A stretch of 34,915 bases of DNA from Vulcanimicrobiota bacterium (GTDB lineage: Bacteria; Vulcanimicrobiota; Vulcanimicrobiia; Vulcanimicrobiales; Vulcanimicrobiaceae). The DNA lies in NCBI GenBank assembly GCA_028287565.1, contig JAQBPK010000271.1, forward strand, positions 1 through 34,915. Reading direction: 5' to 3'. Position numbers and translations under genes: made by a program. This document shows positions 1 to 34,915 of this stretch, one piece after another. A model generated the notes under the pieces. The model was not told the DNA's origin and searched no databases. It saw only the letters and a list, made by a program, of their open reading frames with translations. Every line of letters starts with the position of its first letter. The first letter of the stretch is position 1.

Positions 1-2
1 GC

Positions 3-359
3 GTCGCGACGCAGGAAGACCACATCGCGCCGTGGCGCTCGGTCTACGCGATGACGCGGCTGTTCGGCGGCGACACGACGTTCCGGCTCGGCGCGTCGGG
101 CCACATCGCCGGCATCATCAGCCCGCCCGCCAAGAAGAAAGCGGTGTGGTGGGGCGGACCGCCCGGTTCGCACAACCCGCCCAGCCCGGACGAGTGGCTC
201 GCCGCCGCGCCCAAGCACGAAGGCTCGTGGTGGCCGGACTGGACGGCGTGGCTCGCGCAGCGCTCGCCGGAGATGGTCCCGGTGCGCCATTTCCTGGGGA
301 ACGAGCAGCATCCGCCGCTCGTTGACGCACCAGGCACGTACGTTCTGGAGCGCGCGTAG
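3..359 (+). CDS. phaC: Poly(3-hydroxyalkanoate) synthase, class I-type, C-terminal end (partial)
   Basis: The frame is open from the window edge and ends in TAG at 357-359, so only the last 118 residues are present. The sequence matches the end of class I PHA synthases: an EDHIAPW block, then GASGHIAGIISPPAK, GSWWPDWTAWLA and a terminal APGTYVLERA. By family knowledge the Asp of EDHIxPW and the His of SGHIAG are two members of the Cys-Asp-His catalytic triad; the Cys lies upstream, outside the window. The enzyme polymerises hydroxyacyl-CoA into storage polyester on cytoplasmic granules. The next gene starts 20 bases downstream on the same strand but codes for a secreted protein, so functional linkage is doubtful. 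Confidence 0.95.
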   Translation, partial: VATQEDHIAPWRSVYAMTRLFGGDTTFRLGASGHIAGIISPPAKKKAVWWGGPPGSHNPPSPDEWLAAAPKHEGSWWPDWTAWLAQRSPEMVPVRHFLGNEQHPPLVDAPGTYVLERA

Positions 360-379
360 GCGCGCCGGAGGCCGTTGGA

Positions 380-2608
380 ATGCATGCATCGTTCGTCCGC
401 AAATCCTTCACGGCGATCGCCGCGCCGGCGGTCGCTGCGATGCTGTGCGCTGCGCTTCTGACCGCTGCGCCATCCGCCGCGCGCGCCGACGACGCGGTCG
501 CGGTGAACGCCGGCGTCGGCGTCGCGCGCATCGCGCTGATCCGCGGCCAAGTCGCGGTGCAACGCGGCGACTCCGCGACCGCGACCACCGCGGTGATCAA
601 CGCGCCGGTGCTCGGCGCGGACTACGTCACGACGGGCGACGACTCGCGCGCCGAGGTGCAGTTCGACGCCGCGTCCGCGGTGCGGCTCGGCGCGAACGTG
701 CAGATGCGCTTCACCCGCCTCGACGCGAACGACCGCGTGCTGCAGCTCGCCGAAGGCACGATCGATCTGCGCCTGCTGCGCGGCGTCGACGGCCGCTCGC
801 AGATCGACACGCCGTCGATCTCGATCCGACCGCGCACCAGCGGCAGCTACCGTGTCAGCGTCGACGGCAGCGGCGCGACGCGCGTGACGGTACGTTCCGG
901 AAGCGCGGACGTCATCACGCCGCAAGGCGCCGAAGTGCTGACCACCGGCACGACGCTGCTCGCGCGCGGCGCGGCAGCGAACCCGTCGGTGCAGCGCCTC
1001 GACGCGGTGGCGTACGACGACTTCGACCGCTTCAACGCCGACCGCGACGTGCCGGAGATGCGCGCGCTCGCGGATGCGAACGCGCCGCCCGGCGTCGCGG
1101 GCATCGACGACCTGAACGCGTACGGCCGCTGGGTGAGCGACACGGGCTACGGCAACGTGTGGACGCCGTCGTACGTCGCGCCGGGCTGGGCGCCGTACCG
1201 CGACGGCCGCTGGGCGTGGGAAGACACGTACGGCTGGACCTGGGTCGGCAACGAGCCGTGGGGCTGGGCGCCGTATCATTACGGCCGCTGGTACCACAGC
1301 CCGCGCTACGGCTGGTGCTGGTATCCTGCGCGCGCCGTCGTGCCGTGGAGCCCGGCGATCGTCAGCTTCATCACGTTCGGCGGCATCGGCTTCGGCTTCA
1401 ACTCGATCGGCTGGGTGCCGCTCGCGCCGTTCGAGCCGTTCAACCCATGGTGGGGCAACGGCAGCACCGTGGTCGTGAACAACACGTACGTCACGAACAA
1501 TTACGTCATCAACCACCGCCGCGACGACAACCGCGTGCTCGCGCGCCCGTTCTACCAGAACGCGCGCTTCGGCGGCGGAACGGAGATCTCGAAACAGCGC
1601 TTCCTGGAAGGACGCTTCGATCATCCGCGCACGGTTGCGCCGGGGCGCGTGCACGATTGGCAAATCGTCCGCGGCGCGGTCCCCGTCATACCGAGCGACG
1701 CGAACCTGCGCTTCAGCGACCGTCCCATCACGCGGCCGCTCGTGCTTCGCACGACGGCATTGCAGGGCACGTTCGCCGGCGATGCGGTCGCACCGCAGCG
1801 CACCCCGATCGCGCAGCAGCGCGCCGCGCTCACATCGGTGCCGCGGGCGGAACACCCGGCGGTGGTGCGCGACGTGCATCCCGAAGCGCAACCACCGGCG
1901 GCACAGCGCAACGCGATCACCGTCAACAACGGCGACGCGACGCCCAAGCGCATCATCGACCCGTGGGCGCGCTTCGGCGCGAACCGCGGCGCGCCGGCGG
2001 GCCATCCCGTCACCGTGATCGACGGCGCCGCCGCAACGAGCGCAGCAACGGGCACGGCGCACGCAAACGCCGCAACGGGCACGGCGCCCGGGAACGGCGC
2101 AACGGGCACGGCCGCTGCGGGCACCGGAACCAGCACGACAGCAGCGGGCGCGGGGCACCCGCAAGCGACGCGCAGCAACGGAACGACATCGCTGCCGCGC
2201 AGCACGCAAGACGGCGGCGTGTGGAAGCGGTTCGACAACTCGGCCGCAGGGCGCCCTGCCGCGGCGCGCGAGCCCGTCACCGTGCACGACGGTAGCGCGA
2301 CGCGCGAGCCTGTCCGAACGCCGCAGCAGCCGCATCGCACGTTCGACACGCCCGCGAACGCCGCGCCCGCGAACGCGGCACCCGCGCATGCGGCACCGGC
2401 CAACGCAGCGCCCGCGTACACCGCGCCGAGGCAGCAGCCGCAGTACTCCGTGCCCGTGTACGCGGCGCCGCGGCAGCAGCCGCAGTATTCCGCGCCCGCG
2501 CCGGCGGCGCAGCCGCACTACGAGCCGGCGCGCTCGGCGCCGGCGCACGCGAACCCGCCTCCGCAAGCGCAGCATGCCGAGCGGTCCACGGGCACGCCGC
2601 ACCGCTAA
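380..2608 (+). CDS. Secreted FecR-domain / DUF6600-type protein with low-complexity C-terminus
   Basis: This is a 742-aa protein. GGAGG at 367-371 sits 8 bases before the ATG and supports the start. Residues 1-36 form a signal peptide with a likely ARA|DD cleavage site. Residues about 45-200 resemble a FecR-type beta domain (IRGQVAVQRGD, then a region rich in RLG and VRSGSADV). Residues about 230-330 are a Trp/Tyr-rich region with YGRW, GWAPYRDGRWAW and PWGWAPYHYGRW, typical of DUF6600 proteins. From about residue 480 the chain is Ala/Pro/Gly-rich. It has two copies of a PVTVxDGxAT motif, repeated ATGTA and APANA units, and two QQPQYS repeats. It probably acts at the cell envelope; no enzymatic residues are recognised. 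The function of this domain pair is not known to me. Confidence 0.85.
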   Translation: MHASFVRKSFTAIAAPAVAAMLCAALLTAAPSAARADDAVAVNAGVGVARIALIRGQVAVQRGDSATATTAVINAPVLGADYVTTGDDSRAEVQFDAASAVRLGANVQMRFTRLDANDRVLQLAEGTIDLRLLRGVDGRSQIDTPSISIRPRTSGSYRVSVDGSGATRVTVRSGSADVITPQGAEVLTTGTTLLARGAAANPSVQRLDAVAYDDFDRFNADRDVPEMRALADANAPPGVAGIDDLNAYGRWVSDTGYGNVWTPSYVAPGWAPYRDGRWAWEDTYGWTWVGNEPWGWAPYHYGRWYHSPRYGWCWYPARAVVPWSPAIVSFITFGGIGFGFNSIGWVPLAPFEPFNPWWGNGSTVVVNNTYVTNNYVINHRRDDNRVLARPFYQNARFGGGTEISKQRFLEGRFDHPRTVAPGRVHDWQIVRGAVPVIPSDANLRFSDRPITRPLVLRTTALQGTFAGDAVAPQRTPIAQQRAALTSVPRAEHPAVVRDVHPEAQPPAAQRNAITVNNGDATPKRIIDPWARFGANRGAPAGHPVTVIDGAAATSAATGTAHANAATGTAPGNGATGTAAAGTGTSTTAAGAGHPQATRSNGTTSLPRSTQDGGVWKRFDNSAAGRPAAAREPVTVHDGSATREPVRTPQQPHRTFDTPANAAPANAAPAHAAPANAAPAYTAPRQQPQYSVPVYAAPRQQPQYSAPAPAAQPHYEPARSAPAHANPPPQAQHAERSTGTPHR

Positions 2609-2663
2609 GTCTGAACATTCGTTCGACGGGGGCGCGCGAGACGGCCGCGAAATCGACGCGGCC

Positions 2664-5129
2664 ATGGTCTCGCGTGTCGCTCCTCGGACGAACGCGTCTT
2701 TCGGCTCCCTCCTGCGGCGGTTCCGCATCGGAGCGGGGCTCTCTCGCGAAGCGCTCGCCGAGCAGGCGGGCATCAGCTCGGACGATATCGACGCGCTGGA
2801 GAGCAATGGCGTGGCGCCGCCCGCGGACGCGAGGCTCGCCGCGCTCATCGCCGCGCTCGCGCTGAGCGGCGACCGCCGCAGCGCGTTCGAAGCCGCCGCC
2901 GACCCGAACGGCACCGCGCCGCGCACCGCCGACGGCGAAGCCGAGCCCGCCTCCGCGCCGACCGGCCCAGCCGTGCTCGCGAGCTTCGTCGGCCGCGACG
3001 CCGAGCTGGCGGACATCACTGCCGCGCTGACGTCCTCGCGGCTCGTCACCATCTTCGGCCCGGGCGGCGTCGGCAAGACGCGCATCGCACAGCAGATCGC
3101 CGTCGACGCGGTCGCCGCGTATCCGGGCGGCGTCTGGGTGGCGGAGCTCGCGCCGTTCTCCGATCCCGAGCTTATCCCGGTCGCGATCGCGTCGTCGATG
3201 GGGATCGCCGATCCCGGCGGCGCGCGGCCGCTGCTCGAGACGGTCGTGTCCGCGCTGCGAACGAAGCGCGCGCTGCTAGTGCTCGACAACTGCGAGCACC
3301 TGCGGGCGGAGGTCGGCGCCGCCGCGACGGCGCTGCTCGCGGGCTGTCCCAAGCTGCGCATCCTCGCGACCAGCCGCGAGGGATTGGGGATCGAGGAAGA
3401 GCTGCTCTACCGCCTCCCGCCGCTCTCGGTGTGCGACGGCTCGGAGCTGCTCGGCGCAGGCGACGCGTTGCGCTACGGCGCGGTCGCGCTGTTCGTGGCG
3501 CGCGCGCAGGCCGCGCGGGCCGACTTCGTCCTCACCGACGGGATCGCGCCGGTCGTCAGCGAGATCTGCCGCAACCTCGACGGGATCGCGCTCGCGATCG
3601 AGCTCGCGGCCGCGCGGCTGTCGGTGCTCAGCGTCGAGCAGCTCGCGCAGCGGCTCGACGACCGCTTCCGCCTCCTCACCGGCGGCGGCAACGCGCTGCC
3701 GCGCCAGCAGACCCTGCGCGCGCTGATCGACTGGAGCTTCGACCTGCTGCAGCCGGTGGAGCGCACGGTGTTCGCGCGGCTCGCCGTGTTCCGCGGCGGG
3801 TGGACGGCTGACGCCGCCGCGGAGGTGTGCGGCGGCGCCGGAATCGACGTCGCCGCGGTCCTGGCGTCGCTGGTCGACAAGTCGCTCGTCGCCGCCGACG
3901 GTGACGACCGCTTCCGCTTCACCGCGACCACCGGCCAGTACGCGATGGAGAAGCTCCAGCGGTCCGGCGAGCACGACGCCGTCGCGGCGCGGTTCGCCGG
4001 CTGGGCGCTGCGCTTCGCCGAACGCGCCGACATGGCGTGGGAGAAGACGCCGGAGATGGACTGGCGGGCGTCGATTGAGTGCGAGCTCGACAACTTGCGC
4101 GCCGCGCTCGACTGGAGCCTCGGCCGAGGACGCGATCCGCTCGCCGGCGCCGGGATCGCGGCGGCGCTGAGCTTCTACTGGCGCACGGCGAAACGCGAAG
4201 GCCGGCGCTGGTTCGAGGCGGCCCTCGCCGCGCTCGAGGACGACGCCCCGCCGCCGCTGTGCGCGCGCATCGCGCTCGGCCTGAGCTGGACGCTCCCGGT
4301 CGGCCGTTCGAGCCTGGAAGCCGTTGAACGCGCGGTGCGTGCCTACCGCGAGATCGGCGACCGCCGCAGCCTGTCGATGGCGCTGCTGACGCTCAGCGGA
4401 AGCTTGCGCGACGAGCCCGGCTGGCTCGAGCGCGGCGAGGCCGCCGTCACCGAGGCGCTCGAGATCGCGCAGTCGACGTGCTTCTTCCGGCTCATCCCGA
4501 CGCTGCTCGCCGCGCTCGCCGAGTGCAAACGCCAGCGCCGCCGGTTCGACGAGGCGCGCGCGCTGCTCGAGCAGGCGCTGACGATGGCGCGCGAGGAGCG
4601 CAACCTGCTCGGCCTTTCGACCGCGCTGTCGCGGCTGGCCGAGGTGGAGTTCGATTCGGGCGAGTTCGCCGCGGCGCGGCGCTACGGCGCGGAGGCCACC
4701 GAGATCGACGGGCGGCGCGGCATCGCGAACGCGGTCTCCGCCGACCGCTGCGACCTGGCCGCGTACGCCATCGCGGACGGCGACCTCGACGACGCGTGCG
4801 CGCAAGCCCGCGAGGTGATCGCGATGAACGAGCGCGTCGACCAGCCGGTCCACCTCACCATCGCGATCGACCACCTCGCGGTCGTCGCGGCGCTGCGCGG
4901 CGACGTGCGGCGCGCGGCGCGCCTGATCGGCTACACCGACGCGATGTTCCGGCGGCTCGCGTACGCGCGCCAGCCGGTGGAGCAGCGCGGCGAGGAGCAG
5001 GCCCGTGCGATCCTGTCGGACCGGCTGTGCGAGGACGAGGCGGTGCAGCTTGCGGGCGAGGGTGAGTCGCTCGGCCGTGACGAGGCCGTCGCCGAAGCGC
5101 TCGCGGTCGCCGGCGCGGCCCGGATCTAA
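2664..5129 (+). CDS. XRE-type HTH / NB-ARC ATPase / TPR transcriptional regulator
   Basis: The protein has 821 aa. The ATG at 2664 is chosen because it leaves a full helix-turn-helix; the same frame is open further upstream but would run into the preceding gene. Residues about 13-50 (RFRIGAGLSREALAEQAGIS) are an XRE/Cro-like HTH. A STAND ATPase follows, with Walker A GPGGVGKT at 132-139 and Walker B LLVLDN at 204-209. Next come a GLPLA-like DGIALAIELAAARL block and an arginine-rich LIDWSFDLL region, typical of predicted ATPases. The C-terminal half is helical with TPR-like repeats. It is presumably a ligand-gated DNA-binding regulator in the cytoplasm. It converges on the small minus-strand gene with a 4-base overlap at the stops. 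Its ligand and targets are unknown. Confidence 0.9.
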   Translation: MVSRVAPRTNASFGSLLRRFRIGAGLSREALAEQAGISSDDIDALESNGVAPPADARLAALIAALALSGDRRSAFEAAADPNGTAPRTADGEAEPASAPTGPAVLASFVGRDAELADITAALTSSRLVTIFGPGGVGKTRIAQQIAVDAVAAYPGGVWVAELAPFSDPELIPVAIASSMGIADPGGARPLLETVVSALRTKRALLVLDNCEHLRAEVGAAATALLAGCPKLRILATSREGLGIEEELLYRLPPLSVCDGSELLGAGDALRYGAVALFVARAQAARADFVLTDGIAPVVSEICRNLDGIALAIELAAARLSVLSVEQLAQRLDDRFRLLTGGGNALPRQQTLRALIDWSFDLLQPVERTVFARLAVFRGGWTADAAAEVCGGAGIDVAAVLASLVDKSLVAADGDDRFRFTATTGQYAMEKLQRSGEHDAVAARFAGWALRFAERADMAWEKTPEMDWRASIECELDNLRAALDWSLGRGRDPLAGAGIAAALSFYWRTAKREGRRWFEAALAALEDDAPPPLCARIALGLSWTLPVGRSSLEAVERAVRAYREIGDRRSLSMALLTLSGSLRDEPGWLERGEAAVTEALEIAQSTCFFRLIPTLLAALAECKRQRRRFDEARALLEQALTMAREERNLLGLSTALSRLAEVEFDSGEFAAARRYGAEATEIDGRRGIANAVSADRCDLAAYAIADGDLDDACAQAREVIAMNERVDQPVHLTIAIDHLAVVAALRGDVRRAARLIGYTDAMFRRLAYARQPVEQRGEEQARAILSDRLCEDEAVQLAGEGESLGRDEAVAEALAVAGAARI

Positions 5130-5392
5130 GCGGTCTCGGGCTCCAGGTGCGGCTCGGCTTGCGCGTCGTTGACGAGCTTGAACATGCCGAGGTCGCTCCC
5201 CAGCGAGTCGTCGATGATGCCGAGCTCGTCGTGAAGGTACTGCTTCAGTTGCGCCAGGCTCGAGAAGTAGAAGCGCCGGCCCGACGCGGCGTGGTGCGCG
5301 GAGCCGCGCCAGCCGCATGCGCCGCGCTCGGTCGACGGCTCGCACCACAACCGGACCAGGAAGACGTGTTCTTTTCGTCTGAGCGGCGACAT
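5126..5392 (-). CDS. Small conserved-looking hypothetical protein (88 aa), SARP-promoter target
   Basis: This 88-aa protein has no signal peptide or membrane segment. The sequence reads HVFLVRLWCEPSTER, then WRGSAHHAASGRRFYFSSLAQLKQYL. This is a compact alpha/beta pattern, possibly WRGxVxHxxSGRRxYF-type small proteins found beside regulators, but I cannot name a function. No Shine-Dalgarno precedes the ATG at 5392. Instead a TAGACT -10 box lies six bases upstream of the ATG, which predicts a leaderless transcript starting at or next to the A of ATG. Two CTAGACG/GTAGACG heptamers lie 9 bases further up (see the promoter entry). It is divergent from the SARP gene at 5440 and converges on the XRE regulator. 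Confidence 0.7.
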   Translation of the reverse strand: MSPLRRKEHVFLVRLWCEPSTERGACGWRGSAHHAASGRRFYFSSLAQLKQYLHDELGIIDDSLGSDLGMFKLVNDAQAEPHLEPETA

Positions 5393-5398
5393 GGCGAA

Positions 5399-5431
5399 AG
5401 TCTAGGCGGCGCTCGTCTAGAAACCGTCTAC
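5399..5431 (-). promoter_or_regulatory. SARP-type promoter P1 (drives the 88-aa gene; abuts the SARP start)
   Basis: Read on the minus strand: GTAGACG (5431-5425), four bases, CTAGACG (5420-5414), nine bases, then TAGACT (5404-5399), a TANNNT -10 box. The two heptamers are direct repeats with an 11-bp period. Known SARP regulators bind direct heptamer repeats with 11-bp periodicity just upstream of the -10 box. The ATG of the minus gene follows six bases after the -10 box. The distal heptamer ends 8 bases before the SARP ATG at 5440, so a bound SARP could also affect its own gene. Confidence 0.75.
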
Positions 5432-5439
5432 CAACTGCC

Positions 5440-8400
5440 ATGACCGCGCCCATCCGGATCGCGCTCTTCGGCGCGCTGCGCATCGTCGTCGGCGGACAGC
5501 CGATCCGGCTCGCGGCGCCGCCGATGACGTTCCCCCTGCTGGCCTATCTGCTCGTGCACCGCGACCGCAACGTCGCGCGCGAGACGCTCGCCTTCACGCT
5601 GTGGCCCGAAGAGAGCGAGAGCGCCGCGAAGGCCAACCTGCGGCGCCACCTGCACTATCTCCAGCGGCTGCTCCCGCCGCCGCCGGACGGCGTGTCGTGG
5701 GTGATCGCGGACGCGCGCGCCGTCCGCTGGAACCCGAACGCACCCGCCGAGATCGACGTCGCGGAGTTCGAGCGGCGCATCGGCGAGGGCGAACGCTCCG
5801 AAGCGGTCGCTCTGTACGAAGGCGACCTGCTCGAAGAGCTCGACAGCGAGTGGATCCTCACCGAGCGCGAGCGCCTGCGCACGCTGCACGTCGACAACCT
5901 CTCGCAGCTCATCGCGGCGGCGCGCGCCGAGCGCCGCTTCGGCCGCGCGCTACAGTTCGCGCGCCGGCTGCTGCACCATGACCCCTGGCGCGAGGACGCC
6001 GTGCGCGAGGTGGTGTCGCTGCGCTTCGAGCTGGGCGACCGCGCCGGCGCGATCGCGGAGTTCGACGCGTTCGCCGAGCGGCTCGACGAAGAGATGGGCG
6101 CGGAGCCCATGCCGGAATCGCTCGCGCTGCGCGAGCTGATCTCGCACGACGAGGTGCCCGAGCGCGCGCAGCCGCGCGGCGAGCGGCGCGACATCGTGCC
6201 CTGGGCGGTGCTGCCGTTCGCCGGCCGCGACCGCGAGGTCGAGGAGATGCGCGACGCGTGGGACCGCGCAGTGCGCGGCGACGGCAGCTTGATGCTGATC
6301 GGCGGGGAGGCCGGGATCGGCAAGACGCGCCTGTGCGCCATCGTGCGGCAGATCGCGCTCGGCGACGGCGGCGTCGTGCTCGACGGCAGCACGTCGTTTC
6401 CGGAATCGACGCCGTACCAGCCGTTCGCCGAAGCGCTCGAGCCGCTCGTCGCGACGCTGGACATCTCGCGCTTCGAGCCCATCTTCTTGTCCGCGCTGGC
6501 GCTCGTGATCCCCCAGATTCGCGCGCTGCACCCCACGCTGCCGCCGCTGCCGGCCGTCGATCCCGGCCACGAGCAGACGCGCATGTACGAAGCGTTCTTC
6601 CGCGCCGGCGAGGTGGTGAGCGAGAAGCGCCCGCTGCTGCTGGTGCTCGAGGACATGCAGTGGGCGGGCGCGGCGACGATCGCGCTGCTCGAGTACGCCG
6701 CGCGGCGCGCCCCGACGCGCAAGCTGCTGATCGTCGCGTCGTACCGCGCGGAGGACGTGCCGCGCGATCACCCGCTGCGTGCCGTGCGCCGACGGCTCGA
6801 GCGCGAAGGCCGCGCGGGACATCTCGCGCTGGGCCCGCTCGCGCCGCGCGACGTCGAGACGATCCTCACGACGCTCGCCGGCAGCGGCGTCGACCCGGGC
6901 ACGCTGGGCGCCGAGCTGCACGCGGAGAGCGAAGGGAACCCGTTCTTCCTGGGCGAGCTGCTGCGCGGCGCCGTCGAGCAAGGCGCGGTGCGCGTCGACG
7001 ACGGGCGGCTCGCCATCGCGCGCGCCGCGTCGATCACGCCCGGGATCCGTGAGACGATCGCCGCGCGTCTGCAGCGCCTCTCGCCGGATGCGCTCGGCGC
7101 GGCGGAGTTCGCCGCGGTGATCGGGCGCGCGTTCAACGTCGAGCTCTTGAGCGAGGCCAGCGGCTGGACCGAGGCGCGCGCGATCGCGGCCGTCAGCGAG
7201 CTGCTCGACCGCCACATCGTGCGCGACGCGGGCGCGGCGAACGACTACACGTTCTCGCACAACCTCGTGCAGTCGACGATCTACGCGCTCTCGTCGCGGC
7301 GCGAGCTCGAGCGCCGCCACGGCCGCATCGCGATCGTGATGGAAGACCTCAACGCGGGCATGCTCGACGACATCGCGGCGCAGATCGCGCTGCACTTCGA
7401 GCGCGGCGGCGAGGGCGAGCGCGCCGCGCACTACTACATGCGCGCGGCGCGCCGCGCGCTCGCGCTGTTCGCGACGTACGAGACCGCGGAATATCTGGAG
7501 CGCGCGCTCACGCTGAGCACCGACTGGGCGCTGCGCGCCGACGCGCTGCTGCTGCAAGAGGAAGTCCACCGCCGTAACGGCGACCGCGACGCGCAGCGCG
7601 ACGACCTCGATCAGCTCGCGATCCTGCCCGCCGGAACGCTCGACCCCGACCGCGCGTGCGAGGTGCTGCGGCGGCGTATCGCGCTCGCGCACGTGACCGG
7701 CGAGCGCGAGGACGAAGAGCGTTTCATCGCCGAGCTGCACGACCGTGCCGAGCTGCTCGACCGCGCGTGGTGGGAAGCCGTCGCGCTGCAGCTCGAAGGC
7801 CAGCACCTGCTTGCGAGCGGGCGGCTCGACGAGGCGCGCACGGTGCTCGAGCGCGCGCTCACCATCCCCGCGGTGCGCGACGACCCCGCGCTCGCGACGG
7901 ACGTGTTCTGCAACCTCGCGACGGTCGCCGACCACCAAGCCGATTACGAGGTCGCGGAGCGCTATCTGCAGCGCGCGCTCGCGCTCGTGGAGACCCAGTC
8001 CGACGAGCTGCTGCGCTTCCGCGTGCTCAACCAGCGCTACGCGATCGCGCACGTGCACGAGAACTACGTGACGCTGCACGGGCTCGCGCGCGAGCTGCTG
8101 GAGCGCACCATCGCGGTCGGCGACCGGCGTGCGGAGATGCTCGCGCACCTGCGGCTCGCCAACGCCGCGCTGTTCGTGTTCGAGATCGCCGAGGCGTACG
8201 AGCAGTACGAACGCGCGGACGCGATGGCCGATCTGTTCGGCACGCCCAAAGAGCGCGCCAGCGTCGCTGCGTGCCGCGGCATCTTCGCGAGCGCGGTCGG
8301 CGACTTCGACACCGCGCGCGCGCACCTGATCGACGCGCGAGACATCGCGAGCGACGCGGCCGACCGTTTCGGCGAGCTGCTTGCGGACGTCAACATGGCG

Positions 8401-8949
8401 TACGTCGAGATCTTCGCCGAGGAACCGGAAGAGGCGCTCGCGCTCGCGGATGCGGCGGTCCCGGCCGCGCACGCGATCAACTCCGACCTGATCGAAGCGA
8501 GCGCGCTGTGCGCGCAGGGCGCGGCGCTGCGCCGGCTCGACCGTGACGACGCGCTCGCGTCGCTGGAGCGCGGGATCGCGCTGCAGCGCGAGCTGGGCCT
8601 GCATTCGAGCCTCGGCCAGGATCTCGCGGAGCTCGCGCTCGCGCAGCTCGCCGCGGGCGAGCTGGACGCGGCGTGCAAGACGGCGGTCGAGCTGAACGCG
8701 CTTGCCGACACGTCGTACCACGGCCTCACCCACCCGCACTTCATGCTGTGGACCGCCGCGCTGGTGCACGATACGCTCGGCGACCGGGAGCGCGCGGACG
8801 CGCTCTTTCGCGAGGCGTACGCGCTGTACGAGAACCGCCTCGGCCGCCTCGCCGAGCCCAAGTTGCGCGATTGCTTTTCGCGAATCTGGTTCAACCGCCG
8901 CATCGTCGCGGAGGGCGAACGCCGCAAGACGCCGGTAGACGTTTCGTAG
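5440..8949 (+). CDS. SARP-family regulator: winged helix-BTAD-AAA ATPase-TPR (AfsR-like, large)
   Basis: The protein has 1169 aa. Residues 1-95 are an OmpR/PhoB-like winged helix of the SARP type (IRIALFGALRIVVGG, then LLAYLLVHRDRNVARETLA and LWPEESESAAKANLRRHLHYL). Residues about 100-250 form a bacterial transcriptional activator domain (YEGDLLEELDSEWI; ARRLLHHDPWREDAVREV). An AAA ATPase follows with Walker A GEAGIGKT at 289-296 and Walker B LLLVLED at 399-405. About 500 residues of TPR-like helices complete it. Known SARPs activate by binding direct heptamer repeats next to the -10 box. Three such sites lie at both ends of this gene and 1.1 kb downstream, so local control is likely. No good Shine-Dalgarno is seen before the ATG. 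The stop codon lies inside promoter P2. Confidence 0.92.
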   Translation: MTAPIRIALFGALRIVVGGQPIRLAAPPMTFPLLAYLLVHRDRNVARETLAFTLWPEESESAAKANLRRHLHYLQRLLPPPPDGVSWVIADARAVRWNPNAPAEIDVAEFERRIGEGERSEAVALYEGDLLEELDSEWILTERERLRTLHVDNLSQLIAAARAERRFGRALQFARRLLHHDPWREDAVREVVSLRFELGDRAGAIAEFDAFAERLDEEMGAEPMPESLALRELISHDEVPERAQPRGERRDIVPWAVLPFAGRDREVEEMRDAWDRAVRGDGSLMLIGGEAGIGKTRLCAIVRQIALGDGGVVLDGSTSFPESTPYQPFAEALEPLVATLDISRFEPIFLSALALVIPQIRALHPTLPPLPAVDPGHEQTRMYEAFFRAGEVVSEKRPLLLVLEDMQWAGAATIALLEYAARRAPTRKLLIVASYRAEDVPRDHPLRAVRRRLEREGRAGHLALGPLAPRDVETILTTLAGSGVDPGTLGAELHAESEGNPFFLGELLRGAVEQGAVRVDDGRLAIARAASITPGIRETIAARLQRLSPDALGAAEFAAVIGRAFNVELLSEASGWTEARAIAAVSELLDRHIVRDAGAANDYTFSHNLVQSTIYALSSRRELERRHGRIAIVMEDLNAGMLDDIAAQIALHFERGGEGERAAHYYMRAARRALALFATYETAEYLERALTLSTDWALRADALLLQEEVHRRNGDRDAQRDDLDQLAILPAGTLDPDRACEVLRRRIALAHVTGEREDEERFIAELHDRAELLDRAWWEAVALQLEGQHLLASGRLDEARTVLERALTIPAVRDDPALATDVFCNLATVADHQADYEVAERYLQRALALVETQSDELLRFRVLNQRYAIAHVHENYVTLHGLARELLERTIAVGDRRAEMLAHLRLANAALFVFEIAEAYEQYERADAMADLFGTPKERASVAACRGIFASAVGDFDTARAHLIDARDIASDAADRFGELLADVNMAYVEIFAEEPEEALALADAAVPAAHAINSDLIEASALCAQGAALRRLDRDDALASLERGIALQRELGLHSSLGQDLAELALAQLAAGELDAACKTAVELNALADTSYHGLTHPHFMLWTAALVHDTLGDRERADALFREAYALYENRLGRLAEPKLRDCFSRIWFNRRIVAEGERRKTPVDVS

Positions 8950-8967
8950 ACGCCGCGTCCATAGAGT
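8935..8967 (+). promoter_or_regulatory. SARP-type promoter P2 (drives the 9024 lipoprotein gene)
   Basis: The order is GTAGACG (8935-8941), four bases, GTAGACG (8946-8952), nine bases, then TAGAGT (8962-8967), a TANNNT -10 box. Heptamer period and -10 spacing equal those of P1 and P3. The TAG stop of the SARP gene (8947-8949) is part of the second heptamer. A start site near 8974 would give a leader of about 50 bases with AGGAGGGA at about 9007-9014 before the ATG at 9024. Confidence 0.78.
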
Positions 8968-9023
8968 GACCCCTGAGCCGGGCGACACCGCCGGCAGCAT
9001 CGACTCAGGAGGGATTCTTCACT

Positions 9024-9947
9024 ATGGAAAACCATCGCCCGGACCGCCGGAAATCGTTGTTCACGCGGCTCGCGGCTCTCGGTCTCGCGTGCTCGTCGCT
9101 CGCGCTCGTGAACTGCTCGGGCGGCGGCGGAACGAGCCTGCCCCGCGCGCCCGTCGGCGGCGGAACCGGCGCCACGCCCGCGCCCACCGGCTCGCCGAGC
9201 GTCTCCCCCAGCTCGTCACCCAGCGCGGTGCCCAGCTCATCGCCGAGCGGCGTCCCGAGCACGGCCCCGTCGGGCGTCCCGACCCCCACTGCAACGCCCA
9301 CGTCCACGCCGACGTCGACCCCGACCGCGACGCCCACCGCGACGCCGACCAGCGTCCCGACGTCCGGTCCGACCAGCGGCCCCGGCTTCGCGTGCACCAC
9401 GCCGAGCGCGACGTTCGGTCCGAGCTACTACGCCTCGGTGATCGTCATCGGCAACGTGCCGGCGGGCGGCGGCGCGTTCGGTGCCGACAGCAGCAACAGT
9501 CTCTGGATCAAGGCGTCGTACTCGCCCGCGGCTCCCACGCCGACGCCGACCCCGACGTCCACGCCGTCCACCGCGCCCAGCGCGCCGCCGACCCGGCCGT
9601 TCTACGTCTATACCGGCACGTACCACATCAATTCGGCGAATGCGCCGACCGACGGCTGCTTGACGATGTTCACGACCACGGACGGTTCGAACATCAACGG
9701 AGCGACGTTCTCGAGCGAAGGCATCGGTTTCGTGAACCCGCCGCAGACGACGTACACCGAAAACCTCGGAGCGGTCGGACACATCACCGCCGTCGCGCTG
9801 AACGTCTCGCCCAACGCGCCGAACCAGAACGGAACGATCGCACTCGACAGCGGCGACAGCGGCACGATCTCGATCACCTCCGTGCAGACGGTGCAGCTCC
9901 CGCTCAGCCGCATCCGCGATCCGCGCGCGTTCGTCAAGAAGCACTGA
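9024..9947 (+). CDS. Secreted lipoprotein with Ser/Thr/Pro-rich stalk, function unknown
   Basis: The protein has 307 aa and a strong AGGAGGGA ribosome site 9 bases before the ATG. Residues 1-31 form a lipoprotein signal with lipobox LVNC and lipidated Cys31, followed by SGGGG. Residues about 50-120 are almost only Ser, Thr and Pro (repeats such as SPSSSP and TPTSTP), with a second short run near residues 172-190. That pattern suggests an extended, possibly wall-spanning stalk. The C-terminal domain (from about residue 195) is beta-rich with no motif I recognise. It has its own SARP-type promoter (P2) and a hairpin terminator downstream, so it is probably a single-gene transcript and a direct target of the upstream SARP. 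Confidence 0.78.
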   Translation: MENHRPDRRKSLFTRLAALGLACSSLALVNCSGGGGTSLPRAPVGGGTGATPAPTGSPSVSPSSSPSAVPSSSPSGVPSTAPSGVPTPTATPTSTPTSTPTATPTATPTSVPTSGPTSGPGFACTTPSATFGPSYYASVIVIGNVPAGGGAFGADSSNSLWIKASYSPAAPTPTPTPTSTPSTAPSAPPTRPFYVYTGTYHINSANAPTDGCLTMFTTTDGSNINGATFSSEGIGFVNPPQTTYTENLGAVGHITAVALNVSPNAPNQNGTIALDSGDSGTISITSVQTVQLPLSRIRDPRAFVKKH

Positions 9948-9990
9948 TCCGCGAGCACGCCACGGACGGCACTGCCATGGACGGCACAAT

Positions 9991-10029
9991 CGCGGTCGAC
10001 GACTCCGGTCGTCGGCCGCGTCTGTTTTA
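9991..10029 (+). terminator. Rho-independent terminator after the lipoprotein gene
   Basis: An inverted repeat at 9991-10002 and 10009-10020 (CGCGGTCGACGA against TCGTCGGCCGCG) forms a 12-bp stem with one G-U pair and a six-base loop. It is followed by TCTGTTTTA. It separates the lipoprotein transcript from promoter P3, whose first heptamer begins 27 bases later. Confidence 0.75.
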
Positions 10030-10055
10030 AGCGCGCATGTCAGTCGCCCGTCAGT

Positions 10056-10088
10056 CTAGACGGATTCTAGACGCGGTGCCGGTACGAT
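10056..10088 (+). promoter_or_regulatory. SARP-type promoter P3 (drives the TTHB210-like operon)
   Basis: The order is CTAGACG (10056-10062), four bases, CTAGACG (10067-10073), nine bases, then TACGAT (10083-10088), a TANNNT -10 box. The geometry equals P1 and P2. Just upstream, GTCAGTC occurs at 10039 and 10050, also 11 bp apart. That may be an auxiliary half-site pair or chance. A start near 10095 would leave a leader of about 63 bases before the ATG at 10158. Confidence 0.78.
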
Positions 10089-10157
10089 CGGCGCGTCAAC
10101 ACTTTCGTCACGTTGCCGTGCCGGTTCGACAAACGGCGCGGCGGAGGGAAAATCATC

Positions 10158-10901
10158 ATGTTCATCAAGTCGTTCGCCGCCGCGCTGTTCGTGACGGCAA
10201 CCCTCGCCACGTCGGGACCCGCGACGACCGCAGCGTCGTCCATCGAGCAAATCGGAGATCGCAAGCCGCTCGGTGCGGGCACCGCGTACACGTGGGTCCG
10301 CCGCGACGCGAAAGGCGCCGTGAGCTCGTTCGGTCTTTCGCTCGACGAGAAAGCGCTCACGAACCTGAGCGGCGAGATGCAGGAGATCGCGCTCGCGCTG
10401 CCCGCAATCGACGGCGCTCCGTTCCGCACGGCCGTCATCGACTGGAACCCGCACGGTCATCCGCCCGAGCACGTCTACACCGTCCCGCACTTCGACTTCC
10501 ACTTCTACACGATCGACGAAGCGTCGCGCATGGCGATCGCGCCCAAGGGCGAGGCCGCCGAAGCGAAGCCCGCCGCGGAGCTGCTTCCCGAAGGCTACAT
10601 CACCGACGGCGAGACGATCCCGATGATGGGCAAGCACTACCTCTCGCCGGCGAACCCCGAGTTCCGCGGCGGCAAGTTCACCGCGACGCCGATCTACGGC
10701 TATTACGGGGGACACCTGATCTTCGTCGAGTCGATGGTCACGCTCGATTATCTCAACAGCAAGCCCGCGCTCTCGCAGCCGCTCGCGCAGCCCGCGCGTT
10801 TCGAGCAGCCCGGTACCTATCCGTCGCAGTACTCGGTCGCGTACGACGCCGCCAAGCACCGCTACGACATCGTGTTCGGCGCGCTCGCCGCGCACAAATA
10901 G
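10158..10901 (+). CDS. Secreted TTHB210-like (DUF5602) domain protein
   Basis: The protein has 247 aa. The start at 10158 is set by GGAGGG at 10143-10148 and by the signal peptide it exposes (MFIKSFAAALFVTATLATSG). The mature part contains GHPPEHVYTVPHFDFHFYTI at about residues 97-116. This His/Asp/Phe-rich block is typical of TTHB210-like/DUF5602 proteins. By family knowledge, TTHB210 of Thermus is a target of an alternative sigma factor, but its biochemical role is unsettled. The gene follows SARP-type promoter P3 and is 10 bases upstream of a membrane-protein gene on the same strand. That suggests a short operon for an envelope function. Confidence 0.75.
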   Translation: MFIKSFAAALFVTATLATSGPATTAASSIEQIGDRKPLGAGTAYTWVRRDAKGAVSSFGLSLDEKALTNLSGEMQEIALALPAIDGAPFRTAVIDWNPHGHPPEHVYTVPHFDFHFYTIDEASRMAIAPKGEAAEAKPAAELLPEGYITDGETIPMMGKHYLSPANPEFRGGKFTATPIYGYYGGHLIFVESMVTLDYLNSKPALSQPLAQPARFEQPGTYPSQYSVAYDAAKHRYDIVFGALAAHK

Positions 10902-10911
10902 GACGCGTGTG

Positions 10912-11385
10912 ATGTACTGGTTCATCGTCGCACTGTACGCGCTGCACGTCATCTCGGCGATCGTGTGGTTCGGCGGCGGGCTCACCGGCGTGCTGATCAC
11001 CGGCCCCGCGCTGCAGCGCGCCAGCGCAGGGGCACGCGGGGAAGTCAGCTTCCACCTCGGCGCGCTCGCGCACAAAGTCTACCCGGTCGCGGGAACGATG
11101 ACGATCGTGCTCGGCGTCGTGCTGGCGCTGCTCGGCGGGCGCGTCTCGTCGCTCGAAGGGCTCGCCACGCCGTACGGGATCACCGTGATCGTCGCGCTGA
11201 TCCTCGCCGTGGGCGTGTGGACGTGGGGCGAGTTCGTGATCGGCCCGGCGATGCAGCGGATGCAGAAGGCGCAGCCCGCGGACCGTCCGTCGCTGCTGAG
11301 CCGCGCGCTGAAGTACGTCGCGCTCGAGCAGTTCGGGTTTCTCGCGGTGTTCGGCTGCATGGTCCTGATGCGCTTCGGGGTGTAG
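10912..11385 (+). CDS. Four-helix integral membrane protein (CopD/DUF2269-like)
   Basis: The protein is 157 aa from the ATG at 10912; GTG at 10909 would add one residue. Four hydrophobic helices are visible: about 3-27 (FIVALYALHVISAIVWFGGG), 57-80, 90-112 and 131-150. The ALHVISAIVWFGGG start resembles CopD- or DUF2269-type membrane proteins, where helix-borne His residues can bind metal or haem. Binding here is only inferred. It starts 10 bases after the TTHB210-like gene, so the two are probably co-transcribed from P3. Confidence 0.7.
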   Translation: MYWFIVALYALHVISAIVWFGGGLTGVLITGPALQRASAGARGEVSFHLGALAHKVYPVAGTMTIVLGVVLALLGGRVSSLEGLATPYGITVIVALILAVGVWTWGEFVIGPAMQRMQKAQPADRPSLLSRALKYVALEQFGFLAVFGCMVLMRFGV

Positions 11386-11445
11386 GTTCGGCGGCAGCCT
11401 GGGCGGGGAAGAGGTGCGCATCACCGCCCAGCGCCGAGGTTTCGG

Positions 11446-12078
11446 ATGGAGCTTCCCAACGACGACGCGCCGCTGCGCCGCGATGCTGACGAGCTGACGC
11501 GCGCGTTTCTCACGTACGTGCTGATCCCGGCCTGGCTCGTGCCCGGCATGCTCGACTGGATGTGGCACCGCAAGACGAAGATCGAACGCACGGCCGGCGC
11601 GCACGAGTCCGTCACCCACATCCTCATGGCCCTCGAAGCAGGCGCGGGGATCACGATGGGGCTGTTCCTGGAGATCGACGCCGGCGTGATCGCGGCGATG
11701 TTCGCCTCCGCGCTCGTGCACGAGGCGACCGCCGTCTGGGACGTGGGCTACACGCTGCCGCGCCGGACGATCTCGCAGGCGGAGCAGCACATCCATAGTT
11801 TTCTCGAAGTGCTGCCGTTCGTGGGAGCGGCGTTCGCGGCGTTCGTGCATCCGGAACAGACGCGCGCATTACTCGGCGCCGGACCCGCGCGACCGCGCTT
11901 CGCGTTCCGGCTCAAGCGCACGCGGCCGCCGCTCGCAACGGTCGTCGCGGTCGCGGCGAGCGGACTCTTCGGCGTCGCGCCGTACGTCGAAGAGCTGGTG
12001 CGCTGTCTGCGCGTTGAGCCGACGGTCGCGCCGCAGCCGTTACCGCCCGACCACCCGAGCCCGAAGCCGGGAATCTAA
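11446..12078 (+). CDS. Conserved multi-pass membrane protein with His-rich motifs, function unknown
   Basis: The protein has 210 aa and a GAGG ribosome site about 10 bases before the ATG. It has about five hydrophobic stretches (FLTYVLIPAWLVPGMLDWMW, a pair at about 62-95, one at about 120-138 and one at about 162-180). Conserved-looking polar motifs sit at the membrane edges: WHRKTKIERTAG, ALVHEATAVWD and EQHIHSFLE. Homologues in proteobacteria are sometimes labelled diguanylate cyclase, but no GGDEF is present here, so that name should not be transferred. The clustered His and Glu residues could bind a metal. It lies 60 bases after the preceding membrane-protein gene and could be the last gene of the P3 transcript. 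Confidence 0.72.
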   Translation: MELPNDDAPLRRDADELTRAFLTYVLIPAWLVPGMLDWMWHRKTKIERTAGAHESVTHILMALEAGAGITMGLFLEIDAGVIAAMFASALVHEATAVWDVGYTLPRRTISQAEQHIHSFLEVLPFVGAAFAAFVHPEQTRALLGAGPARPRFAFRLKRTRPPLATVVAVAASGLFGVAPYVEELVRCLRVEPTVAPQPLPPDHPSPKPGI

Positions 12079-12130
12079 CCGCGCAACGTCCGCGCCGAAT
12101 CAATGCGCCCGAACGAGAACTCGTGGCGGG

Positions 12131-14343
<2,213 letters not shown>

Positions 14344-14360
<17 letters not shown>

Positions 14361-14619
14361 CGAGCACGCCTTTCTCCGCGACCAGCGATTCGATCGCGTG
14401 CAGCCAGCGCTCGTAGTACGACGCCTGAAGATACTCGGCGGGCGGCATCCGTTCGATCGCGTCGCGAAACTCGTCCAGCGTGTACGCGCCTCGTTTCAGC
14501 AAAAAGCGGTTGATCGCGAACACGCGCGCTTCCCATTCATGGTGGAACGGCGGCTCGTCGCTCTCGACGGCGAGCGGGCCGAAACCGTGCAGCCCGCCCA
14601 TGTCGTGGATCCGGCTCAT
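14344..14619 (-). CDS. Nitrile hydratase beta subunit, N-terminal half as a separate gene
   Basis: The protein is 91 aa from the ATG at 14619. It matches the N-terminal helical domain of nitrile hydratase beta: HDMGGLHGFGP, HHEWEARVFAINR, LDEFRDAIERMPP and SYYERWLHAIE, ending at EKGVLDVRRG. Arg71 in YYERW corresponds by motif to the conserved beta-subunit Arg near the active site. Databases may name such genes nitrile hydratase accessory protein, but the sequence reads as a true subunit half. It opens the four-gene minus operon and diverges from the 14723 lipoprotein gene across about 100 bases. Its Shine-Dalgarno is weak. Confidence 0.87.
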
Positions 14620-14722
14620 GCCCGCGTGGGTTTGCCGCCCGGCACGAAATACCGGCCTGGGGGAAGTTCGCACGCCGGATCGGAACCTGGCCCCCAATCG
14701 CAGCAGCCCCGAGGTGCCGCCG

Positions 14723-16714
14723 GTGAACGAACGACCGCGTTTTACGAGCGTACGTGTTTTGACTATGGGCGCCGCGCTCTTGTGGCTATCCGCGTGCGGT
14801 GGCGGCGGCGGAAGTGCCGGCTCGAGCGTAGCGCCGGGCGCGCCGGGTGTTCCGGTCCCGCCGCCGCGCTCGCCCTCGAACGTGACGATCTCGGGTACGC
14901 TCAACGGTACCGGGCCGTACGTTCTGGCCAAACGCCGGGCAAACGCGGCGCGGCGGACGAGCTCGGGGTTCTCGTTCGACCACATCCAGGTCGACGGCAC
15001 GCTGTACACCGCGGACGCGGCATCGTACACGCTGAAGAACTCGACCACGATTCCGGCGCCGTCGAACAATGTCTACGCCGCGTCGGTCAGCTTCTCGAAC
15101 GTTCCGTCGGGCAACAACCAGTGGGCGCTCCTGACGTTCACCGGCGTCGCGAGCGACGGGTCCAAGATCGCGCTCGGCGAGCTGGGCGGCTTGATCGACG
15201 TTGGCGGCTCGAGCACGAACACCGCGGCGCTGAACGCGTCGACGACGCTGAGCTTGCAGCTGTTCGGCACGATGCTCGGCTCCGGGCTGATCACACCGTA
15301 CGACATCGACAACACGGCGAACCTTTCCGACGTGCTCGCATCCACGATCCAGAGCTCCGGCGTCGCGCCGAACGCGCAGACCGGCGTCTTCGATGCAGGC
15401 GGGCTGCAGCAGGTCTACAATTTCGCGGCGCCGTTGTTCCAGCGCCAGATGACCGTTTCGACGAGCCCCGGCACGCCGGGCAACGTCGTGCTCGTGCGCG
15501 ACTACACCAATACCGCCGAGCTCAACGTCGAGAACAACCTCGAGACGTTTCTCGGCGACATCGGCCTGCCGCCGCTCGACACGCCGAACGCCGGTTCGTT
15601 CCTGCTGCGAATCAGCGGCGTGCTCGGTTTCGATCTGAAGTGCGGCGGTTTCGGGGTGAGCAAAGGACAGCTGCGCACCGCGGGCGTGCCGCTGCGGCCC
15701 GTGCCGTCGGTCGTTCGTTCGTGCTCCGTGCCGAACCCGACCGGGAGCGTCAACCTGCGCAACGTGTACGGCGGCAATCTGATGGTCGGCGCGACGAACG
15801 ATCCGTACGACGGCAATCCGTGGACGCCGCCGTTTACCGGCGGCTGGACGACCGCCGCTCCGCGCGCCGCAAGCCAGGCGCTGCCGAACATCAGCGTCCC
15901 GACGGCGTCGACTCAGCTGGCGGTGACGATCGACGACCCCTATTACGCGGCGTTTCCGCTCTCTGTCGCACCGTTCGGCGTGTATCCGCTCTTCGGAACG
16001 GGGCCGTTGTCGGCGACCGATTTCGGCGCGGTGAAATTCTCGCCGATCGATCCGTTCCGCTACGTGGAGAGCGGTTTCAGCGGAACGCAAGAGACCGTCC
16101 TGATCGACACGTTCAACCCGTGGAACGTTCCCGTCGCCGATCTCGCGCTGTGCGATCAGCCCGTGCCGCTGTTCGTCGGGATGGTGCTGCCGTCGTGCTT
16201 CCAGCTGAACGCCGCACAACCGTTCAACATCCTGCGGCCGTTCACCGACGACGGCACGAACTTGGGCTACTACAACTGGGCGGTGGGCGGTGCCGGCGGC
16301 ACGATCGCACCGGACGGTTCCGGCACCGGCTACGACGTCGTGCCGGCCGGCGCCGGCACGGTGACGCTGACCACGACGACGCCGACCGCGCTTTTCGCCC
16401 GCTCGCAGGTGGAGATCATCAACGAGCTGCCGCTGGGCACGGTCTGGACGGTCACCGTGGTGGGCGCGGCCAACAGCACGCGCACGAACACCGGCGTGAA
16501 CGTCGCGTGCAGCTGCGGCAAAACCGCCGCCATCGTGGAATTGGACGACGTCGGGAACACGAAGACGATCAAGAGCTTCACGCTCTCCGTGAACCCCGGC
16601 AACACGCCGTTCCTGATCGGGCCGATCTATGCGGATCCGACCGGAACGTCGATCGCAACGGTCGCGCGCCGGCTTGCCGCGAACCGGCACCGCGCGCCGC
16701 AGAACCGCCGCTGA
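14723..16714 (+). CDS. Large secreted lipoprotein, function unknown
   Basis: The protein has 663 aa. The GTG at 14723 is chosen because GAGGTG lies 6 bases upstream and it yields a full signal peptide (MNERPRFTSVRVLTMGAALL, then WLSAC). Lipidated Cys25 is followed by GGGGG. The mature protein is rich in Asn, Thr, Ser, Gly and Val, as expected for beta-sandwich or beta-helix surface proteins. It has scattered Cys and no catalytic motif I recognise. An early FDHIQVDGTLYTADAASYTL block looks like a carboxypeptidase-regulatory-like beta fold. The DUF2277 gene follows after 11 bases. It diverges from the nitrile hydratase operon. Confidence 0.78.
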   Translation: MNERPRFTSVRVLTMGAALLWLSACGGGGGSAGSSVAPGAPGVPVPPPRSPSNVTISGTLNGTGPYVLAKRRANAARRTSSGFSFDHIQVDGTLYTADAASYTLKNSTTIPAPSNNVYAASVSFSNVPSGNNQWALLTFTGVASDGSKIALGELGGLIDVGGSSTNTAALNASTTLSLQLFGTMLGSGLITPYDIDNTANLSDVLASTIQSSGVAPNAQTGVFDAGGLQQVYNFAAPLFQRQMTVSTSPGTPGNVVLVRDYTNTAELNVENNLETFLGDIGLPPLDTPNAGSFLLRISGVLGFDLKCGGFGVSKGQLRTAGVPLRPVPSVVRSCSVPNPTGSVNLRNVYGGNLMVGATNDPYDGNPWTPPFTGGWTTAAPRAASQALPNISVPTASTQLAVTIDDPYYAAFPLSVAPFGVYPLFGTGPLSATDFGAVKFSPIDPFRYVESGFSGTQETVLIDTFNPWNVPVADLALCDQPVPLFVGMVLPSCFQLNAAQPFNILRPFTDDGTNLGYYNWAVGGAGGTIAPDGSGTGYDVVPAGAGTVTLTTTTPTALFARSQVEIINELPLGTVWTVTVVGAANSTRTNTGVNVACSCGKTAAIVELDDVGNTKTIKSFTLSVNPGNTPFLIGPIYADPTGTSIATVARRLAANRHRAPQNRR

Positions 16715-16725
16715 GGAGATAAACG

Positions 16726-17046
16726 ATGTGCCGGAGCATCAAGATGCTGCACAACTTCGCGCCGCCCGCGACGGATGACGAGATCCGCGCGTCGGCGCTG
16801 CAGTTCGTGCGCAAGCTCAGCGGCTTCAGCCGCCCGTCGAAAGCGAACGAGGCGGCGTTCGACCGCGCCGTGGACGACGTGACGCGCACCGCGCGCGAGC
16901 TTCTCGGCGCGCTCGTGACCAACGCGCCGCCACGCGACCGGCACGACGAAGCCGCGAAAGCGCGCGCCCGGTCCGAAGCGCGTTTCGGCAGCTCGGGACG
17001 ACGGAGCGCGTCGAATGCGGCTAAGGGCCGGGAACCTCGACGCTGA
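16726..17046 (+). CDS. DUF2277 family protein
   Basis: The protein has 106 aa with GAGGAGA 5 to 11 bases before the ATG. The N-terminus, MCRSIKMLHNFAPPATDDEI, and RASALQFVRKLSGFSRPSKA are diagnostic of DUF2277, a small helical cytoplasmic family often beside DNA-repair or metabolic genes. The Arg/Ala-rich tail after about residue 70 is poorly conserved in type. It probably belongs to the transcript of the 14723 lipoprotein. Its 3' end overlaps the end of the next, convergent gene by 26 bases. Confidence 0.87.
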   Translation: MCRSIKMLHNFAPPATDDEIRASALQFVRKLSGFSRPSKANEAAFDRAVDDVTRTARELLGALVTNAPPRDRHDEAAKARARSEARFGSSGRRSASNAAKGREPRR

Positions 17047-18052
17047 AACCGATCGCCTTCGGCGTCGTTTCCGGCGCCGGTCTGATGCCGACTACGGTGC
17101 GCTTGTAGATCGAGTTCGCGCTCAACGTTCCGAGCAGAACCGGCTTGCCGGCCTTCCAGTGACGGACCGGGAGAAAGAAACCGGACTCCTTGCCGCCCAA
17201 GACGCTGACGTAGTCACCGGCGAGGTTGTAGTCACCGGCTCCGCCGGCGCCGGTGATCCCTTCGAAGTGCGTGATGACCGCCGGGCGGTGATCGTAGACG
17301 AGCATCTTCCCGCTCGTCAGTCCGCGCACGTAGCCGTGCGTTCCGCGCGCGTCGGTGAAGCCGCCCGTGACGGCGACCTCGCCCGGATCGCTCCAGATCC
17401 CGTACGCCGTCGTGCTCACGGCGCGGGGGACGTCGATCTTCGCGAACGACCGGGTGGCGGAGTCGTACAGAAACGCGTGACCCCTCCCCGGGTAAGCGTT
17501 GCCGCGCGGGCCGTTGCCCACCGCGTCGGCGTTGCCGACGACTTTGAACGTGGCGTCGCCGAAGTTGCTGTGCGCGATCGCTTCGTTGCAGGTCTGCGGC
17601 GCGCAGAACGTGGGCGGCGGGTCGATCGTGACGTACCGTTGCGCCGCCGAATCGTAGAAGAACGCGTGGTTCGGAGCATCGCTGGAAAGCGCGGTCTTGT
17701 AACTGCCGACGATGCGATAGCCCGACCGTGTTCGCGCCGGCCCGTAGGCTGCGGTCGCCGCCGCGGACGGGACAACGATCGGCGTCCATACCGAGGTGTC
17801 TCGGTCGTACAGCGCGCCGATCGTCCCGCCGGCCGTCCCATTGCTCGCGATCTGCACCGTGTTGGTGATCAAGTTGCCGACGATGCCCGTCGGCCCCGAC
17901 AATCCGACGCCTTCGTACGTTCCGATGCTGGCCGGTGGGGCCAACGTCTTGAACTCGAGCGGCGGCGGGCTGAGAGCCGCGCCGAACGCTACCCCTCCCG
18001 CGGCGAGCAGGACCGCGGCGCCGACGGCGCCCTTGAGCAGCCGATCACCCAT
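17021..18052 (-). CDS. Secreted HAF-repeat-like protein
   Basis: The protein is 343 aa from the ATG at 18052, with AAGG about 10 bases upstream; the longer frame lacks a signal. MGDRLLKGAVGAAVLLAAGG starts a signal peptide or anchor. The body has repeating blocks of the form G(Y/F)xxVG...HAF(F/L)YDSAxxxxxxID: GYRIVGSYKT with HAFFYDSAAQRY, FKVVGNADA with HAFLYDSATRSF, then GFTDARGTHGYVRG with MLVYDHR. HAF-type extracellular repeats of this kind form beta-propeller-like surface proteins. There is no catalytic signature. The gene lies 61 bases downstream of another minus-strand secreted protein and may be co-transcribed with it. Confidence 0.68.
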   Translation of the reverse strand: MGDRLLKGAVGAAVLLAAGGVAFGAALSPPPLEFKTLAPPASIGTYEGVGLSGPTGIVGNLITNTVQIASNGTAGGTIGALYDRDTSVWTPIVVPSAAATAAYGPARTRSGYRIVGSYKTALSSDAPNHAFFYDSAAQRYVTIDPPPTFCAPQTCNEAIAHSNFGDATFKVVGNADAVGNGPRGNAYPGRGHAFLYDSATRSFAKIDVPRAVSTTAYGIWSDPGEVAVTGGFTDARGTHGYVRGLTSGKMLVYDHRPAVITHFEGITGAGGAGDYNLAGDYVSVLGGKESGFFLPVRHWKAGKPVLLGTLSANSIYKRTVVGIRPAPETTPKAIGFSVEVPGP

Positions 18053-18113
18053 AGGGAGTGCTACCTTGGACTGCCCGCGTTCTCCTCGCGCGTGACGGCG
18101 CCGGGCCCAGCTC

Positions 18114-19163
18114 TCAGCAGTAGACGTGGCAGGGCGGATCGGTGGGCTGCGGCGGCGGCGGCGCCGTCCCTGCGGGTCGTGCGACGTGCCAGTGGCCGCC
18201 GAAATCGGGGATGCCGTCGCCGTTCGTCTGATCGCCGCCGTTGTCGCCGGCAAACTCGTAGAGCGGATGGCCCTGATACATCCATTGCTTGCCGCTGCCG
18301 TCCGACCGCGCGGGGATTGTGAAATCGGTCGTCGGCGATGAACCCGGAATCGGAGCGAGCGCAGGCCACGCGGAGAGGCATCCGCCGGTGCACAGCTGGT
18401 GCGTCGACGTGTCGACGTCCAAGTAGTACAGCGTTTTGTGATTATCCGGGCGCACGAACGCCGCGGCGCCGCCGGCCGCTTCCGTAGCGGGCTTGTTGCC
18501 CGTCAGCCACGTGCTCGTGGCGAAATCGTAGAACCAGCGCGGTCCCGACGAGTTCTGCTGGTACAGCATGAAGTGATTCAGCATGAAATCGTACAGGTAC
18601 AGCGAGCTCGCGTCCGAGCCGTAGGTCGGCGCCGTGTAGAACACGCCGATGTCACCGTCCGGCGCGCCGAAGTCGTAGAAATACGCGTCCGAACCGCCCG
18701 CGTTCGTGGGACCGAGATCGTACAGCCACGCGAAGTTGTACTTGTACAGGAAGCCCGGATACGGAATCGCGCCGGGCGTCGAGCTGCCGTAGGTGTAGAA
18801 GCCGAAGTACGGCATCCAGTACGCAGCGAACCCTGACGCATCCGGCCCGACCGAGACCTCGTTCGCGAAGAACCCGGTGGAGCGGTTCTGGGGCGACCGT
18901 ACTGAACCGAGCGCGGAGCGCCGCGCGAGCAGCGTGGCGGTGGTCGCGGGCGTGAGGTTCGCGATCTGCAGACTCTTCAGCGCGGCCGGAAGAACGGGCC
19001 GTGCGAAGTCCCTCGATGCCGGCTTCGTGCGGAGCGCCGCGGGCATGGCGGGCGAAAGGCCCGGTGCGCCGGGATCCAGCGCCGGAACCGTGCGGGAACT
19101 GCCTCCGCCGCCGCATCCCGACAGCGCCAGCGAAAGCGCGACCAACGCAAAAAACCGCTTCAT
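18114..19163 (-). CDS. Lipoprotein with YDF repeats and COG4315 (Lipoprotein_15-like) domain
   Basis: The protein has 349 aa with GGAGG 5 bases before the ATG at 19163. Its lipobox is LSGC (Cys17) followed by GGGGSS. Residues about 115-230 carry aromatic repeats ending in YDF: AWLYDL, AYFYDF, LYLYDF and RWFYDFATSTW. From about residue 255 it has a secreted-repeat domain (TLYYLDVDTSTHQLCTGGC, then AWPALAP, KQWMYQGHPLYEFAGD and GHWHV), typical of COG4315. The domain is expected to have paired short beta hairpins; its function is unknown. It is divergent from the 19339 gene, which shares the YDF module, suggesting the pair acts together. Confidence 0.78.
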   Translation of the reverse strand: MKRFFALVALSLALSGCGGGGSSRTVPALDPGAPGLSPAMPAALRTKPASRDFARPVLPAALKSLQIANLTPATTATLLARRSALGSVRSPQNRSTGFFANEVSVGPDASGFAAYWMPYFGFYTYGSSTPGAIPYPGFLYKYNFAWLYDLGPTNAGGSDAYFYDFGAPDGDIGVFYTAPTYGSDASSLYLYDFMLNHFMLYQQNSSGPRWFYDFATSTWLTGNKPATEAAGGAAAFVRPDNHKTLYYLDVDTSTHQLCTGGCLSAWPALAPIPGSSPTTDFTIPARSDGSGKQWMYQGHPLYEFAGDNGGDQTNGDGIPDFGGHWHVARPAGTAPPPPQPTDPPCHVYC

Positions 19164-19338
19164 ACTCGCCTCCAACGTCAGGACGTCCGTGCCGGCATCC
19201 TGCGTCACCGTAGGCGCGCCGGATGAAAGAACTCTGAATTATGCGCGGCGGGCTGTCTGTGGGCAAATGAGCGGACACGGTCACTGAAGCGAGCGTCGCC
19301 GGTAGGGACCGGGGGCACTGTCCGCCGATACACCGGCC

Positions 19339-20880
19339 ATGCGTCGGATTACGTTCGGGCTCTTTTGTTGCGTTCTGGCCGTGACCGGGTGCGCGCCCGG
19401 CGGCGGCGGATCATCCGTGGCGCCGGCGCAACGCGCGTTCGCGGTCCCGCAGGCGATCTCGCGCGCCGTTCCGCCGGCGCCGCCGAACTTCGTGCCGAAG
19501 CCGCCGTCGACGACGGCGACGTCGTCGGTGCGCCGTACGACCGGCGCCGCGCAGGCCGCGTTCTTCGCAGGCGCCGTCCCGCTGAGCAACGGCGTGTATT
19601 ATCTGACGCTGCCGGGCGGCAATGTCTTCGGATATTACAGCTACCTGCCCGATCCGAACTACATCTATCACTTCGACATGGGCTACGAGTACGTCGCCGA
19701 TGCCGGTGACGGCAACGGCGGCGTGTACCTCTACGATTTTGCGAGCAGCCACTGGTGGTACACCAGCCGGACCTACGAGTTTCCGTACGTGTACGATTTC
19801 AGCCTGAGCTCGGTGCTGTACTACTATCCGGACACGCACAACGCGGGCCACTACACGACGAACCCGCGCTATTTCTATGACTTCGCAACAGGTCAGATAA
19901 TCCAGCTCCCCGAGCCGGCGCTCAGCACGAAAGCAACACAGCGCGCGCAGGTGCAGGCGCTGCTGACGGTTTCGAAAGTGCTGGATACCGGCGGATACTA
20001 CCCCGGCTATCTGACGCTCGGGCCGATGGCCCGCGGCCGGCGCACGCAGGGCGCGCAACGTGTGGAACCCGTACGCGCGACGTGCAGTCCCGGCGGAGCG
20101 AACGGCGACGGCAGCGCCTCGGCCTCGTCCACGAGCGACGCGCAGGGCCGACACGAAATCTACAGCGACTTCTACTCTCCGAATTGTGTGAACACGGAGC
20201 GAATTACGACGCTGAACGAGCCGACGAGCAACACGGCGAACCAGGGCACCTCGACCGGCTACACCACGCAATACAACCGCGCGGGCGCGGTCATCGGGTA
20301 CGCGACGAACCAGCAGACGTACAACCAGAACCTGCTCACCGTCGTCATGTCGGACGCCAAGACGGTGGGCGGCGCGCAAGCCGGCCGGAGCGGCGCGTCA
20401 TGCGTGCCGACGTCATCGACCGTGACGCGCTGCAATCTGGCGTCGTTCATGACGGCCGGCGGAGAGACGACCGGGCTGCTGGAAACCGTCACCGAGACCT
20501 ACAACAACAGCGGAACCTGGACCGCACAGATCTCCGCCACCACGTATGCGGGCAGCGGCCTGTCGCTCGTGCAGCCGCCGGCGGGGGGCTCCACCTGGGG
20601 CATCCAGGGCGGGACGCAGATCGATTCGCTATCCGGCAGCGGTACCGCCGCGTACAACGGATCGTTTGCGAGCCAGCTCGACTACACGACGACGTCGAGT
20701 CCCGGCGGCTACTCAGCGACGGCGCATCTGGTCTTCGCCAACGCTACGCTGACGATCACGGTATCGAAGAACGGTGCGACGGTCGCCACGGCCGTCGTCG
20801 ACGGCGACGGCAACGGGACCGTAACGTACGCGGCCGACAACTCGACCGACACCGTCGCGGGCTTCACGATCTTCTCCTAA
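19339..20880 (+). CDS. Lipoprotein with aromatic YDF repeat module, function unknown
   Basis: The protein has 513 aa with lipobox VTGC (Cys18) followed by APGGGGSS. Residues about 85-195 are very rich in Tyr, with YLTLPGG, FGYYSYL, VYLYDFASSHWWYT, PYVYDFSLSSVLYYYPD and RYFYDFATGQI. This Y(L/F)YDF module is shared with the divergent 18114-19163 gene. The remaining C-terminal part is Thr/Ser/Asn-rich and beta in character, with two pairs of Cys that could form disulfides. No enzyme motif is visible. No clear ribosome site precedes the ATG. It looks like a surface or matrix protein. Confidence 0.75.
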   Translation: MRRITFGLFCCVLAVTGCAPGGGGSSVAPAQRAFAVPQAISRAVPPAPPNFVPKPPSTTATSSVRRTTGAAQAAFFAGAVPLSNGVYYLTLPGGNVFGYYSYLPDPNYIYHFDMGYEYVADAGDGNGGVYLYDFASSHWWYTSRTYEFPYVYDFSLSSVLYYYPDTHNAGHYTTNPRYFYDFATGQIIQLPEPALSTKATQRAQVQALLTVSKVLDTGGYYPGYLTLGPMARGRRTQGAQRVEPVRATCSPGGANGDGSASASSTSDAQGRHEIYSDFYSPNCVNTERITTLNEPTSNTANQGTSTGYTTQYNRAGAVIGYATNQQTYNQNLLTVVMSDAKTVGGAQAGRSGASCVPTSSTVTRCNLASFMTAGGETTGLLETVTETYNNSGTWTAQISATTYAGSGLSLVQPPAGGSTWGIQGGTQIDSLSGSGTAAYNGSFASQLDYTTTSSPGGYSATAHLVFANATLTITVSKNGATVATAVVDGDGNGTVTYAADNSTDTVAGFTIFS

Positions 20881-20898
20881 CACTGAAACGTCGTCGTC

Positions 20899-21060
20899 GT
20901 GCGCACGTTCACGCCGGCGCCGACCACGGCGCTGCAGCGCGCATACCGCGTGGCCGTGCTCTCGCGCAGCGGGGATGCGCCGCGCGTAGTGCCGCCGCTC
21001 GTCACCTACCTGCGCGCGCAGCAGAAGCTCGGCACGATCAAGGCGCGCCGATGCGGCTGA
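20899..21060 (+). CDS. Short coding-like frame (53 aa), small gene or gene remnant
   Basis: After the 19339 gene a GTG-started frame runs to TGA at 21058-21060. Nearly all third positions are G or C, as in the real genes around it, and the translation (ALQRAYRVAVLSRSGD, then VVPPLVTYLRAQQKLG) looks like a natural amphipathic protein. There is no Shine-Dalgarno and no ATG, and an in-frame stop sits at 20884. It may be the 3' remnant of a lost gene or a very small protein. I do not recognise a family. Confidence 0.3.
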   Translation: MRTFTPAPTTALQRAYRVAVLSRSGDAPRVVPPLVTYLRAQQKLGTIKARRCG

Positions 21061-21130
21061 ACGCAAGTTCTTGCGGGCGCTCATCCGGATCTTGATCTCG
21101 TAGGACCGCATCCGGCCTAGAGTCCCGCCG

Positions 21131-22483
21131 TCATTCGCCGTCCGGCGGCACGTCTGAAGGCGGCATCGCGATGAAGTCGGCGACGGTCAGCTCCGTCGCA
21201 ATAGGGGCGTAATCCCGAGGCGGTTTCGTGAAGTCGAAACAGTCGCTCAGATCGCCGGCGCGCGCATCGGTCGTGCCCAAGCTGGGCAGCGCGAACGTCT
21301 CTTCGACGAACTTGAGGATGCTGCCGAACTCGTATTGCCGGTGTGAGACGTAGCCGTGCTTGGCGTACGGAGAGATGACGAGCATCGGGACGCGAAAGCC
21401 GAGACCCATCGCGTCGAGCTGCGGCGGGGGCACGTGGTCGTACCAGCCGCCCCAGTCGTCCCAAACGACGATGACGACCGTGTTCTTCCAGTACGCGCTG
21501 CGCCCGATCTCGTTGACGACCGTTGCGACCCATTGCGGGCCAAGGTCCGTTGCGTCGGCCTGCCGGTGCCCGCCGATGCCGTACGTCTCGTGGTCGGAGC
21601 TTCGAAAATCGGGCGTCACCCAGCTCATCGCCGGCAGCGCGCCCGCCGAGATGTCCGTCAGCACTCGCGTTTGCGGCGTCACCACCTTCTCGGTCCAGTC
21701 CGGTCCATAACGGATGTGGTGGATGGCATCGAAGGCCGACCAAATGGAGCCGAGATCGGTCGGCGTCGGCGCGTAGGAGCGCCACGACACGTGATTGTCG
21801 TCCATGACGTCCGCGAGCGTCCGATAGTCGAAGCACGGGAAGACTTTGGGGCCGTCGGCACCCCCGTCAGAACCGATCTGGCGCACGCGCACGTCGGACG
21901 GCGAGTCGCACCCCCACCAAAAGACATTGTTCGCGGTCCGGTTCGGATTGTCGATCGCCCGGTCCGCGGTACCCGCGATGAGGTATTGGTGCGCCGGGAA
22001 GCTGGGACCGCCTACGGATGCGAACGTGTGGTCTGCAAGCGTGAACTCGCGCGCGAGCGCCCAATAGGACTTGGTCTCGCTCTGCGGCACGTACGCGTAC
22101 GGGAAATCGCCGTTACGCTGTCGCGGCAGCGTGCCGATCGTGTCGAACCCGTTCATCCGCCCGTGGTTATAGGAATTCACGAACGTCTGCCGCGCGTGGT
22201 CGACGTCGACGGGAGCGTTGAGACTGACTGGGTGCAATGCGACGACGGAATCGTCGTGGCGGCGTCCGGAGCGAACCGTGTCGGCGCCCGGAAAGCCGTT
22301 GAAGAGATTGTCGACGCTGCGGTTCTCCTGAATGACGAGGACGACGTGCTCGATGACACCGCGCGGAGGTGCGGCTTGCGCATCGCGGCCGGATGCGAGC
22401 GCGACCAGCGCAAGAGCAAAGACGGCAACGGCGCGTGGCACGGCGTGGCCGTTCTCACGACCCTTCGGACTGCGCACGCCCAT
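21131..22483 (-). CDS. Secreted phospholipase C / acid phosphatase-like phosphoesterase
   Basis: The protein has 450 aa. AAGGAGG lies 7 bases before the ATG at 22483 and fixes the start. Residues 1-37 are a signal peptide (AVPRAVAVFALALVALASG, then DAQA). The PF04185-type phosphoesterase signatures follow: EHVVLVIQENRSVDNLF at about 45-61, a central FPAHQYLIAG, SSDHE, and WDDWGGWYDHVPPP at 341-354, then VISPYAKHGYVSH. By family knowledge these enzymes hydrolyse phosphate esters or phospholipids outside the cytoplasm with a metal centre. It diverges from the 22665 membrane-protein gene. Confidence 0.88.
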   Translation of the reverse strand: MGVRSPKGRENGHAVPRAVAVFALALVALASGRDAQAAPPRGVIEHVVLVIQENRSVDNLFNGFPGADTVRSGRRHDDSVVALHPVSLNAPVDVDHARQTFVNSYNHGRMNGFDTIGTLPRQRNGDFPYAYVPQSETKSYWALAREFTLADHTFASVGGPSFPAHQYLIAGTADRAIDNPNRTANNVFWWGCDSPSDVRVRQIGSDGGADGPKVFPCFDYRTLADVMDDNHVSWRSYAPTPTDLGSIWSAFDAIHHIRYGPDWTEKVVTPQTRVLTDISAGALPAMSWVTPDFRSSDHETYGIGGHRQADATDLGPQWVATVVNEIGRSAYWKNTVVIVVWDDWGGWYDHVPPPQLDAMGLGFRVPMLVISPYAKHGYVSHRQYEFGSILKFVEETFALPSLGTTDARAGDLSDCFDFTKPPRDYAPIATELTVADFIAMPPSDVPPDGE

Positions 22484-22545
22484 GAAGCCGCCTCCTTCGG
22501 AGCACACCGACGGATTCATCGTTCCCCTGATTCCATGTCCGAAGC

Positions 22546-22579
22546 ATGCCGCTCGGCTGCCAGCAAGCGAGCATGGCAT
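22546..22579. repeat. Imperfect inverted repeat between divergent genes
   Basis: ATGCCGCTCG (22546-22555) pairs with CGAGCATGGCAT (22568-22579), with a two-base AT bulge and a 12-base loop. It lies between the phosphoesterase gene and the 22665 membrane-protein gene. It could be an operator or a leader hairpin; chance is not excluded. Confidence 0.4.
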
Positions 22580-22664
22580 AACTGCGAGTGAGACTCGGTC
22601 GGCTGTCTCTCTGCTGTATCTCCGTAACGCTCCGTATCATCGCGCCATTAGGAGAGCTGACCCT

Positions 22665-23255
22665 ATGACACCATCGTTCGCTCAATCACCATATTTTCCG
22701 ATCGCCATCGGATTCTTCGGCCTCGCGACCGGCTATTTCGTCTGGGGCGGCCAGGCGCTCTTCGGTTTTCCGAAAGAGACGCCCGAGTCGAATCGCACGA
22801 TAGCGCTCTGGGGCCTGTGGATGAGCGGCTTCATGCAGTTCATCACCGGCATCTATTTGATCGTCGGCCTCACGTGGTTCGGTGTCTTCGACAAGGCGGC
22901 GCCGCTCTACATGGCAGCGCTCGCGTTCACGGCGTACGGCGTGCACTGGTTCGCGGTATCGTACCGGCGGTACGTCGGCGGGAGCCTGGGGCCGGAGGGA
23001 TGGATGGCGATCCCGTTCACTTTTCTCGGCATCCTTGGTGCGAGCGTCTTCTTCGCTGCCGGTGACGTGCCGGTCGGGATTCTGTTCGTCGGCTTGGCCT
23101 TGGTCTACCTCACCGAGATTCCGACAAACTTCGGGGTATTCAATGGCGGGCGGCGTCTGATCGGCTTTTTGCAGATCCTCACCGGCGTCTGGCTGATGTA
23201 TCTGACGTACGGCGTCACCATGAACCTTGCGCTCGGCAAACACTGGTGGGTGTGA
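22665..23255 (+). CDS. Six-helix membrane protein, possibly AmiS/UreI-like channel
   Basis: The protein is 196 aa from the ATG at 22665, with AGGAGA about 9 bases upstream. Six hydrophobic helices are visible: about 12-33, 45-74, 82-102, 113-132, 139-157 and 165-190. Length, helix number, the final KHWWV and the pattern LALVYLTEIPT followed by GFLQILTGVW recall amide/urea channels of the AmiS/UreI family. The match is by eye and weak. If right, it would pass urea or small amides across the inner membrane. No urease or amidase gene is near, so the substrate cannot be read from context. Confidence 0.55.
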   Translation: MTPSFAQSPYFPIAIGFFGLATGYFVWGGQALFGFPKETPESNRTIALWGLWMSGFMQFITGIYLIVGLTWFGVFDKAAPLYMAALAFTAYGVHWFAVSYRRYVGGSLGPEGWMAIPFTFLGILGASVFFAAGDVPVGILFVGLALVYLTEIPTNFGVFNGGRRLIGFLQILTGVWLMYLTYGVTMNLALGKHWWV

Positions 23256-23413
23256 TGCGGTCAACGCGGCGCTCAGTGACTGGGGGTCGTGTTCGGCCAC
23301 CAGGAGGATTCGCACAACCTTGCTCCGGGTCCATCACCCACACCATGTTCGGATTTTCCATATGAGAAAGCCGGCGCCGGCGCGGCGATGACGATGGAAA
23401 GAGAGCGATCGCG

Positions 23414-24382
23414 TCAGGGATACTTCTGCACGCAGCTGTTGGTGGCGTTGCTCCAGAGCGGTTGGGTGGGATAGCCGCCGGCGTTCGGGTTGTCGATCAG
23501 GCCGGACCACGCGCACTTGTCGGCGATCTCGCCGCCGCCGGTGGCGTCGAGCCAGCCGGTGCTCGGGACGGGGTCTGTCTCGGTCTCGGCCTGCTCGCCG
23601 CCTCCGACGACCGAGACGCCGTCGAGGATGCCGGGGTTGTTGACGGAGCCCGAGCCGCACGCCGCGCCCGCGTCGGGCAGATACGGATCGTTCGTCCACG
23701 CGATCGTGTGGCCGGTGGCCGTCGTCGTGCTGTGGTACTCGCAGTACTGCGTGCCGAAGCCCGACGGCACGATGCCGTGCGGCAGCGCGACGATGTACGA
23801 AGCGTTGACCGTGTAGTCGCCGTAGTGCGCGGCGGCCTTGACGGCTTCCGCGGCGAGTTGCGCCTGCGTCGGACGGACCGGCGGCGAGCTCGTGGTGTCG
23901 ACGTACGAGCCGACGAAGCTGCCCGGCTGGTTGCCGACGTGCTGACCGTCGCTCTGCGTGTACTGTGTCACCGTGTTGAGCCAGCCGCTGCCGCCGATGA
24001 TGCGCAGGAACCCCTTGAGGCGCGCCGCGACGCCGTTGGGATCGCCGCCGGTGCCGTTCCACGCAGCGCCCCAGAAGACGACATAGATCTTCGGGTTGGT
24101 CTGCACCGGGCCGCCGTGGTAGACGAGCCCGCCGCCGGACTGCGGCGCGCGCCGGCCGGCTTGCGACGCGCGCATCGCGTCGATGACGTCGCGCGTCGGG
24201 ATCACGCGGACCGTCTCGCCCGTGACATTATTCCGCGCCGTGAACGCCGAGAGCGACGTGAACTCGCGCAGTTCCGACTGCGCTTGCGCGGCGGTGTCAT
24301 TGGATGGGACGAGCATTTGACCGCCGCCCGAGCAGGCCGCGAGCAGCGCCGAGACGGCGGCGGCTAAAAACCGAGCTTTCAC
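23414..24382 (-). CDS. EXORDIUM/phosphate-induced-like secreted lipoprotein
   Basis: The protein has 322 aa. The GTG at 24382 is chosen because GGAGG lies 5 bases before it; an in-frame ATG at 24394 overlaps that site. Lipobox LAAC (Cys17) is followed by SGGG. The mature protein has GLVYHGGPVQTNPKIYVVFW, a YCEYHSTT block, SVVGGGEQAETETDP, then GWLDATGGGEIADKCAW and LWSNATNSCV. This order resembles EXORDIUM/phosphate-induced proteins, whose usual HExAE motif appears here as GEQAE, so a His is missing. Function in bacteria is unknown. The similarity was judged by eye. Confidence 0.62.
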   Translation of the reverse strand: MKARFLAAAVSALLAACSGGGQMLVPSNDTAAQAQSELREFTSLSAFTARNNVTGETVRVIPTRDVIDAMRASQAGRRAPQSGGGLVYHGGPVQTNPKIYVVFWGAAWNGTGGDPNGVAARLKGFLRIIGGSGWLNTVTQYTQSDGQHVGNQPGSFVGSYVDTTSSPPVRPTQAQLAAEAVKAAAHYGDYTVNASYIVALPHGIVPSGFGTQYCEYHSTTTATGHTIAWTNDPYLPDAGAACGSGSVNNPGILDGVSVVGGGEQAETETDPVPSTGWLDATGGGEIADKCAWSGLIDNPNAGGYPTQPLWSNATNSCVQKYP

Positions 24383-24448
24383 GAAAACCTCCACACCTAG
24401 ATGCCAGAAGAGCTCGCCGCAGCGATTCGGCGGCCTTTTGCTTCTCGC

Positions 24449-26755
24449 CTAGCAGGGAAACGCCGTCGTCGTGCGCACATCTGCGGCGGCTTCGACCACG
24501 ATGGCCCCGCAGAGGTCGGTGCGGAATGCCGTTGCTCCGGTGCTCCGTAGGGTTGCGAGCGTCGTTGGTGCCGGGTGCCCGAAGAGATTGTGTCTGCCGA
24601 CGCTGATGACGGCGTATCGCGGACGAACGGCGGCGACGAAGCCGGGCGCGGACGAATAAGCCGATCCGTGGTGCCCCACCTTGAGAACGGCTGCGCGTAG
24701 ATCGGCGCCGCTGTCAAGAAGGCGCCGTTCAGCCTGAAACCCGGCGTCGCCCATGAATAGCATCCGAAACTCACGGTAGGCCAGCATGACGATCACGGAG
24801 TTCTCGTTGACGTCGTTCTTCCCGTCGGCGATGAGCGCGCCGCACGGCGACAATACCGAGAGCGTCACGCCGTCTTCGGTTGCCCAGCGGTCGCCGCACC
24901 GAGCGACGTGGACCGGAACATGATGCAACGCCGCCTCGCGCATCCCGTCGTTGAACGCGCGCCCGCCGTACTGTTGCCCGCTGTCCGCGATCGCATCGAC
25001 GCGCAGCGCGCGCACGACCGGTGCAAAGCCGCCGACGTGGTCGCCGTGCGGGTGTGAGTTCACGACCAGATCGACGCGGCGAACGCCTTCGCGCTTCAGA
25101 TAAGCGAGGACGACGCGCTCGCCGACGAGCTCTGCCGGTGAACGGCCGTCCGCGGCAGGGCCGCGTTCGAGGCGCCCGCCGCTGTCGATGAGGATGACGT
25201 GGCCACGGGGCGTGCGCACGACGATGCCGTCGCCTTGACCGACGTCGAGCATCGTGATCGTCAGTTTGCCGTCCGGCGGGCGCAGCGTCGTCGCCAGCAC
25301 GCCCGCGCTTGCGAGCGCGAGCAGCGCCACGGTGATGCGCGCGTTGCGGCGCAGGTACCACGCCGCAGCGATCGCGACCGTATCGTATACGACGATCGCA
25401 GCCGCGGGCGGCGGCGCGACCCATACGCGCGCGCCCGGCTGCGCTGCGATCGCACCGACCACGCGCAGAATCGCGTCGACGTCCCACGTCGTGAGCGTCG
25501 CGGCGGCTCGTCCGAGCACGGGGATCGGCGCCAGTGCGAGCGCAGCGATTCCGGCGATCATGCCTGCCGCGGTGGCGGGTACGACGATCGCGTTCGCGAC
25601 GACCGCGTACGGCGCGACGAGCCCGAACGTCGCGGCGCTCAGCGGCCACACGCCGATCTGCGTCGCGATCGTGAGCGCGAGCGCTTCGTGAACTTTTTTC
25701 GGCAGCTCCCACCGGTCGAGCGCGCGCTGCAGCGGGCCGGCGAACAAGAAGATCGCTCCGACGCACGAGAACGACAGCGCGAACGACACCGTCGTGACCG
25801 ACGCCGGCCATAGAGCAGCGACGACCAGCGCCGCCAGAGCGAGTGCGTTCCACGACATCGGCCGCGCGCCGAGCGCGCGCGCCAGCAGTGCGACGGACAC
25901 CATCACCGCCGCACGCTGTGACGGAAGGTGCGCACCGCTCAGCCACGCGTACGCCACGACGCACGGGATCGCCGACAGCGCTGCCGCAGCGCGCGGTATG
26001 CGCGCGAGCTTCAGTAGCTCCAGCACGAGCCACGCGATGACGCCGAGATGCAGTCCCGCCGTGACGAGCACGTGCACCGTGCCGGTCGCCTGAAAGTCGT
26101 CGCGCAGCTCGCGTGGCAGCGTGCCGCGCTCGCCCCACAATGCGCCCGCGACCACCGTTGCTTCGGGCTCGCTCAGCGCCGTGCGCAAGCGCGCTGAGAG
26201 GACGGCTCGCGCACGTGCGGCCCACATTCGCACGTCGCGTGGATCGGGCGGTGCGCGCGCGATGATGCGATCGCCGGCCAGCTGGCCCGCGAGCCCTTCG
26301 CCGAGCGCGATTGCGCGCCGCGACGGTTCGCCGGGATTGCGCGCTTCGTCGAACGGCACGAGCCGCCCGCGCACGACGACGCGCTCGCCCGGCACGATCG
26401 CGTCGTCGCGCACGTGCGCGCGCACGACGATTCCGCGTTCGAACGCGAACTCGAACGCCGCACCGCTCTCGTCCGCGCGCACGTCTCCGACGACCGTTCC
26501 GGCGAACCGCGCGGTGCGCGACTCCTCGGTCAGCATCGGCGGGTGACCGCGCCACGCCGCGACCACGAGCCCCGCGAGCGCGAATGCCGCCGCGAGCCGC
26601 GCACGGTCGTACGATACCGTACCGAGCGCACCAGTACAGACAAGCGCGGCAAGTCCGAGCGCTACAACGTACACGAGCGCGGCGAGTCCGTGCGCCTCGG
26701 CGGCGATCGCGCCCGCGAACGCGAGCGCGGGAAGAAGGAGCGGTGCGCGGGCCAC
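24449..26755 (-). CDS. comEC: DNA uptake channel ComEC/Rec2
   Basis: The protein is 768 aa from GTG at 26755, the first start after an in-frame stop. The N-terminal region has two to three helices and a DUF4131-like OB domain (FAGTVVGDVRADESG, then VVVRGRLVPF). The multi-helix competence domain runs about 190-480 (GALWGERGTLP; SGAHLPSQRAAVM). A metallo-beta-lactamase domain starts at about 510 (LTITMLDVGQGDGIVV), with HPHGDH at 568-573, MGDAG at about 668 and GHHGS at about 694. All three parts of a full ComEC are present, so it is likely functional in translocating single-stranded DNA. It diverges from the epimerase gene across 72 bases. comEA lies 8 kb away on the other strand. Confidence 0.95.
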   Translation of the reverse strand: MARAPLLLPALAFAGAIAAEAHGLAALVYVVALGLAALVCTGALGTVSYDRARLAAAFALAGLVVAAWRGHPPMLTEESRTARFAGTVVGDVRADESGAAFEFAFERGIVVRAHVRDDAIVPGERVVVRGRLVPFDEARNPGEPSRRAIALGEGLAGQLAGDRIIARAPPDPRDVRMWAARARAVLSARLRTALSEPEATVVAGALWGERGTLPRELRDDFQATGTVHVLVTAGLHLGVIAWLVLELLKLARIPRAAAALSAIPCVVAYAWLSGAHLPSQRAAVMVSVALLARALGARPMSWNALALAALVVAALWPASVTTVSFALSFSCVGAIFLFAGPLQRALDRWELPKKVHEALALTIATQIGVWPLSAATFGLVAPYAVVANAIVVPATAAGMIAGIAALALAPIPVLGRAAATLTTWDVDAILRVVGAIAAQPGARVWVAPPPAAAIVVYDTVAIAAAWYLRRNARITVALLALASAGVLATTLRPPDGKLTITMLDVGQGDGIVVRTPRGHVILIDSGGRLERGPAADGRSPAELVGERVVLAYLKREGVRRVDLVVNSHPHGDHVGGFAPVVRALRVDAIADSGQQYGGRAFNDGMREAALHHVPVHVARCGDRWATEDGVTLSVLSPCGALIADGKNDVNENSVIVMLAYREFRMLFMGDAGFQAERRLLDSGADLRAAVLKVGHHGSAYSSAPGFVAAVRPRYAVISVGRHNLFGHPAPTTLATLRSTGATAFRTDLCGAIVVEAAADVRTTTAFPC

Positions 26756-26827
26756 GCTTGCACATCACGCGCCCGCGGGCCGCGGCTAGGGGAGTGGGCC
26801 CGGGGAGCACGAACCCAGGGTGCTCGC

Positions 26828-27772
26828 ATGCGTATCGTCGTCACCGGCGGAGCCGGATTCATTGGATCGCACATCGTCGACGCGTACGTCGCCGAGGGCC
26901 ACGAGGTCGTCGTGGTCGACAGCCTGTGGTCGCACGGCGGCGGGCGGCGCGAGAACATCCCCGACGGCGTCTCGTTCGTGCACATGGACGTGCGCGACGA
27001 CGGCATCCAGCGCATCTTCTCGGAGTTCAAGCCCGACATCGTGTCGCATCACGCCGCGCAGCACTCGGTTGCGATCGGCTCGCGCGATCCGAAGTACGAT
27101 GCAAACGTCAACGTCATCGGCATGCTCAACGTGCTCGAAGCGGCGGTGAAGGCCGGTTCGCGCAAGGTAATCTTCGCGTCGAGCGCCGCGACCTACGGTG
27201 ACGTCGACACGATGCCCGTCGACGAAACGTCTCCGCAGCGCCCGGTCTCACCGTACGGCATCACGAAGATGGTCACCGAGCACTACCTGCGCTTCTTCAA
27301 AGCCGATCACGGCCTCGACTACACCATCCTGCGCTACGGCAACGTCTACGGCCCGCGCCAGGACCCCAACGGCGAAGCCGGCGTCATCGCGATCTTCCTC
27401 GGCAAGTTCCTGCAGAAGCAGGGCGTGCGCATCGACTGGGACGGCGAGCAGACGCGCGACTACGTCTACGTCGGCGACGTCGTGAACGCCAACGTCGCCG
27501 CGCTCGGCAAAGGATCGGGCGAAACGTACGTCATCGGCGCCGGCAAGAAGACGTCGGTCAACGAGGTGTACCGCGCGATCGTCCAGGTGACGGGCTTCGA
27601 AGCACCGGTCACGCACGCACCGCGCCGCCCCGGCGACGCGCGCGAAGTGTTCTTCAACCCGGCCAAGGCAAAGCGCGAGCTCGGCTGGGAAGCGCAGGTC
27701 CCGCTGATCGAGGGCATGCGCAAGACGTACGAGTTCTTCAAAGAAAAGGAACGAACAGCCGCGGCATCCTGA
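26828..27772 (+). CDS. NAD-dependent epimerase (UDP-glucose 4-epimerase-like, extended SDR)
   Basis: The protein has 314 aa. The nucleotide motif TGGAGFIGSH is at 6-15, Ser/Ser/Ala with catalytic Tyr143 and Lys147 in SPYGITK at 141-147, and YGNVYGPRQ follows. It ends with a TRDYVYVGDVV block and RRPGDAREVFFNPAKAKREL, typical of GalE-like epimerases. It probably interconverts UDP-sugars for envelope polysaccharide in the cytoplasm; the exact substrate cannot be read. The ribosome site is weak. It converges on the cupin gene with a 123-base gap. Confidence 0.92.
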   Translation: MRIVVTGGAGFIGSHIVDAYVAEGHEVVVVDSLWSHGGGRRENIPDGVSFVHMDVRDDGIQRIFSEFKPDIVSHHAAQHSVAIGSRDPKYDANVNVIGMLNVLEAAVKAGSRKVIFASSAATYGDVDTMPVDETSPQRPVSPYGITKMVTEHYLRFFKADHGLDYTILRYGNVYGPRQDPNGEAGVIAIFLGKFLQKQGVRIDWDGEQTRDYVYVGDVVNANVAALGKGSGETYVIGAGKKTSVNEVYRAIVQVTGFEAPVTHAPRRPGDAREVFFNPAKAKRELGWEAQVPLIEGMRKTYEFFKEKERTAAAS

Positions 27773-27895
27773 ATGCGCGGCGATCTTCTCGCTTCGGCGA
27801 CGAAACGTGGCGTTATGGGACCGGGTGGACGTCCGTCGCCGCTTGCGGCGGGGTTAAACGCGACGATCTTGCGACGTGCCGCCGAGCCCTTCCCG

Positions 27896-28393
27896 TCAGC
27901 ACGTTCCGGGCGGGTTCAGCAAGTGGTTGTCGTTGGGCTGCTGCCGCGGCGCTTTGACGACCAAGAACTTCAACGGACCGGACCCCGCGTCCGCGACCAT
28001 GTGTGAATGGTGCCCGCCGGGCGGAATCACGAAGATCGTACCGGGGCGAAAGCGCACGGTGCGCGCGCCGAACAGCTCCGTGCCGCTGCCGGAGAGGACG
28101 AATTGAATCTCGTTCGCCGTGCTGTGATAGTGCGCAGGGAGCGTCCCGACCAGATACTGCACGGTGGCGGCGGACGATATGGAGATGTCGGCTAATCGCG
28201 CGTTGGGGAAGCACGCGGGGGCGGGGTTCGTCGCCAGCGCTTCGATGTCGAGATAGTATGCGGACGGCATCGCGACCGGGGTCGGTCCGGGCGCCGGCGA
28301 CTGCGCTTGCACCGCGGCGGGCACGTGCGATGCGGTGAAGCCCGCGACGAACGCGAACCCCGCAACAGCGGCGTAGCGAAGAGCTGCTTGCAT
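27896..28393 (-). CDS. Secreted or membrane-anchored cupin-domain protein
   Basis: The protein is 165 aa from ATG 28393; ATG 28396 would add one Met. Residues 1-31 are a signal or anchor helix (AAVAGFAFVAGFTASHV). A single cupin follows: metal-site residues His88, His90 and Glu95 in AHYHSTANEIQFVLSG, and PPGGHHSHM at 124-132 with the last His. This small extracytoplasmic beta-barrel probably binds a metal; the substrate is unknown. It lies 31 bases downstream of the NCS1 permease on the same strand and may be the last gene of that transcript. Confidence 0.85.
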   Translation of the reverse strand: MQAALRYAAVAGFAFVAGFTASHVPAAVQAQSPAPGPTPVAMPSAYYLDIEALATNPAPACFPNARLADISISSAATVQYLVGTLPAHYHSTANEIQFVLSGSGTELFGARTVRFRPGTIFVIPPGGHHSHMVADAGSGPLKFLVVKAPRQQPNDNHLLNPPGTC

Positions 28394-28424
28394 CATGCCG
28401 CGGTCGTGCGGCCCTTGACTACGC

Positions 28425-29990
28425 TTACCCTGCTTCTGAGTATAGCCTAGCTAGCGGCCGCATCGCGGTCGCGACCGCGAATGCGACGGCGAAGCTCACG
28501 AAATAGCTGACGTCGCCGAGCTGCGGGTGCGCGGCGGCGAGCGGGCCGGTGAACCACGACTGCTGCCAGAACGGCAGTGACGCCGCGATCCCGGCCAGCC
28601 AGGCCACGAGCGCTCCGGCATTCGTACGCCGTTCCGTTGCGCCGCGCGTCGCGAGCAGCACGGCGGCCCAAGGCGCGGCCCACGTGGACAGCAGCGACAG
28701 GAAGTTCGTGTAGAGGTGCGCCGTGCTCGCCGGATCGCTTCCCGCGAGCGCGAGCGCGCCGCCGAGGATGCCGACGGCGAGCGCCGACTGCCAGCGCACG
28801 AGCGTCCAGCGAACCACCGCGCCGGCGAGCACGCCGACCGCGACCGCCGCCGCGGCGACGATCCACGGCGCATAGCGCGCGGTCGGATCGTTCGCCCGTG
28901 CGGCGAGCAGCAGCAGCACGGCGAGCAGCGCGAACGCCGCGCCGGTCGCGAGCGCGAACGCGGGCCGGCGGCGCGCGTCCCATGCGACCAGCGCCGACAG
29001 CGCGCCGGAATAGAGGTTCAGACAGTTCGCGCTGAGCGTCCCGAGCAGCACCGTCAGCAGGCCGATCGTCGCGAGCGGTCCGTTGCCGAACAGCAGCCGG
29101 ATGGTGTCGGCCGGCGTCGCGGCGGCGATCCCCGGTGCGCGCACGGCCGTCACAGCGGCGGCGCCGAGCAGCTCAAGGAGCGTCGACGGTAGGAACCCGC
29201 CCAGCGCGGCCCACCAGCTTACCGCGCGCGGCGTACTGGACTCGGGCAGATAGCGCGCATAATCGGACGCAGCCGGACCCCACCCGATCGCATACGAGAA
29301 CGCGAGCGCTGCGGAGAAGATCACGCCGGCGATCTCACCGCCGCCCGCGGCCGGTGCGTGCGGATCGAATTGCGCGCCGAGGTGCGCGTGCGCGAGCGTG
29401 CCGATCGCGATCGCGATGAAGCCGATTGCCAGCAGCACCCCCGCGTACCGCTCGAACGCGTGGATCGCATTGTGCCCGTACACCGCGATCGCGATCTGCG
29501 CGGCAAGCACCACCATGAGCGCGAGCGGGTACGCGACGTGCGCGAGCGCTGCGAGCGCCTGCGCGCCGAACACGCTGTCGATCGCGAACCAGCCGACGCC
29601 GGCGAGAAACGCCAGCACGGCGGGAGCGACGTTACCGTCGCGGCCGAACGCGCGCCGCGACAGCACCATCTGCGGCAGGCCGAAGCGCGGACCGCCGCGT
29701 GAGAGCGCGCCGACGACCGCGTACGCGAGCGCGTTGCCGGCAACGATGCCGATGGCCGCGCCGGCGAACGACGTGCCGAATAGCGCCGTCGTGAGAATGC
29801 CGACCGCGAACGTCGCGGTCTCGGCGTTCGCCGCGAACCACAAGCGGAAGAGATCGCTAGGGCGGCCGTGCCGTTCGTTCGCGCCGATCGCGTCGAGCCC
29901 GTGCGGCTCGACGGCGACGACGCTAGCGCCGTACGAGACGCGCGTTCCCGGTGACGTCGGCAGTGCGCGCGACCGCAGCGCCGGCCGCAC
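28425..29990 (-). CDS. NCS1-family nucleobase/vitamin:cation symporter
   Basis: The protein is 521 aa from GTG 29990, which overlaps the nicotinamidase end by 68 bases. The start is uncertain, since no closer ATG or GTG exists. The N-terminus EPHGLDAIGANERHGRPSDLF, then LWFAANAETATFAVG, is typical of NCS1 permeases (purine, cytosine, hydantoin or thiamine class). About 12 hydrophobic helices follow, with SYAIGWGPAASDYARYLP in the middle. It imports a nitrogenous base or vitamin with a cation. Coupling to a nicotinamidase gene suggests a pyridine-type substrate; this is inference only. Confidence 0.87.
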   Translation of the reverse strand: MRPALRSRALPTSPGTRVSYGASVVAVEPHGLDAIGANERHGRPSDLFRLWFAANAETATFAVGILTTALFGTSFAGAAIGIVAGNALAYAVVGALSRGGPRFGLPQMVLSRRAFGRDGNVAPAVLAFLAGVGWFAIDSVFGAQALAALAHVAYPLALMVVLAAQIAIAVYGHNAIHAFERYAGVLLAIGFIAIAIGTLAHAHLGAQFDPHAPAAGGGEIAGVIFSAALAFSYAIGWGPAASDYARYLPESSTPRAVSWWAALGGFLPSTLLELLGAAAVTAVRAPGIAAATPADTIRLLFGNGPLATIGLLTVLLGTLSANCLNLYSGALSALVAWDARRRPAFALATGAAFALLAVLLLLAARANDPTARYAPWIVAAAAVAVGVLAGAVVRWTLVRWQSALAVGILGGALALAGSDPASTAHLYTNFLSLLSTWAAPWAAVLLATRGATERRTNAGALVAWLAGIAASLPFWQQSWFTGPLAAAHPQLGDVSYFVSFAVAFAVATAMRPLARLYSEAG

Positions 29991-30528
29991 GGATCTCGTC
30001 GAGGGCCCGCGCTTCGTCGCCGGGATCGACGTTCACCGCGGCTGAAGCGTCCTCGATCACGACGACGTCGAAGCCCGCGGCGCGAGCATCGAGCGCGCTG
30101 GCTTTCACGCAGTAGTCGGTCGCGAGTCCGACGACGAACAGCCGCCGCACGCCGTGCGCGCGCAGATCGTCGGCAAGATCGGTCGCGGCGAAGGCGCTGT
30201 AACCGTCCGTCTCGCGGTCGATGCCTTTGTCGACGACACGGTCGACGTTCTCCAGCCGAAGCCGCGGATGAAACGCCGCGCCGTGCGTGCCTGCGACGCA
30301 GTGGACCGGCCACGGCCCGCCGTACTGCGCGTACGACGAATGATCCGCCGGATGCCAGTCGCGCGTCGCGTACACGCGCGCGAAGCGTGGCGCGAGCGCG
30401 TCGATCGGATCGAAGATGCGCTCGCCCTCGGCGACCCCGAGCGCGCCGCCCGGAAGGAAGTCGTGCTGCACGTCGACGATCACCAGCGCGTCGCCGGGCC
30501 GGATGTCGTACGTTACGCGGTCGGTCAT
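29923..30528 (-). CDS. pncA: Nicotinamidase (isochorismatase fold)
   Basis: The protein has 201 aa with GGAGA 6 to 7 bases before the ATG at 30528. The catalytic triad is complete: Asp19 in VDVQHDF, Lys101 in VDKGID and Cys140 in GLATDYCVKAS. The metal site is Asp57, His59 and probably His63 in TRDWHPADHSSY. It converts nicotinamide to nicotinate for NAD salvage in the cytoplasm; pyrazinamide is an alternative substrate in this family. The end overlaps the start of the permease gene by 68 bases, which implies coupled expression. It lies 88 bases downstream of leuS. Confidence 0.93.
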   Translation of the reverse strand: MTDRVTYDIRPGDALVIVDVQHDFLPGGALGVAEGERIFDPIDALAPRFARVYATRDWHPADHSSYAQYGGPWPVHCVAGTHGAAFHPRLRLENVDRVVDKGIDRETDGYSAFAATDLADDLRAHGVRRLFVVGLATDYCVKASALDARAAGFDVVVIEDASAAVNVDPGDEARALDEIRAAGAAVARTADVTGNARLVRR

Positions 30529-30616
30529 GATAGGTCTCCGTTCGACGCGGGCCGGCGGTGTTCCGCAGCGCCGCCGCGGAAGATTTCCAGGGGCCGCACG
30601 GCGGTTCGCATCGGCG

Positions 30617-33103
30617 CTATGCAGCCACGATGTTGAGCAGCTTGTCGGGAACGAAGATGCGCTTGCGGACTTGCTTGCCGTCGATCTGCGCGGTGACGGT
30701 GGGCTCACGCATCGCCAGCGTGAACGCCTCATCCTCCGCGATCCCCGGCGCCGCTTGGATTCGCGCTCGCACCTTGCCGTTTACCTGCACGACCAGCGTG
30801 ATCTCGTCGACCGCGAGCGCGGCGGGATCGGGCTCGATCCAGCGCTCCAGATGGACGCTGCCCGCGTTGCCCATCCGCGACCACAGCTCGTCGGCGAGAT
30901 GCGGTGCGAACGGCGCCAGCACGATCGGCAGCGCGTGCACGACGTACAGCACCGCGGGATCCTCCGCCGCGCCCGGCTCGCGCAGCGCGCTGCCGAGCAG
31001 ATTGATGAGCTCGTCGAGCTTCGCGGTCGTGACGTTGTAGTGGAAGCGATAGGTCTCGGTCTCGCTCATGCCCGAGTCCAGCGCGACGTGCAGCGCGCGC
31101 ACCAGCTGGCGCTGCGCGTCGCCGCGCATCTCGGGCAGGTGGTCGAGCGGTACGGCGCGCGCGGCATCGGCGAGCGGCTCGGCGGCGCGCCAGACGCGCT
31201 GCACGAAGCGCACGCGCCCGACGATGCCCTCGTCCGTCCAGTCCAGCGTGTCCTCGGGCGGCGCGGCTTTGAGCAAGAACAGCCGCATCGCGTCGACACC
31301 GTACTTCTCGACCGCTTCGTCGATGCCGACCACGTTGCCGCGCGACTTCGACATCTTCTCACCGCGGTACAGCAGCATCCCCTGGTTGAACAACCGCGCG
31401 AACGGCTCGTCGTCGCCCGAGACATAGCCTTCGTCGATCATGAACATGTAGAAGAAGCGCGCGTACAGCAGGTGCAGCACCGCGTGCTCCGCGCCGCCGA
31501 TGTACTGGTCGACCGTCATCCACTTCGACGCTTTGTCTTTGCCGAACGGCGCGCGGTCGTTGTGCGCGTCGAGATAGCGCACGTAGTACCATGACGAGTC
31601 GACGAACGTGTCCATCGTGTCGGGATCGCGCGTCGCCGGCCCTCCGCACTTCGGACACGTCGTGTTGACGAACGCGGCGTCGTTGGCGAGCGGTGAGCCC
31701 TGCCCGGTGAACTGCACGTCCTTGGGCAGCAGCACCGGCAATTGGTCGCCGGGCACCGGCACCGTGCCGTCAACCGGGCAGTACACGATCGGAATCGGCG
31801 TGCCCCAGTAGCGCTGGCGTGACACGAGCCAGTCGCGAATGCGGTAGTTCACCGTGGTCTTGCCGCGGCCCATCGCTTCGAGCCGCGCCGCGATCGACCG
31901 CCGCGCCGTCGCCGACTTCATCCCGATGTACTCGCCGGACGCGATCAGCTTGCCGTCTTCGAGGTACGCCTCGCTGAGCGGCGCGCGCAGCGAACCGTCG
32001 GGCGTCGTGATCACCTGCGCGATCGGCAGCCCGTGCTTTTTCGCGAACTCGAAGTCACGCTCGTCGTGCGCCGGCACGCCCATCACCGCGCCCGTGCCGT
32101 ACTCCGCGAGCACGTAGTTGGTCACCCAGACCGGGATGCGCTCGCGCGAGAGCGGGTTGATCGCGTACGCGCCGGTCGGAATGCCCGTCTTCTCCATGAG
32201 CTGCGTGCGCTCGAGCTCGCTCTTGCTCTTGAGCGTCGCAGCGAACTCCTCGACGCGCCGGCGCGACTTCGGCATCTTCTCGAGGATCTTCTCGACCGCC
32301 GGGTGCTCCGGCGCGACCGCGACGAAGGTCGTGCCGAACACCGTGTCGATGCGCGTGGTGAACACGTCGATCTGCGCCTCGACGTTCTCCACGTCGAACG
32401 AGAACGTGACGCCTTCGCTCTTGCCGATCCAGTTGCGCTGCATCGTGCGGATGCGGTCGGGCCAGCCGTCGAGCCGGTCGAGCCCCGCCAGCAGCCGTTC
32501 GACGTAATCGGTGATCTTGAAGAACCACTGCGCGAGGTTGCGCCGCTCCACCGCGGCGCCGCAGCGCCAGCAGCGGCCGTTCTCGACCTGCTCGTTGGCG
32601 AGCACCGTCTGATCGACGGGGCACCAGTTCACCGGCGCCTCGCGTTTGTACGCAAGCCCCTTCTCGAAAAGCCGGATGAAGAACCACTGGTTCCAGCGGT
32701 AATAATCGGGCAGGCAGCTCGCAAGCTCGCGCGTCCAGTCGTAGCTCGTCCCCATCAGGCGAACCTGGCGCTGCATGTTGGCGATGTTCTCGAGCGTCCA
32801 CGTCTCGGGATCGATCCCGCGCTGGATCGCGGCGTTCTCGGCCGGCAGCCCGAACGCGTCCCAGCCCATCGGGTGCATCACGTTCTGCCCGCGCATGCGG
32901 TGGATGCGCGCGACGGCGTCGCCGAGCGTGTAGTTCTTCGCGTGTCCGACGTGCAGATCGCCCGACGGATACGGCAGCATCTCGAGGACGTAGTACTTCG
33001 GCCGCGGGTCGTCGTCGCGGGCGACGTAGATCCCCTCGCGCTCCCACCGCTCCTGCCACGCGCGCTCGACGGCGCGGAAATCGTACGTGTTCTCCTCGGA
33101 CAT
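30617..33103 (-). CDS. leuS: Leucyl-tRNA synthetase
   Basis: The protein has 828 aa, normal length. The ATG at 33103 has AAGG 4 to 5 bases upstream; the frame is open further upstream, but that part looks like a shadow of the divergent gene. HVGH (HIGH) is at 51-54 and KMSKS at 583-587. The CP1 editing domain includes GTGAVMGVPAHDERD, and two Cys pairs suggest zinc ribbons (CPVDQ with CWRCG; CPKCGG). The C-terminal VQVNGKVRARI block is the usual tail. It charges tRNA-Leu in the cytoplasm. It may head a transcript with pncA, the NCS1 permease and the cupin gene. Its leader is unusual (see findings). Confidence 0.98.
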   Translation of the reverse strand: MSEENTYDFRAVERAWQERWEREGIYVARDDDPRPKYYVLEMLPYPSGDLHVGHAKNYTLGDAVARIHRMRGQNVMHPMGWDAFGLPAENAAIQRGIDPETWTLENIANMQRQVRLMGTSYDWTRELASCLPDYYRWNQWFFIRLFEKGLAYKREAPVNWCPVDQTVLANEQVENGRCWRCGAAVERRNLAQWFFKITDYVERLLAGLDRLDGWPDRIRTMQRNWIGKSEGVTFSFDVENVEAQIDVFTTRIDTVFGTTFVAVAPEHPAVEKILEKMPKSRRRVEEFAATLKSKSELERTQLMEKTGIPTGAYAINPLSRERIPVWVTNYVLAEYGTGAVMGVPAHDERDFEFAKKHGLPIAQVITTPDGSLRAPLSEAYLEDGKLIASGEYIGMKSATARRSIAARLEAMGRGKTTVNYRIRDWLVSRQRYWGTPIPIVYCPVDGTVPVPGDQLPVLLPKDVQFTGQGSPLANDAAFVNTTCPKCGGPATRDPDTMDTFVDSSWYYVRYLDAHNDRAPFGKDKASKWMTVDQYIGGAEHAVLHLLYARFFYMFMIDEGYVSGDDEPFARLFNQGMLLYRGEKMSKSRGNVVGIDEAVEKYGVDAMRLFLLKAAPPEDTLDWTDEGIVGRVRFVQRVWRAAEPLADAARAVPLDHLPEMRGDAQRQLVRALHVALDSGMSETETYRFHYNVTTAKLDELINLLGSALREPGAAEDPAVLYVVHALPIVLAPFAPHLADELWSRMGNAGSVHLERWIEPDPAALAVDEITLVVQVNGKVRARIQAAPGIAEDEAFTLAMREPTVTAQIDGKQVRKRIFVPDKLLNIVAA

Positions 33104-33221
33104 GGAACCTTGAAGATACACCAAGAGGCAGCGGAGGCCTAGCCGAACGAGCCTGCGCCCTAGCCGGGCACTACCGAGCCTGCGCTCGCTATGATATGCT
33201 CCCGTCCGAAATGGGGTGGAC

Positions 33222-34547
33222 ATGGTAGACGTCGTGGTAGTCGGGGCCGGTGCGGCGGGGATCGCGGCGGCGCGCATGGTGCTCGCGGCTCAGCGCTCGG
33301 TGGTCGTGCTCGAGGCGATGGACCGCGTCGGCGGACGGTGCTTCACCGACACCTCGATGCCGGTCCCGTTCGACACGGGAGCGCAGTTCTTCGCGCAGTC
33401 GCAGTCGCTCAACACCGACATGTACCCGATCGCGAACCAGTTCGGCGTGGAGAGCTTCGGCGCCGAGACGGTGAAGCGGTCGTTCTACGACCCCGATTTC
33501 CCGCTGATCGACGCCGATCCGTCGGTATTCTACGCGAGCTACGCCGCGATCAACGCGTGTCTGCTCGAGCAAGGGCTGGAGATCGCCAACGGCGGCCACG
33601 ACTGCCCGGCGCTGCAGGTGCTGGAAAAAGCCGGGTTGGCCGACCTGCCGTACCGCGAGCTCGTGATGCAGTTCCTGTGCACCGTCGTCGTCGGCCGGCC
33701 CGAAAGCGAGGAGTCCGCGCTCGACCTCTTCAACTTCGCGCAGTTCTCGCCGGCGCCGTTCCTGTATCCGCCGCGCGACTCGAACTACGTCCCCGGCGGG
33801 CTCGGAACGTATCTTGCGACGCTCGCGGATGGGCTTCCGATCGTGCTCTCCGCGCCGGTCAGCTGCATTACGCACGACGGCGACGGGGTGACGATCCACC
33901 GGGCCGGAGGCGAGCCGCTTCGCGCGCGGGCGGTCGTCGTCACGGCGTCGACCGCGGCGGTTCACGGGATCGAGTTCGACCCTGGCCTGCCGCCGGAGTA
34001 CACGCAGGCGTTCCACGATCTCCCGATGGGGCTCGCGTACAAGGCGATGCTGGGATTCCACGGCTGCCCGTTCGACGGACGACTCGGCACGCAGGCCGGA
34101 ACGATGAACAACGTGATCCCGCTCGTCGACGGTCCGACGCCGGCGTATTCCGTGAATTACTTCGCGGAGCACTATCCGGACGCGGGCACGCACCTCGTCG
34201 TCACGACGGAGGCCGCGATCGCCGAGCAGTACGAAGCGATGGGACCGCAAGCCGCCGCGCGTGACATCCTAGCCCGCCTCGAGGATCCGTTCCCGGGGAT
34301 CACCGGCGCCTGGAACGGACGCGTCGTCGCCAGCTCGTGGGGGATGAATCCGTACACGCGCGGCGGGATGAGCTCCGCGAAAGCGGGCAGGGCGGAGGCG
34401 CGCGCGCTCCTGCAAACGCCGGTCGGCGGCCGCCTGTGGTTCGCCGGCGAGGCGCTGAGCGCGCGGTCGCATAGCCTGCTGAACGGCGCTTGGGCGACCG
34501 GGATCGCGGCCGGGGCAGGGGCCGCCCGCGCGAGCCTTCGGACATGA
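33222..34547 (+). CDS. Flavin-dependent amine oxidase-like FAD oxidoreductase
   Basis: The protein is 441 aa from ATG 33222; GTG 33216 would add two residues. The FAD Rossmann motif VVGAGAAGIAAARM spans 7-20 with GxGxxG at 8-13, followed by VVVLEAMDRVGGRC at about 27-40. The C-terminal FAD motif LWFAGEALSARSHSLLNGAW is typical of the flavin monoamine oxidase/protoporphyrinogen-oxidase-like superfamily. It probably oxidises an amine or C-H substrate in the cytoplasm; the substrate cannot be told. It diverges from leuS. Confidence 0.9.
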   Translation: MVDVVVVGAGAAGIAAARMVLAAQRSVVVLEAMDRVGGRCFTDTSMPVPFDTGAQFFAQSQSLNTDMYPIANQFGVESFGAETVKRSFYDPDFPLIDADPSVFYASYAAINACLLEQGLEIANGGHDCPALQVLEKAGLADLPYRELVMQFLCTVVVGRPESEESALDLFNFAQFSPAPFLYPPRDSNYVPGGLGTYLATLADGLPIVLSAPVSCITHDGDGVTIHRAGGEPLRARAVVVTASTAAVHGIEFDPGLPPEYTQAFHDLPMGLAYKAMLGFHGCPFDGRLGTQAGTMNNVIPLVDGPTPAYSVNYFAEHYPDAGTHLVVTTEAAIAEQYEAMGPQAAARDILARLEDPFPGITGAWNGRVVASSWGMNPYTRGGMSSAKAGRAEARALLQTPVGGRLWFAGEALSARSHSLLNGAWATGIAAGAGAARASLRT

Positions 34548-34565
34548 CGCCGTAGCGGCGAGACC

Positions 34566-34580
34566 GTGGCCGTAAGCCAC
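34566..34580. repeat. Short hairpin after the amine oxidase gene
   Basis: GTGGC CGTAA GCCAC forms a 5-bp stem, extended to 6 bp by the flanking C and G. It lacks a T-run, so it is a weak terminator candidate between the amine oxidase and comEA. Confidence 0.35.
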
Positions 34581-34623
34581 GCCACGCCCTAGCCGGCACG
34601 GCCGAGCGCGTGATGAGACGGGC

Positions 34624-34915
34624 GTGAAACGTCTGCTTCCCGCGACCGGCATGAAGCGTCTCCTAGGCTCGACCGGCGTAAAACGACTGATCCCGTTCAT
34701 CGCGGCCGGCGCCATCGGGGCCGCGGCCCTGCTGCGCCCCGTCACGCCGCCGTCAGCCAGCGCCGGCGTAGGCGGGTGGTCGTCCGCGCCGCCGGACCCG
34801 CACGGCGGCCGAGCGCGCCGGACGGCGGCGCCGCAGGCCATGGTGTACGTGGCCGGCGACGTCGTCCGCCCGGGCGTCTACCCGGTGCGGCCCGAGGCGC
34901 GCACGCGCGACGCGC
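34624..34915 (+). CDS. comEA: Competence protein ComEA-like, N-terminal part (partial)
   Basis: From GTG 34624 the frame stays open to the window edge (97 codons). The first residues form three near-identical 9-residue units, VKRLLPATG, MKRLLGSTG and VKRLIPF, so GTG 34624 and ATG 34651 are both possible starts. A membrane anchor follows (PFIAAGAIGAAALL), then a Pro/Ala-rich linker, then MVYVAGDVVRPGVYPVRPEA from about residue 73. That is the beginning of the SLBB domain seen in ComEA. The helix-hairpin-helix DNA-binding part lies outside the window. ComEA binds incoming DNA and feeds ComEC, which is also in this window. Confidence 0.78.
   Translation, partial: MKRLLPATGMKRLLGSTGVKRLIPFIAAGAIGAAALLRPVTPPSASAGVGGWSSAPPDPHGGRARRTAAPQAMVYVAGDVVRPGVYPVRPEARTRDA

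Follow-up and report, generated by a model that had tools for sequence, protein, structure and literature searches.

The window, i.e. the whole analysed stretch of 34,915 nucleotides from a Vulcanimicrobiota bacterium, contains a large SARP gene on the plus strand (5440-8949), hereafter 5440, which encodes a regulator of 1,169 aa. According to Pfam, an N-terminal OmpR-type DNA-binding domain is followed by BTAD (PF03704, 3.4e-14), as in SARPs, and the C-terminal part consists of ATPase and TPR (AAA_16, 8.1e-25; TPR_12, 4.6e-8), as in AfsR. Its relatives in phmmer searches are AfsR and EmbR, and the top PDB matches of its fold (Foldseek, E 1e-11) are EmbR and AfsR in the initiation complex. The recognition-helix core NLRRHLHYL (residues 66-74; 5635-5661, plus strand) is part of a helix predicted for residues 60-77 and aligns with AfsR 85-93.

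On the minus strand, divergent to 5440, lies a gene for a small protein of 88 aa (5126-5392) with a strand-strand-strand-helix model. The plus strand downstream of 5440 carries the gene of a 307-aa Ser/Thr/Pro-rich protein (9024-9947) with an N-terminal signal-like stretch and a Cys, probably a lipoprotein, for which the Pfam scan gave no family. It is followed by genes for a 247-aa TTHB210-like protein (PF18197; 10158-10901, listed as an ORF from the TTG at 10113) and, 7 bp further downstream, for a 158-aa DUF4149 protein (10909-11385), the latter two probably forming one operon. Among 19 different ORFs of the window scanned with Pfam there is no biosynthetic core enzyme, and 11 have no family at all. 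PADLOC yields nothing for the small protein, the putative lipoprotein or the TTHB210-like protein, a weak match (TPR) for 5440 and weak matches (mad8, HTH, capH) for a 913-aa neighbour.

Promoter sites in the window

The original prediction of three sites with the layout [C/G]TAGACG-N4-[C/G]TAGACG-N9-TANNNT holds exactly, positions included. P1 (5399-5431, minus strand; GTAGACG-gttt-CTAGACG-N9-TAGACT) is the predicted promoter of the 88-aa gene, P2 (8935-8967, plus strand; GTAGACG-tttc-GTAGACG-N9-TAGAGT) overlaps the stop codon of 5440 and has the 307-aa protein as predicted target, and P3 (10056-10088, plus strand; CTAGACG-gatt-CTAGACG-N9-TACGAT) is located upstream of its predicted target, the TTHB210-like gene. 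With up to three mismatches allowed, the full pattern occurs three times in the window, each time with no mismatch; 100 dinucleotide shuffles give a mean of 0.18, and none reaches three. When the repeat TAGACG-N5-TAGACG is searched by itself, at most two mismatches being allowed, P1-P3 are recovered together with a single two-mismatch match at 27217-27233, which is background (shuffle mean 2.29). A search for ACG boxes of any spelling with N9 or N10 spacer likewise finds only P1-P3, so that, as predicted, the window has no other paired copy. Single TAGACG words are found elsewhere in it at 17295, 18121, 24120 and 33226 (plus strand) and at 34880, 27468, 27348, 10477 and 9610 (minus strand).

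Streptomyces SARPs bind heptamer repeats of 11-bp period next to the -10 box and replace the need for a -35. P1-P3 possess heptameric direct repeats of this period beside a -10, and the layout supports their reading as SARP-type promoters. P1 occupies 33 of the 47 bp separating the divergent start codons of 5440 and the 88-aa gene. The ATG of the latter begins exactly 6 nt after the -10, which fits the predicted start-site distance, and mRNA of the 88-aa gene from P1 is therefore probably leaderless. The distance from the -10 to the ATG is 56 nt for P2, with AGGAGG preceding the ATG.

Repeats and small genes at related SARP loci

The whole genome contains nine exact TAGACG-N5-TAGACG pairs (reversed control: one). 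Five of them possess an exact N9-TANNNT, one on contig C335 has N10-TANNNT and one on C325 has N9-GAGACT; the remaining two, on C340 and C387, lack a -10 of this kind and could have arisen by chance. The regulon had been called local, a reading that is dropped as too narrow, since six of the nine repeats sit on other contigs. The other part of the same claim, that 5440 activates the genes behind P1-P3, stands as likely.

A search of related loci with the single window SARP as query found no relative; a second scan was queried with an alignment and covers 80 named loci. The expected conservation of the pattern beside SARP orthologues is found in the genomes G020, G030, G068 and G069, where TAGACG boxes share a contig with NLRRHLHY SARPs, and six of seven TAGACG-box genomes carry the NLRRHLHY helix (the HLHY contig of G066 is outside the fetched set). 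G020, from another genus, encodes a TTHB210-like homologue of 50% identity behind a TAGACG box next to its HLHY SARP. None of the 10 other same-genus genomes searched contains the exact TAGACG pattern, and the HLHY helix was not found in these either.

The SARP survey comprises at least 99 loci in 51 genomes with the best six candidates per genome scored; the 99 SARP places were drawn from matches in 52 genomes, rows without the N-terminal part being left out. The aligned set numbers 98 SARPs, excluding L109 for a frame problem, and flank here includes the L109 gene as well as those parts that a few truncated SARPs lack. Without any preset word, 6-mer repeats of period 11 located 8-11 bp before TANNNT are detected 68 times in 582 kb of flanks and twice in 321 kb of SARP genes, overlapping registers being counted repeatedly; flank counts for the six other periods range from 0 to 10. 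Pairs of ACG-core heptamers with 11-bp period before a -10 number 43 in flanks and none inside SARP genes, the core having been noticed on the same loci as were later used for its count. Among the other 63 triplet cores, 56 give none, six give 1-2 and CGC gives 7, the last explicable as ACG boxes read with a shift of one base. ACG boxes are lacking at periods 9, 10, 12 and 13; their spacer to the -10 is 9 in 43 cases and 10 in 15, and spacers of 6, 7, 8, 11 or 12 give 0-1. The Streptomyces-type cores ATC (AfsR bases 5-7) and AAG (PimR) occur neither in flanks nor inside genes. The box words vary among SARPs and include TAGACG, GAGACG, CGGACG, GGCACG and GGAACG. Under the rule used, 53 of the 98 SARPs have no box, among them 30 of 71 with an RR helix; of the 27 lacking RR at positions 87/88, just four have an ACG box, and boxes of the others were not found.

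A member of the small-protein family of the 88-aa gene is present at 54 and absent from 45 of the 99 SARP loci. An ACG box lies within 150 bp upstream of 30 of the 58 small-gene copies, and in 25 of the 58 the start also follows the -10 of such a box by 5-8 nt; neither reversed nor shuffled controls give any case. The SARPs accompanied by small genes differ in their boxes, and the small gene may be divergent from, upstream of or downstream of the SARP gene. The 11 same-genus genomes contain 15 small genes, of which 12 have a BTAD match at a distance of no more than 6 kb and 3 have none on their own contig; five of the 11 genomes possess no small-gene copy despite BTAD matches. Outside the phylum, as judged by title, 7 of the 80 named loci carry a small gene in the stretch retrieved around a SARP relative. 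Pfam and NCBIfam searches with 59 small proteins give single-member chance matches only, and Foldseek finds nothing below E 0.001 for the model; the family has no name. The sequence statistics show that the genes of many SARPs in this family adjoin a box of their own that ends in ACG, often before a small gene. Neither the differently spelled, helix-matched boxes of other SARPs nor the recurrence of the 88-aa gene as a SARP neighbour was part of the original prediction.

Box spelling and recognition helix

Mutual information was calculated for the columns that vary within residues 1-110, about 100 in number. The top column is residue 89 (AfsR numbering) for base 4 (z 12.3), residue 92 for bases 2 and 3 (z 5.9 and 6.0) and residue 97, at the helix end, for base 1 (z 4.6), these z-scores ignoring kinship; no contact explains the link of residue 97. 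R92 of AfsR contacts the base at -38 and T88 that at -36 (PMC10936776). The top columns belong to the helix and coincide with, or adjoin, contact positions in the AfsR cryo-EM structure.

For the proximal boxes and the tree, 101 SARPs were used, i.e. the 98 and three added from G010, G020 and G102. H89 is accompanied by G4 in 21 of 21 cases and Y89 by C4 in five of six, the sixth being mixed T/C; N89 is an exception to the code, with three cases of A4, two of G4 and one mixed. On the tree, residue 89 changes six times and base 4 five times. Two supported independent pairs differ in both (five over all branches) and none goes against the association, numbers too few for significance.

Counted by genome (117 genomes), boxes and helices co-occur in the combinations TAGACG/HLHY (p 1.6e-8), GAGACG/HLNY (p 1.5e-5) and GGCACG/ELRRYxY (p 3e-4), as against p 0.056 to 1 for mismatched pairings. 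Eight of the 12 ELRRYxY genomes have no exact GGCACG box, G106 has the box without the helix, and four of the nine GAGACG genomes have no HLNY. Within the genus, SARPs vary in the box (TAGACG, GAGACG, CGGACG, GGGACG) as they do in the helix. G102, which has HLNY but TAGACG, rules out that T or G at base 2 is fixed by residue 91 (His or Asn) by itself. The same kind of statistics shows that the variable bases of the box follow helix residues 89 (base 4) and 92 (base 3), in a code with exceptions, and a rule leading from protein to box appears to be partly readable from genomes.

The agreement of box and helix might reflect shared ancestry only, SARPs and promoters descending together with no base-residue rule. 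The scarcity of changes on the tree and of supported independent contrasts fits such a history; we nevertheless regard it as unlikely, given that the top columns out of about 100 fall at or next to AfsR contact residues, that no contrast points in the opposite direction and that SARPs of one genus differ in box as in helix. The same covariation bears on whether an OmpR/PhoB-type response regulator binds the boxes, with the SARP as a bystander. PhoB and OmpR likewise bind direct repeats of 11 bp close to the -10, and the PhoB effector domain, a winged helix-turn-helix, is among the weaker fold matches of 5440 (E 5.3e-3). Yet 5440 has, by Pfam, BTAD, AAA and TPR instead of a receiver domain, the boxes repeatedly overlap or adjoin SARP genes, and their spelling tracks the SARP's own helix, locally and genome by genome, which makes a response regulator very improbable here. 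Ordinary sigma-70 or ECF promoters with TAGACG as a -35-like hexamer are hardly credible: TAGACG agrees with TTGACA at four of six positions and a -10 is present, but the 11-bp period of the two copies is conserved, the words vary among SARPs along with the helix, and the ends of the copies are 20 and 9 bp from the -10, neither being the usual 16-18 bp. With both spacings wrong, an ordinary -35 is rejected.

The small protein could also be an unrelated passenger or the main output of the SARP rather than its partner, a reading to which we give serious weight, if somewhat less than even. The family is without known function, and both the SARP loci that have no small gene and the same-genus genomes that have BTAD matches and no copy agree with it. 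Against it stand the recurrence with different boxes, several placements and leaderless starts, and the small genes near SARP relatives outside the phylum, only one of whose seven loci has an ACG box upstream.

Known systems and proposed mechanism

EmbR of Mycobacterium tuberculosis (PDB 2fez/2ff4) shares the DNA-binding domain and BTAD fold with 5440 and is its best sequence match, which stops at EmbR residue 257 of 388; the C-terminal part of EmbR is an FHA domain, whereas 5440 continues with AAA/TPR. AfsR-afsS of Streptomyces coelicolor (PDB 8hvr, 8k60) comes closer, AfsR combining a SARP domain with ATPase and TPR and using two repeats of 11-bp period near the -10. The distance from the 3' repeat to the -10 is fixed in P1-P3 as it is in Streptomyces (8 bp there). 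AfsR contacts cover the first 8 bp of each repeat (PMC10936776), and the 9 bp from heptamer end to -10 in P1-P3 equal the distance from the end of these contacted bases. The AfsR repeats read CGTT(T/C)ATCGNN (PMC10972967), in contrast to the ACG core here, and the helix of 5440 has R and Y in place of the base-contacting T88 and R92; many differently spelled boxes in one bacterial class further distinguish the present system. afsS encodes a 63-aa protein (PMC6988585), to which the 88-aa protein is likened by size and target status only. PimR, according to PMC5930380, recognises the heptamer CGGCAAG with 4-bp spacers, its main operator having three repeats and no -35 overlap, and activates pimM in an antifungal cluster. 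Heptamers with 4-bp spacers are common to PimR, other SARP-LAL regulators and the present boxes, and CGGCAAG resembles the CGGCACG class; here, however, the repeats number two, their spacer to the -10 is 9-10 bp, and the scanned ORFs reveal no biosynthetic cluster.

As a whole, we are confident that P1-P3 are best explained as AfsR-type SARP promoters used by 5440, and their sequence reads as a new variant of this promoter type. By analogy with AfsR, the ATPase/TPR part would receive a signal and two SARP domains would bind side by side, one per heptamer; if the transcript begins 7 bp downstream of the -10, the heptamers span -39 to -33 and -28 to -22. In place of the missing -35 box, sigma region 4 would dock on the paired domains, and transcription would then initiate from TANNNT. 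The divergent start codons being so close that the P1 box takes up most of the space between them, SARP bound to it may also limit transcription of its own gene. The small proteins (58-88 aa) would be dedicated SARP partners, comparable to AfsS for AfsR, most likely acting as feedback modulator of the SARP or as its first effector. Exported or envelope proteins are among the further predicted targets, namely the putative lipoprotein and the TTHB210-like operon in the window and, outside it, a TonB-dependent receptor of the same genome.

In titles and abstract openings, the listed literature on SARPs in Eremiobacterota/WPS-2/Vulcanimicrobiota, on TTHB210 (one unrelated paper), on leaderless genes in the phylum, on SARP/BTAD in Chloroflexi/Ktedonobacter and on SARP recognition-helix coevolution describes no such boxes or code. 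The chances are about equal for and against the large SARPs of Vulcanimicrobiota, perhaps also of Chloroflexota and other phyla, being a self-addressed family, in which residues 85, 89 and 92 of the recognition helix specify the variable bases of a promoter beside the regulator's own gene, from which a leaderless small partner is made. If so, this would be a naturally diversified, readable SARP code and a new module of regulator plus small protein. With dozens of SARPs beside differently spelled boxes, specificity from protein to DNA would become readable and testable by helix swaps. The boxes provide promoters, probably leaderless, for which a start site is predicted, and point to a regulator-linked small-protein family matched by no Pfam or NCBIfam model. 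Regulons may thus be called from genome sequence in Vulcanimicrobiota (Eremiobacterota), a phylum whose first isolate was reported only in 2022 (PMC9758169).

Predicted promoter sites in the window and its genome

The window possesses three exact copies (0 mismatches) of the pattern [C/G]TAGACG-N4-[C/G]TAGACG-N9-TANNNT where the original prediction placed them: P1 at 5399-5431 on the minus strand, P2 at 8935-8967 and P3 at 10056-10088, both on the plus strand. Shuffled versions of the window contain on average 0.18 matches to the full pattern and never reach three. A fourth copy of the full pattern is absent from the window at up to 3 mismatches, and the bare TAGACG repeat with 2 mismatches allowed gives one extra match, i.e. 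background level. That the window holds no other paired copy is borne out by a search for any spelling of the ACG box (two heptamers ending in ACG, 11-bp period, before a TANNNT -10), which returns P1-P3 only. The gene at 5440 is confirmed as a large SARP: its product of 1169 aa combines BTAD, AAA_16 and TPR domains, residues 1-260 match EmbR and AfsR in sequence, and a confident model (pLDDT 93) resembles in fold AfsR within the initiation complex, and EmbR. The window further encodes a 913-aa regulator with HTH_31, AAA/NB-ARC and TPR regions (2388-5129), convergent with the 88-aa gene behind P1, the end of which it overlaps for 4 bp, as well as, at 380-2608 and 24449-26755 minus, a FecR/DUF6600 protein and a competence protein resembling ComEC.

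Contrary to the original proposal, the regulon is not local, because six further TAGACG pairs are located on other contigs of the genome. Altogether the genome, a 4.8-Mb draft in which the window is contig C271, contains nine exact TAGACG-N5-TAGACG pairs, compared with one for the reversed control, and exact spacing plus a -10 is present in five of the nine. Four of the six pairs on other contigs precede, respectively, a 78-aa ORF (C145), an FAD oxidoreductase (C325, with GAGACT as -10), a TonB-dependent receptor (C335, with a spacer of 10) and an ORF truncated where its contig stops (C398); those on C340 and C387 lack a matching -10.

Boxes at related loci and a family of small proteins

Our sample comprises 99 loci of SARP homologues. 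Among 117 genomes of the class, 52 have a match, and 51 of these supplied the loci. A de novo scan without any preset word, which detects 6-mer repeats followed by TANNNT 8-11 bp later and counts overlapping registers repeatedly, finds 68 repeats of period 11 in 582 kb of flanks versus 2 in 321 kb of SARP genes; the other six periods occur 0 to 10 times in the flanks. The heptamers vary between SARPs, yet share the ending ACG. With the pattern NNNN-core-N4-NNNN-core-N9-TANNNT (3 or more of the 4 N required to match), the core ACG yields 43 boxes in the flanks and none inside SARP genes, counts that are descriptive because the core was first noticed on the same loci. Of the 63 other core triplets, 56 give none, six give 1 or 2, and CGC gives 7, which would fit ACG boxes shifted by one base. 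No ACG boxes occur at periods 9, 10, 12 or 13; a spacer of 10 produces 15, and spacers of 6, 7, 8, 11 and 12 produce 0 or 1. Applied to 80 named loci of SARP relatives (with organism titles, mostly from other groups), the same de novo scan detects 37 repeats of period 11 versus 7 to 19 for each of the six remaining periods, part of this excess being AT-rich repeats without ACG. ACG-ending words are found there under the titles Acetothermia, Calditrichota, Trueperaceae, Fraserbacteria and Chloroflexi.

At least one box accompanies 45 of 98 SARPs (56 boxes altogether). SARPs with Arg-Arg at AfsR positions 87/88 possess a box in 41 of 71 cases. The 27 class SARPs without Arg-Arg (e.g. L116, L117, L121), many with the helix KLR[AS]T, seldom have one (4/27); their boxes, if any, may differ in spelling or spacing.

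The 88-aa protein encoded behind P1 is a member of a small-protein family (58-88 aa across 59 aligned members) with the consensus FxVRxWxE...WRGSVxHVxSGxRxYF...DFI; its model consists of three strands and one helix. Neither Pfam nor NCBIfam gives a convincing match, and the model matches no PDB fold. The family is present at 54 of the 99 class loci and, among the named loci, at an Eremiobacter locus and seven with Chloroflexi-group titles (Aquidulcis counted among Chloroflexi), only one of which (L183) has an ACG box upstream of the small gene. In the class, 30 of 58 copies possess an ACG box within 150 bp upstream (reversed and shuffled controls: 0), and in 25 of these 30 the start codon follows 5-8 nt past the -10, so that the predicted mRNA 5' end lies at or near the start codon. 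Both copies in the window's genome are located within 3 kb of a BTAD match; in 11 genomes of the same genus 12 of 15 copies have one no more than 6 kb away, and five of these genomes lack any copy. According to PMC6988585, the AfsR target afsS encodes 63 aa, thus a large SARP with a small-protein target has precedent; the likeness concerns the size and target status of the small proteins only.

Recognition helix and box spelling

Covariation was calculated over variable columns within the first 110 SARP residues, with z-scores that ignore kinship. Base 4 of the heptamer covaries most strongly with residue 89 (z 12.3), then 85 (z 10.4), bases 2 and 3 with residue 92 (z 5.9 and 6.0), whereas the top column for base 1, residue 97, is weak (z 4.6). 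PMC10936776 describes an AfsR complex in which T at -38 is touched by R92 and the G opposite -36 by T88. Provided that the transcript begins 7 bp past the -10, these positions equal heptamer bases 2 and 4, so covariation and structure indicate the same places. Proximal boxes, available for 36 of 101 SARPs, combine H89 with G4 in 21 of 21 cases, Y89 with C4 (5 cases) or a T/C mixture (1), and N89 with A4 (3), G4 (2) or a mixture (1). Y92 occurs with A3 when combined with H89 (8/8) and with G3 when combined with N89 (3/3). A tree from which the helix columns were excluded has only 2 supported contrasts that differ (5 over all branches) and none that runs against, too few for significance.

Across the same 117 genomes, each treated as independent in the p-values, TAGACG boxes and HLHY helices are each present in 7, with both in 6 (p 1.6e-8); GAGACG boxes in 9 and HLNY helices in 7, with both in 5 (p 1.5e-5); GGCACG boxes in 5 and ELRRYxY helices in 12, with both in 4 (p 3e-4). 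Mismatched pairings give p 0.056 to 1, and reversed patterns 0 for TAGACG and GAGACG and 1 for GGCACG. Exceptions are TAGACG together with HLNY (G102), a GGCACG box without ELRRYxY (G106), HLHY without a TAGACG box (G066, 68% complete), four GAGACG genomes without HLNY and eight genomes that have ELRRYxY but no exact GGCACG box. Two small SARPs of 257 and 262 aa (L173, G020:C9; L181, G010:C40) adjoin TAGACG and GAGACG boxes, respectively; being too short for ATPase and TPR regions, they indicate that the match of helix and box also exists without the sensor part. Genome G030 contains the same box with identical spacers at C147:60 and C186:2816, one at a contig edge and the other inside a contig, which probably reflects contig ends that overlap or duplication of a cassette; its count of five sites may therefore be four.

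Putative targets and mode of action

The P3 product and the box target in G020 are both TTHB210-like and 50% identical, derive from different genera and each adjoin an HLHY SARP; as the G020 SARP has only 257 aa, this match does not depend on the large form. In G000, of the window's genus, a GAGACG box heads a DUF1059 gene with a methyltransferase gene behind it (Pfam; Rv2258c-like; L170 462-1819, G000:C397; also L066). With frames judged by eye, GAGACG boxes also head the small ORF in G001, G004, G007 and G010, whereas the methyltransferase is seen again in G001 and G006. In G001, G006, G007 and G010 an HLNY SARP is close to a GAGACG box; in the window's own genome the two are on different contigs. 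L076 985-2022, L073 6529-7527 and L174 from 887 encode proteins of 333-346 aa whose N-termini are signal-like and whose predicted leaderless start lies directly behind a TAGACG box; the L076 and L073 products are 37% identical, and the two of the three that were scanned have no Pfam family. The product of L079 1014-2063, also encoded behind a TAGACG box, is of the Vgb_lyase family (a propeller like virginiamycin B lyase) and has a signal-like N-terminus.

The findings above are sequence statistics. By analogy with AfsR, the ATPase/TPR part would hold the SARP repressed until a signal releases it; a SARP dimer would then occupy both heptamers side by side and keep sigma region 4 in place without a -35. 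The SARP-type promoter layout is already known. New, as far as our searches of literature titles and abstract openings show, are the ACG core, the diversified boxes dedicated to their own SARP, the helix-to-base rule and the small-protein family.
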